This document shows, in pieces, positions 1 through 64,000 of a DNA stretch of 64,000 bases. Each line of letters opens with the position of its first letter. Within the stretch, counting starts at the first letter, position 1. The notes under the pieces were generated by a model, which worked only from the letters and a program-made list of their open reading frames with translations, had not been told where the DNA came from and made no database searches. The DNA comes from Pseudorhodobacter antarcticus (GTDB taxonomy: Bacteria; Pseudomonadota; Alphaproteobacteria; Rhodobacterales; Rhodobacteraceae). The DNA lies in assembly GCA_945860375.1 (NCBI GenBank), contig CAMAQR010000001.1, forward strand, positions 124,001-188,000, read 5' to 3'. Position numbers and translations under genes: made by a program.

Positions 1-3000
1 TGAGCAGATAGCGCGGGCCGCGCGCGCGCAATTCGGCCCATTTGATCAGCGCCTTGTCCATCCGGGACAACGCAGGCCGCAGGGGCAGCGGCGTGTCCAG
101 CAGCACCAGCACCGACACCACTTCGCCCACCGCCTCCAACTGCCGCGCCATTTCCCACGCGGTCAGACCGCCACCAGAAAAGCCGCCCAGCATATAGGGG
201 CCTTGCGGCTGCACCTGCCGCAGTTCGGAAATGTAATCCTGCGCTGCCTCGGGCAAAGTCTTGTGAGGGGCTGCATCGCCATAAAGCCCGCGTGCCTGCA
301 GCCCGTAGAAGGGCCGGTCGCCGCCCAAAAGCTGTGCCAGATGCCGCAGGTTCAAGACGTTGCCGAACATCCCTGCGACAAGGAAGAAGGGCTGACGCGC
401 CCCACCCTCACCCTGATGCATCGGCACCAGATGGGTGAACCGCCGCACCGGAGCCTTGACGGGCGCATCCGCCATTGCGCCGATCTGCTCGACGATCAGC
501 GCCGCACAACGGGCAATCGTCGGGGCCTCAAACAGCACCGAGATCGGGAAATCAACGCGGAACGCTTTTTTCACCATCGCAAACAGCCTTACAGCGATCA
601 GACTGTGGCCGCCCAGATCGAAAAAGCTGTCCTCAACCCCCACCTGCGATACGCCCAGCAAATCTTGCCAAAAGCCAACCAGCGAACGCTCAATATCATT
701 GCGCGGCTCGACATAATCCGTGTCCAGATCGGGGCGCGCAAAGCTTTGCCCTTCGGACCGCGCGGCCTCGGCCTCGGCGGTCTGGCGGATCAGGGCGGGC
801 AGATCGAGCGACGACACGATCACCTGACTGCCGCCCACCGCCACCGCACGCGCAAAGGCTGCCGCCCCCTCGTCTGGCCGGATGCCCATGCTGAAGGCGT
901 GCAAAAGCCGGTCCTCGGCGGCGGAGGTCGGCTTTGGGGCTGCGCCTTCGTCAAACGCCAACTCGCGCACTTCCGGTTTGGCAAAGGCCAAGGCCCCATC
1001 CAGCCGCCGGATCGAAAATCCCTCAATTTCCACGCAAACCGCGCCATCCGGTGTGGCAAGCGTCACGTCAAAGCGCGCAGTTGGATCGCTTGCCCGGTTC
1101 GGGCCAGCATTGCGCACCCATGAGACGACGGTCGCAGGCAGCCCCTGCAGCACGCGGAGGCGCGCGTATGACACCGGCACCCACAGATGATCAGGGCGGT
1201 AGCCCTCGATCAGCCCCATCGCCCAGCCCGTCGCCATATCCATCAGGGCCGGGTGCAAAATCCAACGCCCAGCCTCGGCAGCAAAGGCATCGGGCAGGCT
1301 TAACGTCGCCAACCCCTCTTGCGCCGCCAAAGCCCGCGACCGGATCACCCGCCAACGTGGTCCAAAGGTCAGATGCGCCTCTTGCGGACTGACCAAGCCG
1401 TCGCCGCGTTCGGGCACCGGCAAGCGCGAGGCTATCGCCGCCAGATCAATCCGACCCGCCCCGGCAACAGGCAAAATCCGTGCCTGTGCGTGCAATTGCC
1501 ATCCTTGTCGGCCCGCCACCGTCACGCCAGAGCGCAGTTCAAATTCATACCCTTCATCGCTGCGGACCAGACTCGCGCGAATATCACGCAGCTCCGTTTC
1601 CGCAATGTCCAAGGGCCGTAAAAAATACAGGTCCCACAGCTCAAATGCCCCGACCTCACCCTGCGTCCGCATCGCTTCGGCGGCGATTTCCACAATGCCC
1701 GTGCCCGGGATCAAGGCCTGTCCCGCCTTGGTGCGGTGCCCGTCCAGAACCCAGCGGTCGATGCCATAGCGCGCGATGAACACGCGGTTTCCGCTGGCAT
1801 CAAAGGTCGCCTCGTCCAGCATCGGCTGATCAAGCGGCAGGCGCGGCGCTGGCGGTCTGTCACCGATGCGGTCGGCCAAAGCCTCGGCGGCCATGCCAAC
1901 GCCCGTCCAAATTCCCCAGTTCAGCGCCAAAACCCGCGTCTGGCCCCCCGCCCGCGATTTGGCAAAAGCGTTCAGGAACTCATTCGCCGCCACATAGTCG
2001 ATCTGCCCAGCAGGGCCGGTCACCGTTGAGGTCGACCCAAACAGCACCATCAGATCAACCGACCCATCCGGGAACAGCCTATCCAGCACCAAGGTGCCAT
2101 GCAGCTTTGGCGCAAACACATCCTCGACCTGCGCCGGGGTCTTGATCATCAGCGGCCCATCATCGACCACCCCTGCCGCATGGATCACCGCCCGGACCGG
2201 ACCAAAACGCTGCACCCCGATCGCCACCGCTGTCCGCATGTCTTCCATGTTGCAGACATCCGCCGGGGCCACGAAAACCTGACCGCCCAGTGCCTCCAAC
2301 CGCTGCACCGCAAGGATACGACGTGAGATCGGATCAGTTGGGTCATGTGCCGCCAGATATTTCGACCAAGTTCCCCGGTCTGGCAAATTCCGGCGCGCAA
2401 TCAATGTGATCTGTGCGCCAAAGCGGCGGATCATATCTTCGGCAATGGTCAGGCCAATGCCGCCAAAGCCCCCGGTAATCAGCACATGCGCGCCCTGCGA
2501 CAGCACAAACTTGGCCGCTGGCAGAATCACCGGTTTCAACCCCAATTCAAACCGTCGCTCCCCGCGCAGGGCCAGAACGCCCGTCACGGGGTCCGCCAGC
2601 AAATCCTCCAGCACCTGCCCTGCCAGCGCCTCCAAGCCCTTGCGGGCCGCTGGCAAAACCACGTCAAGCGAGGCCACCGTCAGCCCCGGCAACTCGCGCG
2701 GGATCACCCGCAACGGGCCAAGAATGGTTGCCTTTTCAGGATAGCGCAGCGGCTCGGTGCGCACCTGGACGGCCCCAGTCGTCACCACTGTCATGTGGAT
2801 CGGGCGCGGCAGGTTTTCCTCGGCCATCGCCTGAGCCAGGAACATCAGGCTGTAAAAACCCTGTTCCATGTTGCGGTGGAAAAAGCTGCTGCCCGGGCGG
2901 AACGTCTCGCGTCCCGTGGCCAGCCAGAAATGCGCGACGCGGGTCGGGGCCTGCCCCTGCGCCACCAGATCGCGGATCAGCAGGTCATAGCCTTCGCGAC

Positions 3001-5950
3001 CCCGGTCGGGTGCCAACACATAGCCGCCCGCACCGTCGCGCCCAAAACCGTCACCCGCGCGCACCAGCGTGACCCTGTGCCCCGCTGCCTGCAACCGCAC
3101 GGCACAGGCCGCACCCAGCCCTTCGGCATCGGTAAAGATCAACCAGCTTTGACGAGGTGCATCCGCAAGGTCGGAGTCCACGTCCACGCCCGCACTGCTG
3201 GGTCGCCAATGCGGTTTCCAGCCCCAATCGGCCATATTCTCAATCCGGGCTGGCAAGACTTGTGCCTCAACCGCCACCTTGCCCGGTTCGATGAAATACG
3301 GTTTGCGCTGAAACGCATAAGCAGGCAACACCACCCGATTGCGCCGCGCGCCGGCCCAGATCGGCTCCCAATCCACAGGCACGCCACAAGCCCACAGCCG
3401 CGCAATCGCCCCGATGTGCCACATATCATCGGCCATCTTCTGTTCTGGGTGCCGCAGCGCCGCGATCACCTGCCCAGACGCCACCCCATTCGCCTGCGCC
3501 AGCGAAGACAGCGCCCGCCCCGGCCCCATTTCCAGATAAACCCGCCCCGGTTCCGCCATCAGCGTCGCCATGCAGGCCTGAAAGTTCACCGTGTTGCGCA
3601 GGTGCTGCACCCAATAGTCGGGGTTGGTCGCCTGCGCGTCGGTCAGTGCCACACCCGACGCATTCGAGAGGATCGGCAGCTTGGGCGCATGCAGCGCAAT
3701 CCCGCGCAAATACGCCCCAAACCGCGCCAAGATCGGCTCCAGCATCCGGCTGTGCGCGGCAATATCAATCGCAACCCGCACGCATTCGACATCCTGCGCC
3801 GCCAACTGCCGCGCCAGACCATCCAACGCCGCATCCGGCCCCGACACCACGCACAGCCCCGGCGCGTTGACCGAAGCCATGTCCAGCCCACCGGTCAGCA
3901 TCGGCCGCAACGCCGCCTCATCGAGCGGCACCGACAGCATTCCACCCGGTGCAATCGTGTCAAAGAGCGTGCCGCGCAGATGCACCAGTCCGATGCAATC
4001 CTCAAACGACATCACCCCCGCCAGACAGGCCGCCGTATTCTCGCCCATCGAATGGCCGACCAAAGCCGCTGGCATGACGCCCCAACTTTGGAACAGCTGC
4101 GCCAGTGCATATTCGATGATCATGATCAACGGCAGCTGCTCCGAGGGCCGTTTCAATCGCTCATTCGCCGCAGCCTCGGCCCCGGGCTCGGGCAACCACA
4201 GCGCCCGGATGTCATAATCCAGCTTGGGCTGCAACACCGCCAGACCGCGGTCCATCCAATCGGCAAAGACCGGTTCGGTTTCGTACAACTCCCGCGCCAT
4301 CCCCGCGTATTGCGCGCCGCCGCCGGGGAACATGAACACCACCTCGGGGTTGTCACCCAGATAATCGTGGCTGAACACCCGGCGCGGATCGCCGCCCTCC
4401 AGCAGGCTGGCGGCTTCGTCATGGGATCCGGCCACCAAGACCCGCCGCCGCTCAAACGCCCGGCGACCTTCCTTCAGAGTATAGGCCACATCGGCCAAAT
4501 CCTGTTCTGGATGCCCACGCAAATGCGCCGCCAAGCGCTTTGCCCCTTCATCCAGCGCGCCACGCGATTTCGCCGACAGCACCAAGGGCTGGAACGGCCA
4601 CAGACTGGCCTCCGACACCGCCCGCACCGGAGCCTCTTGCAGCACCACATGCGCGTTGGTGCCACCCACACCCAAGCTGTTCACCCCGGCCCGGCGCGGC
4701 CCCGCTGACGCCCATTCCATCAGCCGGTCATTCACCGCAAACGGGCTGCTGGCGAAATCAATCGATGGGTTCGGGGCCTCATAGCCCAAACTCGGCGGCA
4801 ATTGCCGATGATGCAGCGACAGCGCCACCTTGATCAGGCTGGCCACTCCGGCAGCGGTGTCCAGGTGCCCGATGTTGGTTTTCACCGACCCAATCCGGCA
4901 AAACCCCACCGCATCGGTGGTTTCGCGAAACGCCGCCGTCAGCGCCGCCACTTCAATCGGATCGCCCAGATAGGTGCCGGTGCCATGGCATTCCACATAG
5001 GACACATCCGCCGCCGAAACCCCGGCCACCGCCTGCGCCTCGGCGGTGCATTTTGCCTGCCCGTCAACCGAAGGCGCCAAGTACCCGGCCTTCGCCGCGC
5101 CGTCGTTGTTGACCGCCGACCCTTTCAGAATCGCCCAGATGTGATCGCCGTCGCGCACCGCATCCACTGCGCGGCGCAGCACCACGGCCCCCGCGCCCGA
5201 CCCGAACACCGTCCCTTGGGCGCGATGGTCAAAGGCGTGGCATTGGCCATCCGGCGACAGAATCTCGCCTTGCGTGAACAGATAGCCCCGCGCATGGGGC
5301 AGTTCGATCGTCACGCCCCCGGCCAAAGCCATGTCGCACTCACCGTTCAACAACGCCTGCGCCGCGAAATGCACCGCCACCAAGGACGTCGAACAGGCGG
5401 TTTGCAGGTTGATCGACGGGCCCTTCAGATCGAAGATATGCGAGACGCGGGTCGACAGAAAATCCTTGTCATTGCCGGTGTGGCGCAGCAGAAACATGCC
5501 GGTCTGATCGACCAGTTCGGGGTTGGAGCACAGGTTGAAATAGAAATAGCTGCCCATGCCGCAGCCCGCATAAACCCCGATCGCGCCCTTGAAATTTTCG
5601 GGCGGATGGCCTGCGTTCTCCAACGCCTCCCATGCGACTTCAAGAAACTGCCGATGCTGCGGGTCCATGATTGCCGCCTCTTTCGGCGAAAAGCCGAAGA
5701 AATCTGCGTCAAACTGTTCAAACCGGTCCAGAACCGCCGCCGCTGGCACATAGTTCGGCTTGCGAAGATGCGCCGGACTTTCGCCAGCGGCCAGCAATTC
5801 CGCCTCGGACAGCACGCGGATCGAAGAGATGCCCAGCCGAAGATTGTCCCAATAGGCACCAATGTCCGCCGCACCGGGCAGATGCGCCGCCATGCCAACC
5901 ACGGCGATATCGCTGTCGCCGATCTCTGACAGATCCAGATCACCACTCAT
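1..5950 (-). CDS. Type I polyketide synthase, single module KS-AT-KR-DH-ACP-TE (C-terminus cut by window edge)
   Basis: Reading from ATG 5950, one open frame of 1983 codons runs off the left edge. Domains in order: ketosynthase with ACSTS (Cys186), HGTGT (His322) and NIGH (His362); acyltransferase with GHSMGE (Ser634) and a later IAAH motif that does not clearly say malonyl or methylmalonyl; a long linker; ketoreductase with GGFGGIG near residue 1160 and Tyr1319 in YVAAN; dehydratase-like domain with His1405 in HRTKAGQALIPG and a later LHPALMD; acyl carrier protein with GGHSL (Ser1783); thioesterase starting near 1850 with GFSGG (Ser1925). All catalytic residues up to the thioesterase serine are present, so the enzyme looks active. 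KR before DH differs from the usual DH-KR order. It would build and release a short reduced or unsaturated acyl chain; the product is unknown. It lies 171 bases downstream of a polysaccharide glycosyltransferase on the same strand, so a role in making an acyl group for the polysaccharide is possible but inferred. Confidence 0.93.
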   Translation of the reverse strand, partial: MSGDLDLSEIGDSDIAVVGMAAHLPGAADIGAYWDNLRLGISSIRVLSEAELLAAGESPAHLRKPNYVPAAAVLDRFEQFDADFFGFSPKEAAIMDPQHRQFLEVAWEALENAGHPPENFKGAIGVYAGCGMGSYFYFNLCSNPELVDQTGMFLLRHTGNDKDFLSTRVSHIFDLKGPSINLQTACSTSLVAVHFAAQALLNGECDMALAGGVTIELPHARGYLFTQGEILSPDGQCHAFDHRAQGTVFGSGAGAVVLRRAVDAVRDGDHIWAILKGSAVNNDGAAKAGYLAPSVDGQAKCTAEAQAVAGVSAADVSYVECHGTGTYLGDPIEVAALTAAFRETTDAVGFCRIGSVKTNIGHLDTAAGVASLIKVALSLHHRQLPPSLGYEAPNPSIDFASSPFAVNDRLMEWASAGPRRAGVNSLGVGGTNAHVVLQEAPVRAVSEASLWPFQPLVLSAKSRGALDEGAKRLAAHLRGHPEQDLADVAYTLKEGRRAFERRRVLVAGSHDEAASLLEGGDPRRVFSHDYLGDNPEVVFMFPGGGAQYAGMARELYETEPVFADWMDRGLAVLQPKLDYDIRALWLPEPGAEAAANERLKRPSEQLPLIMIIEYALAQLFQSWGVMPAALVGHSMGENTAACLAGVMSFEDCIGLVHLRGTLFDTIAPGGMLSVPLDEAALRPMLTGGLDMASVNAPGLCVVSGPDAALDGLARQLAAQDVECVRVAIDIAAHSRMLEPILARFGAYLRGIALHAPKLPILSNASGVALTDAQATNPDYWVQHLRNTVNFQACMATLMAEPGRVYLEMGPGRALSSLAQANGVASGQVIAALRHPEQKMADDMWHIGAIARLWACGVPVDWEPIWAGARRNRVVLPAYAFQRKPYFIEPGKVAVEAQVLPARIENMADWGWKPHWRPSSAGVDVDSDLADAPRQSWLIFTDAEGLGAACAVRLQAAGHRVTLVRAGDGFGRDGAGGYVLAPDRGREGYDLLIRDLVAQGQAPTRVAHFWLATGRETFRPGSSFFHRNMEQGFYSLMFLAQAMAEENLPRPIHMTVVTTGAVQVRTEPLRYPEKATILGPLRVIPRELPGLTVASLDVVLPAARKGLEALAGQVLEDLLADPVTGVLALRGERRFELGLKPVILPAAKFVLSQGAHVLITGGFGGIGLTIAEDMIRRFGAQITLIARRNLPDRGTWSKYLAAHDPTDPISRRILAVQRLEALGGQVFVAPADVCNMEDMRTAVAIGVQRFGPVRAVIHAAGVVDDGPLMIKTPAQVEDVFAPKLHGTLVLDRLFPDGSVDLMVLFGSTSTVTGPAGQIDYVAANEFLNAFAKSRAGGQTRVLALNWGIWTGVGMAAEALADRIGDRPPAPRLPLDQPMLDEATFDASGNRVFIARYGIDRWVLDGHRTKAGQALIPGTGIVEIAAEAMRTQGEVGAFELWDLYFLRPLDIAETELRDIRASLVRSDEGYEFELRSGVTVAGRQGWQLHAQARILPVAGAGRIDLAAIASRLPVPERGDGLVSPQEAHLTFGPRWRVIRSRALAAQEGLATLSLPDAFAAEAGRWILHPALMDMATGWAMGLIEGYRPDHLWVPVSYARLRVLQGLPATVVSWVRNAGPNRASDPTARFDVTLATPDGAVCVEIEGFSIRRLDGALAFAKPEVRELAFDEGAAPKPTSAAEDRLLHAFSMGIRPDEGAAAFARAVAVGGSQVIVSSLDLPALIRQTAEAEAARSEGQSFARPDLDTDYVEPRNDIERSLVGFWQDLLGVSQVGVEDSFFDLGGHSLIAVRLFAMVKKAFRVDFPISVLFEAPTIARCAALIVEQIGAMADAPVKAPVRRFTHLVPMHQGEGGARQPFFLVAGMFGNVLNLRHLAQLLGGDRPFYGLQARGLYGDAAPHKTLPEAAQDYISELRQVQPQGPYMLGGFSGGGLTAWEMARQLEAVGEVVSVLVLLDTPLPLRPALSRMDKALIKWAELRARGPRYLL

Positions 5951-6039
5951 CGGTCCGCTTTTCCTTCCCCATCCCTAGCCAAAAACACCAAAGGATAAGC
6001 CCACAAAACACATCATAAAAATCACCCGGTTGCCCCACA

Positions 6040-6057
6040 GATGGGACGTCACCCATC
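6040..6057. promoter_or_regulatory. Perfect-arm inverted repeat upstream of the PKS, candidate operator
   Basis: GATGGG-ACGTCA-CCCATC: two perfect 6-base arms around a 6-base centre, about 90 bases upstream of the PKS start in the 171-base gap between the PKS and the preceding glycosyltransferase. AT-rich sequence between it and the PKS start could hold the promoter. The regulator is unknown. Confidence 0.35.
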
Positions 6058-6121
6058 CCATGACAATACCCCTGTAATGCCCCATTGCGGCCCAGTTATG
6101 GCGGGGAATGTGGCGAAATTC

Positions 6122-7129
6122 TTACCAGAAACCCGCGCCCGTGCCGCGCCACATCGCCCATTGCGCCCGCACATAGACAATTGCATCAAAGCCAAAGCCC
6201 AAAACCGTGATCGCCAACGGCTTGGGACGCAGCAGATCACGCGGGTTTTGTGCGGCTTTTGCCAGCCGCTTGGTCAGGAAATGCAGCGGAATGTAACCGC
6301 CCGGCCATTCTGGCAATCGCGCCTTGATCGCGCGCGCAACCCAAGTCTCATCCGCCGCCGCCCGCGCCAGTTCGGCATGGCGCTGATCCAGTGGCAGCCG
6401 GTCTATAGCCCCAAAGCAGGCGTAATTCACCGCCGATCCGATCACGATGCGCACCTGATGCCGGATCAACCCCGCGATGGTCCGCTCTGATGCATAGACG
6501 TGAAACATACCCTCCAACCCATTGATCCGGCTCAGGTCCTCAGGGCCTGTGATCGCATCACGCAGCACCATGGCGCGCAGAAAGCCATCCTCAACCGGCA
6601 GGCCAATCGGCAGATGAAACCGCCGCGCCACCGCTGCAGGCATCGCGTAGAAAGACCCGCAGACGGCGGTTTTCCAACTGTCCAAGCCGCCAGCCGCCGC
6701 TGCGATGAAGCGGTCCTTGCCCGACAAACCCTTTGGCCGCACCACGGTATCCTTCACCGGCTGACTGTTCAGCACCCACAATCCACCCAGATTGCGCAGC
6801 ATTTCCCCAAACGCCCTGTCATCGCGGAATTCGATATCGGCATCGACGAACATCAAAACGTCCGCATCCTTGCGCGACAGATCATGCACAAATCGGTTCC
6901 ACGTCCGCGACTTGCCGCCAAGGGGCAGATCGATCACCCGCACGTCGGTACCCGCTGCCGCTGCCTGCGCCACCGCAACGGTGTTATCCCGGCAGCCATT
7001 GCACAGCACCGAAATCCGCGCCGAAACCCCATCCGTCCGCGCAATGTCCTGAGCCGCCAACCGCGCCACCATCGCGGCGATACCCAGCGCCTCATCATGG
7101 GCAAAAACCCCGATATCCACCCGCTCCAT
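6122..7129 (-). CDS. Family 2 glycosyltransferase
   Basis: A 335-residue GT-A fold glycosyltransferase, predicted to add a sugar on the cytoplasmic face during exopolysaccharide assembly. The N-terminus has the nucleotide-sugar start (VDIGVFAHDE, then ISVLCNGCRDNT), the DxD-type metal site FVDADIEF (Asp96, Asp98), and a PVEDGF acidic motif near residues 179-183 typical of family 2 acceptor or catalytic regions. The frame stays open further upstream, but ATG 7129 is preferred because it overlaps the TGA of the upstream membrane protein by one base (TGATG), which implies translational coupling. The C-terminal 40 residues are hydrophobic or basic and may contact the membrane. Sugar specificity cannot be read from the sequence. 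Confidence 0.85.
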   Translation of the reverse strand: MERVDIGVFAHDEALGIAAMVARLAAQDIARTDGVSARISVLCNGCRDNTVAVAQAAAAGTDVRVIDLPLGGKSRTWNRFVHDLSRKDADVLMFVDADIEFRDDRAFGEMLRNLGGLWVLNSQPVKDTVVRPKGLSGKDRFIAAAAGGLDSWKTAVCGSFYAMPAAVARRFHLPIGLPVEDGFLRAMVLRDAITGPEDLSRINGLEGMFHVYASERTIAGLIRHQVRIVIGSAVNYACFGAIDRLPLDQRHAELARAAADETWVARAIKARLPEWPGGYIPLHFLTKRLAKAAQNPRDLLRPKPLAITVLGFGFDAIVYVRAQWAMWRGTGAGFW

Positions 7130-8544
7130 CAGATCACCGTCCGTTTTGGTCGCCCACAATGCTGAAGCGCCTGCTCTGCCGCTCGCGCCATATCGCGCCG
7201 CAAGCGTGCCATCCGCTCTGCCTCGCCCAGCAAAGCCCCGGCCATCAGCCAAGTGAAAGGGATATGCGTGGCATTTGGCAGCAGATCGACCATATTCGCC
7301 GCCAAGATCAGCGCCAGCGCCGCCGTTGTGCGTGAAATCACCGCTCCCCGCGCCAAAACCTCCCGCGCCAAGGCCAGCAGCGGCAGCGCCGTCAGCCCGA
7401 ATTCGGCGATATAGCCCAGCCAACCGTTCATCCCCAACACGATGATCCAGGCGCCATCGGCGATATTCGCCATCTCGCCCGTGACCGGATCGCGCAGAAA
7501 ATTGCGGCCGTAACCGCCCCAGCCAAACCATGGCCGTTCTTGCGCGCGGTCCAGCAGCATTTCCTCATTCTCGATGCGGAACTGCAACGAATAGGCGCGG
7601 TCTGGACTGAAACTGGTGGCGAAATCCAGAATACGGTCCAGCGGCACCAGATGTGCGCCCCGCAAGATCGGATAGGCAATCACCAAAGCCGCCATCACAG
7701 CCGCCACCAACACCTGCACCCGCGTCGGCGCAAAGATCAGCAAGGGCGAGATGCTGACCAGATAGACCAAAGGCCCGGCGCTTTTGCAGACCAACAGCAT
7801 GTAGAACAGGTAAATCAGGATCAGCGCCGCCTTTGGCCGCCCCTCTGCCGGGCTTTCGCGCAGCATGACCAAGGACGCCAACAGCGCCATCAACGCAAAG
7901 AACGCCACCCACAGCCCGTGCGGCAAGAACACCACCGGGCGATAGCCACCCTGCCGGATGGTCTGAAAAAAGTCGTGCTGGAAAAAGCCGTAGACCCAGA
8001 CGTTCATCTGCGGCGAAAACCGCGCCTCAATCAGCATTGGCACCGAATAGGCCAGCCCAGCCGCCACCAAAGCCACCAAAACCGCCCGCGTCCCCGCCGG
8101 CGTGCCGAGATATCGCCGCGCCAGAAAGAACGGCAACAGCGCGATCGCCTGATTGGCCACCGCCGCGACCGAGTCGTAAATCTTCATGCCTTGAACGGTA
8201 AGCTGCTTGAACTCCAGCGGGTCGCCGTTGGTCAGAACCGTGGCAAACGGGGCCAGAACAAACAGCAAGATCAGGCCTTTGCCAGTCGCGCCCGTCGGCA
8301 GAAAGGTGATCTTGTCCTTCAACAACCAAACCGCGCAGATCAAGGCCATCAGGTTCGGAATTGCAATCTTGTCCAGATCGGGGATCAGCGGAAAGTTCAG
8401 CGCCGTCATCGGCGGCATCAGCAGATAGCCGCCCAAAATCGTCCAGATCAGCGCCCGCGCCGGATCAAGCCGCTGCCACAACTGCCAGCACACCAGCGGC
8501 CAGATGATCAGCATCAGATAAGCGATGATGTTGGGCGAGGCCAA
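7129..8544 (-). CDS. O-antigen ligase/Wzy-like polysaccharide polymerase (multi-pass membrane protein)
   Basis: A 471-residue protein with many hydrophobic helices spread through its length and one larger soluble loop around residues 300-350, the layout of O-antigen ligases and Wzy/ExoQ polymerases. It would join repeat units, or attach the finished chain, on the periplasmic face. An in-frame stop 18 bases upstream leaves TTG 8544 as the likely start; the next internal Met is residue 11, inside the first helix. Its stop overlaps the start of the downstream glycosyltransferase. The window has a Wzx-type flippase and a Wzz-type protein, and this is the only good Wzy candidate. Ligase versus polymerase cannot be decided because this family has low sequence identity. 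Confidence 0.78.
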   Translation of the reverse strand: MASPNIIAYLMLIIWPLVCWQLWQRLDPARALIWTILGGYLLMPPMTALNFPLIPDLDKIAIPNLMALICAVWLLKDKITFLPTGATGKGLILLFVLAPFATVLTNGDPLEFKQLTVQGMKIYDSVAAVANQAIALLPFFLARRYLGTPAGTRAVLVALVAAGLAYSVPMLIEARFSPQMNVWVYGFFQHDFFQTIRQGGYRPVVFLPHGLWVAFFALMALLASLVMLRESPAEGRPKAALILIYLFYMLLVCKSAGPLVYLVSISPLLIFAPTRVQVLVAAVMAALVIAYPILRGAHLVPLDRILDFATSFSPDRAYSLQFRIENEEMLLDRAQERPWFGWGGYGRNFLRDPVTGEMANIADGAWIIVLGMNGWLGYIAEFGLTALPLLALAREVLARGAVISRTTAALALILAANMVDLLPNATHIPFTWLMAGALLGEAERMARLRRDMARAAEQALQHCGRPKRTVI

Positions 8545-8593
8545 AATGGGGCGCTTTCGTTAGAATACACAGGCTTTTAACACAGGCCGCGGA

Positions 8594-9487
8594 TCAGGTC
8601 AGCCGCACAAAGAAGGGTATCCGGCGCAGAAGCAACACCGCCGCCCAAGACAGCGCAAAGGTCAGCACAGCCGCCAGTGCAAGGTCCACCCCAGAACCGC
8701 ACAGTTTATAGACGACCAGCAAAAAGAACGGGTGCACCAGATAAATCCCGAAGGCCGCCTGCCCCAAAAACGGCAGCCAGCGCCCGCGCAATGGCATCCG
8801 CCAGCACGCCTCAAACGCCAACACGGCCACCACAATCGTGAACGACCACTTCGCGCCGTCCGACAACACAAAGGCCAGAATGCTTAACACCATCGCCGCC
8901 AGCATTGCCCAACCGGGCCGACCCAGATGATGCGCCAGCCCCAGCAACAGGCCCAGCGCATAGACCGGCAGCGCAAACAGCCATTGCGGCACGGGCACCG
9001 GCAGGCCCGGCACCCCCAACGCCCAGAACAGCGGCACCGACAGCACGACCAGCCCCACCAAAGCCACCGCCAACGCGCGGGGGCTTTGGATCAGCCGCGC
9101 CGCAGGGTCCACCAGCGCCATCGCCAGCATCACGAACGGCAGGAACCACAGATGCTCGGACGACCCGACCAGCAGGCTATAGGGATCGCTCAGCACCTGC
9201 CATTTGCCCGGATCGTCCGACACTTTCAGCATCACCACCCGGAACACCGCCGACCAGAACAGCCAGGGCAGCACCAGCCTTTGCGCGCGCGCCAGCAAGG
9301 GATAGCGCCCCGACCGCAGCGCCGACTGCACCGCCAGAAACGCCGTCAGGATCAGAAACAGTCCCAAAGACAGGTTGCCGGCCCAGTCATTCTCCATCGC
9401 AAAGGCATGCGCCACCACCACGCCAAAGGACGCGATAAAGCGGGCAAGGTCGATGGCTTGGCGATGCGGCGCCGCAGATGTGGTCAT
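8594..9487 (-). CDS. Acyltransferase family 3 membrane protein (polysaccharide O-acylation)
   Basis: A 297-residue multi-helix membrane protein. Its start, with Asp13, Arg16 and the segment FGVVVAHAF (His27), matches the conserved first helix of acyltransferase-3 proteins such as OafA and ExoZ, where the histidine is catalytic. These enzymes move acetyl or other acyl groups across the inner membrane onto sugars. It is slightly shorter than typical family members (about 330-380 residues) but ends normally. It lies 49 bases upstream of the O-antigen ligase-like gene on the same strand, so co-transcription is likely. The adjacent locus also encodes a PKS, so the donor might be a longer acyl group; that is speculation. 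Confidence 0.85.
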   Translation of the reverse strand: MTTSAAPHRQAIDLARFIASFGVVVAHAFAMENDWAGNLSLGLFLILTAFLAVQSALRSGRYPLLARAQRLVLPWLFWSAVFRVVMLKVSDDPGKWQVLSDPYSLLVGSSEHLWFLPFVMLAMALVDPAARLIQSPRALAVALVGLVVLSVPLFWALGVPGLPVPVPQWLFALPVYALGLLLGLAHHLGRPGWAMLAAMVLSILAFVLSDGAKWSFTIVVAVLAFEACWRMPLRGRWLPFLGQAAFGIYLVHPFFLLVVYKLCGSGVDLALAAVLTFALSWAAVLLLRRIPFFVRLT

Positions 9488-9632
9488 AGCTGCGGCCTAA
9501 TCCACCGCCCTGCTTCTGGCAACGTTTTCCGGGCTTCCCGCACGAAACAGAGTGTTCCCGTTGCGCAAAAACAGCCCCTCACCGCTTTGCGCAAGCCATG
9601 CTAACAAGGTGCATCCAGGAAAAAGGTGCCGC

Positions 9633-10385
9633 GTGCAGTTCAAATTCGGGTCCACCACACTATCGGTCAACATCGTCGACGCGGCTGCGCTTCTGGCGGC
9701 TGTGTCGGCACGATTGAAGGCGCGGCAGGGCTTTGCTTTGGCCACGATCAACCTTGACCATCTGGTGAAACTGCAAACCTCGGCCGCCTTCCGCACCGCC
9801 TATGCCGCGCAGGATCTGGTGGTGGCAGATGGCAACCCCATCGTCTGGCTGTCGCGACTGGCGCGTCGCCCGGTGTCGTTGGTGCCCGGGTCTGACATGG
9901 TGATGCCCTTGGCGCGCGCCGCAGCAGATGCCGGGGTTTCGGTGGCCATCGTGGGCAGCACCGAGGCGGCGCTAAAGGCCGCCGCCACCCGGATGATGAC
10001 CGACAGTCCCGGCCTCTTCATCGCCATGCGCCACGCCCCCGCCATGGGATTTGACCCTGACGGAGCCGAGGCCGCCAACATTCTGCAAGAGCTTTCCGCG
10101 CGCCAGATCGGCCTGTGCTTCGTAGCCCTTGGCGCGCCCAAACAAGAGGCCTTCGCCGCCCGTGGCCGCACATTGGCCCCCAATGTCGGCTTTGCATCCA
10201 TCGGAGCCGGTGTGGACTTCATCGCCGGAAACCAGACCCGCGCCCCGGCTTGGGTGCGGGCCATCGCGATGGAATGGCTTTGGCGCGCGCTTTCCAGCCC
10301 CCGTCGGCTGATCCCCCGCTATCTTGCCTGCGCGGCGATTCTGCCGGGGCAGATCGGGGCTGCGATCAAACTGCGCAAGGGCTGA
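9633..10385 (+). CDS. WecG/TagA/CpsF-family glycosyltransferase
   Basis: A 250-residue GT26 enzyme. Family hallmarks are visible: ATINLDH with Thr38 and Asn40, ADGNPIVW with Asp66, then VSLVPGSD; the Thr and Asp match the conserved active-site pair of TagA. Further motifs are FVALGAPKQE and SIGAGVDFIAG. Members transfer an N-acetylmannosamine-type or related sugar onto a lipid-linked primer. The frame is open from 9552, but GTG 9633 with AAAAGG a few bases upstream gives the normal family length; the extra 27 residues look non-coding. It is transcribed divergently from the acyltransferase gene and abuts the next gene tail to tail with no gap. Confidence 0.85.
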   Translation: MQFKFGSTTLSVNIVDAAALLAAVSARLKARQGFALATINLDHLVKLQTSAAFRTAYAAQDLVVADGNPIVWLSRLARRPVSLVPGSDMVMPLARAAADAGVSVAIVGSTEAALKAAATRMMTDSPGLFIAMRHAPAMGFDPDGAEAANILQELSARQIGLCFVALGAPKQEAFAARGRTLAPNVGFASIGAGVDFIAGNQTRAPAWVRAIAMEWLWRALSSPRRLIPRYLACAAILPGQIGAAIKLRKG

Positions 10386-11324
10386 CTATTTATACTCGAT
10401 CAACCCGCGCCTGCGACCGCGCGCGCGATCAAACCAGTAACCCAGCACCCCGCGCGCCTCGGCGACCTTGCCGATCAGCGAAAACCAAGCCCAAACCAGC
10501 CCGCCGCGCCGCGCCAGTCGCAGCAACTGCGCGGGGTAGATCAGTGCCAAAAGCCATCCCAAAGGGTGCATCAAACCCGCGACCGCGACCACAAAGGGCA
10601 ATATCCCCCCCCAGATCATCGCGCGCCGCACCTCTGTGCCCCAATGCGCAAACCCGTGCAGTGCCGCGCCTTCGGCAAAGGCATGCCCTGCCCGCACCGT
10701 CCGCCGCCACCACTGACCAAAGCGCAGCATTGCCGCATCGTGCAAGGTCATCTCGGCTGCAATCCGCCAGACCTCACCACCCGCCGCGCGCAGGCGCAGG
10801 CACAGCTCTGGCTCCTCGCCCGCGATCAGATCGGCGCGGTAGCCGCCCACTGCCTGCACCGCCGCAAACCGCATCAGCGCATCCCCCCCGCAGGCCAGCG
10901 CCGGCCCCACCGGCCGATCCCACTCCAAATCCGCCAACCGGTTGTAGACTGACGCCTGAGGAAACCGCTCACGCCGACGCCCGCAGACCACGACCGCCGC
11001 AGGATGCGCCGCAAACGCGGCCAAGGCAGCGTCCATCCAGCCGGCCACCACTTCGCAATCACCATCCACCATCTGCACGAAATCGGGTGCGTCCAGAATT
11101 GCCAACCCGGCATTGCGCGCCCGCGCCGCCGTGAAGGGCTGCGTCACGTCCAACGCCACGACCACAGCGCCCATCGCCCGCGCCGCCGCGACCGACCCAT
11201 CGGTTGACCCCGAGTCCACGTAGACCAGCCGCCGCACGCAGCCCTGCAACGACGCAAGACAGACCAGCAACCGCGCGCCCTCGTTGCGGCCAATCACCAC
11301 TGCGTCAATCACCGGCTCGGGCAT
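10386..11324 (-). CDS. Family 2 glycosyltransferase with C-terminal membrane segments
   Basis: A 312-residue GT-A glycosyltransferase. The N-terminus carries the family start (AVVIGRNEGARL), VDSGSTDGS and the DxD motif QMVDGDC (Asp87, Asp89); a later GEEPELCLRLR segment resembles the catalytic ED/E region. Residues about 235-270 are hydrophobic and may be one or two membrane helices, as in ExoA-like enzymes working on undecaprenyl-linked sugars. It ends exactly next to the stop of the WecG-like gene on the other strand. ATG 11324 is chosen by alignment of the N-terminal motif; the ribosome-binding site is weak. Donor and acceptor are unknown. Confidence 0.85.
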   Translation of the reverse strand: MPEPVIDAVVIGRNEGARLLVCLASLQGCVRRLVYVDSGSTDGSVAAARAMGAVVVALDVTQPFTAARARNAGLAILDAPDFVQMVDGDCEVVAGWMDAALAAFAAHPAAVVVCGRRRERFPQASVYNRLADLEWDRPVGPALACGGDALMRFAAVQAVGGYRADLIAGEEPELCLRLRAAGGEVWRIAAEMTLHDAAMLRFGQWWRRTVRAGHAFAEGAALHGFAHWGTEVRRAMIWGGILPFVVAVAGLMHPLGWLLALIYPAQLLRLARRGGLVWAWFSLIGKVAEARGVLGYWFDRARGRRRGLIEYK

Positions 11325-11660
11325 CCGTCATGGCTCGCATCTTCTTCATTTCTGCCACACTAAGCAGTTCGGCTCTGCTTGACCATGGGTGCGGCGCAGC
11401 CGGAAGCCTTTCAATTTACGCACTTCTCTGCTATTGAAAAAGCCTCTGGGCGGGGGCCCGGTCGAATCTTGGCGCGCTGTGGGCCTTTCATCCCAAAGCA
11501 ACCTCAGACGCGATTGGCGTCGCGCTTGCCGCAAGGCAGGCCTTGGTTGAACAGTTGCGGCAGGTTTGCCGCGCTGAAGCAGGAGCCCGGCCTTCGGATG
11601 TCCAGACACACGATTTTGATGTCGCGGCCGCGTGGCCCCGTAGATGTGGAGTTTGCTGCC
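11325..11660. other. Intergenic region between divergent glycosyltransferase and BY-kinase genes
   Basis: 336 bases. The BY-kinase frame stays open back to 11379, but the translated sequence there looks unlike protein and has no family similarity I can see, while a good GGAG site stands before ATG 11661. I read the stretch as a divergent control region with a long leader. No clear hairpin terminator or repeat was found. Confidence 0.5.
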
Positions 11661-12533
11661 ATGCCAGCCGACAAACCCGGGGTCCGCCAAGACAGGCTTG
11701 GAACCGGAATTTCGCTGTTCCGGTCGGGCCACCAGACCGCGGCCCCGCCGGTGACGCTTGATCTTGCGACGGGACGCGAAATCTTTCAGGCCCCGCTGCA
11801 AACCTCTTATGTCAATCCAGTCAAGGTATGGGAATCACTGCGTCCCGTCACCTTGTCGCCCGCCATCCTGACCCAGAACGGCCTGTTTCTAGAGGTCAGC
11901 GACCACCCCGCCGCCACCGCTTTTGACATTTTACGCACCCGGTTGCTGCATGGTTTGACGGAAAAAGGCTGGAAACGCATCGCCGTCACCTCGCCCACCC
12001 ATGGCTGTGGCAAGTCGTTTGTTGCCGCCAATCTGGCGCTGTCCTTGGCCCGCCGTCCTTCCAGCCGCACCGCGCTGATTGACCTTGATCTGCGCCGCCC
12101 CGAACTGGCCCGCATCCTTGGCATCCGCGAAGACCATGCGCTCGCCGAATTTCTGTCGGGCGAACAGCCGCTGGAATCGATCTTTCATCGCCACGGCCGC
12201 ACCCTTGCCTTGGGTCTGAACAGCACGCCGGTGGAAAAGGCATCGGAGACGCTGCACGACCCCGATACCGTCGCTGCCCTGTCCGCGATGATGGAACAGC
12301 TTGACCCCGAAGTCGTCATCTACGATCTGCCGCCCGCCCTTGTGAATGACGACGTGCTGGCCATCGCCCCCTGTGTCGACGCGGTTTTGCTGGTGACAGA
12401 CGGCACCAAAACCTCGCCTGACGAAATCCGCGCCTGCGAACGCATGCTCGACGGCCGCATTCCTCTGATGGGCGTCGTTCTGAACCGCGCGCAGGATTTT
12501 TCTGCGGGCCGCTACCGCTATGCCAAAGGCTGA
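11661..12533 (+). CDS. BY-kinase/CpsD-type ATPase of exopolysaccharide chain-length control
   Basis: A 290-residue cytoplasmic P-loop ATPase of the bacterial tyrosine kinase family. Walker A is SPTHGCGKSF (Lys118), Walker A' is ALIDLDLRRPELA (Asp141, Asp143) and Walker B is VVIYDLPPAL. In this family the kinase partners with a Wzz-type membrane protein and its phosphorylation cycle controls polymer length and export. Here the Wzz part is a separate gene starting nine bases after this stop, as in CpsC/CpsD pairs and unlike fused ExoP or Wzc. The C-terminus (GRYRYAKG) has only two tyrosines, far fewer than a typical tyrosine cluster, so autophosphorylation may be limited. ATG 11661 is chosen because of GGAG ten bases upstream; an earlier ATG at 11619 is possible. 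Confidence 0.85.
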   Translation: MPADKPGVRQDRLGTGISLFRSGHQTAAPPVTLDLATGREIFQAPLQTSYVNPVKVWESLRPVTLSPAILTQNGLFLEVSDHPAATAFDILRTRLLHGLTEKGWKRIAVTSPTHGCGKSFVAANLALSLARRPSSRTALIDLDLRRPELARILGIREDHALAEFLSGEQPLESIFHRHGRTLALGLNSTPVEKASETLHDPDTVAALSAMMEQLDPEVVIYDLPPALVNDDVLAIAPCVDAVLLVTDGTKTSPDEIRACERMLDGRIPLMGVVLNRAQDFSAGRYRYAKG

Positions 12534-12542
12534 TCGCGCGAC

Positions 12543-13895
12543 ATGGGACAGATTCAATCCATCGAAGAACTGATCAGCCTGATCTTGCGCCGCCGCTGGT
12601 TGATCATCGGCCTCACCGTTCTGGGTATGCTGGTATCGGCGATCTACGCCAAATCGCTGCCAGATGTGTATGAAACCGCCGCGGTGATCCAGATCGAGGC
12701 GTCTTCGGTGACAGAGGCGAACGCTGGCACCCCAGAAGCATCCGGCGGTGCGGCACAGGTGCTGCAAACCATAGAACAGCGCCTGACCACCCGCGAAAAC
12801 CTGACGGCGATGATCGAGCGCCATGGTCTTTTTGCCGACCTGCCCGATCTGCCGATCGACAAGAAAATCCTGCTGCTGCGCAAAGCCGTCGCCTTTACGG
12901 CGGTGGACAGTGCTTCGGGTCAGGCTTTCGGCCAAAGCCGCACTATTTCCGCAATCCTCATCTTCGCACGTCTTGGCGACCCCGAACTGGCCGCCCGCGT
13001 CGCCAATGATTTCGCCCAAGGCATTCTGGACCAAAGCGCATCGGGCCAACGCGACCGCGCCGCCCAGAATGTGGCGTTTTTCAAAGAGGAAGAGTCCCGC
13101 ATCTGGGCTGCCATCACCGCGCTGGAGGGTGACATTGCCAGTTACAAAAACGCCAATGCCGATGCCATGCCAACGCTGCGCGACGCCCGCCGGGATGAAT
13201 TGGCCGGGCTGGACACCGACCTGCGCCGCGTCGATCAGGACCGCGCCACGCTGAAGGGCGAAAAAGCGGTGATCGAGGCCAAAACAACCCTGCGCGAAAC
13301 CGACCGCCGGCAGTTGGAAGACATTGCCGCCAAACTGGATGTGCTGGACGCGCAAACGGCGTCGATCACCGCGCGGCGCGATGCGGTGCAAGCTGCCCTC
13401 GCCAACACGCCCGAGGTCGAACGCGTGCTGTCAGGCTATGACCGCCAATTGCAGCAGTTGCAGGATCAATACGAGGTCATCACGCAGCGTATGGCCGAGG
13501 CGGAAACCACCCAACGCCTCGCCGAACGTCAGCAAGCCGAACGTTTCACCCTGTTGGAGCGCGCGATCACACCCGAGTTTTCAATGGGCAGCGGCGGCCG
13601 CAAGACAGCCATCGCCGGATCAGTCGTCAGCCTTCTGGGCGCGCTGGTGCTGGCCTTCCTGCTTGATCTGGCCAAGCCGGTGGTGCGCACCGCAGCGCAG
13701 ATGCAACGCCAGCTTGATTTGCAACCCGTCGTCTGTATTCCCGAAATCCGCGCGCCCAAGGGTCGCTTTGGCAACGCAGCACTGCGCCTGATCGACGATC
13801 CGACCAAGTCCATTCTGGGCTTGCCGCGCTATGTGGTGATGGCGGTTGTGACCACGCTTGTGCTGGTGATCACGGCATCAATGATCGGCAGCTGA
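12543..13895 (+). CDS. Wzz/GNVR-type polysaccharide chain-length determinant
   Basis: A 450-residue inner-membrane protein. Residues about 19-36 form the first membrane helix, followed by a large periplasmic part with predicted long coiled-coil stretches (roughly 180-340, rich in Glu, Arg, Gln and Ala), then a helix near 355-377. Such proteins oligomerise and set polymer length together with Wzy and the BY-kinase encoded just upstream. Unlike the standard two-helix plan, a third strongly hydrophobic segment lies at the extreme C-terminus (about 430-447), after a short cytoplasmic loop. There is no kinase domain in this chain. The start follows the kinase stop by nine bases, so translation is probably coupled. 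Confidence 0.85.
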   Translation: MGQIQSIEELISLILRRRWLIIGLTVLGMLVSAIYAKSLPDVYETAAVIQIEASSVTEANAGTPEASGGAAQVLQTIEQRLTTRENLTAMIERHGLFADLPDLPIDKKILLLRKAVAFTAVDSASGQAFGQSRTISAILIFARLGDPELAARVANDFAQGILDQSASGQRDRAAQNVAFFKEEESRIWAAITALEGDIASYKNANADAMPTLRDARRDELAGLDTDLRRVDQDRATLKGEKAVIEAKTTLRETDRRQLEDIAAKLDVLDAQTASITARRDAVQAALANTPEVERVLSGYDRQLQQLQDQYEVITQRMAEAETTQRLAERQQAERFTLLERAITPEFSMGSGGRKTAIAGSVVSLLGALVLAFLLDLAKPVVRTAAQMQRQLDLQPVVCIPEIRAPKGRFGNAALRLIDDPTKSILGLPRYVVMAVVTTLVLVITASMIGS

Positions 13896-13910
13896 CTCAG
13901 CACGGCGCAA

Positions 13911-13947
13911 CAAAAGGCCCACGCCCAACTGGCGCGGACCTTTCTTG
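13911..13947. terminator. Bidirectional rho-independent terminator between wzz-like and exoY-like genes
   Basis: A 13-base stem, with two G-T-type mismatches, lies between AAAGGCCCACGCC (13913-13925) and GGCGCGGACCTTT (13931-13943) with a 5-base loop. Both sides end in A/T runs, so it can stop transcription from both converging genes. Confidence 0.75.
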
Positions 13948-13951
13948 CCGA

Positions 13952-14671
13952 TCAGTAGCCGGTCGCTTTCACCACCACGCCCATGGTCGCCACCAGAACA
14001 CGCATGTCGGTCGCCAGCGACAAATCGGCATCATAGGCCGTGTCATATTCTGCCCGCGCCTCAAAGGTGGTGCGGTTGCGGCCTGCGGTCTGCCAATAAC
14101 CAGTGATCCCCGGACGCAGCGTATAATAGGCCGACCCCGGATACATATGCTGTTGATTGATCATCATCGGGCGCGGGCCAACAAGGCTCATCTCGCCGAC
14201 AAGAACGTTCCACAACTGCGGCAGTTCATCCATCGAAGATTTGCGCAGGAACTGGCCCAACCGCGTGATCCGGGGATCAGATTTCAGCTTTTGCGTGCTG
14301 TCCCACTCCATCCGCGCCTGCGGGTTCGACGCCAGATAGTCCTCCATCCGCGCATCCGCATCGCAGACCATGGATCGCAGCTTCCACATCTTGAACCGCC
14401 GGCCACCCTTGCCCACCCGCATCTGCGTGTAGAAAGGGCGCCCGCCATCCCGCGCCACCGCAATCGCAAGCGCCAGCACCACGGGAACCACAACCGGGGC
14501 TGCCATCACAATGGTCGCGACGTCAAGGAAGCGCTTGAAAAAGTGCCGATAAGGCCCCTTGCGCTGGGGCAAGGCTTGCGCAATCGGGGCAATTGCCATC
14601 TGACCGGGCGCCAAGGCCGGTTCTGCGGGCGTGGACAGCCCTGCATTGAACTCTGGAAAGCTGATGGTCAT
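13952..14671 (-). CDS. exoY: ExoY-like undecaprenyl-phosphate sugar-1-phosphate transferase (priming enzyme)
   Basis: A 239-residue polyprenyl-phosphate phosphoglycosyltransferase (bacterial sugar transferase family), which starts the polysaccharide by placing a sugar-1-phosphate on undecaprenyl phosphate. A single membrane helix lies at about 50-72, preceded by a basic patch; then come MWKLRSM, SSMDELPQLWNVL and GEMSLVGPRPMM, and the C-terminal PGITGYWQ. These are the canonical motifs of ExoY and the WbaP catalytic core. Length fits the short ExoY type rather than the five-helix WbaP type. The symbol is by family resemblance; the first sugar (galactose or glucose) is not determined. It converges with the wzz-like gene, with a terminator between. 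Confidence 0.87.
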   Translation of the reverse strand: MTISFPEFNAGLSTPAEPALAPGQMAIAPIAQALPQRKGPYRHFFKRFLDVATIVMAAPVVVPVVLALAIAVARDGGRPFYTQMRVGKGGRRFKMWKLRSMVCDADARMEDYLASNPQARMEWDSTQKLKSDPRITRLGQFLRKSSMDELPQLWNVLVGEMSLVGPRPMMINQQHMYPGSAYYTLRPGITGYWQTAGRNRTTFEARAEYDTAYDADLSLATDMRVLVATMGVVVKATGY

Positions 14672-15116
14672 TGTCAGTCACCCGACAACAATAAGGCCCT
14701 GCAGAAACGTCGCCTCAACGGCAGCAGTTTCAGCATGGCAAACCAGTCTCCCGGAATCCAGGAGTCTTTCGTTCATGAAAAAGTACATATGTCGCACTCA
14801 GCAGATACGCCCCTACCGCGCATTTTACGCGGTTATGGGGTGGCTTGGCGACAGCAATCGCCTTGATTGGGCCGCAATTCTGACTGATTTACCACGATTT
14901 CGCGCGGAAACTCGCCCCAATCCTACCGCATTTGCAGAGCTTGCAATCGGTGATTGTGGCCATGCCGACACTCTGGCATCGTGAGAACGCAACGATTCGG
15001 CCCGGTGTTTGAACAAGGACCGACAGCGGACGCAACACCGGGATCAGCGTCTGATCGCAACGGCGATCTGTGGCCGGAATTACTGTTTCTTTTTCAATAC
15101 CTAAAGGGGCTCTGGG
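14672..15116. other. Long non-coding stretch upstream of exoY-like gene
   Basis: 445 bases, more AT-rich than the surroundings. It should hold the promoter and leader for the priming transferase. Short open frames exist on both strands (for example plus 14775-14984) but lack ribosome-binding sites and recognisable domains. I see no strong hairpin or repeat; an unrecognised regulatory RNA or binding sites cannot be excluded. Confidence 0.4.
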
Positions 15117-15313
15117 TCAGTCCTGCAGCAAAAGGTTGGATTGCCGCGGACCAGAGCGCAGGCTGGTCAGGAGCAACAACGCCAACACGGCCAAAATCCC
15201 GCCGACCGGATAGGCGGCCAAGACCTGCATCAGCTCATGGCTTTGACCAAGCGACCAAGCGACGCCCGCCAGCCCCCCCAAATCACTGCCCATATCATCA
15301 ATCCAATCAGCAT
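15117..15313 (-). pseudogene. Small two-helix membrane protein gene split by a G7 run (frameshifted or phase-variable)
   Basis: ATG 15313 has AAGG five bases upstream and starts with MLIGLMIWAVIWGG, a membrane helix. At a run of seven G (15273-15279 on the minus strand) the frame then goes off and stops after 27 codons. The neighbouring frame across the same run continues as LAGVAWSLGQSHELMQVL followed by a second helix (VGGILAVLALLLLTSL) and a short polar tail to the TGA at 15117. Joined, they would make a 65-residue two-helix protein. It lies between the priming transferase and the rml operon, on their strand, where small regulators of exopolysaccharide synthesis sit in some bacteria; similarity to ExoX is only a size and topology guess. 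The break may be natural, slippage-controlled, or a sequencing error. Confidence 0.5.
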
Positions 15314-15441
15314 CGCACCTTAGACCCAATCTGCATCAATTCTTTGCACGAATTCGAAACAATGCCAGCGGAAAATACAAAAGACTTTCCTAAACTTTCG
15401 CAAATTCAATCATAGGATGCAAATGACTGTTATATTGCTGC

Positions 15442-16314
15442 TTATTCGGAAACAATACTGGCCAAATACCGACCATAATCGTTCTTTCGGAAAACCTCGG
15501 CCCGCATCGACAGTTGATCCTTGCTGATCCAGCCCAGCCGGTAAGCAACCTCATCCGGGCAGCCCACCTGCAAACCCTGCCGCGCTTGCAGCGTGCGCAC
15601 AAAATTGCCCGCGTCGAGCAGGCTGCCATGGGTGCCGGTGTCCAGCCACGCAAAACCGCGCCCCATCTTTTCCACCGACAAACTGCCTTCGGCCCGGTAG
15701 ATTTCCAGCAGATCGGCGATCTCCAACTCGCCACGGGGCGACGGCTTGATCCGCATCGCCAAATCCGGCGCGCGCCCGTCCAGATAATAAAGCCCCGTCA
15801 CTGCGAAATTTGAAGGCGGCACCTCTGGCTTCTCGATGATCGCCCGCACCGTGCCATCGGCTTCGAAATCCACCACGCCATAGCGTTCGGGATCGGCGAC
15901 GCGATAGCCAAACACCGTGCCGCCCTGCGTCCGGGCGTCCGCCGAGGCCAGCATTTCCGGCAACCCATGACCAAAGAAGATGTTGTCCCCCAAAACCAGC
16001 ACGCTTGGCGCCCCCGCCAGAAAATCCCGCGCCAGCAGGTAGGCCTGTGCCAAACCGTCCGGGTTGGGCTGCACGATATAGGTCAGCGCAATGCCCCATT
16101 GGCTGCCGTCGCCCAAAAGCCGCATGAACTGCACCCGATCCTCGGGCGTCGTGATGATGGCGATCTCGCGCACGCCGCCCAGCAGCAGCACCGACAGCGG
16201 ATAGTAGATCATCGGCTTGTCATAGATCGGCAAAAGCTGCTTTGACACGCCCATGGTGATCGGCCAAAGCCGGGTGCCCGACCCACCCGCCAGAATGATC
16301 CCTTTGCGTTTCAT
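15442..16314 (-). CDS. rmlA: Glucose-1-phosphate thymidylyltransferase
   Basis: A 290-residue nucleotidyltransferase making dTDP-glucose from glucose-1-phosphate and dTTP, the first step to dTDP-L-rhamnose. The signature GIILAGGSGTRLWP (residues 5-18) and Lys25 in SKQLLP are at the N-terminus, followed by DKPMIYYPL and later VLGDNIFFGH, all diagnostic for RmlA. The frame is open further upstream, but ATG 16314 overlaps the rmlD stop by four bases (ATGA) and gives standard length. It is the last gene of the rmlC-B-D-A operon. Activity is normally feedback-inhibited by dTDP-rhamnose. Confidence 0.95.
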   Translation of the reverse strand: MKRKGIILAGGSGTRLWPITMGVSKQLLPIYDKPMIYYPLSVLLLGGVREIAIITTPEDRVQFMRLLGDGSQWGIALTYIVQPNPDGLAQAYLLARDFLAGAPSVLVLGDNIFFGHGLPEMLASADARTQGGTVFGYRVADPERYGVVDFEADGTVRAIIEKPEVPPSNFAVTGLYYLDGRAPDLAMRIKPSPRGELEIADLLEIYRAEGSLSVEKMGRGFAWLDTGTHGSLLDAGNFVRTLQARQGLQVGCPDEVAYRLGWISKDQLSMRAEVFRKNDYGRYLASIVSE

Positions 16315-17162
16315 GCCCGCAACTCCTGTAAAATACGGTCCAAACCAAGTCGCCAATCCGGGCGCACCACACCAAACGCCGCCAAGCCGCTGCAATCAAG
16401 CCGCGAATTCAGGGGCCGCTTGGCAGGCGTCGGATAGGCCGCGCTGGGAATATCAAGGATCTCACAGGCCAACCCGGCCTGCGCCATGATTGCCCGCGCG
16501 AAATCGGCCCAGGACACATCCGGCGTGCCCGCGAAATGCGCCACGCCGCCCGGCACCCCGGCCCGCAGTCCCGCCGCAATGGCCCAGACCGCATCGGCAA
16601 TATCCGCCGCTGGCGTTGGCCCGCCGACCTGATCGGCCACCACGTTCAGACTGTCGCGTTCGGCCCCCAAACGCAGCATCGTTTTCACAAAATTTGCACC
16701 ATGCGCCGACACCACCCAAGAGGTGCGCAGGATCACAAACCGCCCGCCCGCCGCCTGCACCGCCTGCTCTCCGGCCAGTTTGGTGCGGCCATAAGCCCCC
16801 AAAGGGGCCACCGGATGATCCACCGCAAATGGCAAATCCCCAGCGCCATCAAACACATAATCGGTGGAGATATGCACAAACGGCAGCCCGCGCAGCACAC
16901 AAGCCCGCGCCATGGCGCCCACAGAATCGCCGTTCACGACCAAAGCCGCCGCTTCTTCCGTCTCGGCCTTGTCCACCGCCGTCCAAGCCGCCGCGTTGAT
17001 CACCACATCGGCATCCGCCGCCATCACCGCCGCAGCACAAGCGTCCGGCTCGGCCAAATCGGCCTGCCCGCGCCCCAGAAACGTCGCCGCCACGCCCACA
17101 GGCAGCCGCCGCGCCAATTCCCGCGCCACCTGCCCGGTTTGACCGAAAACCAGCGCTTTCAT
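16311..17162 (-). CDS. rmlD: dTDP-4-dehydrorhamnose reductase
   Basis: A 283-residue short-chain dehydrogenase/reductase performing the last step to dTDP-L-rhamnose with NAD(P)H. The N-terminal Rossmann motif is VFGQTGQVA, followed by [21 protein letters not shown] and the catalytic YGRTK (Tyr-x-x-x-Lys), all typical of RmlD. Both ends overlap neighbours by four bases (rmlB upstream, rmlA downstream), so the operon is translationally coupled. Confidence 0.95.
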
Positions 17163-18196
17163 GCCTTGCCCAACCTGTCACCCACGCCTGCGCGGGCCTT
17201 CAACGGCCTCCACCACGCTTCGTTGTCCAGATACCACTGCACCGTCAACTCCAGCCCCTGTTCTACCGTCACCGATGGCCGCCAGCCCAGTTCCTCGCGG
17301 ATGCGCGTGGGATCAATGGCATAGCGCGCGTCATGGCCGGGACGGTCCGTGACAAAGGTGATCTGATCGGCATAAGGCGTTGCCTTGGGTCGCTTGGCGT
17401 CCAGAATCCCGCAGATCACGCGCACCAGATCAATGTTGCGCCGCTCATTCTCGCCGCCGATGTTGTAGCTGCGCCCCAGCGCGCCCCTTTGCAGCACCAG
17501 CAGCAGCGCGTCGGCGTGATCCTCGACATAAAGCCAGTCGCGCACGTTCTGGCCCGCGCCATAAACCGGAATCGGCTTGCCCGCCAAAGCGTTCAAAATC
17601 ACTACCGGCACCAGCTTTTCGGGAAAGTGGAACGGCCCATAATTGTTCGAACAATTGGTCAGCAGCACTGGCAAGCCATAGGTTTCCGCCCAGGCCCGCA
17701 CCAGATGGTCACTAGCCGCCTTGCTGGCCGAATAGGGGCTGCGCGGATCGTAAGGCGTGGCCTCGGTGAACTGGCCCACAGCGCCCAGCGATCCAAACAC
17801 CTCATCGGTGCTGATGTGATGGAACCGGAACCCGCCGGGCCGCCCCGCGCCCACCCAATAGGCCCGCGCCGCCTCCAGCATGTTATAAGTGCCGTTGATG
17901 TTGGTCAGGATAAAATCCCCCGGCCCGTCGATGCTGCGGTCCACATGCGATTCCGCCGCCAGATGCATCACCGCGTCCGGGCGATGCGCGCTGAACACCC
18001 GGTCCAGCGCGGCGCGGTCACGGATGTCGGCCTGCTCAAACGCATACAGGTTCGACCCCGCCACACTTGCCACATTCTCAAGACAGGCCGCATAGGTCAG
18101 CGCATCAAGGTTCACCACCTCATGCCCGCGCGCCACCGCCAGCAGCACCACGGCAGACCCGATGAACCCCGCCCCGCCCGTCACCAAAATCTTCAC
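17159..18196 (-). CDS. rmlB: dTDP-glucose 4,6-dehydratase
   Basis: A 345-residue extended SDR enzyme that converts dTDP-glucose to dTDP-4-keto-6-deoxyglucose with bound NAD. Visible are [13 protein letters not shown] at the start, [34 protein letters not shown] (Tyr-x-x-x-Lys) and [15 protein letters not shown], which together identify RmlB. GTG 18196 overlaps the rmlC stop as GTGA and places the Rossmann motif at the usual position; an ATG at 18208, four codons earlier and inside rmlC, is an alternative. Confidence 0.95.
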
Positions 18197-18753
18197 ATCG
18201 CACCCCATTGAAATGGCGAAACCACATCGGCCAGCACAGGTGCCACCGCATCCTTGCCAGACAGCGCCGGGGCCGCAATCCCCCAGTCAATCCCGATCGC
18301 AGGATCATCCCAACGCACGCAGCCGTCGCAGTCCGGGGCATAGACATCACTGCATTTATACTGCACCTCGGTGTCCGGCACGCGGGTCACAAAGCCATGC
18401 AGAAACCCTTTGGGCACCAGCAATTGCATGCCATTTTCAGGCGATAATTCCACCCCAAACCACTGCCCGAAGGAAGGCGACCCCGCCCGAAAGTCCACTG
18501 CCACATCCAGGATCAGCCCGCGCGTGCAGCGCACCAGCTTGTCCTGCGCATGCGGCGGGCGCTGGTAATGCAACCCCCGCAGCGTGCCTGCTGCGGCAGA
18601 CAGGGAATGATTGTCCTGCACAAACGCAACATCCACCCCCTTAGCCGCCAGCCGGGCCGCGTTCCATGTCTCACAAAACCAACCCCGATCATCGCCAAAC
18701 CGCTGCGGCGTCAAAATCAGCACGCCTTCCAGCGCAGTCTGTTCAATCTTCAT
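18193..18753 (-). CDS. rmlC: dTDP-4-dehydrorhamnose 3,5-epimerase
   Basis: A 186-residue cupin enzyme that epimerises C3 and C5 of the 4-keto sugar. Diagnostic segments: [33 protein letters not shown] with catalytic His62, and [11 protein letters not shown] 18753 is chosen because the protein then starts [11 protein letters not shown] like other RmlC proteins; the open frame upstream is not family-like. It is the first gene of the rmlCBDA operon and lies 73 bases after the flippase gene on the same strand, so it could share that gene's transcript. Confidence 0.95.
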
Positions 18754-18826
18754 GGCGTCAGGTCCAACTCTCACCGCTGCTTCTTGCGTAAGACTAGCGC
18801 AACTTTGGGGCCGGACCCAGACCGGA

Positions 18827-20170
18827 TCATGGCAGCAGCACGCCCGCATTCACCCAAATTGCCAGCGCCGCCAACCCAAAGGCCAGCGCAAAGAACACCG
18901 CGTCATGCAAGCCGTCCCAAGCCCGATGCTTGCGCGCCAGCACCACAGTCGCCGGATGCAGCGCCAGCAAAGCTGCCCCTTGCGCCAGCAACGCGCCCTC
19001 CAGCCCCGCCAGCCGCACACCGACCAGAAACGCCACCGTCTGCACCGTGGCTTTCAGCGCCATCAGCGCGAAATAGCTGCGGCTGTCCCCTGCCGCCAGC
19101 GCCGACTGGTCATAGGTCATGCCAATCACGCCCGGCATCTGCACGCAGGCAATCGCCACCACAATCAGTCCCGCCGCCTGATAGCGCGCGTCGTACATCA
19201 CCCCCACCAACGGCACCCCCACCAGCGCCAGCACCGCCAGCAACACCAGCGTCCCGAACGAAACCCCAAACCGCAGCCGCCGCATCTTGGCGAAATTCGC
19301 AGCCGTCGCTGCCGGGTGATGGTCGCGGTACAGCGGAATCATGATCCGCCCCACCACCGCACCGGCCAGCAGCACCGGGAACGCGGCCAAAAAGTAACCG
19401 ATGTTGTAAATCCCCAACTCTTCAAGGCTCAGATAAGCCCCGAAAATCGCCTTATCCCCCTGCGACAGCAAAAACCCACAGGCGGTGGACAAAAAGATCC
19501 ATTTGCCGAAATGGATCAAATCTCGCCCCGCCTCGGCATCCCAGCGCAACCGGTTCGCAGGCCCCGGCAGCCAGACCCGCATGATGATCACCTTCGCCGC
19601 CGACCCCACGATCGCCCCCAGCACCAGCGCCCAGACCGACTGCAGCGCAAAGGCCAGCGCGATGATCGCCCCATTGCCAATGATCTGCGCGCCGAGGTCC
19701 AGCGCCGTCACCCGCCCCAACAGCAAATGCCGGTTCGCCGTATCGATCCGCGTGGGATTGAACCCTGAAATCAACAAGGTCAGTCCCGCCGCAGGCAGCA
19801 ATGACGCCAACTCGGGGGCGTTGTAAAACACCGAAACCGGAAAGGCCAAAGCGCAGGTCAGCACCCACAACACACCACCCCGCACCACATTGATCGTAAA
19901 GGCTGTGTCCAAAAGCGCCGCATCGTCGCCGCGCGGGTGCTGGCTGATGGCCGGGCCGATGCCCACATCGGAAAACATCGCCAGACCCACCAGCACAACC
20001 GACACCAAAACCATCACCCCAAACGCCTCGGGGAACAGCAACCGCGTCAACACAAGGTTGGTCGCCAGCCGCACCACCTGCATGAAAGCATACGACCCCG
20101 CCGTAAACGCCGACCCCTGCAGCGCCCGTGCGAAGAGCCCCATGGTCGGCTGAGAGTCGGCTTGCGGCAT
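18827..20170 (-). CDS. Wzx-type oligosaccharide flippase
   Basis: A 447-residue multi-pass membrane protein of the polysaccharide transporter (PST/MOP) family. The N-terminal segment ALQGSAFTAGSYAFMQV and FGVMVLVSVVLVGLAMFSDVGIGPAI are characteristic of Wzx and MOP flippases, and hydrophobic helices run through the whole length, about 12-14 in total. It would move undecaprenyl-linked repeat units from the cytoplasmic to the periplasmic face for the Wzy-like protein. It lies directly upstream of the rml operon and is transcribed divergently from two glycosyltransferases. Confidence 0.88.
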   Translation of the reverse strand: MPQADSQPTMGLFARALQGSAFTAGSYAFMQVVRLATNLVLTRLLFPEAFGVMVLVSVVLVGLAMFSDVGIGPAISQHPRGDDAALLDTAFTINVVRGGVLWVLTCALAFPVSVFYNAPELASLLPAAGLTLLISGFNPTRIDTANRHLLLGRVTALDLGAQIIGNGAIIALAFALQSVWALVLGAIVGSAAKVIIMRVWLPGPANRLRWDAEAGRDLIHFGKWIFLSTACGFLLSQGDKAIFGAYLSLEELGIYNIGYFLAAFPVLLAGAVVGRIMIPLYRDHHPAATAANFAKMRRLRFGVSFGTLVLLAVLALVGVPLVGVMYDARYQAAGLIVVAIACVQMPGVIGMTYDQSALAAGDSRSYFALMALKATVQTVAFLVGVRLAGLEGALLAQGAALLALHPATVVLARKHRAWDGLHDAVFFALAFGLAALAIWVNAGVLLP

Positions 20171-20304
20171 GAACGGCCCCTTCTGGCTGCGCGGACCCTA
20201 GGCGCAAGGCCCGCATCGCGTCAATCGCCCGCGCGCCGCCCCGCTTATGGCTTACTCTTGCCCCATCCTTTGGCTAAAAGCAGGCATCTTTACAGGGTGA
20301 CCGC

Positions 20305-21522
20305 GTGAAACTCGGCTATCTCGTCAACACCTACCCGCGCGCCTCGCACAGCTTTATCCGGCGCGAAATCCGCGCGTTGGAGCGGGCGGGTGCGTCGGTG
20401 CATCGCTTTGCCATGCGATCCGACCGCGCGGCACTGGTCGATCCCGCCGATCTGGCCGAAGACGCCGCGACCGAACACGTCCTGAACACCGGGCTGAAAC
20501 GCTTGGCCCCCGCCGCCCTGAACTGGCTGGTCCGTCACCCGGCGCAAAGCCTGACCGCCCTGCGCCTCGCCCTGCGTTGCGGCAGTCGCGGCGCAGGCGG
20601 CACCCCCGGCACCGGCGGTCGCGCGCGCCACATGATCTACCTGATCGAGGCCGCCTATATCGCCGCCCGCAGCCGCACGCTTGGTCTGACCCACATCCAC
20701 GCCCATTTCGGCACCAATTCCACCACGGTCGCCATGCTGGCCCATGCTTTGGGCGGCCCGACCTACAGCTTCACCACCCATGGCCCCGAGGAATTTGACG
20801 CCCCCCATGCGCTGGCCCTTGACCTGAAACTGCACAACGCCGCCTTTGCCGTGGCGATCAGCAGCTTTGGCCGCAGCCAGCTTTGCCGCTGGACCCCGCC
20901 CGCAAACTGGCCCAAAATCCACGTTGTCCACTGCGGCATCGAACCCGCCCTGTTCACGGCGGCACCCTTGCCACCCACCCTGCAACTGGTCGCCATCGGC
21001 CGCCTTTCTAGCCAAAAGGGCTTTGCCCTGCTGGTCGAGGCTGTGGCCCTCGCCAGCAAAACCCTGCCCTATCTGCACCTGACCCTTGTCGGCGACGGCG
21101 AGTTGCGCCCTCAGATCGAGGCCGCCATCGCAGGGCATGGTCTGACCCAAAACATCACCCTCACCGGTTGGCAATCCGAGGCAGGCGTTCGCGCCGCCCT
21201 GCACAACGCCACCGCGCTGATCCTGCCCTCTTTCGCCGAAGGCCTGCCCGTGGTGATCATGGAGGCGATGGCCGCCACCCGCCCAATCATCGCCACCACG
21301 ATCGCGGGTATCCCCGAACTGGTGACGCCGGATTGCGGCTGGTTGGTGCCCGCAGGCGACGCGCAAGCCCTTGCAACGGCCATCGAAACCCTCGCCGCCA
21401 CACCGCAAGATACCCTCACCCAGATGGGCCAAGCCGCCCGCATCCGCGTCCAGCAACGGCATGATATCGACACCGAAGCCGCCAAACTGCAGGCCCTGTT
21501 CGCCCAACTCCCGAGGATATGA
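20305..21522 (+). CDS. GT-B glycosyltransferase (family 4-like)
   Basis: A 405-residue retaining glycosyltransferase. N-terminal half: MKLGYLVNTYPRASHSFIRRE, typical of exopolysaccharide GT4 enzymes such as colanic-acid WcaL relatives, then THIHAHFGTNS. C-terminal half: IGRLSSQKGF, and the EX7E motif Glu312-Glu320 in FAEGLPVVIMEAM. The start is GTG 20305 with AGGG shortly upstream. Its stop overlaps the start of the following gene (ATGATG), indicating translational coupling. The sugar transferred is unknown; with five other glycosyltransferases in the locus, a repeat unit of several sugars is expected. Confidence 0.9.
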   Translation: MKLGYLVNTYPRASHSFIRREIRALERAGASVHRFAMRSDRAALVDPADLAEDAATEHVLNTGLKRLAPAALNWLVRHPAQSLTALRLALRCGSRGAGGTPGTGGRARHMIYLIEAAYIAARSRTLGLTHIHAHFGTNSTTVAMLAHALGGPTYSFTTHGPEEFDAPHALALDLKLHNAAFAVAISSFGRSQLCRWTPPANWPKIHVVHCGIEPALFTAAPLPPTLQLVAIGRLSSQKGFALLVEAVALASKTLPYLHLTLVGDGELRPQIEAAIAGHGLTQNITLTGWQSEAGVRAALHNATALILPSFAEGLPVVIMEAMAATRPIIATTIAGIPELVTPDCGWLVPAGDAQALATAIETLAATPQDTLTQMGQAARIRVQQRHDIDTEAAKLQALFAQLPRI

Positions 21523-22298
21523 TGGATTTCACCGTCGCCTGCGCCAGCAACAATGATGCCATCCTGAACGCGAACCTCGCGCGTTCCCCGCTGTTCCAAT
21601 CCGGCACCCCGCTGCACCTTGAACGCAACGCGCCCAGCGCCGCCATCGCCTACAACCGCGCGCTGGACGCCACCACCGCGCCGATTGTGGTCTTTGCCCA
21701 TCACGACGTCTACCTGCCCCACGGCTGGGAAACCGCCCTTGCCGCCCGCCTTGCCGAGGTCGAAGCCGCCGATCCCAACTGGGCGCTGTTCGGGGCTTTC
21801 GGCGTCGGGCTGAACCACAGCCACATCGGCCCGGTCTGGTCCTCGTCCATCGGCCAGATCGTTGGCCGCGTGCCGATGCAGCCGACCCGCGTGCAATCTT
21901 ATGACGAGTTGCTGATCGTGCTGCGCCGCGACGCAGGCATCAGATTCGACGACACCGCGCCCGGCTGGCACATGTACGGCACCGACATCGTGCAGACCGC
22001 CCGCGCGCGCGGCTTGCACGCCTATGCGGGAGCAATCCCCACGATCCACAACGACCGCTACCACGAGGCGTTGAAGGGTGATTTCGCCGAATGCTATCAG
22101 TTCATGCGCCGCAAATGGCGGGCCTGCCTGCCCCTGCGCACCCCGATCATCAAGATCAGCCGATCCGGCCTGCACCTTTACCGCAACCGCTGGCGCGACA
22201 TGACTTCGGCCGATTTCCGCGCCAACATGGCCGTGGGCGTGGATCACCCGCCGGAGCGTCTGGCCGCATTGTGCGGCTGGTCCGATCTGACCGTCTGA
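21519..22298 (+). CDS. GT-A glycosyltransferase-like protein
   Basis: A 259-residue protein resembling family 2 glycosyltransferases with an unusual N-terminus (DFTVACASNNDAIL rather than the common VSVVIP start). It has NRALDATTAPIVVFAHHDVYLP, where HHD replaces the usual DxD; proteins of this type are found among glycosyltransferases in polysaccharide clusters. A GWHMYGTDI segment would hold the acidic catalytic region. It overlaps the preceding glycosyltransferase, so the two are co-translated. Two adjacent Met codons (21519 and 21522) can serve as start. Confidence 0.7.
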   Translation: MMDFTVACASNNDAILNANLARSPLFQSGTPLHLERNAPSAAIAYNRALDATTAPIVVFAHHDVYLPHGWETALAARLAEVEAADPNWALFGAFGVGLNHSHIGPVWSSSIGQIVGRVPMQPTRVQSYDELLIVLRRDAGIRFDDTAPGWHMYGTDIVQTARARGLHAYAGAIPTIHNDRYHEALKGDFAECYQFMRRKWRACLPLRTPIIKISRSGLHLYRNRWRDMTSADFRANMAVGVDHPPERLAALCGWSDLTV

Positions 22299-22347
22299 GC
22301 CTTTGCCCAACGAACAACGCAGCGGCAGGACGTGACCGACCCGGCCC

Positions 22348-22980
22348 TCAGACCATCCTGCGCACCGCCGCCGCCACTGCCGCCGCAAGCACCCCATGGG
22401 CTGCCTCATCGAAATGCACGCCGTCCAGCGGACTGACGGCGATCACCCGCCCTGCATCCAAAAACCCACAGCCCCGTGCCGCAGCCAGCGCTGCATACAA
22501 AGGCGGCAGTGCCTGCGAGCGCACCGCACCACCGTAGAATTCCGCCTTGATCGGCCCCACCTCCACCACCGGCGGCGGGCAGATCAGCAGCACTTGAAAC
22601 CCGCCGTGCCGGGTCTGCATCTCTGCCCCTTGCGCGATGTCCAAAAGCGACGCAATGCCGCCCGTCACCCCCTCGGGCGTCGCAGAAAACCGCGCCTTGA
22701 CGTCATTGGTCCCCAGCATGATCACCAACAGATCGATGGGCCCGTGGCTTTCCAGCGCCATTCGCAACCCCGCCTGCCCGTTCATATGCGGCCCCATGAT
22801 CGGATCATTGAACTGCGCCGTGCGCCCCGGCAAACCCTCCTCGATCAGATCCCAGCCCAGATCCCGTGCCATCCGTACAGGCCATCGCACATCGGCCCCA
22901 AACCGCGCGTAAACGGAGCGGTCAATGATCGGCGGCGTGCCATGGGTGTTGCTGTCGCCAAAGGTCAGAACTGTGGGCAT
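22348..22980 (-). CDS. SGNH/GDSL-family hydrolase (arylesterase-like)
   Basis: A 210-residue serine esterase. Block I is TFGDSNTHG with nucleophile Ser10, the glycine block is in EEGLPGRTA, block III is MLGTND, and block V is DGVHFDEAAH supplying the Asp-His pair. This matches the GDSN-type branch of cytoplasmic arylesterases and acylhydrolases; no signal peptide is seen. ATG 22980 follows a strong GGAGG site and gives the family start. It is at the edge of the polysaccharide locus; whether it removes acyl groups from sugars or belongs to general metabolism is not clear. Confidence 0.88.
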   Translation of the reverse strand: MPTVLTFGDSNTHGTPPIIDRSVYARFGADVRWPVRMARDLGWDLIEEGLPGRTAQFNDPIMGPHMNGQAGLRMALESHGPIDLLVIMLGTNDVKARFSATPEGVTGGIASLLDIAQGAEMQTRHGGFQVLLICPPPVVEVGPIKAEFYGGAVRSQALPPLYAALAAARGCGFLDAGRVIAVSPLDGVHFDEAAHGVLAAAVAAAVRRMV

Positions 22981-23108
22981 CGGGGCCTCCTGTGATCCAT
23001 CCCGAAACCTGACCCGTCGCACTCTGCGTGTAAACCCATTGATACCCCCTTCACCTTCGCCGCGCCCGCGCCCATATATGCACAAAGCCATTGCTTGATG
23101 AGGTCCCC

Positions 23109-24032
23109 ATGTTCGGCATCACCGACAAACCTGCCACGCCTGCCGCCGCGATCCCCGCCGATCTGATCAAGGACGGCACAGAGGCCAGTTTCATGGCCGA
23201 TGTGATCGAACCGTCGCAGACCATTCCGGTCATCGTCGACTTCTGGGCTCCGTGGTGCGGCCCTTGCAAAACCCTCGGCCCAGCGCTGGAGGCCGCCGTC
23301 ACTGCCGCCAAAGGCCGCGTCCGCATGGTCAAGATCAACGTCGATCAAAATCAGGCTTTGGCCGCACAGTTGCGCATCCAGTCCATTCCCACCGTCTACG
23401 CCTTTTTCAAGGGCCAGCCGGTCGATGGCTTTCAAGGTGCCGTCGCCCCATCCGAACTCAAGCGCTTTGTCGATCACATGGCAGGCCTTGGCCCGGAACC
23501 CGACAACGGTCTGGCCGACGCGATCGAGGCCGCCGAAACCATGCTGACCGACGGCGAGTTCACCGATGCTGTGGAAACCTTCACCGCCATTTTGGAAGAA
23601 GAACCGGAAAACGCCCAAGCCTATGCGGGCCTCATCCGCGCGCATCTGGGCCTTGGCGATCTGGACCTTGCCGAAACGTTGATCACCACCGCCCCCGGTG
23701 CCTTGGCCAAGGCCAAGGAAGTCGACAGCACCCGCGCCATGCTGGACCTTGCCCGCCAAGCCGCCAGTGCGGGGCCAGAGGCGGACCTCAGCGCCGCCGT
23801 CGCCAAAGATCCGAAAAACCCGCAACTGTTGTTCGATCTGGCCACCGCGCAATACGCCAATGGCAAGGTTGATGAGGCCGTGAACACCCTGCTCGACCTG
23901 TTCAAGCTGGACCGTGACTGGAACAACAACGCCGCCCGTACCCAGCTTTTCACCATCTTCGACGCGCTGAAACCGCAAGATCCCATCGTGTTGGCAGGCC
24001 GTCGCCGTCTGTCATCCATGATCTTTGCCTAA
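23109..24032 (+). CDS. cnoX: CnoX/YbbN-type thioredoxin with TPR domain
   Basis: A 307-residue protein: thioredoxin domain (about residues 20-130) followed by TPR-like helices (about 140-300, with EPENAQAYAGLIRAHLGLGD and a second tetratricopeptide block). CnoX proteins hold unfolded and hypochlorite-damaged clients and pass them to GroEL or DnaK. The active site here is WCGPC (Cys50, Cys53), so unlike E. coli CnoX, which lacks the redox pair, this protein should also be a working oxidoreductase, as described for the Caulobacter type. ATG 23109 is preferred over the open frame from 23091 because of the GAGG site upstream. Confidence 0.9.
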   Translation: MFGITDKPATPAAAIPADLIKDGTEASFMADVIEPSQTIPVIVDFWAPWCGPCKTLGPALEAAVTAAKGRVRMVKINVDQNQALAAQLRIQSIPTVYAFFKGQPVDGFQGAVAPSELKRFVDHMAGLGPEPDNGLADAIEAAETMLTDGEFTDAVETFTAILEEEPENAQAYAGLIRAHLGLGDLDLAETLITTAPGALAKAKEVDSTRAMLDLARQAASAGPEADLSAAVAKDPKNPQLLFDLATAQYANGKVDEAVNTLLDLFKLDRDWNNNAARTQLFTIFDALKPQDPIVLAGRRRLSSMIFA

Positions 24033-24059
24033 CGCAACTTGCGACCTAGCTTACAGGGC

Positions 24060-24701
24060 ATGATGAACATTTCCGACTTGCCTGACATCCTTCCGGTCTT
24101 CCCGCTTCCGGGTGCGCTGCTGCTGCCGCGCGCGCGTCTGCCGTTGAATATCTTTGAGCCGCGCTATCTGGCGCTGCTGGAAGACTGCATGAAAACGTCG
24201 ACACGGCTGATCGGCATGATCCAACCGCGTGAAAGCCCATCCGGGGAAAAACGCCTGTCCGCCATCGGCTGTGCGGGCCGTCTGACCGGGTTTTCGGAAA
24301 CCGAGGATGGTCGCTATATGATCACCCTCACCGGCATTGCGCGGTTTCGGCTGCGCGATGAAGTGCAGGGCTTTTCACCCTACCGCCGCGCCCGTGTCGA
24401 TTGGTCCAGCTTTGGCCGCGACCTTGGCGGCGATGAAGAAGACAAAGGGTTCAACCGCCCGGCGTTCTTTGCCCTGCTGGCACGGTTTTTCAGCGCCAAG
24501 AACATGGGCGCCGAGTGGTCAGGGCTGAAAGACGCCGACCCCGAACTGCTGATCAACTCGCTGTCGATGCTGCTGCCCTTCTCACCCGAAGACAAACAGG
24601 CGTTGCTTGAGGCGCCGTCGCTGATCACCCGGCGCGAAACCCTTGTGACCCTGATCGAATTCGCCCTGCGTTCGGGCGATGGCCAAGAGGTGCTGCAATG
24701 A
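24060..24701 (+). CDS. LON substrate-binding domain protein
   Basis: A 213-residue protein made only of the N-terminal domain of Lon protease (PUA-like): [29 protein letters not shown] at the start is the classic signature (given here in two halves by position, residues 6-34). There is no ATPase or protease domain, so it is not a protease; such stand-alone proteins are widespread in alphaproteobacteria and their role is unsettled. Two Met codons are adjacent (24060 and 24063), with AGGG just upstream. It overlaps the Trm112-like gene by four bases. Confidence 0.9.
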
Positions 24702-24874
24702 CCAACACCTTTGACCGCCGCATGCTGGAGGCGTTGGTCTGCCCCGTCACCCAAGCCACCCTGTCCTATGACGCCGAGGCGCAAGAACTGATCTCAAAGC
24801 CCGCACATCTGGCCTTCCCAGTCCGCGACGGCATCCCGATCATGCTGGTGAGCGAGGCGCGACAGGTGGAGTAG
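24698..24874 (+). CDS. Trm112-family small protein
   Basis: A 58-residue protein starting [18 protein letters not shown] and ending with [11 protein letters not shown], the typical Trm112/YcaR pattern. In eukaryotes and archaea Trm112 activates methyltransferases; the bacterial role is uncertain. Only one Cys of the usual zinc-binding set is visible, so metal binding is doubtful. ATG 24698 overlaps the stop of the LON-domain gene (ATGA). It is too short for most automatic gene lists. Confidence 0.88.
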
Positions 24875-24890
24875 GGCGCGGCGCGCGCCC

Positions 24891-26117
24891 TTAAATCGCC
24901 CGCCCCGCCAACAATTTCGGCACCTCGCCCGACAACCCCGCCGCCTGCCGCATGAAGCGGCGGCGCAGTCCGGGCACCGCGCTGACCAGCCCCAGCCCCA
25001 AATCCCGGCCCAACCGCAAGACCGGATTGTCGTTTGAGAACAACCGGTTCACCCCGTCCATCCCCAGCGCCAGCGCGGTGCTGTCAAACCGCCGCCAGGT
25101 CTGATACCGCTCCAGCACATCCACCGCGCCAATATCCTCACCGCGCCGCGTGGCCTCAACCAACACCTGCGCCAGCGCGCCCACATCGCGCAGCCCAAGG
25201 TTCAACCCCTGCCCCGCAATCGGATGCACGCCATGCGCCGCATCCCCCACCAAAGCCACGCGCGGGGCGACAAAGCTGTTCGCCAGTGTCAAGGACAACG
25301 GATAGGTAAACCGCTCCCCTGCCAGCGAAATCTCCCCCAGAAACGTACCGAACCGGGGCCGCAACGCCTCCAGATAGTCGGCATCCGACAGCCCCTGAAT
25401 CGCCGCCGCCTGCGCGTCTGTCTCGCTCCAGACAATCGAACTGCGATGCCCCCCCGGCAGCGGCAAAATTGCCAGCGGCCCCGAAGGCATGAAATACTGC
25501 TGCGCCACGCCGCCGTGGTCAAACTCATGCGCAATCGCCGTCACCAGCGCGGTTTGCCCATAGCCCCACCCCGTCCGCGCAATCCCCGCCCGAACCGCCA
25601 CGCCCGAGCTTCGCCCATCGCACCCGACCAGAACCCGCGCCGAAATTCGCCGCCCCGAAGCCAGTGTCACCACCACACTTTGCGCGCCAACCTCTTGCGC
25701 CACAACGGTTTCGCCGGAAATCAGCGTCACCCCTGCCACCTGCATCGCGCCCAGAAACGCCGCGTACAGATGCCGGTCCTCGGCCATGAACCCCATCGGG
25801 CCCTCTTCCAGTTCCGCCGCATCGAAGGTCAGGAAAAACGGCGCTGGCCCCCGACCCACCACCCCGTCACTGGCCTTGATCTTCAGGATCGGTTGCACCT
25901 TGTCGGCCAAGGCAGGCCAGACCCCAATCACCTCTAACAGCCGTTTCGACGCGATTGCCAACGCATAGGCGCGCCCGTCAAACCCCACTTCTGCCCGTGC
26001 GCTGGCCTGTCGCGCGTCAACCACCACCACCCGCAGCCCTGCCTGCGCCAGCGCCAATGCCAAAGCCGGACCATTCAGCCCACCGCCCACGATCACAATG
26101 TCAGCATCTTTTTCCAT
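24891..26117 (-). CDS. UbiH/UbiF/Coq6-family FAD monooxygenase
   Basis: A 408-residue class A flavoprotein hydroxylase, likely adding a hydroxyl to the ubiquinone ring. FAD-binding GxGxxG is in DIVIVGGGLNGPALALALAQ near the N-terminus, the DG motif is LVGCDGRSS, and the second FAD motif is VALVGDAAHGVHPIAGQGLN. The position hydroxylated (C1, C5 or C6) cannot be told from sequence alone. ATG 26117 places the FAD motif right after the start; an in-frame ATG at 26153 would add 12 residues. It converges with the Trm112-like gene, leaving 16 bases. Confidence 0.9.
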   Translation of the reverse strand: MEKDADIVIVGGGLNGPALALALAQAGLRVVVVDARQASARAEVGFDGRAYALAIASKRLLEVIGVWPALADKVQPILKIKASDGVVGRGPAPFFLTFDAAELEEGPMGFMAEDRHLYAAFLGAMQVAGVTLISGETVVAQEVGAQSVVVTLASGRRISARVLVGCDGRSSGVAVRAGIARTGWGYGQTALVTAIAHEFDHGGVAQQYFMPSGPLAILPLPGGHRSSIVWSETDAQAAAIQGLSDADYLEALRPRFGTFLGEISLAGERFTYPLSLTLANSFVAPRVALVGDAAHGVHPIAGQGLNLGLRDVGALAQVLVEATRRGEDIGAVDVLERYQTWRRFDSTALALGMDGVNRLFSNDNPVLRLGRDLGLGLVSAVPGLRRRFMRQAAGLSGEVPKLLAGRAI

Positions 26118-26291
26118 GCCGCCAAATATGGCCCGGTTGTCGGGATTGTCCATGCGCCGCAGTGCCGCTGAAGCGGTTCAGGTGCCGCAAAAATGGGGCA
26201 TCGAAAAACGCGTCAGAGCGCGGTGAAAGACGGCGGTTTTCGATTCCTTCTGACCCCGATCCGCTTTAGGCTGCCGAAAACGGAGGCCGAC

Positions 26292-27623
26292 ATGAGCAAA
26301 ACCTGGTCCAACATGACCGCCGCCGATCTGGGCCGTGCCATCGGCAAAGGCGCGATCAACCCGGTGGAACTGACCGAGTTTTTCCTTGAGAAAATCGCCA
26401 TCCATCCGCTGTCCGACCGCATCTATGCCCGCGCCACCCCGACCCGCGCAAGGGCCGAGGCGATGGGGTCAGCCGCCCGCGCCAAATCCGGCCTGCGCCG
26501 GGGTCTGCTCGACGGCGTGCCGATCAGCTGGAAAGATCTGTTCGACACCGCAGGCACGCCAACCGAAGCCGGGTCTGCCTTGCTCAAAGGCCGCACCCCC
26601 GCCCAAGACGCCGCCGTCCTGCAAACCGCCACCCGCGAAGGCCTTGTTTGCCTTGGCAAAACCCATATGTCGGAACTGGCCTTTTCGGGGTTGGGCCTGA
26701 ACCCCATTACCGCCACATCGCCCTGTATCAACAACGAAGCCGCCGTCGCGGGTGGGTCTTCCTCTGGTGCCGCAACCTCGGTCGCCTACGGACTGGCCCC
26801 GGCTGCGATCGGGTCCGATACTGGCGGCTCGGTGCGGATTCCGGCGGCGTGGAATGATCTGGTCGGCCTGAAAACCACCTCGGGCCGCCTGCCCCTGACC
26901 GGCATCGTGCCGCTGTGCGAGAAATTCGACACCGTTGGCCCCCTCGCCCATTCGGTCGAAGATTGCGCCTTGCTGTTGGCCGCGCTGGAGGGCCGCCCCC
27001 CCGCCGATCTGGGCGGCACCAGCCTGCACGGCGCGCGCCTGCTGGTGCTGGACACCTTGGCGCTGGAAGATTTGCGCGCCCGCCCCGCCTTGGGGTTCGA
27101 AGACGCGCTGACCCGCCTGACCCGCGCCGGGGCCACCCTGTCGCATGTGAAAATCCCCGAAGTGACCGAGGCGATGGCACTGGCAGGCGTGCTGTTCACC
27201 ACCGAGGCCTATGGCATCTGGGGCCCAACCCTTGAATCCGCCCCCGAAAAGATGTTTCCACGCATTCTGGAACGCTTTCGCGCCGGGGCCACGATCAAGG
27301 CCGCCGACTATGTGGCCGGGTGGCGTCGGCTGCACGTTTTGCGGCAAATCTGGGCCGACAAAACCGCCGGTTACGATGCGGTCCTGCTGCCCACTTCGCC
27401 CATCCTGCCACCGGATGCCCATCGGCTGATGGTCGAGCATGACCACTATGTCACCGAAAACCTGCTGGCCCTGCGCAACACCCGCATCGGCAATCTGATG
27501 GATCAATGCGTGCTGACGCTGCCCACCTCGCAACCATCCTGCGGGGTATCCTTCATGGCCGGGCCGGGGCAAGAAGACCGCTTGCTGCGGCTTGGCATGG
27601 CCGCATCGCGCGCGCTGGCCTGA
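26292..27623 (+). CDS. Amidase (amidase-signature family)
   Basis: A 443-residue amidase-signature hydrolase cutting C-N amide bonds. The Ser-cisSer-Lys triad is complete: Lys81 in ISWKDLF, cis-Ser156 in GGSSSG and nucleophile Ser180 in SDTGGSVR, with spacings (75 and 24) equal to those in well-studied family members. It lacks the C-terminal features needed to call it GatA. ATG 26292 follows a GGAGG site; the longer open frame is not family-like. It lies upstream of dapC on the same strand with a 126-base gap. The substrate is unknown. Confidence 0.9.
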   Translation: MSKTWSNMTAADLGRAIGKGAINPVELTEFFLEKIAIHPLSDRIYARATPTRARAEAMGSAARAKSGLRRGLLDGVPISWKDLFDTAGTPTEAGSALLKGRTPAQDAAVLQTATREGLVCLGKTHMSELAFSGLGLNPITATSPCINNEAAVAGGSSSGAATSVAYGLAPAAIGSDTGGSVRIPAAWNDLVGLKTTSGRLPLTGIVPLCEKFDTVGPLAHSVEDCALLLAALEGRPPADLGGTSLHGARLLVLDTLALEDLRARPALGFEDALTRLTRAGATLSHVKIPEVTEAMALAGVLFTTEAYGIWGPTLESAPEKMFPRILERFRAGATIKAADYVAGWRRLHVLRQIWADKTAGYDAVLLPTSPILPPDAHRLMVEHDHYVTENLLALRNTRIGNLMDQCVLTLPTSQPSCGVSFMAGPGQEDRLLRLGMAASRALA

Positions 27624-27749
27624 TACGGGCCAAAAAGCCACAACTGCACCGCCCAAGCCCAATGCCCATATGGGTTTTTCTGGACGCCACCGCAGGATAT
27701 GGCTAACGTTGCCGGGAACGGGGCGCGATGATCCCGAGATGAGGCAGCA

Positions 27750-28928
27750 ATGGCGTTTCCCAAACGGTTTTCGAACCTGCCGGAGTATGCGTTCCCGCGT
27801 TTGCGGACGCTTCTGGTCAGTCACGCCCCCGGCGGCGACCCCATTGCCATGACCATCGGCGAGCCTCGCCACGCCATGCCCGATTTCGTCGGCTCGGTTT
27901 TGGCCGAAAATATCAACGGCTTCGCGGTCTATCCCCCGAATGACGGCACCCCCGAACTGCTGACCGCAATCACCGGCTGGATCGCGCGCCGTTTTGGGCC
28001 AACCCTGACCGAAGACCAGATCATGGTCCTGAACGGCACCCGTGAGGGGCTTTACAACGCCTGCATCGCGCTGTGCCCGGAACAGAAAAACGGCCAAACC
28101 CCTGTGGTCTTGATGCCGAACCCCTTCTATCAGGTCTACGCCGTGGCCGCGCTGACCGTGGGCGCGGAACCGGTCTATGTGCCCGCTACCGCCGCCACCG
28201 GATTTCTGCCCGATTACACCGCCTTGCCCGCCGATGTGCTGGACCGCGTGACCATCGCCTACATCTGCTCGCCCGCCAATCCCCAAGGGGCCGTGGCCAA
28301 CCGCGCCTATTGGACCACCCTTCTGGCATTGGCCGAAAAGCACGATTTCACCATTTTCGCGGATGAGTGTTATTCCGAAATCTGGCGCACGGCGCCGCCT
28401 GTGGGCATCCTCGATGTGGCTGCCCAAACCGGCGCAAACCCCGAACGCGTGTTTGCCTTTCACTCGCTGTCCAAACGCTCCAACCTGCCCGGCCTGCGAT
28501 CTGGCTTTGTCGCGGGTGGCCGCATTGGCATCGCGCAGATGCGCAAACTGCGCAGCTTTGCCGGTGCGCCGCTGCCCTTGCCGATCCAGCGCGTTTCCGA
28601 ACGCGCATGGCAAGATGAGGCGCATGTGGAAGCCAGCCGCGCGCAATATCAGGACAAATTCCGCGTCGCCGATCAGATTTTCGCGGGCCTTCAGGGATTT
28701 ACGGTGCCGGAAGGTGGTTTCTTCCTGTGGCTTCCGGTCGACGACGGCGAAACCGCAGCTTTGAAACTGTGGCGCGAAACCGGCGTGCGGGTGTTGCCCG
28801 GCGCTTACCTTTCGCGGGACGTCGCCGGACAAAATCCCGGCAAAGCCTATATCAGGGTCGCACTCGTGGCCCCAATGCAAGAAATGCAGCACGGGCTGGT
28901 ACAGCTGCGTGACTGCCTCTACGGTTGA
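27750..28928 (+). CDS. dapC: Succinyldiaminopimelate aminotransferase-like class I/II transaminase
   Basis: A 392-residue PLP enzyme, fold type I. The PLP lysine is Lys242 in [15 protein letters not shown], with Asn-Pro in [17 protein letters not shown], and a C-terminal Arg in YIRVAL. The SKRSN context is typical of DapC, which transfers an amino group in the succinylase branch of lysine and diaminopimelate synthesis. The window also has dapE, the next step, at 53 kb, supporting use of this branch. The ftsK start lies ten bases after its stop. Related aminotransferases share this pattern, so the substrate is likely but not certain. Confidence 0.85.
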
Positions 28929-28938
28929 GGACAGGGTA

Positions 28939-31900
28939 ATGGCATCGTATCAGGCACGGCAACGCGATCCGCTTTTGGATCAGAACACCCAAGCGATGTT
29001 GGAAAAGCGCGGGCGCGAGTTGTTCGGCATCGCGCTGATCGTTCTGGGTCTGGCGTTTGTCGCCATGCTTTGGACCTATTCCCCCGAAGATCCCGGCTGG
29101 ATGGTGGCATCCGACAAACCCGTCGCCAACGCCTTGGGCAGCTTTGGTGCGGCACTGGCATCAACCCTGATCATCATCGGTGGCAAAGGGGTCTGGGGCA
29201 TTCCGCTGGTGCTGTTGGCATGGGGCGCGCGCTTTGTGGCACATCGTGGGGCCGAGCGCGCCTTGGGCCGCATGGTGTTCGCCGTGATCGCCGTGGCGCT
29301 GGCCTCTGTCTACGCCTCCACCCTTGCCCCCGCAGCAGACTGGGCCCACAGCTTCGGCTTGGGTGGCCTGTTCGGCGATACCGTGTTGGGGGCATTGCTG
29401 GGCCTCATCCCCGGCGGTGCCGCCTTCGGGTTGAAACTGCTGTCTCTGGCCGCCGGCGCTGCTTTGATCGTGACAATGCTGTTTGTCACCGGCTTTGATC
29501 TGACCGAAATCCGCAATTCCGCACGCTTTTTGATCACCAGCCTGATCTACAGCTACAACATCCTGATCGGGGCTGCAGGCAAAGGCGCGCAAGGCACCGC
29601 GCGCGCCGCCGCTGCCCTGCAGGAACGCCGCCGCTCTGCCGCAGCCGCCGCGCATCCCGAAGCCCATCACCGCGCCGCAGAACCCGAGCCGAAATCCGGC
29701 ATCCTGCGCCGCGCCACACCGCCCGTGGTAACCGAAGCCCCCACCGCTTGGGGCCAGCCGTCAAAAATGCGCGCCGACAGCCGCTATCCCGAACCGATGG
29801 CCGAGGCCCCGCATTACGCCCCCCCGCGCGAAAAAGTTGGCCTGCTGGCCCGGATGCCCGCGCTGATGCGCCGCGTCATGGAACCGGAACCGGAACTGAT
29901 CGAACCTTTGTTGTCCGACGCCGCCGATCACGCCGATATGCCCAGCGATGACCGCATCAAGGCCCGGATTTCCGACGTGATCCGCGCCCGCACCCGCACG
30001 CCCGCCGAGCAGCTGTCCCCCCTCGCCGCCGCCATCCAGCGGCGTGAACCGCCCTTGGCTCGCCCGCGCGGCCCGCAACCGCTGATCGCCGACATCTCCC
30101 GCCCCAGTCTGCGCGCCGAACCGCCGCTGATGGCCAACGCCTTTGCGGCCGCCCAAACCTTCACTTCGGCTTCGCCCGAGATGCCCAAAACCCTTCCCTA
30201 CACGCCGAAGGCCCCAAATGCCTTCGTCGACATGCCGAGTGACGGCACCGACTGGCCCACCGACCACACCGACGATGGTTTTGACCCCGACGATGGTTAC
30301 GAGCCGGACTACGACCCCACCCCCATCACCCCGCGCGTGGCTCTCATGGCCGACCGTCGCCCCTTGGTGCAGCAAGTCGTCAAAAAAACCGCAGCCCCCT
30401 CACGCCAGGCCATCAAGGAATCGCAGCCCCGCCTGCGCTTTGACGATCCGGCCCCGGCCTATGAACTGCCGCCCTTGGGCCTGCTGACCTCGCCCTCCAC
30501 CGTACAGCGCCACCAGCTTTCGGTGGAGTCGCTGGAGGAAAACGCCCGCATGCTGGAATCCGTTCTGGACGATTACGGCGTCAAGGGCGAGATCGTCTCG
30601 GTGCGCCCCGGCCCCGTCGTCACCATGTACGAACTCGAACCCGCCCCCGGCCTGAAAGCCAGCCGCGTCATCGGTCTGGCCGATGACATCGCGCGCAGCA
30701 TGTCCGCCCTGTCTGCCCGCGTGTCCACCGTTCCGGGCCGCACCGTGATCGGGATTGAACTGCCAAACGCCACCCGCGAAAAGGTGGTGCTGCGCGAAAT
30801 TCTGTCGGCCCGCGACTTTGGTGACAGCAACCTGCGCTTGCCTTTGGCCTTGGGCAAAGACATCGGCGGCGACCCGATCATCGCCAACTTGGCCAAAATG
30901 CCCCACCTTCTGATTGCCGGTACCACCGGTTCGGGCAAGTCCGTCGCCATCAACACCATGATCCTGTCGTTGCTGTACAAGCTGACACCAGAAGAATGCC
31001 GCCTGATCATGATCGACCCCAAGATGCTGGAACTGTCGGTTTATGACGGCATCCCGCATCTTTTGTCCCCCGTTGTCACCGACCCGAAAAAGGCCGTCGT
31101 CGCGCTGAAATGGGTCGTCGGCGAGATGGAGGAACGCTACAAGAAAATGTCCAAGCTGAACGTCCGCAACATCGACGGCTACAACGGCCGCGTGCGCGAA
31201 TCTTTGGCCAAGGGTGAGATGTTCAAGCGCACCATTCAGACCGGATTTGATGAGGACACCGGCGAACCCGTGTTTGAAACCGACGAATTCCAGCCCGCCA
31301 CCCTGCCCTATATCGTGGTGGTCGTGGACGAGATGGCCGACCTGATGATGGTCGCTGGCAAGGAAATTGAAGCCTGTATTCAACGCCTTGCCCAGATGGC
31401 CCGCGCATCGGGCATCCATCTGATCATGGCCACGCAGCGCCCTTCGGTGGACGTGATCACCGGCACCATCAAAGCCAACTTCCCGACCCGCATATCCTTT
31501 CAGGTCACGAGCAAAATCGACAGCCGCACGATCTTGGGCGAACAGGGTGCCGAGCAACTTCTGGGCATGGGCGATATGCTTTACATGGCAGGCGGCGGCA
31601 AAGTCAGCCGCATCCACGGCCCTTTCGTTTCGGATGAAGAGGTTGAGGAAGTCGTCAACCACCTGAAATCCTTTGGTCCACCCAAGTATATGTCCGGCGT
31701 TGTGGAGGGCCCCGAGGACGAAAACGCCACCGATATCGACGGCCTGTTGGGCCTTGGCTCCGACGGTCTGGACGACAGCCTGTATGATCAGGCCGTGGCC
31801 ATCGTGGCCAAGGACCGCAAATGCTCGACCTCGTATATTCAGCGCAAGCTTGGCATCGGCTACAACAAAGCCGCGAAACTGGTGGAGCAGATGGAGGAAC

Positions 31901-31962
31901 ATTCCGTCGTTACCCCCGCAAATCATGTTGGCAAGCGCGAAATCCTGATTGAAGAACGGTAG
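28939..31962 (+). CDS. ftsK: DNA translocase FtsK
   Basis: A 1007-residue division and chromosome-segregation motor. About four membrane helices lie in residues 30-210 (for example [18 protein letters not shown]), then a long low-complexity linker rich in Pro, Ala and acidic residues (about 220-510), then the RecA-like motor with Walker A GTTGSGKS (Lys667) and Walker [14 protein letters not shown], and a C-terminal winged-helix gamma domain ([18 protein letters not shown]) that reads KOPS sites. Length suits alphaproteobacterial FtsK with a short linker. ATG 28939 has a good AGG site; a GTG at 28909 inside dapC is also in frame. Co-transcription with dapC is likely. Confidence 0.96.
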
Positions 31963-31980
31963 GGCGGGGGTGATTTCGCC

Positions 31981-32514
31981 TCACTCCCCCTCCCCCAGCC
32001 GCTCCAACGCCTCGGTCAATTCGCGCTCCATCCAGCGCAGGCGTGGCTCCATTCGGGCCAGTTCCACATCCATATCAACCACGTTCTGCCCCGCCGCCGC
32101 CCGCGCTTTGCGGCGCGCGTTCAAATCCATGTAGACTGCAGTTTCGGCCAGATACTCCTCGCCCAACAGCGGCTCGGGTTTCTCGCGCTCCGCCCCCTGC
32201 ACCACCCCCGCCAACCGCGCCAGCATGTAAGTGCGCAACACTTTGTTCATCCGCGTCAGATAGCCTTGGCCGGTGGCGCGAAAAAACCGCAACACGTCCT
32301 CATCCACCCGCATCGACAGCTTTTGTTTGGTCGGACAAAAAGGTTCAAAGGCGATGTCAGACCAGGCCTTGGGAATGCGGTCGCTGCCCTCCAGCCCCCA
32401 GCGCAGATCGACTTCCAGCCCGCGCAATTCGATTGCCAGATGATTGTAGTGGCTGCGCATCAACTCAAGTCGGCTTGGCGCGGGGCGGGTGGCGGGCGAA
32501 GTCAGGCGTTTCAT
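31981..32514 (-). CDS. BrnA/DUF4415-like protein with long C-terminal extension, no toxin partner
   Basis: A 177-residue protein. Residues about 64-100 (KQKLSMRVDEDVLRFFRATG, then GYLTRMNKVLRTYMLARL) match the ribbon-helix-helix DNA-binding domain of BrnA antitoxins. The N-terminal 60 residues and a C-terminal helical tail (about 110-177, charged, coiled-coil-like) are extra; BrnA proteins are usually about 80-100 residues. No BrnT-like toxin gene lies on either side: ftsK converges 18 bases away and lolA diverges. It may therefore be a stand-alone repressor. ATG 32514 follows a perfect AAGGAG site, so expression is probably good. Autoregulation at the divergent 210-base gap is plausible. Confidence 0.7.
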   Translation of the reverse strand: MKRLTSPATRPAPSRLELMRSHYNHLAIELRGLEVDLRWGLEGSDRIPKAWSDIAFEPFCPTKQKLSMRVDEDVLRFFRATGQGYLTRMNKVLRTYMLARLAGVVQGAEREKPEPLLGEEYLAETAVYMDLNARRKARAAAGQNVVDMDVELARMEPRLRWMERELTEALERLGEGE

Positions 32515-32724
32515 GGCATCTCCTTTGCGCCAATCTGCCCGATGGGTGTTAACGGCGCTGAAATGCGCCGCGCGCCGCGTAGGGACGCAAAAAGGACGGG
32601 TGCGGGACGGGCGCCTCACGGCTGCGGGACGCTTGATTTCCCCCACATTTCCTTCTCGGCACCTCTCCGCCAAGTGAACACCTTGGGGGATGCAGTGCCC
32701 GGTTTGATCCCCTATATTGAAGGC

Positions 32725-33324
32725 ATGAAACCGCTTCGCATCCTGCTTGCCCCGCTCGTCCTGATCGCCTTCGCCCTGCCCGCGATGGCCGACAAGATCC
32801 CGTTGAAACAGCTGTCGCAATACCTCAACGGCCTGTCGACGGCCGAAACGGATTTCACCCAGGTGAACGCCGATGGCTCCATCGCCACGGGCAAATTATA
32901 CATCAAACGTCCCGGTCGCGTGCGGTTCGAATACGCGCCACCAGACAAGTCGCTGGTGCTGGCCTCCGGCGGCCAAGTGGCTATTTTTGATGCAAAATCC
33001 AACCAGCCGCCCGAGCAATACCCGCTGAAACGCACGCCATTGAACCTGATTTTGACCGCGAATGTCGACCTTGGCCGCGACAGGATGGTCGTGGCGCATC
33101 TGGAAGAGAAAAACACCACCCGCGTGCGCGCGCAAGACCCCGAAAATCCGGGATATGGCGCGATTGACCTGATCTTCACCGCCGATCCGGTCGTGTTGCG
33201 GCAATGGGTGATCATGGACGATCTGGGTCAGGAAACCACTGTTATCCTTGGAGAATTGAAAAAGGGCGGCAGCTATCCGCCCTCACTTTTCAGCATCTCG
33301 GTCGAAACTGACAAGCGCAACTAG
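32725..33324 (+). CDS. lolA: Outer-membrane lipoprotein carrier protein LolA
   Basis: A 199-residue periplasmic chaperone that carries lipoproteins from LolCDE to the outer membrane. A Sec signal peptide covers residues 1-22 (hydrophobic LLAPLVLIAFALPAMA, cleavage before Asp23). The mature part has the LolA-like beta pattern: TDFTQVNADGS, GKLYIKRPGRVRFEY, LVLASGGQVAIFD and YPLKRTPLNLIL. ATG 32725 is chosen for the signal peptide; the long open frame upstream is not coding. It follows ftsK in many Rhodobacterales, here with the BrnA-like gene inserted. It abuts the next gene tail to tail. Confidence 0.92.
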   Translation: MKPLRILLAPLVLIAFALPAMADKIPLKQLSQYLNGLSTAETDFTQVNADGSIATGKLYIKRPGRVRFEYAPPDKSLVLASGGQVAIFDAKSNQPPEQYPLKRTPLNLILTANVDLGRDRMVVAHLEEKNTTRVRAQDPENPGYGAIDLIFTADPVVLRQWVIMDDLGQETTVILGELKKGGSYPPSLFSISVETDKRN

Positions 33325-33903
33325 TCACCGACAGCGCTGCAACTGTTCCGCATACATGTTTGACCGCGCCCCGATCACCGCCGCCACTTCGACCAGCCAT
33401 GGCTTGCCCAGATAGCTTTGGCTTGCAAAACCGGTACGCCCTTCATGATAGGCCAGGTACTGCGCCTCGGCATCCCCGCGCGAAATCCCAAGCTTTTCAG
33501 TGCTTTGGTTCATGTACCAGCCCATGAAATCGGTGGCGTCCTGAATGCGGTCGCGCTTGGCATTGCCTCGGCGCTGATCCTTTTGGTATTCTTTCCAAGT
33601 GCCATCCAGCGCCTGACTGTAGCCATAGGCCGACGATTGCCGCCCCATCGGAATGACCCCCAGCGCATATTGATGCGGGGTGCGCGCATTGCCGATAAAC
33701 TTGGATTCCTGATAGATTGCAGCCATTTGCACGTGAACGGGGATGCCCCATTTGCGTTCGGCGGCCCGCATCGCCTTCCAATAGGTCGGCCGCTGCGCCA
33801 AGATGGCACAGGCATCGTCCAGTTGACGTGGCGCCGAAAAGTTGCCCCCCCCGCAAGACGCGAGAGCCAGCAGCAATATCGACGCACGGAGAAGTCTGCT
33901 CAT
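33325..33903 (-). CDS. Lytic-transglycosylase-like (SLT fold) lipoprotein
   Basis: A 192-residue exported protein. Residues 1-17 form a lipoprotein signal with lipobox LASC (Cys17). The mature region looks like a lysozyme-fold transglycosylase: AAIYQESKFIGNAR with catalytic Glu66, then SSAYGYSQALDGTW and NQSTEKLGISRGD...YLAYHEG. It would cut glycan strands of peptidoglycan from an outer or inner membrane anchor. It lies convergent to lolA with no gap between stops; being a lipoprotein beside the lipoprotein carrier gene is probably coincidence. Confidence 0.82.
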   Translation of the reverse strand: MSRLLRASILLLALASCGGGNFSAPRQLDDACAILAQRPTYWKAMRAAERKWGIPVHVQMAAIYQESKFIGNARTPHQYALGVIPMGRQSSAYGYSQALDGTWKEYQKDQRRGNAKRDRIQDATDFMGWYMNQSTEKLGISRGDAEAQYLAYHEGRTGFASQSYLGKPWLVEVAAVIGARSNMYAEQLQRCR

Positions 33904-34118
33904 TTGCCCCTCGCGCTTTATTTTGCGCTGACGATAGGGGAAAACGCCTCAAAGGGGAATGGCTATGCCACGAAATCCACATCAGAATTCCGCGAGGTCG
34001 CCCAATTTCACACGCCGCACTATGCGAGTCAGGGCCACAGACTGTTTCCCCCACGAACAGCCTGCGGAATGGACAGCGGCAACGCAACGGATTAATGACG
34101 TGTCAGGGGGACTGTCTG

Positions 34119-34445
34119 ATGTTGAAGACCGCAGCCAAATATCACATCGGGCAGGTGCTGCGCCATCGCAAGCACCCGTTTCGTGGCGTTGTCTTTGACG
34201 TGGATGCGATGTTTGCCAACACCGAGGAATGGTATTACGCCATCCCCGAAGACAGCCGCCCGTCGCGCAACCAGCCCTTTTATCATTTATTGGCCGAAAA
34301 TGACCAAAGTCATTATGTGGCCTATGTTTCCGAGCAAAACCTTGTGCCTGATGAAACCGGCGAGCCGGTCAGCCATCCCGACCTGCCTGACCTGTTCGGT
34401 GACTTTGCAGACGGGCGCTATCCGCTGCAGTTTCAGATGAACTAG
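34119..34445 (+). CDS. hspQ: Heat-shock protein HspQ
   Basis: A 108-residue hemimethylated-DNA-binding-family protein: AKYHIGQVLRHRKHPFRGVV at the start, DVDAMFANTEEWY, then QPFYHLLAENDQSHYVAYVS and EQNLVPDETGEPV. This matches HspQ/YccV, which in enterobacteria helps Lon degrade substrates and is induced by heat. ATG 34119 is chosen because the open frame upstream overlaps the divergent lipoprotein gene and is not protein-like. The 215-base gap before it should hold the promoter. Confidence 0.92.
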   Translation: MLKTAAKYHIGQVLRHRKHPFRGVVFDVDAMFANTEEWYYAIPEDSRPSRNQPFYHLLAENDQSHYVAYVSEQNLVPDETGEPVSHPDLPDLFGDFADGRYPLQFQMN

Positions 34446-34527
34446 GCAGATATTTCCGCAGCGCTTACCAATCAGTAACACCTTGGCCCTAGCCTGTCCC
34501 CAATGTGACACACAGGAGGGTTGGCTG

Positions 34528-34863
34528 ATGGAACTTTTGGCCGAACAGCACGGAGAGATTTTGGTGGTCCGCGCCATGCAAGACCGCATGGACGCCGCCG
34601 GGGCCATTCAGTTCAAGGACAAGATGCGCGAACTGACCCAAAGCCCCGCGCCGCGCGTGGTGCTGGACATGTCTCGGGTGGCTTTTCTGGACAGCAGCGG
34701 TTTGGGCGCGGTGGTGGCGGTGCTCAAGGCGCTGGGGCCGGACCGCAAGCTGGAACTGTCGGGGCTGACCGCGACGGTGCAAAAAGTGTTTCGCCTGACC
34801 CGGATGGACAGCGTGTTCACCATTCATGATCAGGTGCCCGATGGGCTGCGCCATGCGGGATAA
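34528..34863 (+). CDS. STAS-domain anti-sigma factor antagonist (RsbV/SpoIIAA-like)
   Basis: A 111-residue STAS protein. The phosphoacceptor loop VAFLDSSGLGAVVA holds Ser56 and Ser57; in this family one of these is phosphorylated by the partner kinase. ATG 34528 follows AGGAGG. In partner switching the unphosphorylated form binds the anti-sigma kinase and frees its client. The kinase is encoded directly downstream. No sigma factor or PP2C phosphatase is seen next to the pair. Confidence 0.9.
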   Translation: MELLAEQHGEILVVRAMQDRMDAAGAIQFKDKMRELTQSPAPRVVLDMSRVAFLDSSGLGAVVAVLKALGPDRKLELSGLTATVQKVFRLTRMDSVFTIHDQVPDGLRHAG

Positions 34864-34870
34864 TGTCGTC

Positions 34871-35320
34871 ATGGCAAACCCGTACGATCCCGATATCAGC
34901 ACCCAAGTCACCATTCCCGGTGATTCCTTTGCGGTGCGTGAGGGGCTGAAAGCCCTGTTTGACACCATCGTGCTGCGCAACTTGCCCGAAGATGGCCGTG
35001 GCACTGCCGAAATCGTTCTCGCAGAGGCGTTGAACAACATCGTCGAACATGCCTATGCCAACCATCCCGGCGACATCGAAATCACCCTACATCTGCGCCC
35101 GCATGAACTGATTTGCCGGATCACCGACACTGGCCTGCCGATGCCGGATGACCAGTTGCCCGAGGGCAAACTGGCCGCAATCACCCCGGATGGCGAATTG
35201 CCTGAAGGCGGTTTTGGCTGGTTTTTGATTCGCTCATTGTCGCAGGATTTGCACTATCGTCGCGAAGGCGGAAGAAATCTGCTCAGCTTTCGACTGGAAA
35301 CCGGTCAATCACCGCATTAA
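34871..35320 (+). CDS. RsbW/SpoIIAB-like anti-sigma serine kinase (GHKL ATPase)
   Basis: A 149-residue single-domain GHKL ATP-binding protein. The N box is EIVLAEALNNIVEHAY, the G1-type box is ITDTGLPMP, and the G2-type region is GGFGWFLIRSL. It should phosphorylate the STAS protein encoded seven bases upstream and sequester an unknown target. There is no membrane segment. ATG 34871 is preferred; ATG 34853 would overlap the STAS gene and add six residues. In Rhodobacterales such pairs act in general stress or biofilm signalling, but the target here is unknown. Confidence 0.88.
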   Translation: MANPYDPDISTQVTIPGDSFAVREGLKALFDTIVLRNLPEDGRGTAEIVLAEALNNIVEHAYANHPGDIEITLHLRPHELICRITDTGLPMPDDQLPEGKLAAITPDGELPEGGFGWFLIRSLSQDLHYRREGGRNLLSFRLETGQSPH

Positions 35321-35534
35321 TCGCGGATTGTCGCGCATTCCGGGGAACTGACACCAAATGGTCAAAGTTTCCCCCTGAAATTGCCCACGGCAGAACCTAG
35401 CATGTGGGCTGTAGCTGCACAAAGCTTCCCTCGGTGCTGCGGATAACAGCCCCCACCCAATCTGTGGCGCCGAGGCACCTCCTCCGCTTGGAATCCCGGC
35501 AATGCTCCCCTAGTGTGAACCAAAGGGGACCAAT

Positions 35535-37106
35535 ATGCGCGATTTCCAAAAGCCCGGACGATCAGCTGTTTACGCCAGCAACGGCATCTGTGCCACGTCA
35601 CACCCACTTGCCGCGAAAGTGGCAATCGAAACGCTGGAGGCGGGTGGCAACGCCGTGGATGCGGCGATTGCCGGAGCCGTCCTTTTGGGCTTGTGTGAGC
35701 CGCAAATGACCGGGCTCGGCGGTGATTGCTTTGTGCTGATCAAACCCGCAGGGCAGGACAGGGTGCTGGCGCTGAACGGCTCGGGGCGCGCGCCTGCGGG
35801 CCTGTCCGCTGACATCCTGCAAACCAAAGGCCTGTCCGCAGTGCCGCTGCGCGGGATAGAGGCGGTCACGCTGCCGGGTGCCGTCGATGCGTTTTGCAGG
35901 TTGTCGAATGACTGGGGGAAACTGGGACTGGACCGCTGCCTCGCTCCCGCAATCCGCTATGCCGATGAAGGTATTCCTGTCGCCCCGCGCGTCGCCCAGG
36001 ATTGGGCGGAGGATGCGTTTTGTCTGACGGGTGAGGCCCGCCGCCATTACCTTTTCAACGATGAACCGCCGAAAACCGGGCAGGTTTTCCGCGCGCCCGG
36101 TCAAGCCGAAGTGCTGCGCCGAATCGCACGCGATGGCCGGTCAGGGTTCTACAGCGGTGAGGTTGCCGAAGACATGGCGGCTTCGCTGAATGCGCTTGGC
36201 GGCACCCACACTTTGGAAGATTTTGCATCAGTTTCAAGTGATTATACCTCGCCTGTTTCTGGTGCCTATCACGGGATTGACCTGATCGAGCATCCGCCGA
36301 ACGGTCAGGGTGCGACGGCCATCCTGCTGCTGAACATCCTGTCGCATTTCGATCTGGCCGCGATGGACCCTCTTGGCACCCTGCGCGCCCATATCGAGGC
36401 CGAGGCGTCAAAGCTGGCCTATGACGCCCGCGACCGCTTTGTCGCACAGACTGCGCCCCGGCTGGACCATATGCTTTCCCTTGATACCGCGGCAAAACTG
36501 GCTGCATTGATCGACCCCAAGCGCGCGATGCAAACCGCTGCCCCGCTGACCGAGGCTGTGCACAAGGACACGGTCTACATCACCGTCGTGGACCGCGACC
36601 GCATGGCGGTTTCGTTGATTTACTCCCTCTTCTGGGGCTTCGGCACCGGAATGGCATCTGACAAGTTCGGCATCTTGTTTCAAAACCGCGGTGCCGGCTT
36701 CTGCCTGGAACCCGGCCACCCGAATGAGGCCGCAGGCGGCAAAAGACCGATGCACACGATCATTCCGGGCATGCTGGCGAAAAATGGTAAGGTTATCATG
36801 CCATTCGGCGTAATGGGCGGGGCGTTTCAGCCCTGCGGTCACGCGCGTTTTGTCACCAATATGGTCGATTTTGGCATGGATGCGCAGACTGCGATCGACG
36901 CGCCACGCTGCTTTTCCGGGGTTGATGGCATGATGATGGAAACCGGCTATGCGGCCCAAGTGCGCGCAGACTTGGCCGCCATGGGACATCAGGTCGAGCT
37001 ATCGCCTGAGCCGATTGGCGGCGCACAGTCGATTTCCATCGAAGACAGCGGTATCCTGATTGGCGCATCAGATCCGCGCAAAGATGGCTGCGCATTGGGG
37101 TACTGA
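35535..37106 (+). CDS. Gamma-glutamyltransferase family protein
   Basis: A 523-residue Ntn-hydrolase that would mature by self-cleavage before Thr346 (HKDTVYITVVD). Family signatures: GGNAVDAAIAGAVLLGLCEPQMTGLGGD at about residues 36-63 and PMHTIIPGM. The residue after the catalytic Thr is Val where standard enzymes have Thr or Ser (DTTH type), so activity on glutathione may differ. No signal peptide is seen, which suggests a cytoplasmic enzyme of the YwrD type rather than periplasmic Ggt. Strong AAAGGGGA ribosome site. The following sulfoxide reductase gene starts one base after its stop. Confidence 0.88.
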   Translation: MRDFQKPGRSAVYASNGICATSHPLAAKVAIETLEAGGNAVDAAIAGAVLLGLCEPQMTGLGGDCFVLIKPAGQDRVLALNGSGRAPAGLSADILQTKGLSAVPLRGIEAVTLPGAVDAFCRLSNDWGKLGLDRCLAPAIRYADEGIPVAPRVAQDWAEDAFCLTGEARRHYLFNDEPPKTGQVFRAPGQAEVLRRIARDGRSGFYSGEVAEDMAASLNALGGTHTLEDFASVSSDYTSPVSGAYHGIDLIEHPPNGQGATAILLLNILSHFDLAAMDPLGTLRAHIEAEASKLAYDARDRFVAQTAPRLDHMLSLDTAAKLAALIDPKRAMQTAAPLTEAVHKDTVYITVVDRDRMAVSLIYSLFWGFGTGMASDKFGILFQNRGAGFCLEPGHPNEAAGGKRPMHTIIPGMLAKNGKVIMPFGVMGGAFQPCGHARFVTNMVDFGMDAQTAIDAPRCFSGVDGMMMETGYAAQVRADLAAMGHQVELSPEPIGGAQSISIEDSGILIGASDPRKDGCALGY

Positions 37107-37107
37107 C

Positions 37108-37554
37108 ATGCAAGACATCACGAACGCGATCCGCGCCCTGACCCATGGCGAGACGGACACGGTGGCCCTGATGGCCACGGTTGTTTGCGAAATCCATCAT
37201 GCACATCCTTTTGCGGATTGGACCGGATTTTACCGCGTGACCGCACCCAACCTGTTGAAAATAGGTCCCTATCAAGGTGGCCACGGCTGTTTGGTTATCC
37301 CGTTTTCGCGCGGCGTTTGCGGGGCTTGCGCGCGCACGGGTCAGGTCCAGAACGTGCCGGACGTCGACGCTTTCCCAGATCATATCGCCTGCGCCTCCAG
37401 CACCCGGTCTGAACTGGTGTTGCCGGTCCGTAACGCTGCGGGCACCTTGCTGGGCGTGCTGGACATCGACAGCAACACCGCCGCCGCCTTTACCCAAGCC
37501 GATGAGGATTGGCTGGTGCCCCTTTTGGCCGAGGTCTTTCACGACGCGCGTTGA
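37108..37554 (+). CDS. msrC: Free methionine-(R)-sulfoxide reductase (GAF domain)
   Basis: A 148-residue GAF-domain protein that reduces free methionine-R-sulfoxide. The three catalytic or resolving cysteines are Cys61, Cys71 and Cys95 in GHGCLVIPFSRGVCG and DHIACASS; the spacing (10 and 24) equals that of E. coli MsrC Cys84, Cys94 and Cys118. The C-terminal LLGVLDIDSN is also typical. ATG 37108 comes one base after the stop of the gamma-glutamyltransferase-like gene, so the two are coupled; both act on thiol or sulfur metabolites. Confidence 0.92.
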   Translation: MQDITNAIRALTHGETDTVALMATVVCEIHHAHPFADWTGFYRVTAPNLLKIGPYQGGHGCLVIPFSRGVCGACARTGQVQNVPDVDAFPDHIACASSTRSELVLPVRNAAGTLLGVLDIDSNTAAAFTQADEDWLVPLLAEVFHDAR

Positions 37555-37596
37555 ACCCGGCTTGAACTTGGCACGGGGCGCAAGCACTCTGCGGCC

Positions 37597-38223
37597 ATGT
37601 GGCAAATCATCTCCAACTACCCGATTGAGCAGTTTCTGGCCTTCGTTGCCGGGGGATTGGTGGTGAATTTCACCCCCGGCCAGGATATCTTCTTTGCCAC
37701 CGCCTGCGGCATTCAAGGCGGGCCGCGGGTGGGTATGGTGGCCGGGCTGGGAGTGGGCGCGGGCGTGTTGTGGCATGTCGCCTTGGCGGCGCTTGGCCTG
37801 TCTGCGCTGATTGCGGCGCATCCCGAAATGTTGCGGGCGATCACCTATGTTGGTGCGGGTTATCTGCTGTATCTGGCTTGGAATTCCTGGCGCAGCACCG
37901 GCGGCATGCAGGCCGGTCGCGGCGTGCAAACCTATGGTCACGCCTTTCGTCGGGGCATCCTGTCCAACGTTCTGAATCCCAAGCCGGTGCTGTTCATCCT
38001 TGCCTTTTTACCGCAATTCGTTGATCCCGCATTGGGTCCGGTCTGGACACAGATCGTGCTGCTGGGCTTGGTGTTCGGCCTAACCGGGGCGATTGTGACA
38101 GCGGGTTTTGGCTATCTGGCGGGCCATGCCGGGCAGGTGATCGGCGCACGGATGGGCGTTGTGAACAAAGTGGCGGCGATTTTATTCGCGGGTCTGGCGG
38201 CCCGCCTGATCTGGGTGGACTAG
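37597..38223 (+). CDS. LysE/RhtB-family amino-acid exporter
   Basis: A 208-residue inner-membrane protein with about six helices. The N-terminal signature is VVNFTPGQDIFFATACGIQGG (residues about 22-42), where the TPGP-type motif is TPGQ, followed by GAGYLLYLAWNSWR and NVLNPKPVLFILAFLPQFV, all typical of LysE/RhtB exporters. It should export an amino acid or derivative; the substrate cannot be read off. It is 42 bases after msrC, and the homocysteine methyltransferase-like gene begins three bases after its stop, suggesting one operon. Confidence 0.92.
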   Translation: MWQIISNYPIEQFLAFVAGGLVVNFTPGQDIFFATACGIQGGPRVGMVAGLGVGAGVLWHVALAALGLSALIAAHPEMLRAITYVGAGYLLYLAWNSWRSTGGMQAGRGVQTYGHAFRRGILSNVLNPKPVLFILAFLPQFVDPALGPVWTQIVLLGLVFGLTGAIVTAGFGYLAGHAGQVIGARMGVVNKVAAILFAGLAARLIWVD

Positions 38224-38226
38224 GCT

Positions 38227-39123
38227 ATGGCATTGATAACACTTCTGGATGGCGGCATGGGGCAGGAGTTGGTGGCGCGTTCAGGCGATGAACCGACACC
38301 GCTGTGGGCCACCCGCGTGATGATGGATCACCCCGGTTTGGTGAGGGCGATCCACAGTGATTACTTTGCTGCCGGTGCTTCGGTGGCCACCACAAACACC
38401 TACAACATCCTCCACGACCGGCTGATCGGCGTCGGGTTGGACGCCTGTTATCACGCTCTGCACCTGCGCGCCCTGACCGAGGCGCATGAGGCGCGTGCCA
38501 CTGCGGGCCGGGGGATGATTGCCGGGTCCATGGGGCCGCTGGGCGAGTCCTATCGCCCGGATCTGACGCCAGATGTCGCGGTTTCTGCGCCGCTTTATGC
38601 GGAGAAGGCGCGGATCATGGCCCCGCATGTCGATGTGATCTTGCTGGAAACGATGTCATCGCTGGGCTTGGCGCGCGGGGCGTTGCAGGGCGCGCAGGCG
38701 GCGGGTCTGCCGGTCTGGCTTTCGGTCTCAGTAGACGACCGCGATGGCAGCAAACTGCGCTCTGGCGAGCCGATTGCAGGCCTGCTCGACCTGATCGCCG
38801 ATCACCCCACCGCTGCCGTTCTGGCCAATTGTTCGATGCCCGAAGCGATGTTGGCCGCCCTGCGTGAACTGTCCACGATGGGCCTGCCTTTTGGCGCCTA
38901 TGCCAATGGATTCTCGGAGATTTCCAGCCTTCCCCTGCCCGATGCCATCGCTGCCCCCGACTACACCCACCGCCACGATCTGACGCCCGAAAAGTATACG
39001 GCCTTTGCGATGCATTGGGTCGCGCTGGGGGCCACAATCGTCGGTGGCTGTTGCGAGGTTGGCCCCGCCCACATCCGCCATCTGGCAGACGCTTTGCGCG
39101 CGGCGGGCCACGAAATTCTATGA
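38227..39123 (+). CDS. Homocysteine S-methyltransferase-family protein
   Basis: A 298-residue TIM-barrel enzyme of the MmuM/BHMT type, moving a methyl group to homocysteine. Zinc ligands are Cys in VLANCSMPE and the Cys pair in VGGCCEVGP; the start has LLDGGMGQEL and then TNTYN. The methyl donor (S-methylmethionine, betaine or other) is unknown. It overlaps the next gene as ATGA. The order GGT, msrC, LysE exporter, this gene and rluA suggests a transcript centred on sulfur amino acids, with rluA attached. Confidence 0.88.
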   Translation: MALITLLDGGMGQELVARSGDEPTPLWATRVMMDHPGLVRAIHSDYFAAGASVATTNTYNILHDRLIGVGLDACYHALHLRALTEAHEARATAGRGMIAGSMGPLGESYRPDLTPDVAVSAPLYAEKARIMAPHVDVILLETMSSLGLARGALQGAQAAGLPVWLSVSVDDRDGSKLRSGEPIAGLLDLIADHPTAAVLANCSMPEAMLAALRELSTMGLPFGAYANGFSEISSLPLPDAIAAPDYTHRHDLTPEKYTAFAMHWVALGATIVGGCCEVGPAHIRHLADALRAAGHEIL

Positions 39124-39773
39124 TCCCCGACTTCGATTACCGCCCACCAGATGTGCCGTTGGACATCCTGTTTCAGGATGACCAGATCATTGTCGCCAAC
39201 AAACCGGCTGGGCTGTTGTCAGTGCCGGGCAAGCTGGCCGGGCGCGAGGATTGTCTGGTGTCACGCCTTCAAGCCGCGCATTGGGACACGCTTTTGGTGC
39301 ATCGGCTGGATTGTGACACCTCGGGAGTGATGATTTTTGCGCGCACCAAACAGGCGCAGGGATTTCTGGGGCAAGAGTTTGAAAAGCGCCGCGCCAAGAA
39401 GACCTATGTCGCGCGGGTCTGGGGGCAGTTGACGCCCGATCAGGGCCATATTGACCTGCCACTTTGTGCCGATTGGCCGAACCGCCCGCGCCAGATGGTC
39501 GACCTGGTCAACGGACGGGCGGCGCAAACGGATTGGCAAGTTACCGCGCGGGATGATGTGGGCACTCGGGTACAACTGTTTCCGTTGACCGGCCGGAGCC
39601 ATCAACTGCGGGTGCATATGCTGGCGCAGGGCTGCCCGATCCTGGGCGATCCGATCTATGCCACGGGTCCGGCGCGCGATTTTCCGCGGCTGATGCTGCA
39701 CGCCGAAACGCTGTCGCTGCATCATCCGACCAGCGGCGCTTGGGTGACATTCACCGCTTCTTGCCCGTTTTAA
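39120..39773 (+). CDS. rluA: RluA-type pseudouridine synthase
   Basis: A 217-residue enzyme. The catalytic Asp64 lies in VHRLDCDTSG, the same position as in E. coli RluA (219 residues), with IIVANKPAGLLSVPG before it and LTGRSHQLRVHM after it. It lacks an S4 domain, as RluA does. It should modify 23S rRNA U746 and tRNA U32. ATG 39120 overlaps the methyltransferase stop; the longer open frame upstream lies inside that gene. Confidence 0.92.
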   Translation: MIPDFDYRPPDVPLDILFQDDQIIVANKPAGLLSVPGKLAGREDCLVSRLQAAHWDTLLVHRLDCDTSGVMIFARTKQAQGFLGQEFEKRRAKKTYVARVWGQLTPDQGHIDLPLCADWPNRPRQMVDLVNGRAAQTDWQVTARDDVGTRVQLFPLTGRSHQLRVHMLAQGCPILGDPIYATGPARDFPRLMLHAETLSLHHPTSGAWVTFTASCPF

Positions 39774-39865
39774 ACAGACAAGACTCTGTTGCATTGCTGC
39801 GTTAACATTGCTGTAATCTTACTGATGTTTGCTGGTGTCAGCCCCGAAACAGCCCAAGGACCGCG

Positions 39866-41491
39866 ATGCTTGCCCTGCGTCATCTGTTCGAAGTGCGTTT
39901 TGCACCGATGTTGATAGTGCTTGCACTTGCGGCGGCTTTTGCCACGCTTGGCGCGATCTGGCCCGACTGGCAGGGGGGGATGTGGGCTTTGGCTGTGGTG
40001 ATGCTGGCGCTGTTCGGCCTTGGCATCCGCGATCTGACGCAGACCCGGCATGCCATTTTGCGCAATTACCCGATCGCCGCGCATATGCGGTTTTTGCTGG
40101 AGGGGTTTCGTCCCGAAATCCGCCAGTATTTCTTTGAAGGTGACAAGGACGGTGCGCCCTTCCCGCGGGACAAACGCGCGATTGTCTATCAACGTGCCAA
40201 GAAAGAGCTGGATAAGCGCCCCTTCGGCACATTGTATGACGTCTATCAAGAACAGTATGAATGGCTGCACCACTCGCTGGCGCCCAAACCTCTGGTGGCG
40301 CTGCAAGACATGCGGGTGATGGTCGGTGCGGGCACAAAAAAACCCTATTCGGCGTCACTTTTGAACATATCCGCCATGAGTTACGGGGCCTTGTCGGCCA
40401 ATGCCGTGCGGTCCCTGAACAAGGGTGCGCATTTGGGTGGCTTCTTTCATGATACCGGCGAGGGCGGCGTTTCGTCCTATCACCGCGAATTTGGCGGCGA
40501 TCTGGTGTGGGAGGTTGGATCGGGCTATTTTGGCTGCCGCGCCGATGACGGTGGCTTCGATCCCGTTCGCTTTGCCGACACAGCCGCCGATCCACAGATC
40601 AAAATGGTAGAGTTGAAACTGTCGCAAGGGGCCAAGCCCGGCCATGGCGGCGTGTTGCCAGCGGCCAAGGTCACGGCGGAAATATCGGCGATACGCGGCG
40701 TGCCGATGGGGCAAGATTGCATATCGCCCGCAAGCCACTCCACTTTTTCAACACCCGTCGGCCTGTTGGAGTTTATCGCAAGAATGCGCGATTTATCAGG
40801 TGGCAAGCCTGTCGGGTTCAAGCTGTGCATCGGCCATCCTTGGGAGTTCATGGCGATCTGCAAGGCGATGCTGGACACGGGAATCACCCCGGACTTCATT
40901 GTCGTGGATGGCAAAGAAGGGGGCACTGGCGCCGCGCCGCTGGAATTCATGGACCATGTCGGCATGCCGCTGCGTGACGGTTTAAGCTTTGTTAACAATG
41001 CTTTGGTCGGCGTTGGCCTGCGGGAGCGAATCAAGATCGGGGCTTCGGGGAAAATCATTTCGGCTTTCGATATGGCCAAAGTGATGGCGCTGGGGGCTGA
41101 TTGGTGCAACGCCGCGCGCGGTTTCATGTTTGCGGTCGGTTGCATTCAGGCACAGGCTTGCCACACAGGGCATTGCCCAACCGGCGTCACCTCGCAAGAC
41201 CCGCTGCGGCAGCGCGCAATTGTGGTGCCGGACAAGGCCGAACGGGTGGCAAACTTTCATCGCAACACCCTGCATGCCCTAACCGAGTTGGTGGCTGCCG
41301 CCGGGCTGGCGCATTCTTCCGCCCTGCGCCCCCACCATTTCTTGCGCCGTGCCTCGTCCGATAGGGTCATCTCTTTTGCCGAGCAATATGAACTGCTTGT
41401 GCCCGGCCAACTGCTGATCGATCCTCAATCCTCACCCCGGTTTGCGCAGGCTTGGCGTGCCTCAACTTCGGGCAGTTTTGAACACACCTAA
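39866..41491 (+). CDS. FMN-binding glutamate-synthase-family protein with N-terminal membrane helices
   Basis: A 541-residue protein. Two membrane helices lie at about 10-50 (MLIVLALAAAFATLGAIWP and MWALAVVMLALFGLGI), then a glutamate-synthase central-type TIM barrel: NISAMSYGALSANAV, KPGHGG, FIVVDGKEGGTGAAP, and the Cys cluster CIQAQACHTGHC (Cys-x5-Cys-x4-Cys), which could hold a 3Fe-4S centre as in GltB. It lacks the glutaminase domain, so it is not a full GOGAT; such membrane-attached relatives are common but uncharacterised. ATG 39866 follows AAGGACCGCG. It converges with the TMADH-like gene, the stop codons overlapping by three bases. Confidence 0.87.
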   Translation: MLALRHLFEVRFAPMLIVLALAAAFATLGAIWPDWQGGMWALAVVMLALFGLGIRDLTQTRHAILRNYPIAAHMRFLLEGFRPEIRQYFFEGDKDGAPFPRDKRAIVYQRAKKELDKRPFGTLYDVYQEQYEWLHHSLAPKPLVALQDMRVMVGAGTKKPYSASLLNISAMSYGALSANAVRSLNKGAHLGGFFHDTGEGGVSSYHREFGGDLVWEVGSGYFGCRADDGGFDPVRFADTAADPQIKMVELKLSQGAKPGHGGVLPAAKVTAEISAIRGVPMGQDCISPASHSTFSTPVGLLEFIARMRDLSGGKPVGFKLCIGHPWEFMAICKAMLDTGITPDFIVVDGKEGGTGAAPLEFMDHVGMPLRDGLSFVNNALVGVGLRERIKIGASGKIISAFDMAKVMALGADWCNAARGFMFAVGCIQAQACHTGHCPTGVTSQDPLRQRAIVVPDKAERVANFHRNTLHALTELVAAAGLAHSSALRPHHFLRRASSDRVISFAEQYELLVPGQLLIDPQSSPRFAQAWRASTSGSFEHT

Positions 41492-43464
41492 AGCGACAAG
41501 GCCAGTTTTCGTCCCTCGTGAAAAGCGTAGGCGGCCAGCCTTGGCGCTGCGCAATCGCCAATACGGTGCGTGGCTTTGCCGCCAAAGCTTTCGGGCCAAG
41601 GATCAAAACTGCGGTTGGTGGTGGCCATCACAAGTGCCGAGGCGGGCAGGGTTTCGTCTGCCCCTGTCAGCAAGTTTCGAACAGTAACCCCATTGCCATG
41701 CCAGCGTGCCACGCAATGCTCTGTCAGGAACTTAACCCCCAAAGCCGCCAATCGCTTGCGCGCCGCGCCATCGGCAGCCGTGCGCGCAATTTCTTTGCCG
41801 ACAAATGCATCTGGGGTGACAATGGTGACTTTCTTGCCTTGCTCGGCCAAGGCCCAAGCCGTGCCGACCCCCCGCCAATTGCCACCTTCATCGTAGACAA
41901 CAACCGAGCCGCCCAAACGCGCTTCGCGCCTCATCACCGATTCGGGCGACCAGACCCCCGGCAGTTCAATTCCGGGCAAATTTGCTTCTTGCGGAACCCA
42001 TCTTTGAAAGCCTTTTTCATCCGGCAGTGAACCGGTGGCAAGGATCACCACGCTTGCCGGATGCGCGGCAATTTCATCGGCATCCAGAAAACAATTCAGC
42101 CGCAAAGATACCCCCAGTTTGGCCAGCTGTCGCTCGTACCAATCCAACAGATCAAGAATCTGCGCCCGGCGTGGCTGCATCCCCGCAAGACGAAACTGCC
42201 CACCGACCACAGCAGATGCTTCAACAATTTCAACGTGATGACCACATTCGGCGGCGACGCGCGCCGCTTCCAGACCACCAGGTCCGGCCCCCACCACCAA
42301 AACGGATTTCGGCGCGCTCGCCGCTGTAAAGCGATCCCCTCCCCATTCCCATTCACGCCCCACCGACGGATTGATCAGGCAGGAAATCCAATAATCGCGG
42401 CTCCGGCGGCCCCAGCACATCTGATTGCAGGAAATGCAGCCGCGAATATCATCGGCACGCCCTTGCACGGTTTTCAGCGCCAGATGCGGATCGGCGATCT
42501 GCCCACGGACGATGGACACAAGATCGGCCTCGCCACTCGCGATAATGGCTTCAGCATTGTCGGGCGTGCGCACACCCGCCTCGGACGTGATCACAGCGTG
42601 CTGGACAATGGCTTTCAACTGCGCCGTCAATGGTGTCGAAAGCTTTTCGGCTTGGGTGAAGGCTGGAATGATCCCCTCAAACTCCAGATAGCTGCCGTAG
42701 CCACAGGTCACATAGTCCACCAGCCCGGTCGCATCATGCAAGGCTACGATTTCACATAAGCTTTCCGCAGACAGTGTCACCGAATAGCCCGGTGAATAGC
42801 TGATGGCGAGGCCGATGATAAAGTCCTCACCACAGGCGCGACGAATGTTTTCGATCAAGGTGCGGGAAAAGCGTGTGCGGTTTTCAAGACTGCCACCCCA
42901 TTGGTCATCGCGGGTGTTCGACCACGGCGTCCAGAATTGGTCCAGCAGGGAATGATAGGCAGCCCAGACCTCAACCCCTTGAAACCCTGCCTGTTTCGCA
43001 CGGACTGCGGCCAAAACATGCGCCTGCAGAACCTCTTGGATTTCGTTTTCGGTCATTGTGTGCGAGCCATCGCTGTCATGATAGCTGGGCCCGCCCGATG
43101 GCGACCAGTGTGGTGCAAAGGACAGATCGGAGTCGCCATGCGCGCCGATATGATAGATTTGCTGCAGGATAACGGCTCCTGCCTCGCGAATGCGCGTCGT
43201 AATTCTTTGAAAATGCGGTATTATTTCATCCGTCCCGCACAAAAGGTTACCACGGGTCAGCACGCCGGTGCGATGGACTGGCACAGGTTCGGTGACAATC
43301 ATGGCAGCGCCACCCAATGCCCGCTCCAGCAGGTAATGTTCCATTCTGGGGCCGGGGATGCCCTGATCGGACATGTTATTGGTGTGAGCGCCAAAAACGA
43401 TGCGATTGCGCAGCGTGTTGCCGCGCAACTGCAAGGGCTGCAGCAGATGGCGATGCTGTGGCAT
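41488..43464 (-). CDS. TMADH/DgcA/StcD-type flavoprotein (Old Yellow Enzyme + Fe-S + FAD/NAD domains)
   Basis: A 658-residue enzyme. The N-terminal OYE-like FMN barrel (about 1-360) contains NRIVFGAHTNNMSD and QGVEVWAAYHSLLDQFW; CISCNQMCWGRRSRDYWISC (Cys-x2-Cys-x3-Cys-x11-Cys) would bind a 4Fe-4S cluster; the C-terminal half has a Rossmann VLVVGAGPGGLEAARVA motif and a second nucleotide-binding part. The family includes trimethylamine dehydrogenase, dimethylglycine and N-methylproline demethylases and 2,4-dienoyl-CoA reductase; an N-demethylase is my best guess. ATG 43464 with GGAG seven bases upstream is better than TTG 43470. Confidence 0.88.
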   Translation of the reverse strand: MPQHRHLLQPLQLRGNTLRNRIVFGAHTNNMSDQGIPGPRMEHYLLERALGGAAMIVTEPVPVHRTGVLTRGNLLCGTDEIIPHFQRITTRIREAGAVILQQIYHIGAHGDSDLSFAPHWSPSGGPSYHDSDGSHTMTENEIQEVLQAHVLAAVRAKQAGFQGVEVWAAYHSLLDQFWTPWSNTRDDQWGGSLENRTRFSRTLIENIRRACGEDFIIGLAISYSPGYSVTLSAESLCEIVALHDATGLVDYVTCGYGSYLEFEGIIPAFTQAEKLSTPLTAQLKAIVQHAVITSEAGVRTPDNAEAIIASGEADLVSIVRGQIADPHLALKTVQGRADDIRGCISCNQMCWGRRSRDYWISCLINPSVGREWEWGGDRFTAASAPKSVLVVGAGPGGLEAARVAAECGHHVEIVEASAVVGGQFRLAGMQPRRAQILDLLDWYERQLAKLGVSLRLNCFLDADEIAAHPASVVILATGSLPDEKGFQRWVPQEANLPGIELPGVWSPESVMRREARLGGSVVVYDEGGNWRGVGTAWALAEQGKKVTIVTPDAFVGKEIARTAADGAARKRLAALGVKFLTEHCVARWHGNGVTVRNLLTGADETLPASALVMATTNRSFDPWPESFGGKATHRIGDCAAPRLAAYAFHEGRKLALSL

Positions 43465-43576
43465 GTTCAATCTCCGGTTTCGGCCAGTCTAGGGCTGGGC
43501 CGCCCATAAAGGTGAGTGTCAGGCACGACGTTTTGTCGTCAAAATCCGGCAAACCACTTTGGGCTATTCTCAAAGC

Positions 43577-43600
43577 AAAAGGCCCCGGTTTCCCGAGGCC
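43577..43600 (-). terminator. Rho-independent terminator after the aldehyde dehydrogenase gene
   Basis: On the minus strand GGCCTCGG-GAAA-CCGGGGCC is followed by TTTTGCTTT. An 8-base stem with one G-T pair and a stable GNRA-type tetraloop, starting 7 bases after the TAA at 43607. Confidence 0.85.
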
Positions 43601-43606
43601 CCTTTG

Positions 43607-45049
43607 TTACGCTTCAACATCCCAGCCCGAAATCGCCTTGACCTCGAGGAATTCTTCCAGCCCCCAATGTCCGCCTTCGCGCGCCCGACCGGACGACTTT
43701 ACCCCGCCAAAAGGCGATCCGGCGCCGCGCGATTTGCCGTTCATTTCCACCATGCCGGACCGCAATTGCCGGGCCAAGCGGTTGCGGCGGGCCCCGTCCT
43801 GGCTTTGCACATAGTTCGTCAACCCATAGGGCGTATCATTGGCGATGCGGACCGCCTCTTCTTCGGTATCGAAAGGAATGATCGCCAGCACAGGACCGAA
43901 AATCTCTTCCTTTTCAATCGTCATGCCGGGACGCACGTCCGCAAACACTGTCGGTTTGACATAATAGCCGCGGTTAAACCCTTCTGGCAGACCAAGGCCG
44001 CCGGCGATAAGGCGCGCGCCTTCGTCGATTCCTTTTTGAATATAGCCTTGGATCTGATCCCACTGTCGCTTGTTCACCACCGGGCCAATGTGGCGCCCGG
44101 GTTCATGAGCCGAGCCCACTGTGATCGAACCGGCAACTTGCGCCGCAATCTCAACCGCACGGTCATAGGCCGGGCGTTCGACCAGCATGCGCGACGGTGC
44201 GTTGCAGGATTGGCCCGAGTTATTCATCAAATGCCGCACGCCACGCTCAACGGCACGGTCATCGGCATCCGCAAAGATCAGGTTGGCGCCCTTGCCACCC
44301 AGTTCCAGCGTGACCCGCTTCAACGTTTGCGCCGCTGCAATGGAAATCGCCCGGCCCGCCCGCGTGGACCCGGTGAACGAGATCATCTCGACGTCCGGGT
44401 GCGCCGACAGCACCGCGCCGACGCCAAGCCCATCGCCGTTGACAAGGTTGAACACCCCGGGCGGCAAACCGGCATCGTGGCAGAATTCGGCAAACAGCAG
44501 CGCGTCCAGCGGCGATTCTTCGGAGGGTTTCAGCACGCAGGTGCAGCCCGCCAGTATCGCCGGAATGGCCTTCAGCGCGATCTGATTCATCGGCCAGTTC
44601 CACGGCGTGATCAAGCCGACCACCCCGATCGGTTCCAGCGCAATGCGGTCGTTGGGCGCGTGCGGGCCAAGCGGACGCACCCATTCGATGGCGTCAAAGG
44701 CCGTCAAAAAATTGGTTGCATGCCACGGCAAGCAGGGGGCCTGACTGTCGCGCGCCATGTCGATCGGCGCCCCCATTTCCGTCGCGATGGACCGGGCCAA
44801 CTCTTCCGACCGCAGTTCATATTGCTCCAGAATCTTCACGACCACATCGCGACGCAGAGCCGGTGGCGTGGCGGCCCAACCCGGGAAGGCGGCTTTTGCC
44901 GCAGCTACCGCGGCGTTTGTGTCTGCCTCGGCCCCCAACGAGATGATCGCACAGGGCTCTTCGGTCGAGGGATCAATCACCTCGCAGTCGCGTGGCACAA
45001 GGGGGGCCGTCCAGCGGCCATTGATGTAGAAATCACGTTTGATCAGCAT
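43607..45049 (-). CDS. NAD(P)-dependent aldehyde dehydrogenase
   Basis: A 480-residue ALDH-superfamily enzyme oxidising an aldehyde to an acid. Visible are ITPWNWPMNQIALK (cofactor loop), SFTGSTRAGR, catalytic Glu in TLELGGKGAN, and the Cys nucleophile in NNSGQSCNAPSR; EEIFGPVL is the C-terminal signature. The residues after the Cys (NAPS) resemble the subfamily that takes betaine- or lactaldehyde-like substrates. ATG 45049 follows GGAGG. It points the same way as the TMADH-like gene and ends 143 bases before it, but a terminator lies between them, so they are separate transcripts. Confidence 0.93.
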   Translation of the reverse strand: MLIKRDFYINGRWTAPLVPRDCEVIDPSTEEPCAIISLGAEADTNAAVAAAKAAFPGWAATPPALRRDVVVKILEQYELRSEELARSIATEMGAPIDMARDSQAPCLPWHATNFLTAFDAIEWVRPLGPHAPNDRIALEPIGVVGLITPWNWPMNQIALKAIPAILAGCTCVLKPSEESPLDALLFAEFCHDAGLPPGVFNLVNGDGLGVGAVLSAHPDVEMISFTGSTRAGRAISIAAAQTLKRVTLELGGKGANLIFADADDRAVERGVRHLMNNSGQSCNAPSRMLVERPAYDRAVEIAAQVAGSITVGSAHEPGRHIGPVVNKRQWDQIQGYIQKGIDEGARLIAGGLGLPEGFNRGYYVKPTVFADVRPGMTIEKEEIFGPVLAIIPFDTEEEAVRIANDTPYGLTNYVQSQDGARRNRLARQLRSGMVEMNGKSRGAGSPFGGVKSSGRAREGGHWGLEEFLEVKAISGWDVEA

Positions 45050-45193
45050 GCAGGCCTCCGTTGGTTAAATCTAGGTTGGCATTGGGCGCCAAGGGTTGCA
45101 ATAGGCGGCTTGCCGTTTGATCAAATCAAAACCAATGGTGCATCGGCACAGCCTGTGCATAGATGCGATGAAGCATAACGAAAAGGCTGTGCC

Positions 45194-46078
45194 GTGTTTA
45201 ACCTTCTGAATAAGGCTTTAAATATCACACGCTTGGCGATTGTTCCGCCACTGCCGCTCCCGGATCGGCACGGGCTTGCCATTGTGGCCATTGTCAAGAA
45301 CGAAGGGCGTTATGTGCGCGAATGGGCGAACTTTCATGCCAGCGCCGGTGTGCGTCACTTTTACATCTATGACAACGGATCGTCCGACAACACGGTGAGC
45401 GAACTGGCTGCGGCCTTGCCCCCGTCGGCGATCACCATAATCCCATGGGATCAAAAATTCCATTTCGCGCCTTGGAATGCAGAAATTCACAATCAGGTGC
45501 TGGCCTATGCCCATGCCACCTGCAATTTCGGGGGCCGCTTTCGCTGGATGACCTGGATCGACATTGACGAGTTCTTGATCCCCAAGCAGGCCCCTGATCT
45601 GAACGGCGCTTTAGAGCATCTGGCGGACCAAAAGATGATCAGTCTGCCATGGCATATGTTCGGACGCTCGGGCCACCAAGTGCCCCCTAAAGGCGGGGTG
45701 ATCCCCAACTATACGCGGCGCAACCCAAGTCCGATGGACAAAAATCTGTTGAAATTCAAGGTGATCGCTGATCCGTGTGCCGTCACCGCCTGCAAGGTGC
45801 ATTGGATGGAAGTGGCGGGATTGACCGACAGCAGCAACGATGTCGGGGTGATGGCAAGCCTCAAGGGCCGCAACGCGCCGGGCTTCTATTCGGCCGAGCA
45901 TATCCAATTAAACCATTATTACACCCGCTCTGATGCCGATATTGCGGAAAAGCTGGTGCGCGGGCCGAATGTCACCACCGCCGCCGCCGACAACCTGCGC
46001 CGCGTCATGCGGAAGGTGGCTCAGATCGAGGCCGCCGAGATCGAGGACACTTCAGCGGTGCATTTTGTGCGTAGGTAG
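45194..46078 (+). CDS. Family 92 (DUF23-like) glycosyltransferase
   Basis: A 294-residue protein with a GT92 pattern: AIVAIVKNEGRYVREW, ASAGVRHFYIYDNGSSDNT, then RWMTWIDIDEFLIP (metal-binding DxD in DIDEF) and a C-terminal HIQLNHYYTRS. It would add a sugar to an unknown acceptor. GTG 45194 follows AAAAGG. A second glycosyltransferase of different composition starts ten bases after its stop. Base use resembles the rest of the window, unlike its partner. It is far from the main polysaccharide locus. Confidence 0.83.
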   Translation: MFNLLNKALNITRLAIVPPLPLPDRHGLAIVAIVKNEGRYVREWANFHASAGVRHFYIYDNGSSDNTVSELAAALPPSAITIIPWDQKFHFAPWNAEIHNQVLAYAHATCNFGGRFRWMTWIDIDEFLIPKQAPDLNGALEHLADQKMISLPWHMFGRSGHQVPPKGGVIPNYTRRNPSPMDKNLLKFKVIADPCAVTACKVHWMEVAGLTDSSNDVGVMASLKGRNAPGFYSAEHIQLNHYYTRSDADIAEKLVRGPNVTTAAADNLRRVMRKVAQIEAAEIEDTSAVHFVRR

Positions 46079-46088
46079 GGATTTTCAG

Positions 46089-46982
46089 ATGAGCACTTTA
46101 ACTATTGCTGTCTTCTCGTTCAATCGTGGGTATTACCTACGGAATTGCATTGAATCCATAAGACAGCTGGCACCAGAAATTTCGGTGCTCGTCATTGACG
46201 ATGCATCAGATGACGTCTTGACGCGTGACGTGCTGAACAGCTTGCCCGAAACGGTTTTCCATGTTTCGACAACTGACAAAGCACGTCATGGCGGGCTCTA
46301 TACAAATATGAACCTTGCCTTAGCCGAAGCAAAGACGGATTTCATCATGTTTGTACAGGATGATATGCAAATGGTGCGCCCGATAAACGATTTGGACATC
46401 GCTTTGATTTCCAACCTTTTTGAAGAGAATAGCGCGATAGCTTTCATTTGCCCACTGTTTATGAAGGCGTCCAGCCTGTATCGGTACCGACGTGCTTTGA
46501 GCCCTCACCCAACCTTGCGGGCTTATCAGGCGAAAGTGAAGGGAAGGAATACGATCAGCTATTTTGACGCCAACATCGGCCATGTAAAGCGTCTGAGGAT
46601 GGCAAATTGGAGTTTTGGCCCGACCGAAAAGGCTATGATGCAAGCCGCAGGTGCACAGTTTGGCGCTATGCCCTTCATGGGTGACCCCATTTTGTTCTTT
46701 TGCCCGGAAGTACCAATCTATCGCAACCGTGGCCGGTCGCTCGCTTCGAAAATCGCGAGCCGAGTTGTCGGTGACGATGTTAAGTCTCTGGAGTATTTGT
46801 CAAAGGAATCAAATGAAAACTTCATTTCTCGAAGCCTCAGCGACTGGCCGGTCGCGGAACAGTGGCTTGTTCCACAGAATTCTGCAGTGCGGCGACCATT
46901 CGTCTACAAAAATGTTAATGCGCGTCTTTGGTTGCGAGTCTTGTATCGCATGGAAAGGTTGCTGCAAAAACTGAGTAGATGA
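46089..46982 (+). CDS. Family 2 glycosyltransferase, AT-rich, probably horizontally acquired
   Basis: A 297-residue protein starting STLTIAVFSFNRGYYLRNCI, then VLVIDDASDD and FVQDDMQMV, which stands for the DxD metal site; this is a GT-A fold. Two 60-base lines I counted have 47 and 50 percent G+C, clearly below the flanking genes, and codon use (many TTT, ATT, AAA, TTG) differs too. ATG 46089 gives the family start. Acceptor and sugar are unknown; because it sits ten bases behind the GT92 gene it is probably expressed with it. Confidence 0.82.
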   Translation: MSTLTIAVFSFNRGYYLRNCIESIRQLAPEISVLVIDDASDDVLTRDVLNSLPETVFHVSTTDKARHGGLYTNMNLALAEAKTDFIMFVQDDMQMVRPINDLDIALISNLFEENSAIAFICPLFMKASSLYRYRRALSPHPTLRAYQAKVKGRNTISYFDANIGHVKRLRMANWSFGPTEKAMMQAAGAQFGAMPFMGDPILFFCPEVPIYRNRGRSLASKIASRVVGDDVKSLEYLSKESNENFISRSLSDWPVAEQWLVPQNSAVRRPFVYKNVNARLWLRVLYRMERLLQKLSR

Positions 46983-47144
46983 AGGCCAGAGCGCGCGTGA
47001 TTTCGATCTAAAGAAGATCGCACTACTTCAGGCAGTTCGGGCCATGCATGCGGTGAAGCCCCATTTTGGTTCTAAGTTGTTCAAGGGGGTGAATTTCCTT
47101 CCTATCCAGCCTATATTGATGTCAGCCAAAGAACGGAGCCCCCC

Positions 47145-47801
47145 ATGTCCATCCGCATCAACGACGTCGCACCTGACTTCACCGCCGAAAGCACCGCTGG
47201 CACCATCCGGTTCCATGACTGGTTGGGCGACAGCTATGCGATCATCTTCAGCCATCCGCGCGATTTTACGCCGGTCTGCACCACCGAATTCGGTGCCGTC
47301 GCGCAGTTGGCGGGCGAATGGGCCAAGCGCAACACCAAGGTCATCGGCGTGTCGGTGGATTCCGTGGAAGATCACGGCAAATGGAAGCGCGATATTGAAG
47401 CGTTCAGCGGCTCGCCTGCCGATTTCCCCATCATTGATGACACCAGCCTGACGGTCGCCAAGGCCTATGACATGCTGCCAGCGGAGTTTTACCTGCCGCA
47501 AGAAGGCCGCACTCCGGCCAATACCGCCACGGTGCGCACGGTGTACATCATCGGGCCAGACAAAAAGGTGCGGCTGTCGATGACCTATCCGATGTCTGTG
47601 GGTCGCAACTTCGCAGAAATTCTGCGCGCGCTGGATGCGGTGCAAGCCACCGACGGCGTGCCCTTTGCCACCCCCGCCAACTGGCTGCCCGGGCAGGATG
47701 TGATCGTGGCAATGTCGGTTTCCACCGAAGACGCAACCGCGCGGTTTGGGGCATTGGACATCAAACTGCCCTATCTGCGCTTTGCAAAACGCCCGGTCTG
47801 A
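47145..47801 (+). CDS. 1-Cys peroxiredoxin (Prx6 type)
   Basis: A 218-residue peroxidase of the AhpC/TSA superfamily, Prx6 subgroup. The peroxidatic Cys45 is in DFTPVCTTE; there is no second Cys in the usual resolving position, and the protein has the Prx6 C-terminal extension with WLPGQDVI. It reduces hydroperoxides with an external thiol reductant. GGAG precedes the ATG. It stands alone between the glycosyltransferases and pnp. Confidence 0.93.
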   Translation: MSIRINDVAPDFTAESTAGTIRFHDWLGDSYAIIFSHPRDFTPVCTTEFGAVAQLAGEWAKRNTKVIGVSVDSVEDHGKWKRDIEAFSGSPADFPIIDDTSLTVAKAYDMLPAEFYLPQEGRTPANTATVRTVYIIGPDKKVRLSMTYPMSVGRNFAEILRALDAVQATDGVPFATPANWLPGQDVIVAMSVSTEDATARFGALDIKLPYLRFAKRPV

Positions 47802-48012
47802 CAAGCTGGGCGGCACATGGGCCAACATTGCGCCGCTTACCTTGCGAACGCTTAGATATTCTCGACCTGCCCAATGCGCTTCAGCCCTGCCTCCTCGACC
47901 ACGCTCTGCGGCGCGGTGAGAACAGCATTTCAGGCCGCAGCAGGCCAAGAAATGCTGGCATCAGCGCCGAGATATGGGGCAACAGCTGACTGTGCTTGCG
48001 GGAACGACAGAC

Positions 48013-48043
48013 GGCGGGCAGGGGTATTGAACCCTTGCCCGCC
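48013..48043 (-). terminator. Strong hairpin after pnp
   Basis: A 12-base stem (48013-48024 with 48032-48043; one G-T pair) and 7-base loop, 20 bases after the pnp stop. It has no T-run on the minus strand, so it may act as an RNA-stabilising hairpin or rho-aided terminator rather than a classic intrinsic one. Confidence 0.55.
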
Positions 48044-48062
48044 GGAATTGCATCCGAAAAAA

Positions 48063-50204
48063 TCAGGCTTCCGCCGATTCCTCTTTGGTCTCTGTGATTT
48101 CCAGACCAGTTTCCTGATCGACCATCTTCATGCCCAAACGGACCTTGCCGCGATCGTCAAAGCCCAAAAGCTTGACCTTCACTTCCTGGCCTTCTTTCAG
48201 GATTTCGTTCGGGTGGTTCAGACGCTTGTTGGCAATCTGCGACACATGCACCAGACCGTCACGCTTGCCAAAGAAGTTCACGAACGCGCCGAAATCGACC
48301 AGTTTCACCACTTTGCCGGTGTAAACATGACCTTCTTCCGGCTCTGCCACGATCGACCAGATCATGTCATAGGCCTTCTTGATCGAGGCCGCGTCCGACG
48401 AGGCGATCTTGATGATGCCGTCGTCGTTGATGTCAACCTTGGCACCCGAAAGCTCCACGATCTCACGGATCACTTTGCCGCCCGAGCCGATCACTTCGCG
48501 GATTTTGTCAGTCGGGATTTGCAGGGTTTCGATTTTCGGAGCGTATTCCGAGAAACCTTGCGGAGCCGACAGCGCCTTGTTCATCTCACCCAAAATGTGC
48601 AAACGCCCGTCCTTGGCCTGCGCCAAAGCCTGCGCCATGATTTCTGGGGTGATGCCAGCAACCTTGATGTCCATCTGCATCGTGGTGATGCCGTTGGCGG
48701 TGCCTGCAACCTTGAAGTCCATATCGCCGAGGTGATCTTCGTCACCCAGAATGTCGGTCAACACGGCAAAGCGGCCATCGTCTTCCAAGATCAGACCCAT
48801 CGCCACGCCAGCCACCGGCGATTTCAGCGGAACGCCCGCATCCATCATCGACAAAGAGCCACCGCAGACCGAAGCCATCGACGACGAGCCATTCGATTCA
48901 GTGATCTCGGACACCAGACGGATGGTGTAGGGGAAATCGGTCGCAGCCGGCAGAACCGCCTGCAACGCGCGCCATGCCAGTTTGCCATGGCCGATTTCAC
49001 GACGACCGGGCGAGCCTACACGACCCACTTCGCCGACCGAATAGGGAGGGAAGTTGTAATGCAGCAGGAAGTTCGAGCGCGAATTGCCGTGCAGGGCGTC
49101 GATGATCTGCTCATCCTCGCCGGTGCCCAAGGTGGTCACAACCAAACCTTGGGTTTCGCCACGGGTGAACAGGGCCGAACCATGGGTGCGCGGCAGGATG
49201 CCGGTTTCCGACACGATCGGACGCACGGTCGTGTTGTTGCGCCCGTCGATCCGCGCGCCACCATTGATGATGTCGCCGCGCAGGATGGACGCTTCCAGCT
49301 TTTTGATCGCCGAGCCAAGGTTCGCATCAGCCAGATCTTCTGCCGAAGCCGCTGCCTTGATCGCCGACACTGCTGCCGAAATGGCGGTCGTGCGCTCTTG
49401 CTTGTCACGGATTGCGAAAGCGGCGCGCATCTGGGTTTCACCAGCAGCTTTGACGCGGCCATAAAGGTCTGCGTAATCAGGAGCCTGGAAATCGAAGGGC
49501 TCTTTGGCGCAATCTTCGGCGAAGTCGATGATCAGGTCGATCACCGGCTGCATCGCGGCATGGCCGAATTTCACAGCGCCCAGCATTTCTTCTTCGGTCA
49601 ACTCATAGGCTTCGGATTCCACCATCATCACGGCGTCTTTGGTGCCGGCGATGACAAGGTCCAACCGCTGATCAGGGTTGTTGCGCAGGTTGTGCATGTC
49701 GTCAACCGACGGGTTCAACACATAGTTGCCACCGGTGAAGCCAACGCGGGCGGCGCCAATCGGACCCATGAACGGCACGCCGGAAATCGTCAGCGCGGCC
49801 GAAACGGCGATCATGGCGACAATGTCGGGATCGTTGGTCAAGTCATGCGACAGCACGGTTGCCATCACGAGGACTTCGTTCTTGAAGCCTTCGACGAACA
49901 GCGGGCGGCACGGACGGTCGATCAGACGCGAGGTCAGCGTCTCTTTTTCGCTGGGGCGGGCTTCGCGTTTGAAGAAGCCACCTGGGATCTTGCCCGCAGC
50001 GTAGTATTTCTCTTGGTAATGCACGGTCAGCGGAAAAAAGTCCTGACCGGCCTTTGGCGCGCGGGCGTAGGTTACGTTGGCCATGACGCTGGTTTCGCCA
50101 ACCGTGGCGATGACCGAGCCGTCAGCCTGACGGGCAACCTTGCCGGATTCCAGTGTCAGCGTTTCTTCGCCCCACTGGATTGATTTTTTAGTGACGTTGA
50201 ACAT
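48063..50204 (-). CDS. pnp: Polyribonucleotide nucleotidyltransferase (PNPase)
   Basis: A 713-residue exoribonuclease that degrades RNA from the 3' end with phosphate and is part of the degradosome. Two RNase PH-like domains (about 1-240 and 310-550) are joined by a helical linker; KH domain around 552-615 with [16 protein letters not shown]1 domain around 620-690 with [20 protein letters not shown]. Signatures such as [15 protein letters not shown] and [15 protein letters not shown] are seen. Length fits the family. It lies downstream of rpsO as in most proteobacteria, but a strong terminator between them indicates its own promoter or partial read-through; PNPase commonly regulates its own leader. 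Confidence 0.97.
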
Positions 50205-50450
50205 CTATCGTTCCCTATATGGAAGCACTCACGGCCCCTGCCGTGTCTTCCGTTTGCATGCGGCCCCATTGCCGCCGCCCCCTATCCTTTGCATGTGGCC
50301 GGGGGCAGGCCCCACATCGCAGATTGCGCGCGTTTACAGGAAAAGGGCGGGGATGGGAAGGGGGGCGCTGCAGCGAGGTCGCGAGCCGATCAGCTGCAGT
50401 TCCGAGTCTCCCCAAGCGATTGAGGGGCCAGACCCCGACTCATCAAACGC

Positions 50451-50480
50451 AAAACGCCCGCAGCTTTCGCTACGGGCGTA
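50451..50480 (-). terminator. Rho-independent terminator after rpsO
   Basis: On the minus strand ACGCCCGTAGC-GAAA-GCTGCGGGCGT then TTTGCGTTT. An 11-base stem with one mismatch and GAAA loop, 20 bases after the rpsO stop. The remaining 246 bases up to pnp should carry the pnp promoter and leader. Confidence 0.9.
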
Positions 50481-50500
50481 TAGGCAAACCTGTGTTGGGC

Positions 50501-50770
50501 TTAGCGACGCAGGCCCAGGCGACCGATAAGGGTCGTGTAGCGTGCTTCGTCTTTGCTCTTCAGATAGTCCAGCAGCTTGCGGCGCTGTGCGACCATCATC
50601 AACAGACCACGACGCGAGTGGTTGTCTTTCTTGTGGCTTTTGAAGTGTTCGGTCAGCGTCGCAATGCGCGACGACAGAATCGCAACCTGAACTTCCGGCG
50701 AGCCGGTGTCATGCTCTTTGGTGGCATATTCTGAGATAAGCTTGGCTTTGAGTTCGACAGTAATCGACAT
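50501..50770 (-). CDS. rpsO: 30S ribosomal protein S15
   Basis: An 89-residue S15 protein of standard length. [20 protein letters not shown] and [20 protein letters not shown] are the family signatures, with the usual three to four helices. It binds 16S rRNA helix 22 early in 30S assembly and usually represses its own mRNA. AGGAG stands seven bases before ATG 50770. Confidence 0.98.
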
Positions 50771-51073
50771 CGAAATCTCCTGTTAAGAGGGTGATGGCAC
50801 AAGCCGGGATGTCGTCCAGCAAGGCCTTTGGTACTGCCAAAACAAGACAGATGCGGGCGTATAGGGGGAATCGGTGCAAAAGGGAAGCGCAAATACGGCG
50901 GGGTTAGCGCACGGTTAACCACGGATGCAGATTGCAGACGCAGATGCTTTTGCGAATAGGCGGTTCGTGCTAGGGTGGAGCAAGAATTTCCCCGTAACAG
51001 CAATGCATTACGGTCAGAAGTGGTTAACAGCGCGCTCCAATTCGGGCGGGCCAAGATACCGGAGGTTGTGTCA
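50771..51073. other. Divergent control region between rpsO and the RTX gene
   Basis: 303 bases. It holds the rpsO ribosome site on the minus strand and GGAGG for the RTX gene at 51061-51065. A palindrome GGTTAACC occurs near 50907 and a TTGCAG with 17-base spacer to AATAGG near 50930-50960 is a weak promoter candidate. I see no gene in it. Confidence 0.4.
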
Positions 51074-52126
51074 GTGCTGGGTTTGATCGGTCTTTTGGGT
51101 GCGTTGTTTGCTGGAATGGTGGCAGATACAGTTTTGCGCCCGCATGAAGATGGGGATGAAACCGATGCCCCCGATGAAGACGGCGCTGACCTGCAGGGTG
51201 CCGGCGAAGTCGACACCATTTTCAGCATGCTCTCGGTGGTCGAAGCCGGAGCGGTTTCTGCCGACGGCGCAATGGAACGCAACGACGGGATGCCGCAGTC
51301 GAGTGATGGCGAGCCGGAAACCGATCCGGCGCAAGATTTGGCAGGCGGCGCTGGTGCCGATAACCTGAGCGGTGCAGGTGGCGATGATCGGGTCAGTGGC
51401 GGCGGTGGCGATGATCTGCTGGGCGGTCGCGCCGGAGATGACTGGATCAGCGGCGGCGACGGCGACGATCATCTGACAGGCGCTTTGGGCGATGCCAGTC
51501 TGGACGGTGGCGCTGGCAATGACAGCTTGCACGGCGAAGACGGCACCGATGTCCTGTCGGGTGGCGACGGCAATGATGCGGTCTATGGCCATGAAGGTGC
51601 GGATGATCTTGCGGGTGGCGACGGCAATGACACTCTGGCCGGCGGTGCGGGATTTGACACCCTGCAAGGCGGCCCGGGCGATGACGAATTGTCAGGCGGT
51701 TCTGGCCGCGACTTGCTGAGTGGTGGCTCTGGCTCCGACACGCTGGAGGGTGGCGAAGGCAGCGACACCATCTGGGGGCAAATGCCCGGCGAAGCTGACG
51801 ACAGTCCCGATTTCCTGAACGGTGGCACCGGCGACGACCTGCTGATGCTGGGCGCAGGCGATTATGGCAACGGCGGCGGTGGGGCCGATGTGTTTGGCCT
51901 TTTGGAAGTGGCGGCAGGTGATCCACCCATGCAAATCACCGATTTTGATCCGACGGCGGATTCATTGGTGGTCCTGTATGACCCGGTTTTGCACCCCGAT
52001 CCGCAGCTTACGGTTCAGTCTGATGAAAGCGGTGCGGCGACCCTGTTGCTTGATGGTGTAGCGCTGGCCAGCCTGACCAACGGCGCGGCGTTGGACTTGG
52101 GGGCGATTACTCTGCGCGCCGCATGA
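51074..52126 (+). CDS. Membrane-anchored RTX (hemolysin-type calcium-binding repeat) protein
   Basis: A 350-residue acidic protein. Residues 1-20 are a hydrophobic helix (LGLIGLLGALFAGMVAD), then an acidic linker, then from about residue 92 sixteen consecutive nonapeptides of the GGxGxDxLx type (for example GGDGNDTLA and GGAGFDTLQ), one more after a short break, and a C-terminal beta region to the end (ITDFDPTADSLVVLYD). The repeats should fold into a calcium-filled beta roll. The start is GTG 51074, eight bases after GGAGG; the open frame back to 50975 is unlikely coding. Type I secretion genes are not in the window. Whether the N-terminal helix anchors it or is exported with it is unknown. 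Confidence 0.85.
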   Translation: MLGLIGLLGALFAGMVADTVLRPHEDGDETDAPDEDGADLQGAGEVDTIFSMLSVVEAGAVSADGAMERNDGMPQSSDGEPETDPAQDLAGGAGADNLSGAGGDDRVSGGGGDDLLGGRAGDDWISGGDGDDHLTGALGDASLDGGAGNDSLHGEDGTDVLSGGDGNDAVYGHEGADDLAGGDGNDTLAGGAGFDTLQGGPGDDELSGGSGRDLLSGGSGSDTLEGGEGSDTIWGQMPGEADDSPDFLNGGTGDDLLMLGAGDYGNGGGGADVFGLLEVAAGDPPMQITDFDPTADSLVVLYDPVLHPDPQLTVQSDESGAATLLLDGVALASLTNGAALDLGAITLRAA

Positions 52127-52149
52127 TTTGCGCGGGTCACCAGATGCGA

Positions 52150-52656
52150 CTACCCCCACAATTCCGGCCGCACCGCATAGCTGGTGTAAAGCGGATGCTT
52201 GGGAGCGCCGCCCATGGTCAGCCCCAAATGAAACAAGGGCTGTCCTGTCGCGCGCAAAAGTGCCTCAACCGCCACCCCGCGCGCCAGATGCGCACCATGG
52301 CCGCCCCAAGCGCAAATGATCTGGTCTGCCCACAGCGCGCTTTCGGCGATGATGGCATCGTTTTCCGGCCCGATCGGATCAGCCTGCGCCCGCATTATGC
52401 GTGGATCGGTGGCACGGTAGGCGAAGATGTTCGTCACCCGGAACGCGCCAAACCCCAACACCCGCGACCGGCGCTCGCAGCGTTCCACCGTGGGATCGTT
52501 CTGAAACTCGGTGGCCGTTGACGGGTTCAGCATGACAAACAACGCCTTCGGCCCGATTGCATCCCAGGTTCGCGTCAGTTGATAGCGATAGTTTTCGCAA
52601 TCAGAATAGATCGCAACACTGGCAGCGTCAGCTTTCTGAAAATGGCGACTTATCAT
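52150..52656 (-). CDS. DUF1643 domain protein
   Basis: A 168-residue protein of the DUF1643 family: YRYQLTRTWD, FVMLNPSTATEFQNDPTVERC, GFGAFRVTNIFAYRATDP and IICAWGGHG are the conserved blocks. The molecular function is not known; family members often accompany mobile or phage-type genes, but nothing of that kind is near. It lies three bases downstream of the GNAT gene on the same strand. Confidence 0.88.
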   Translation of the reverse strand: MISRHFQKADAASVAIYSDCENYRYQLTRTWDAIGPKALFVMLNPSTATEFQNDPTVERCERRSRVLGFGAFRVTNIFAYRATDPRIMRAQADPIGPENDAIIAESALWADQIICAWGGHGAHLARGVAVEALLRATGQPLFHLGLTMGGAPKHPLYTSYAVRPELWG

Positions 52657-52659
52657 CGC

Positions 52660-53088
52660 CTAGCCTCGCAATTTCAGCACCATATCGCGATGCAAAATGC
52701 CAGCATCCAGATATTCTGGCCCCACGGCTTCAAAGCCCAAGCCCGCATAAAACCCCAAAGCATGGGTCTGTGCGCCCAGCTTCACCGTTGCTATCTCTGG
52801 CATCTCCTGAAACCGGTCCACCGCCGCCCGGATCAGGGCCGCACCAATCCCCGCGCCCCGCGCCGGAGCCAGCACGCAAACCCGGCCGATTTTGCCCTGA
52901 TCGGCTTTGATCAACAGCCGCGCGCTGCCCACCGCCTTACCGTCCAGCGCTGCCAACAGATGAATGGCGGCATCATCCTGATCATCAACCTCATCCGCCT
53001 CGGCCACGCCCTGTTCTTCGATGAACACAATGCGGCGCAGTTGACGGCACAGGGCAATATCGCGGGTTTCTGAAATTGTCGGGCTCAC
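52660..53088 (-). CDS. GNAT-family N-acetyltransferase (ElaA-like)
   Basis: A 142-residue acetyltransferase. Start region [19 protein letters not shown], then [19 protein letters not shown], and the acetyl-CoA loop [17 protein letters not shown]. Substrate unknown. The start is GTG 53088, overlapping the dapE stop by four bases (GTGA), so it is translated together with dapE; the link to diaminopimelate synthesis may be only operon economy. Confidence 0.87.
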
Positions 53089-54239
53089 GCGAAATAATCC
53101 TGCAAAATGCGGGTGTAGATGGATTTCAGCGCATGGATTTGCGCCACCTCTACCCGTTCATCGACCTGGTGCATGGTCCGGCCAACCAGCCCAAATTCGA
53201 CCACGGGACAGTGATCCTTGACAAACCGCGCGTCCGAAGTCCCGCCAGAGGTGGACGGCTCCGGCACAAGCCCGGTTTCCGCCTGCACCGCCCGCGCAAT
53301 CAGGGCCGAAAACTCTCCGGGCGGGGTCAGAAAGCTTTCACCTGAAATCGTGACCCGCAGGTCTATCTTTACCCCGGTTTTCTGCTGCACCGCCGACGCC
53401 TGATCTTGCAGCCAAGACGTGATCGATGCCCCTGAATGGGCATCGTTGAAGCGGATGTTCACGGTGGCGCTGCCTTTGGCGGGGATCACATTGCTGGCCG
53501 GATTGCCGCAATCAATCGTGGTGATGGCAAGGGTGGAGGCATCAAAATGCGCGGTTCCCGCGTCCAACGGCTGTGCCTCCAGCCGGGCCAACAGCGCCAC
53601 CAAGGCGCTGAGCGGGTTCTTCGCGCGATGCGGATAGGCCGAATGGCCCTGCACGCCGGTCGCCAAAATATAGGCAGTCATCGACCCACGCCGCCCGACT
53701 TTCATCATCTCGCCCATGACGTTCGGGCAGGTCGGCTCCCCAACAAGGCAATGCGTCATCCGCTCGCCTTGCTCTGTCATCCAATCCAGCAGGGCCACGG
53801 TGCCGTCCAGCGCCTCGTCCTCCTCGTCGCCAGTGATGGCCAAGATCACCGCGCCATCAGGCGGGGTCTGGCGCACGAAATCAATCGCGGCGGCGGCAAA
53901 AGCGGCGACGCCGGATTTCATGTCAGTGGCACCGCGGCCGTACATGAAGCCATCCACCACCTCGGCCCCGAAGGGGTCATGGGTCCAGGCGTCCACATCA
54001 CCCACGGGGACCACATCGGTGTGGCCATTGAAACCAAAGGATTTATTTGCGCCCCGCGCGCCCCACCTTGCGTAAAGATTGGCAATGCCACCGCGATCCA
54101 AACGGGTGCAGTCAAATCCGGCCTGTGACAGCAGCGCCTGCAACAAAGCCAACGCCCCACCTTCGGCCGGAGTGACCGAGGGGCAGCGGATCAACTCAGC
54201 GGTCAGTTGTACGGGGTCGATGGCGGTATGGCGGTTCAT
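53085..54239 (-). CDS. dapE: Succinyl-diaminopimelate desuccinylase
   Basis: A 384-residue M20 metallohydrolase splitting N-succinyl-LL-diaminopimelate in lysine and peptidoglycan synthesis. Metal ligands are in [35 protein letters not shown] and the C-terminal [11 protein letters not shown]; length fits DapE. ATG 54239 is chosen because the added upstream 15 residues of the longer frame are not family-like. It works one step after the DapC-type aminotransferase encoded at 27.7 kb. Confidence 0.95.
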
Positions 54240-54456
54240 TCGGGCGGCCTTTGCGCAGAAAACTGTCGCGCCAGCGTTACCCATTCACCCGCCTTACCGC
54301 AACAGGGCGCTGTTGCGTGCGCGCCACCCTTGGCAGCACGTTCCGATTGCAACGGATTTTGCCGTGACAAACCCTGACTGGGTGCCTAACCCTGTCTGCA
54401 AGAACAGTCCGAGGCCCGAGCAACCATCGCAGGCCCATAAGGACGCGGAGACAGGC

Positions 54457-55518
54457 ATGGCGCATTCGCCTCTTTTGACCGGCCCCAAAGACGCCTTGGC
54501 GTGGGGAAATCAGTCTGCGCCGCGCCCCGCTGACGATTGGATTGCGCTGTCCGATCGCGGTTTGCTGGACAGTGGGCAATCGCAAACGGGTTTGCTGGAT
54601 GCAGGACTGTTCGTGATGGAGATGACGCTGCCCCTGCAACCGGCCAGCGTTTTGCTGAACCATCAGGCAGATGACGGCTGGGAGCGGACCTTTGCCGTGT
54701 TCCACGATCTGGCTGCGGGTCTGGTGTTTTTGCACCGGCAGGGCAAAGTTGTGCGCCGGCATGTGTTGCCGGGGCCTTTGCCGCAGGGGCGGGGCACCGG
54801 ACGGCTCTCGTTCCGCTTTGACGCTCCGGCCCGGACATGGTGCCTGACGTTTGAACTTCTGGGCAGCGATCCGCCTCAGCGGGTGATGTCGAAAGGGACC
54901 AACCCCTTGCCGATGCAACTGGCTGATGTGCAGGCCCTGTGCACCCAGATGCGCCGTGACGGCCCGGTGCTGTGGTTCGGGCTGACGCGCGGGGCGGCGC
55001 CGCCGAATGCCGCACCTTGGATCGGCTTGCGCACCCCGGTGGAAACCAGCCTTGGCCCCGTGGCCGCAGGCAACCTGCACCCGGGTGCGATGATCATGAC
55101 CGCTGATCACGGCCCCTTGCCCCTGCGCGCGCTGCGCCGGTTTGTCTTGCCGTCGCGCGGGTCCTTTGCCCCGGTGCTGCTGCGCTCGCCATTTTTTGGG
55201 CAGCGGCAGGATTTGCTGGTGTCGGCGGATCAGTTGATCACCGTTTCCGGGGCGGAAGCCGAGTATCTGTTCGGTGAAGATGCGGTTCTGATGCGCGCCG
55301 GCGATCTGGTGGATGGGCGCACGGCGCTGTCGGATCAACGTCGCGCGGTAACGGGGTCGGTTGAACTTGATCTGGGGCGACCCGCGCTGATCGAGGCAGA
55401 CGATTGCCTTTTGGCTTGTGGTTACACCGATTCAGACTCTGGCCTGCGCTGTCTGCACAACTACGAGGTGCTGACTTTGATGGCCCTTCTGGGCCGAAGT
55501 GCCCGGCGCAGCGCCTGA
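54457..55518 (+). CDS. Hint-domain-like protein with a degenerate active site
   Basis: A 353-residue protein. The C-terminal half (about 188-320) aligns by eye with Hint_2 domains common in Rhodobacterales: LRTPVETSLGPVAAGNLHPG, AMIMTADHGPLPLRALRR, DLLVSADQLITVSGAEAEYLF and AGDLVDGR. The catalytic Cys that normally begins the domain (CFxxGT type) is absent; Trp188-Ile189-Gly190 stands there, and the usual His of the SPxHR motif is Gln259. Self-cleavage is therefore unlikely. The N-terminal half (1-185) has no domain I recognise. ATG 54457 follows GCGGAG; the frame opens much earlier but without coding character. It diverges from dapE. Confidence 0.72.
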   Translation: MAHSPLLTGPKDALAWGNQSAPRPADDWIALSDRGLLDSGQSQTGLLDAGLFVMEMTLPLQPASVLLNHQADDGWERTFAVFHDLAAGLVFLHRQGKVVRRHVLPGPLPQGRGTGRLSFRFDAPARTWCLTFELLGSDPPQRVMSKGTNPLPMQLADVQALCTQMRRDGPVLWFGLTRGAAPPNAAPWIGLRTPVETSLGPVAAGNLHPGAMIMTADHGPLPLRALRRFVLPSRGSFAPVLLRSPFFGQRQDLLVSADQLITVSGAEAEYLFGEDAVLMRAGDLVDGRTALSDQRRAVTGSVELDLGRPALIEADDCLLACGYTDSDSGLRCLHNYEVLTLMALLGRSARRSA

Positions 55519-55590
55519 GTCAAGGCGTTTTGCCGGGCTGTGCTTGCCTTGGATATCCTTCAATCCGCATCGGACCAAAGAACATCCGCT

Positions 55591-55911
55591 TCAGTCGAAA
55601 AACGGCGTCATCTGGGCCACCACGACCGAGTTTTCGGCCAGTGCCCGTGCCATCAACGCACGTTCGTCATCATCAATCTCATCGCCCGATTCTAGACGTT
55701 CGTCCAAGGTGCCGTATCCCGATACGTCCAGCGGAGCCATGTCGGCCTGTTTCAAGATCGCCACGGTTTCGCGCACAGCCTCTGCCTCGTCCACACCGCT
55801 GGCATAGCACATCAGCGCTGCGCCGGTGGCTTTGTCGGGCAGCCCGTCACCCGGTTTGCGGCCCACTTCGACCACCAGCGTGTAGACCTGCTGTTTGCTT
55901 GTGTTCGTCAT
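55591..55911 (-). CDS. Small conserved hypothetical protein
   Basis: A 106-residue acidic protein starting MTNTSKQQVYTLVVEVGRKP, with AALMCYASGVDEAEAVRETVAILKQAD in two parts and an acidic C-terminal tract (LESGDEIDDDERALMARAL). I do not recognise a domain; it has the look of a small cytoplasmic alpha/beta protein. A near-perfect AAGGAGGT site precedes ATG 55911, so it is probably well translated. The open frame further upstream is not coding. Confidence 0.75.
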   Translation of the reverse strand: MTNTSKQQVYTLVVEVGRKPGDGLPDKATGAALMCYASGVDEAEAVRETVAILKQADMAPLDVSGYGTLDERLESGDEIDDDERALMARALAENSVVVAQMTPFFD

Positions 55912-56225
55912 ACCGACCTCCTTGCGCGTTTGCGCAGGCTTCACCCGGAACCCGGTTCGGCGCAAGCCCCAACATTTGCAGGTTATCGGAGAACGGAAGC
56001 ATCGGGGTTGCCTTGGGTTTTTCCGAATTGATGAAGGATCGGCAGGGCGCAAAAGAGTTGAAGGGTCTGGCCAAGTTGAAGGGTCTGGCCAAGATGATAA
56101 GCGCCGCCGCGACCGGGCACAGCTATACCTTCAACGTCAGCGGCCCCGAAATTGTGTCCACCACCAGAACCCTGTCCAAAGGCGGGCTGACCGCCTTCAG
56201 GATCATGTTTCCTTTGGGTGTTCTG
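55912..56225. other. Intergenic region with an 18-base tandem repeat
   Basis: 314 bases between the small hypothetical gene and carbonic anhydrase. It contains two direct copies of TTGAAGGGTCTGGCCAAG (about 56057-56092). An open frame crosses it on the plus strand but runs antisense into carbonic anhydrase and has no ribosome site. Otherwise nothing recognisable. Confidence 0.45.
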
Positions 56226-56876
56226 TTAAACAGCCACAAAGGCTTCGCGGGCGGGATCGTACTGCTCCAGCTCACCCTCGCCGGTGTTGGTCCAAAGGCC
56301 GTGAATGGTCAGACGGTCATCGGCCACGGCGTCGCGAACGAAGGGAAAGCTCATCAGGTTTTCAAGGCTGACCAGCACCGCCTGTTTTTCCAGTGCGGGC
56401 AAGATGGCATCCGCAGCCATACCTTCCACGCGCAGATAACCGGGGCGCAGAATGTCCATCCAGCGGCCGACGAAACTGGTTTTCTCAAGTAATTCCGGAG
56501 CTTTACCGCAGCACATATCATGGCAGCCCTTGACGCCGCCACAGTTCGAATGGCCCAGCACCACAATATGCGCCACGCCCAACCCCGTGACCGCATATTC
56601 CACCGCCGCCGAAGTGCCGTGGTATTCGCCGTCAGGATTGTAGGGCGGCACAAGGTTGGCGACATTGCGGTGAATAAAGAACTCCCCCTCATCCGCGCCA
56701 AAGATCGAGGTCACATGCACCCGGCTGTCACAGCAGGAAATCACCATCGCGCGCGGATGCTGTCCACTTGCGGCCAATCGGCGATACCAGGCCTTGTTGT
56801 CCTGATAGGCGGTCGCGCGCCAACCGTGAAAGCGTTGGGCCAGATAGGCGGGAAGGGGGCGGGCGTTCTGGCTCAT
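56226..56876 (-). CDS. Beta-class carbonic anhydrase
   Basis: A 216-residue zinc enzyme interconverting CO2 and bicarbonate. Zinc ligands: Cys48 with Asp50-x-Arg52 in ISCCDSRVHV, His109 and Cys112 in LGHSNCGG; FFIHRNVANLVPPY is also conserved. It has the plain Can/CynT-like length. ATG 56876 is chosen for AAGGA nine bases upstream. No bicarbonate transporter is next to it. Confidence 0.95.
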   Translation of the reverse strand: MSQNARPLPAYLAQRFHGWRATAYQDNKAWYRRLAASGQHPRAMVISCCDSRVHVTSIFGADEGEFFIHRNVANLVPPYNPDGEYHGTSAAVEYAVTGLGVAHIVVLGHSNCGGVKGCHDMCCGKAPELLEKTSFVGRWMDILRPGYLRVEGMAADAILPALEKQAVLVSLENLMSFPFVRDAVADDRLTIHGLWTNTGEGELEQYDPAREAFVAV

Positions 56877-57017
56877 CGTCAGCGTCCTTCGGTGGGGCAT
56901 CCATGGCTAACTATGCTGCAATCGCAGAAAATTCGAGAGGTATAATTGGGGCCCCGCAACCTTTTCTTCAGCACAAAGGCGCAGGGTGGTCTTGGGTGTA
57001 AAACTAGGGTGTGTGAG

Positions 57018-57407
57018 ATGACCGGAACGAATGTGGTGGCCTTGCGGCCAAAGGAAAGGGTGCGGCAGGATGCTGAACCGATTGCAACGATGTACCGCAA
57101 CTTGGGCACCTCGTCCGCCGAACAGGTGGTGACGCGGGCCTTGGGTGAATTGGCGCTGACGATGTCAGGGCTGACGGTACAGGTACGGGCGCATGAGATG
57201 GGCGATCTGATCCGTCAGTTGCGGCGTTTGCAGCGGATGGCAGAGAATCTGGGCTTGGTGTCGCTGGGGCTGGTGGCCGCCGATGTGCGCGCCTGTCTCG
57301 ACTCTGCCGATGCCACGGCGTTTTCCGCCGTCTGGGCTCGGCTGCTGCGCATCGCGGAACGGTCCTTGTCGACGGACAAAGAGCTTTTGGATCAGACGCT
57401 GATCTGA
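57018..57407 (+). CDS. Hypothetical helical protein
   Basis: A 129-residue mostly helical protein (MTGTNVVALRPKERVRQDAE, then LGELALTMSGLTVQVRAHEM and LRRLQRMAENLGLVSLGLVA). The spacing of leucine and alanine resembles a four-helix histidine-phosphotransfer (HPt) type bundle, but the phosphoacceptor His is not in the usual HRxKG context; I do not assign a function. The next gene starts 58 bases later. Confidence 0.7.
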   Translation: MTGTNVVALRPKERVRQDAEPIATMYRNLGTSSAEQVVTRALGELALTMSGLTVQVRAHEMGDLIRQLRRLQRMAENLGLVSLGLVAADVRACLDSADATAFSAVWARLLRIAERSLSTDKELLDQTLI

Positions 57408-57465
57408 CTGCCCTTGCGGGCGTCGGTGGAATCTCTAGGCTTTGGGCAATCTGAAAGGACGCCCG

Positions 57466-58851
57466 ATGACCCTTGCTTTTGCCGACCCCATGGCCCCGTC
57501 ACGCCCGCTGCATGTGGTGCCCGCCGATGGGCTGGTGGCATTTTTGGCAACGCAGAACCAAAACCTGCAAGCTTGGCTGACCGACAGCGGCTTTGCAGGG
57601 GCGTTGGGTGATCTGCGGTTGTTGCCGGGTGCTGATGGTGTGGCTGGCGCCGTGGTGGGCTTTGGCACGGCGCAATCGCGGGCCCGGCTGCGGTTTGGTC
57701 TTGTCAAAGCCGTGGCTGGCCTGCCTGCGGGCGCTTGGCATCTGCAGGGCGATCTGACGCAGGCGCAGTTGGACGAGGCGGCTTTGGGCTGGCTGTTGGC
57801 GCAGTATCAGTTCAACCGCTATCGGCCCGGCAAGACCCCTGCTGCCCCGGCCTTGCTGAAACTGCCCGAAGGTTGCGACGCGCCCTCTTTCATCGCCATG
57901 GCGGCGGGAGAGTTTCTGACCCGCGATCTGATCAACACCCCCGCCGCCGACTTGGGCCCAGCCGAGTTGGAGCAGGCGTTTGTGGATCTGGCGGGACAGC
58001 ACGGCGCGCAGACAAAGGTGATCGTGGGCGACGATCTTCTGGCCGAAAACCTGCCGATGATCCACGCGGTTGGCCGCGCGTCACCGCGTGCGCCGCGGCT
58101 GCTGGAACTGAACTGGGGCAATGCAGGGCCGCATCTGACTTTGGTGGGCAAGGGTGTCTGTTTTGACACCGGCGGGCTGAACATCAAGCCATCCTCGGGC
58201 ATGCTGCTGATGAAAAAAGACATGGGCGGGGCTGCCACGGTCATGGGGCTGGCGCAAATGATCATGCAACTGGGGCTGCCAATCCGGCTGCGGGTTCTGG
58301 TGGCGGCGGTCGAGAATGTGATTGCGGGCAATGCGCTGAAGCCGCGCGATATTCTGACATCGCGCAAGGGCCTGACGGTTGAAGTGAACGACACCGATGC
58401 CGAAGGTCGCCTTGTGCTGGCGGATGCTTTGGCCTTGGCCTGCGAGACGCCGACCGATCTGGTGATCTCGATGGCCACGTTGACGGGGGCGGCGCGGGTG
58501 GCAGTTGGCCCCGACCTTGCGCCATACTACACCGACGACACATCCCTTGCGGCGGCGCTGGAATCGGGGGCGCAGACCGGCTGTGATCCGGTCTGGCGGC
58601 TGCCCTTCCACACACCATATGAGCATATCATCGAGCCCGGCATCGCCGATCTGGACAACGCACCTGGCTGGGGTTTTGCCGGTTCGATCACCGCAGCGCT
58701 TTTCCTGCGCCGCTTTGTGGAAGGCCCGCGTTACATGCATTTCGACATCTACGGCCATGTTCCTGCCGATCTGCCCGCCCGCCCCAAAGGTGGCGCTGGT
58801 ATGGGCGCGCGGGCGATTTTGCTGGGCTTGCCCGCCATGTTGGGCCTGTAG
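57466..58851 (+). CDS. M17 leucyl aminopeptidase family protein
   Basis: A 461-residue dizinc aminopeptidase removing N-terminal residues from peptides. Metal and catalytic residues are in LVGKGVCFDTGGLNIKPSSG, MKKDMGGAAT and the hallmark NDTDAEGRLVLADAL; the C-terminal half is well conserved and the N-terminal 150 residues are divergent, as usual. AAAGGA precedes ATG 57466. The NlpC/P60 gene begins directly after its stop, suggesting joint use in peptide or cell-wall turnover. Confidence 0.93.
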   Translation: MTLAFADPMAPSRPLHVVPADGLVAFLATQNQNLQAWLTDSGFAGALGDLRLLPGADGVAGAVVGFGTAQSRARLRFGLVKAVAGLPAGAWHLQGDLTQAQLDEAALGWLLAQYQFNRYRPGKTPAAPALLKLPEGCDAPSFIAMAAGEFLTRDLINTPAADLGPAELEQAFVDLAGQHGAQTKVIVGDDLLAENLPMIHAVGRASPRAPRLLELNWGNAGPHLTLVGKGVCFDTGGLNIKPSSGMLLMKKDMGGAATVMGLAQMIMQLGLPIRLRVLVAAVENVIAGNALKPRDILTSRKGLTVEVNDTDAEGRLVLADALALACETPTDLVISMATLTGAARVAVGPDLAPYYTDDTSLAAALESGAQTGCDPVWRLPFHTPYEHIIEPGIADLDNAPGWGFAGSITAALFLRRFVEGPRYMHFDIYGHVPADLPARPKGGAGMGARAILLGLPAMLGL

Positions 58852-59670
58852 ATGGACCGCCGCCTGACCCCGGCCACCGACCGCATCGCTCATGTCTCGC
58901 TGCAAGGGCGCATCGAGAGGCCAGCTTACACCGAGGGACAATCGCTTCGGGTGGCGATGCCTTTGGTTGATCTGTTGCGCAAACCGGGTGGCGCGCGGGA
59001 ACGGCAGGTTTTGCTGGGCGCTGCCTTCACAGTGGTTGATCGCGCCGATGGCCATGCCTTTGGCTTTGCCCAAAGGGACGGCTATTGCGGCTGGCTGCCC
59101 GAAGCCGCGTTGACCGATGGGCCAGTGCCCACCCATTGGATCGCCACGGCGGGCACGCATCTTTATCCTGAACCCAAGGTTCAGGCCCCTGAATTGGCGG
59201 CGCTTTCGATGGGCGCGCAGGTGCATGTTCTGGGCCAGACGGGCGCGTTTCATGAAACCAGCCAAGGCTTCATCCCCGCCCCGCACCTACGCCCTCTGAC
59301 CCACAACCACGGCGACCCGGTGACGGTGGCCGAGGGGTTTTTGGGGGTGCCCTACCTGTGGGGCGGCAATTCCCGCGCGGGGATTGATTGTTCAGGCCTT
59401 GCGCAAGTGGCGCATCATGCCTGCGGAATAGCGGCCCCCGGCGACAGTGATCTGCAAGAGGCGATGGGCAACGCTCTGCCAGAGCACACACCCTTAAAGC
59501 GCGGCGATCTGATCTTCTGGCGCGGTCATATTGCGATGATCGTCGACGACACCCGGCTGATCCACGCCAATGGTCACACGATGTCTGTGGCCTATGAGGA
59601 CACCACCGCCTGCATTGCCCGCATTGCCGCGCAAAACGGTGGCCCGGTGACGCATCGGCGCAGGCTGTAA
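58852..59670 (+). CDS. NlpC/P60-family cysteine peptidase
   Basis: A 272-residue C40 peptidase, probably cutting D-glutamyl-diaminopimelate or similar bonds in muropeptides. The N-terminal part (about 30-150) looks like two SH3-like domains; the catalytic region has YLWGGNSRAGIDCSGLAQ with nucleophile Cys, and His in WRGHIAMIVDD. No signal peptide is present, so a cytoplasmic recycling role with the upstream aminopeptidase is likely. ATG starts right after the aminopeptidase stop. It converges with DUF2794 with no gap. Confidence 0.92.
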   Translation: MDRRLTPATDRIAHVSLQGRIERPAYTEGQSLRVAMPLVDLLRKPGGARERQVLLGAAFTVVDRADGHAFGFAQRDGYCGWLPEAALTDGPVPTHWIATAGTHLYPEPKVQAPELAALSMGAQVHVLGQTGAFHETSQGFIPAPHLRPLTHNHGDPVTVAEGFLGVPYLWGGNSRAGIDCSGLAQVAHHACGIAAPGDSDLQEAMGNALPEHTPLKRGDLIFWRGHIAMIVDDTRLIHANGHTMSVAYEDTTACIARIAAQNGGPVTHRRRL

Positions 59671-60018
59671 TCAGTCCACCGGGCGGATCAGTTTCTGCTC
59701 CAGCACCCGCAACACTTGCGCCAGTTCATGCCCCCGGCGCAGGATATGGCCGTCCATCCCAACCACCGCATACATCCCCTGCCGCGCCCGCAGGCGAGGC
59801 CGCTTTTCAATGCGATAGAGCGGATTTTCGGCGGTGCGGCGGAACACCGAAAACACCGCCACCTCTCGCAGAAAAGACAGCCCGTAATCGCGCCACTCAC
59901 CCGCCGCCACCATTTGCCCATACAGCCGCAAAATCGCACCAAGTTCACGGCGATCGAACGTCACCTGCTCTGACAGGTCGGGCGGGGGTTGGAAGGGGGT
60001 CGGCACTTGCGCTGTCAT
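59671..60018 (-). CDS. DUF2794 protein
   Basis: A 115-residue alphaproteobacterial conserved protein: VTFDRRELGAILRLYGQMVA, EWRDYGLSFLREVAVFSVFR and PLYRIEKRPRLRARQGMYAV match DUF2794. Function unknown. It reads away from the 6S-like RNA gene, whose promoter should lie in the 64-base gap beside its start. Confidence 0.92.
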   Translation of the reverse strand: MTAQVPTPFQPPPDLSEQVTFDRRELGAILRLYGQMVAAGEWRDYGLSFLREVAVFSVFRRTAENPLYRIEKRPRLRARQGMYAVVGMDGHILRRGHELAQVLRVLEQKLIRPVD

Positions 60019-60082
60019 CCCTAAACTGTACCGCCTTGGCCGCCCAAATCAAGCGCCTTGCTTTGGCCGTAAAATGACCGTG

Positions 60083-60241
60083 CAAAGGCCCTGCAATGGG
60101 CTGACGGCTGCCGCGATCAGGGTTCAAAACAGCCTTGCTACGGGAGGACTACACCGGCGGAGCGGGTCAAATGCCCCCACCCAGCCCGCTTCGCCGGAAC
60201 CCGTAGCGCTTGAAGGCCCCCGTCAGAAGGCGGGGGCCTTT
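60083..60241 (+). ncRNA. ssrS: 6S-like RNA (rod-shaped RNA with central bubble)
   Basis: About 159 bases that fold as one long rod, read from paired segments: AAAGGCCC near 60084 with GGGCCTTT at the 3' end; CTGACGG with CCGTCAG; then a large unpaired bubble (5' side GATCAGGGTTCAAAACAG, 3' side CTTGAAGG); then GCTACGGG with CCCGTAGC; then CCGGCGGAGCGGG with CCCGCTTCGCCGG, closed by an 18-base loop. This is the plan of 6S RNA, which mimics an open promoter and traps sigma-70 RNA polymerase. A TAAAAT box at 60070-60075 fits a start at 60082-60084. I did not match it to a known sequence, only to the fold, size and context. Confidence 0.72.
60215..60241 (+). terminator. Terminator of the 6S-like RNA
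   Basis: GGCCCCCG-TCAGAAGG-CGGGGGCC then TTTCACTTTT: perfect 8-base stem. It uses the same 3' bases as the closing stem of the rod, so the two folds exclude each other. It may also stop the asparaginase transcript on the other strand, whose stop is 7 bases away. Confidence 0.8.
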
Positions 60242-60247
60242 CACTTT

Positions 60248-61243
60248 TCAGCCGACAAATCCAGTCGACAACCGCAGCTCGCCGGTGCGGGTGCCACGGC
60301 AGTTGATCTGCGGCGCGGGAAGCCGCTTTTGCGCCATGGGATCGGCGGCGTCCAGAACGCCCAGACGGGTCAGAATGCTGACCAGCGCCGCCTCCGATGC
60401 GCGGCCGTTGCCATCCTCGATCTTCAGCGCCACGCCCAGTTTGCGCTCGGGGATGATGGCCACGAACACCGCCTCGGCCCCGGTCTTGATCGCAACCCGG
60501 CCGCCCATGGCACGCATCAACTCGGTGCAGGCGCGGCCCTGCCCTGCCACCAGATCGGGGTGGGCCGCCATGGACCGCGTCAAGCGGTGCATCGCACGTT
60601 CGCGCACGGACCCGGTGTCACGCGCCTTGGCAAAAGCGGCCATGCCCCGCGCCAGCCCTGTCACCGACATCGCAAAGTTGGGCGCGGAACAGCCGTCGAT
60701 GCCGTAGCCCGCGCTGTCCTCGCCTGTCACCTCTTCGGTCGCAGCCTTGATTGCGCGTTGCAGCGGGTGGTCCAATTCCACATATTCCGGCCCGGACTTC
60801 AGATGCTGGGTGGTGGTCAAAAAGCCCGAATGCTTGCCAGAACAGTTGTTGTGCAACTGACACGGACCTTCATGCGCCAAGATCAGACGGTCGCGTTCCT
60901 CGCGGTCATAGGGCTCATGCGATCCACAGCGCAGATCGGCCTCGCCCAATCCCAAATCTTTCAACCAGCGATCGGCCATATTCACATGCAGCGCGGCGCC
61001 TTGATGGCTGGCGCAGGACAAGGCGATGTGGGCATCGGTCAGCCCCACCGCATCCGCCGCCCCAGATTCCAGCAAAGGCAGCGCTTGCAGCATCTTGCAG
61101 GACGAGCGCGGAAAGATGATCCGCCCCGGGTCGCCCCAGCTTTCGACAATCGCCCCGGTATCATCACAGATCACCGCATGGCCGCGATGCGTGCTTTCCA
61201 GCATGCCATTGCGCCAAAGTTCCACCATTTCCGCCGCAGCCAT
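60248..61243 (-). CDS. Asparaginase, Rhizobium etli (ReAV)-like type
   Basis: A 331-residue asparaginase II-family enzyme with the beta-lactamase-like fold of ReAV. Ser-x-x-Lys is in FPRSSCKMLQALP; SCASHQGAALH, HNNCSGKHSGFL and GYGIDGCSAPNF are the conserved blocks with the Cys residues that bind zinc in ReAV. It would release ammonia from L-asparagine. ATG 61243 is chosen because GGAG lies six bases upstream; in-frame starts at 61249 and 61345 exist but fit less well. Confidence 0.88.
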   Translation of the reverse strand: MAAAEMVELWRNGMLESTHRGHAVICDDTGAIVESWGDPGRIIFPRSSCKMLQALPLLESGAADAVGLTDAHIALSCASHQGAALHVNMADRWLKDLGLGEADLRCGSHEPYDREERDRLILAHEGPCQLHNNCSGKHSGFLTTTQHLKSGPEYVELDHPLQRAIKAATEEVTGEDSAGYGIDGCSAPNFAMSVTGLARGMAAFAKARDTGSVRERAMHRLTRSMAAHPDLVAGQGRACTELMRAMGGRVAIKTGAEAVFVAIIPERKLGVALKIEDGNGRASEAALVSILTRLGVLDAADPMAQKRLPAPQINCRGTRTGELRLSTGFVG

Positions 61244-61420
61244 AGCCATCTCCGTCACATATGCGCGATTTTCTGCCCGTATCGGGCCGCCGGGGCTTTC
61301 ACGGATCGCTGTTTTTTGATTATAAAGGCATATTGAGTGGAACAAAACCGCGCCACAGAAAAAACCGCGATCAAGCGGGCGGTGGAGCGGGCAGAGGCAA
61401 TGCGGCTGGAGGCTGTAAAT

Positions 61421-61945
61421 ATGACAAGCTGGAAGATGCGCGCGGCGTTGGTCGCTGTGTTGGGCCTGATGGCCGGAACCGGCGCGATGGCGCAGGAGTC
61501 CACAAACAACGTCGCCACCATGACGGATTGGAGCGTTTTTACCGACGAAAACCCCAAGGAATGCTGGGGCGTGTCCAGCCCGCGCGAAACCGTGAACACC
61601 CGCGATGGCCAGCCCGCTTCGGTACGGCGCGGCGACATTCTGCTGTTCGTGACCTATCGCGCCGGTGGCTCGGCGGGTGAGATTTCGTTCTCGGGCGGCT
61701 ATCCCTTCGCGGACGGCTCCAACGTGAAGATTGAGATTGATGGCAACGCGTTTGATTTGTTCACCAACGGTGAATGGGGTTGGCCGGGCACCAAGGAAGA
61801 CGACGCGGCGATCCTGACGGCACTGAAAAAGGGCTCGACAGCCGTGCTGACGGGGCGTTCGGGCAAGGGCACTCAGACACAGGATACCTTCAGCCTGCGC
61901 GGCTTTACCGCCGCCATGGAAGAGGCGGCCAAGCGCTGCCAGTAA
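61421..61945 (+). CDS. IalB-family (invasion-associated locus B) periplasmic protein
   Basis: A 174-residue exported protein. A Sec signal peptide (MTSWKMRAALVAVLGLMAGT, cleavage after GAMA) is followed by a domain like Bartonella IalB: WSVFTDENPKECWGVSSP and RRGDILLFVTYR. Two cysteines remain in the mature part (the Cys of ECWG and the near C-terminal Cys). In free-living relatives the role is unknown. ATG 61421 with GGAGG eight bases upstream and an immediate signal peptide is preferred over earlier starts at 61337 and 61400. Confidence 0.85.
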   Translation: MTSWKMRAALVAVLGLMAGTGAMAQESTNNVATMTDWSVFTDENPKECWGVSSPRETVNTRDGQPASVRRGDILLFVTYRAGGSAGEISFSGGYPFADGSNVKIEIDGNAFDLFTNGEWGWPGTKEDDAAILTALKKGSTAVLTGRSGKGTQTQDTFSLRGFTAAMEEAAKRCQ

Positions 61946-61962
61946 GCTGTGACATTGATTTC

Positions 61963-61995
61963 AACGCCCCGCGCCGAAAGGCCGGGGCGTTTTGC
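61963..61995 (+). terminator. Rho-independent terminator after the IalB-like gene
   Basis: AACGCCCCG, an 11-base loop region with its own short GGC pairing, CGGGGCGTTTTGCTTT. An 8-9 base GC-rich stem followed by T-rich sequence, 18 bases after the stop. Confidence 0.88.
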
Positions 61996-62063
61996 TTTGC
62001 GGGTGGTTTCGTTTCCCTACAAAATCCCCTATATCCCCACAGCACCCGATTTCAGGACACCCC

Positions 62064-63245
62064 ATGACCGCGCCGATCACCCAAGATGTGCTGACCCTGC
62101 CGCGCAAACTGCCCGAGGGCGGCAAGACCAACATCGTCGGCTTGACCCGTGATCAGTTGCGCGATGCCTTGATCGCGGCTGGCACGCCGGAAAAGCAGGC
62201 CAAGATGCGCTTGGGGCAAGTCTGGCAATGGGTTTATCATTGGGGCGTGCGTGATTTCGCCTTGATGAGCAATCTGGCCAAGGACTACCGCGCCCTTCTG
62301 GCCGAGAATTTCTGCATTGAATTGCCGCAGGTCGTCACCCGGCAAGTGTCCACCGACGGCACCCGCAAATATCTGGTGCGCATCGCCGGCGGGCACGAGG
62401 TGGAGGTGGTCTATATTCCGGAAACCGACCGCGGCACTTTGTGTATTTCCAGCCAGGTCGGTTGCACCCTAACCTGCTCGTTTTGCCACACCGGTACACA
62501 AAAGCTGGTCCGCAACCTCACGGCTGGGGAAATCGTTGGTCAGGTGATGCTGGCCCGCGATGATCTGGACGAATGGCCAGTGCAAGGCGCGCCACGCGTC
62601 GAAATCCGGCTGATCAGCAACATCGTGCTGATGGGCATGGGCGAACCTTTGTACAATTTCGAAAACGTCCGTGACGCGATGAAAGTGGTGATGGATGGCG
62701 AAGGCATCGCCCTTGGCCGCCGCCGCATCACCCTGTCCACCAGCGGCGTGGTGCCCGAAATCGCCCGCACCGCTACCGAAATCGGCTGTCTGTTGGCCGT
62801 GTCTTTCCATGCCACTACGGATGAAGTGCGCGATCAACTGGTGCCGATCAACAAGAAATGGAACATCGCGACGCTTCTTGATGCGCTGCGCGAGTACCCG
62901 AACCTGACCAATTCCGAACGCATCACCTTTGAATATGTGATGCTGGATCATGTGAACGACACCAAAGAAGATGCCTATCGCCTGATCGAATTGCTGCGCG
63001 GCATTCCGGCCAAGATCAACTTGATCCCGTTCAACGAGTGGCCGGGCGCGCCATACAAACGCTCGTCCGGTAACCGCATCCATGCTTTTGCCGACATCCT
63101 TTATCATGCCGGTTTCGCCACCCCCATTCGCACGCCACGCGGTGAGGATATCATGGCGGCCTGTGGGCAGTTGAAATCCGCAACGGAAAAACAGCGCAAG
63201 TCGGTGGCCAAAACCAACACTGGACAGGCCGGGGCGGCAGGGTGA
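62064..63245 (+). CDS. rlmN: Dual-specificity RNA methyltransferase RlmN
   Basis: A 393-residue radical SAM enzyme making 2-methyladenosine in 23S rRNA (A2503) and in some tRNAs. The cluster motif is [13 protein letters not shown] (Cys-x3-Cys-x2-Cys); other signatures are [24 protein letters not shown] and [13 protein letters not shown], and the methyl-carrying Cys is in MAACGQL near the C-terminus. ATG 62064 follows AGGA; the open frame from 61992 overlaps the terminator region and is not coding. Confidence 0.96.
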
Positions 63246-63291
63246 AGCTGTTCAGCAAGCTCTGATCGTCCGCACCCAGCACTGTAGGCCT

Positions 63292-63326
63292 GCCGGAAAA
63301 CCTGCGACCTTTCGGCGCCTTTTTGT
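63292..63326 (+). terminator. Probable terminator after rlmN
   Basis: GCCGGAAA and TTTCGGC pair (one bulged G) around a 10-base loop, followed by GCC and TTTTT. It lies 47 bases after the rlmN stop. The stem is short, so this is tentative. Confidence 0.5.
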
Positions 63327-63513
63327 GCAAATCGGGCGGATTCTTCTGATAATAAAGCTGGCTGAAAAAATTCACTCTTTTCACGGGCGCGGTTGGGCGT
63401 CATTGTACGGGATACAACGGTCAGGCCGATGCCAGACCCAAGCACAACACAAGGCGCCAGAAAGCGCTGCGGCCCTCCGGTGGCACATCCGGGCAGGCGT
63501 AAGGGCGATATTG

Positions 63514-64000
63514 ATGACGGCACCGAATACTGGCCCGGACACGGGCGCGCAAGCTGCGGCACCAATTCGCAGCGCGAAGGAATGGGTTCATGTGTTGGCG
63601 CGCTATCGCGAGCCGTCGACATTTCGCTCGGCCTTTGAGCTGATCGCGACCTTGGTGCCGTTCCTGGCCCTGTGGGCGCTGGCTTGGGCGTCGCTTTCGG
63701 TCAGCTATTGGCTTGCCTTCGGGCTGGCGGTGCTGAACGGTGTGTTTCTGGTACGGATTTTCGTGATCCAGCATGATTGCGGCCATGCGTCATATTTCAG
63801 CAACCGCAAGCTTCAGGATTGGGTCGGGCGCAGTCTGGGCGTGCTGACACTGACGCCCTATGATGTTTGGCGGCGCACGCATTCGATCCACCATTCCCAC
63901 CACGGCAATCTGGACCAGCGCGGGATCGGCGATGTGCTGACCCTGACGGTTGAGGAATACCGCGCCCGCAGCCCGATGGGGCGGTTTCTGTACCGGCTGT
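63514..64000 (+). CDS. Fatty acid desaturase (3' end beyond window)
   Basis: The first 162 residues of a membrane desaturase. Two hydrophobic stretches (about 40-85) are followed by the first two His boxes: HDCGH (87-91) and HSIHH (123-127, continuing SHHGN). The third box lies beyond the edge. This is the di-iron acyl-lipid or acyl-CoA desaturase type (DesA/OLE1-like fold) that inserts a double bond. ATG 63514 has AGGG a suitable distance upstream. The exact substrate and regiochemistry are unknown. Confidence 0.88.
   Translation, partial: MTAPNTGPDTGAQAAAPIRSAKEWVHVLARYREPSTFRSAFELIATLVPFLALWALAWASLSVSYWLAFGLAVLNGVFLVRIFVIQHDCGHASYFSNRKLQDWVGRSLGVLTLTPYDVWRRTHSIHHSHHGNLDQRGIGDVLTLTVEEYRARSPMGRFLYRL

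Follow-up and report, generated by a model that had tools for sequence, protein, structure and literature searches.

The window, a stretch of 64,000 nucleotides from Pseudorhodobacter antarcticus, begins with a type I PKS gene that the left edge cuts within the thioesterase (TE) domain, so that 1983 aa lie inside the window; full-length relatives have about 2125 aa. Pfam placed KS at residues 13-390, AT at 538-810, the structural half of KR at 955-1057, KR at 1155-1349, the dehydratase (DH) at 1376-1651, ACP at 1757-1819 and TE from 1856, with no DH ahead of KR. The order KS-AT-KR-DH-ACP-TE given by an earlier sequence-only reading was thus confirmed, and the position of KR before DH is real. 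With KS, AT, KR and ACP present and their catalytic residues intact, the window protein is a type I cis-AT PKS, whereas a standard reducing module carries DH between AT and KR. The same reading had found the catalytic residues complete up to the TE Ser, which holds for the window protein. Among 85 PKS relatives, 81 have a frame of more than 1900 aa, and every one of these retains KS Cys/His/His, AT Ser/His/Arg, KR Ser/Tyr/Asn, both DH His and DH Asp, ACP Ser and TE Ser. Only the first half of TE falls within the window, its His lying outside. The coordinates of the PKS and its neighbours are collected in Table 1.

Table 1. Features of the PKS and polysaccharide locus in the window (positions are those of the window).
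Feature	Position	Strand	Basis and remarks
Type I PKS, KS-AT-KR-DH-ACP-TE	2..5950	-	Pfam; 3' end beyond window edge, 1983 of about 2125 aa
DH, double-hotdog, after KR, with HRTKAGQALIPG	968..1870	-	Pfam; AlphaFold; PDB structure matches
Glycosyltransferase family 2	6122..7531	-	Pfam; real start probably close to 7129, the ORF upstream of this point overlapping the next gene
Wzy-like polymerase / O-antigen ligase family	7129..8544	-	Pfam, below cut-off
Acyltransferase_3 family membrane acyltransferase	8594..9487	-	Pfam
WecB/TagA/CpsF family glycosyltransferase	9552..10385	+	Pfam, NCBIfam
Glycosyltransferase family 2	10386..11324	-	Pfam
CpsD/EpsG-like tyrosine autokinase family	11379..12533	+	Below curated cut-offs
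Wzz chain-length determinant	12543..13895	+	Pfam
Initiating sugar-phosphate transferase, WbaP/WcaJ type, C-terminal domain	13952..14671	-	Pfam / NCBIfam
rmlA, rmlD, rmlB, rmlC (dTDP-rhamnose)	15442..18849	-	Pfam
Wzx flippase	18827..20170	-	Pfam
Two glycosyltransferases, GT4 and GT2-like	20305..22298	+	Pfam

In the DH motif HRTKAGQALIPG, four residues separate His and Gly. By a strict regular expression, the same spacing occurs in 78 of the 85 PKS frames; six others, three of them short, were unmatched, and one short frame gave a three-residue match. Four positions after the DH Asp, where textbook DHs have Gln or His, all 81 relatives have Gly. An AlphaFold model of the window DH, built with 34 relatives, reached a pLDDT of 94.7, and its best PDB matches were PksJ DH1 and CurF DH, with further PKS dehydratases also matching. 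The domain is accordingly modelled as a normal double-hotdog PKS dehydratase carrying both His and Asp. Domain order and spacing are separable traits, since the KR-DH order is combined with a three-residue spacing in a Methylobacterium relative and with four residues in one from Deinococcus. The two features said to set this PKS apart are therefore genuine, but both belong to its close family and the predicted fold is ordinary; for these reasons the four-residue spacing was rejected as a functional novelty.

The genes beside the PKS are those of a surface polysaccharide locus, as had been described, except that wecB, the cpsD-like gene and wzz lie on the plus strand. The Acyltransferase_3 protein would be the likeliest candidate for acyl transfer to a sugar in this locus, its gene being present in only some relatives' loci. 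Elsewhere in the window, apart from the main locus, two more glycosyltransferase genes, GT92-like and GT2, were seen at 45194-46982, and a 769-aa plus-strand frame at 47874-50183 with no Pfam match overlaps a 713-aa minus-strand frame. An RTX calcium-binding repeat protein (50975-52126) and a Hint-domain protein (54079-55518) are also present; Hint or calcium-binding proteins lie near the PKS in L072, L074, L083 and L084 as well.

To place the locus among its relatives, residues 1140-1740, covering KR and DH, served as a protein query; 7990 candidates were scored, of which 2167 had an E value of 1e-20 or better; the best 120 of these were at least 64% identical. A contig scan yielded 164 confirmed PKS relatives, and the best 80 were kept as L001-L080. 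Their titles name Rhodobacterales or unspecified Alphaproteobacteria, bar six records titled Hydrogenophaga (L017, L018, L057, L060, L079) or Curvibacter (L015, a MAG). Within this set of loci, the window PKS is closest to Cypionkella- and Pseudorhodobacter-like relatives, at 82% and below. Matches were also present in 1491 plasmid records, 38 of them with one place covering 80% of the query, and 12 plasmid regions, three without a gene table, were examined. A tblastn panel was then run over 85 loci i.e., the 80 contig loci and five from plasmids.

Of L001-L080, 68 loci have 7 kb or more on either side of the PKS, the other 12 being left out for their short flanks. In 67 of these 68, one or more of the genes for WecB, Wzx, Wzy, Wzz, a CpsD-like protein and a sugar transferase lay no further than about 10 kb from the PKS, and 39 of the 68 had two or more kinds of core polysaccharide gene. 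By gene, WecB was found in 44 of these loci, Wzz in 37, CpsD in 36, Wzy in 26, the sugar transferase in 20 and Wzx in 17. Adding the five plasmid loci, the source of some of the query proteins, gave 71 of 73; the two failures were Oceanicella L062 and Aminobacter L085, the latter having such genes slightly further out. By comparison, 20 control stretches, nineteen with a length of 20 kb and a single one with 12 kb, were taken around other AMP-binding, formyltransferase or monooxygenase matches in ten of the same genomes; only one of them had a match to this panel, with a single such gene. The panel contains window genes and so favours close relatives of the window, a bias that gives the controls no help. 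In 18 of 85 loci the arrangement is much like that of the window: counting panel genes upstream from the PKS, Wzy is among the first three and WecB among the first five. These counts bear out the proposal that the PKS family lies beside polysaccharide genes in many genera. Given the lower counts for Wzx and Wzy, a pathway of that type is deduced from the window together with some of the relatives, and not from each locus.

The PKS had also been called stand-alone, and this was wrong: an NRPS module follows it in 75 of the 76 relatives with at least 7 kb of sequence downstream. In the first five annotated plasmid regions, a MupA/Atu3671-family luciferase-like monooxygenase protein adjoins the PKS, with a GT2 gene between them in four. 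That protein is itself the NRPS module, consisting of N- and C-terminal Formyl_trans domains, an unassigned stretch, an AMP-binding domain split by the luciferase-like domain, and a carrier. The monooxygenase scored 480.9 bits against TIGR04020 (cut-off 244.45), and the adenylation domain that holds it has a glycine code, read by placing GrsA anchor motifs on the alignment; the relatives' NRPSs, which lie outside the window, are in this respect of the MtaG type. The active-site N/H/D of the predicted formyltransferase is conserved in 75 of 75 of these proteins. None of the 75 has HHxxxDG, and each has half a condensation domain at most. The half domain was recognized from a phmmer alignment to LgrA and a weak hhalign match (57% probability and E 1e-4 with three aligned C domains as the target, less with single domains), since the structure lists for residues 300-540 were filled by the formyltransferase and yielded no structural match for this stretch.

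Besides the NRPS, GT2 was found downstream of the PKS in 74 of the 76 loci and a PPTase in 66. This GT2, located between PKS and NRPS, is the panel's most constant glycosyltransferase, and no PDB sequence relative was obtained for it at E 0.01. In Hyphomicrobiales (Aminobacter, Shinella, Neorhizobium, Rhizobium) the NRPS and PPTase genes are divergent from the PKS, yet still adjacent. In Deinococcus actinosclerus, an A(monooxygenase)-PCP protein abuts a KS-AT-KR-DH-ACP-C protein within a polysaccharide locus; the NRPS partner there shows no formyltransferase domain, which means that the wider family can do without formylation. The Deinococcus PKS (L092, 12303-18965) ends in a condensation domain instead of TE and could pass its chain to an amine. 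For the window PKS, the partner is expected just left of the window, its presence being extrapolated from the relatives because that position falls outside the sequence at hand.

The constancy of the pairing was assessed in 198 Rhodobacteraceae genomes drawn evenly around, and including, G001, the genome of L003. The NRPS (E 1e-200) was present in 68 and the KR-DH region (E 1e-80) in 69, with both in 67 genomes, the PKS only in two, the NRPS only in one and neither in 128. In 62 genomes the two matched stretches shared a contig, and in every one of these they lay 1189-3311 bases apart, i.e., within 3.4 kb; in the remaining five they were on different contigs. The NRPS-only genome, G154, has a 43% NRPS relative whose match contains a single in-frame TGA. 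This relative lies immediately upstream of a more distant PKS, with another NRPS-PKS gene nearby. The PKS-only genomes are G107 and G165, and in G107 a partial, diverged NRPS and GT2 lie beside the PKS. At this locus (L120) the PKS occupies two frames with an internal stop, the NRPS has 1113 aa and the polysaccharide genes remain, possibly representing a decaying copy of the pair. In wider samples (NRPS at E 1e-150, centre genome included), the NRPS is rare: the class to which G001 belongs has it in seven of 385 genomes, and that of Hydrogenophaga G009 in two of 369. Sequence evidence from the relatives, then, establishes which domains are present, the conservation of their active sites, a nearly strict pairing with adjacency of the two genes, and the polysaccharide surroundings.

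Related modules were also encountered in other settings. In G252 (L115, 975-16387) and G154 (L119), a 40-43% F-A(monooxygenase)-PCP relative sits in larger NRPS-PKS clusters, orphan assembly lines with aminotransferase domains, to which G252 adds sulfotransferase domains; the starter module as such is thus not tied to polysaccharides. A second NRPS occurs in the same polysaccharide locus of Hydrogenophaga (L117, 1691-7681; L118, 10709-16717); in G009 it comprises a condensation domain, two each of adenylation domains and carriers, and TE, and G010 has a frame of similar size. Paracoccus likewise has a second NRPS of the form C-A-PCP-TE (L084, 7962-11840) with a homologue in L091 (1870-5925).

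The direction of the chain favours the NRPS first and the PKS second. In Rhodobacterales the PKS gene stands ahead of the NRPS gene, while in Methylobacterium L089, Deinococcus L092 and Alphaproteobacteria G857 and G915 the NRPS directly precedes the PKS on one strand. This gene order in four lineages, together with a PKS that ends in TE or C and an NRPS with a formyltransferase start and an incomplete condensation domain, argues for NRPS-first flow. The best PDB match of the PKS KS-AT was 8xju, a PKS, and the third-ranked, 8xjy, is a PKS sequence also contained in entry 8xjz alongside a peptide synthetase chain. As no paper naming 8XJZ was found in the open-access literature, this pairing is only a hint that the KS may take over from an NRPS.

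We consider it about an even chance (roughly 0.5) that the PKS is the last module of a two-protein NRPS-to-PKS line making a small glycine-derived acyl group for a surface polysaccharide, of which the product and its attachment are what we infer. The NRPS partner would load glycine, formylate its nitrogen and, through the monooxygenase, oxidise the alpha carbon, and a basic tail at the NRPS end may dock it to the PKS. The KS would then take the glycine-derived unit and add one malonyl, KR would reduce and DH dehydrate, giving a C4 unsaturated acyl such as formamido-butenoyl or an oxidised relative, and TE, or the condensation domain in the Deinococcus version, would release or transfer it. Glycosyl- and acyltransferases of the locus could place the acyl on a lipid-linked repeat unit, to be flipped by Wzx and polymerised by Wzy. 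In the account of myxothiazol given in PMC10204066, the same kind of monooxygenase cleaves the glycine; a similar cleavage here would change the PKS starter. The broader proposal, that a widespread two-module line installs a formylated, alpha-oxidised glycine-derived C4 acyl on Wzx/Wzy-type polysaccharide, is put forward tentatively.

The alternative that survives best, unlikely in our view, is that the pair makes a free, possibly glycosylated small molecule (a signal, metal binder or antimicrobial) and sits in polysaccharide loci through use by surface-attached cells or shared plasmid movement. TE normally frees its product, several copies of the pair are on plasmids, and the relatives of the starter module in G252 and G154 belong to larger clusters; in addition, a TolC-family gene lies beside the PKS in Aminobacter L085 and a type I secretion set a few kb off in Shinella L086. 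However, the closeness of core polysaccharide genes in 67 of 68 loci extends to Hyphomicrobiales and Deinococcus, where such genes also flank the pair, and the usable gene tables of seven plasmid regions with the pair revealed no recurring kind of small-molecule exporter beside it.

Less probable still, the PKS might act iteratively to build a long unsaturated acyl that primes or anchors the polysaccharide, the NRPS serving only to supply a starter. It is a single-module PKS, and KR before DH is found also in the iterative PUFA and enediyne synthases, which counts in favour of this idea. Capsule loci with a type I PKS are likewise known (RkpA and WcbR; PMC3908369). A comparable role might be expected for those two PKSs. 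A dedicated loading module followed by one PKS module with TE is, however, the pattern of a one-step line, and the window and several relatives encode Wzx-type flippases. Finally, the reverse flow, in which the PKS hands its acyl to the glycine module and the monooxygenase cleaves to free a primary amide as in myxothiazol, fits the a4-a5 insertion of myxothiazol/melithiazol modules (PMC10204066), the glycine code and the PKS-first order of Rhodobacterales, but is made very improbable by the TE at the PKS end, by NRPSs that start with a formyltransferase and have half a condensation domain at most with no HHxxxDG in 75 of 75, and by the NRPS-first order in four other lineages.

Returning to the reading of an NRPS-to-PKS line that serves a polysaccharide, about a third of the sampled Rhodobacteraceae (68/198) carry the NRPS, 67 of these with the PKS. 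If the product decorates a polysaccharide, assembly-line chemistry would routinely contribute to the way these bacteria build their matrix. To our knowledge, no described polysaccharide pathway uses an assembly-line-made group of this kind. The pair might also explain roseobacter PKS/NRPS genes filed under secondary metabolism. For example, PKS Inhi_1972 and NRPS Inhi_1974 are listed for Phaeobacter inhibens T5 (PMC4062626), and the spacing of the tags suggests that they might be the present pair. In the open-access literature we found no description of a two-module NRPS-PKS line tied to polysaccharide loci, and no paper linking MupA, a luciferase-like monooxygenase and a nonribosomal peptide synthetase.

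The components are already known separately i.e., a type I PKS in a capsule locus (PMC3908369), formylating starters, and glycine modules with an a4-a5 monooxygenase. RkpA and WcbR, as described in PMC3908369, are type I PKSs within the rkp and wcb capsule loci and share with the present PKS its placement in a surface polysaccharide locus; going by that description, they differ in that here the order is KR-DH, TE and a formyl/glycine NRPS partner are present, and the window has Wzx, Wzy and Wzz. None of the rkp/wcb partner genes is named in the annotations of L081-L086 and L091, whose gene tables are incomplete. The enediyne and PUFA synthases resemble the window PKS in having KR ahead of DH in a type I synthase. 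An enediyne PKS is defined by KS-AT-ACP-KR-DH-PPTase in one protein, whereas the window protein has its ACP after DH, a TE end and no PPTase domain by Pfam, the PPTase being a separate gene. It also departs from the PUFA synthase PfaA, where tandem ACPs separate AT from KR; here there is one ACP, downstream of DH, and the TIGR02813 score is 325.8 bits against a cut-off of 1010.1.

Turning to the NRPS partner, the F-A-PCP start of linear gramicidin synthase LgrA, its best PDB sequence match, similarly joins formyltransferase, adenylation and carrier in one starting module; in the relatives, however, the formyltransferase is of the full ArnA/Fmt type with its C-terminal domain, followed by the half condensation and an interrupted adenylation domain. 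MtaG and MelG, which we take to be the names of the myxothiazol and melithiazol glycine modules, share the a4-a5 monooxygenase in a glycine adenylation domain. That position is the one described for both systems in PMC10204066 and agrees with our own reading, whereas monooxygenase insertions are placed between A8 and A9 in PMC12283262. The two glycine modules end the chain and leave an amide; the relatives' NRPS, in contrast, lacks the condensation N-lobe, carries a formyltransferase and is upstream of the PKS in four lineages.
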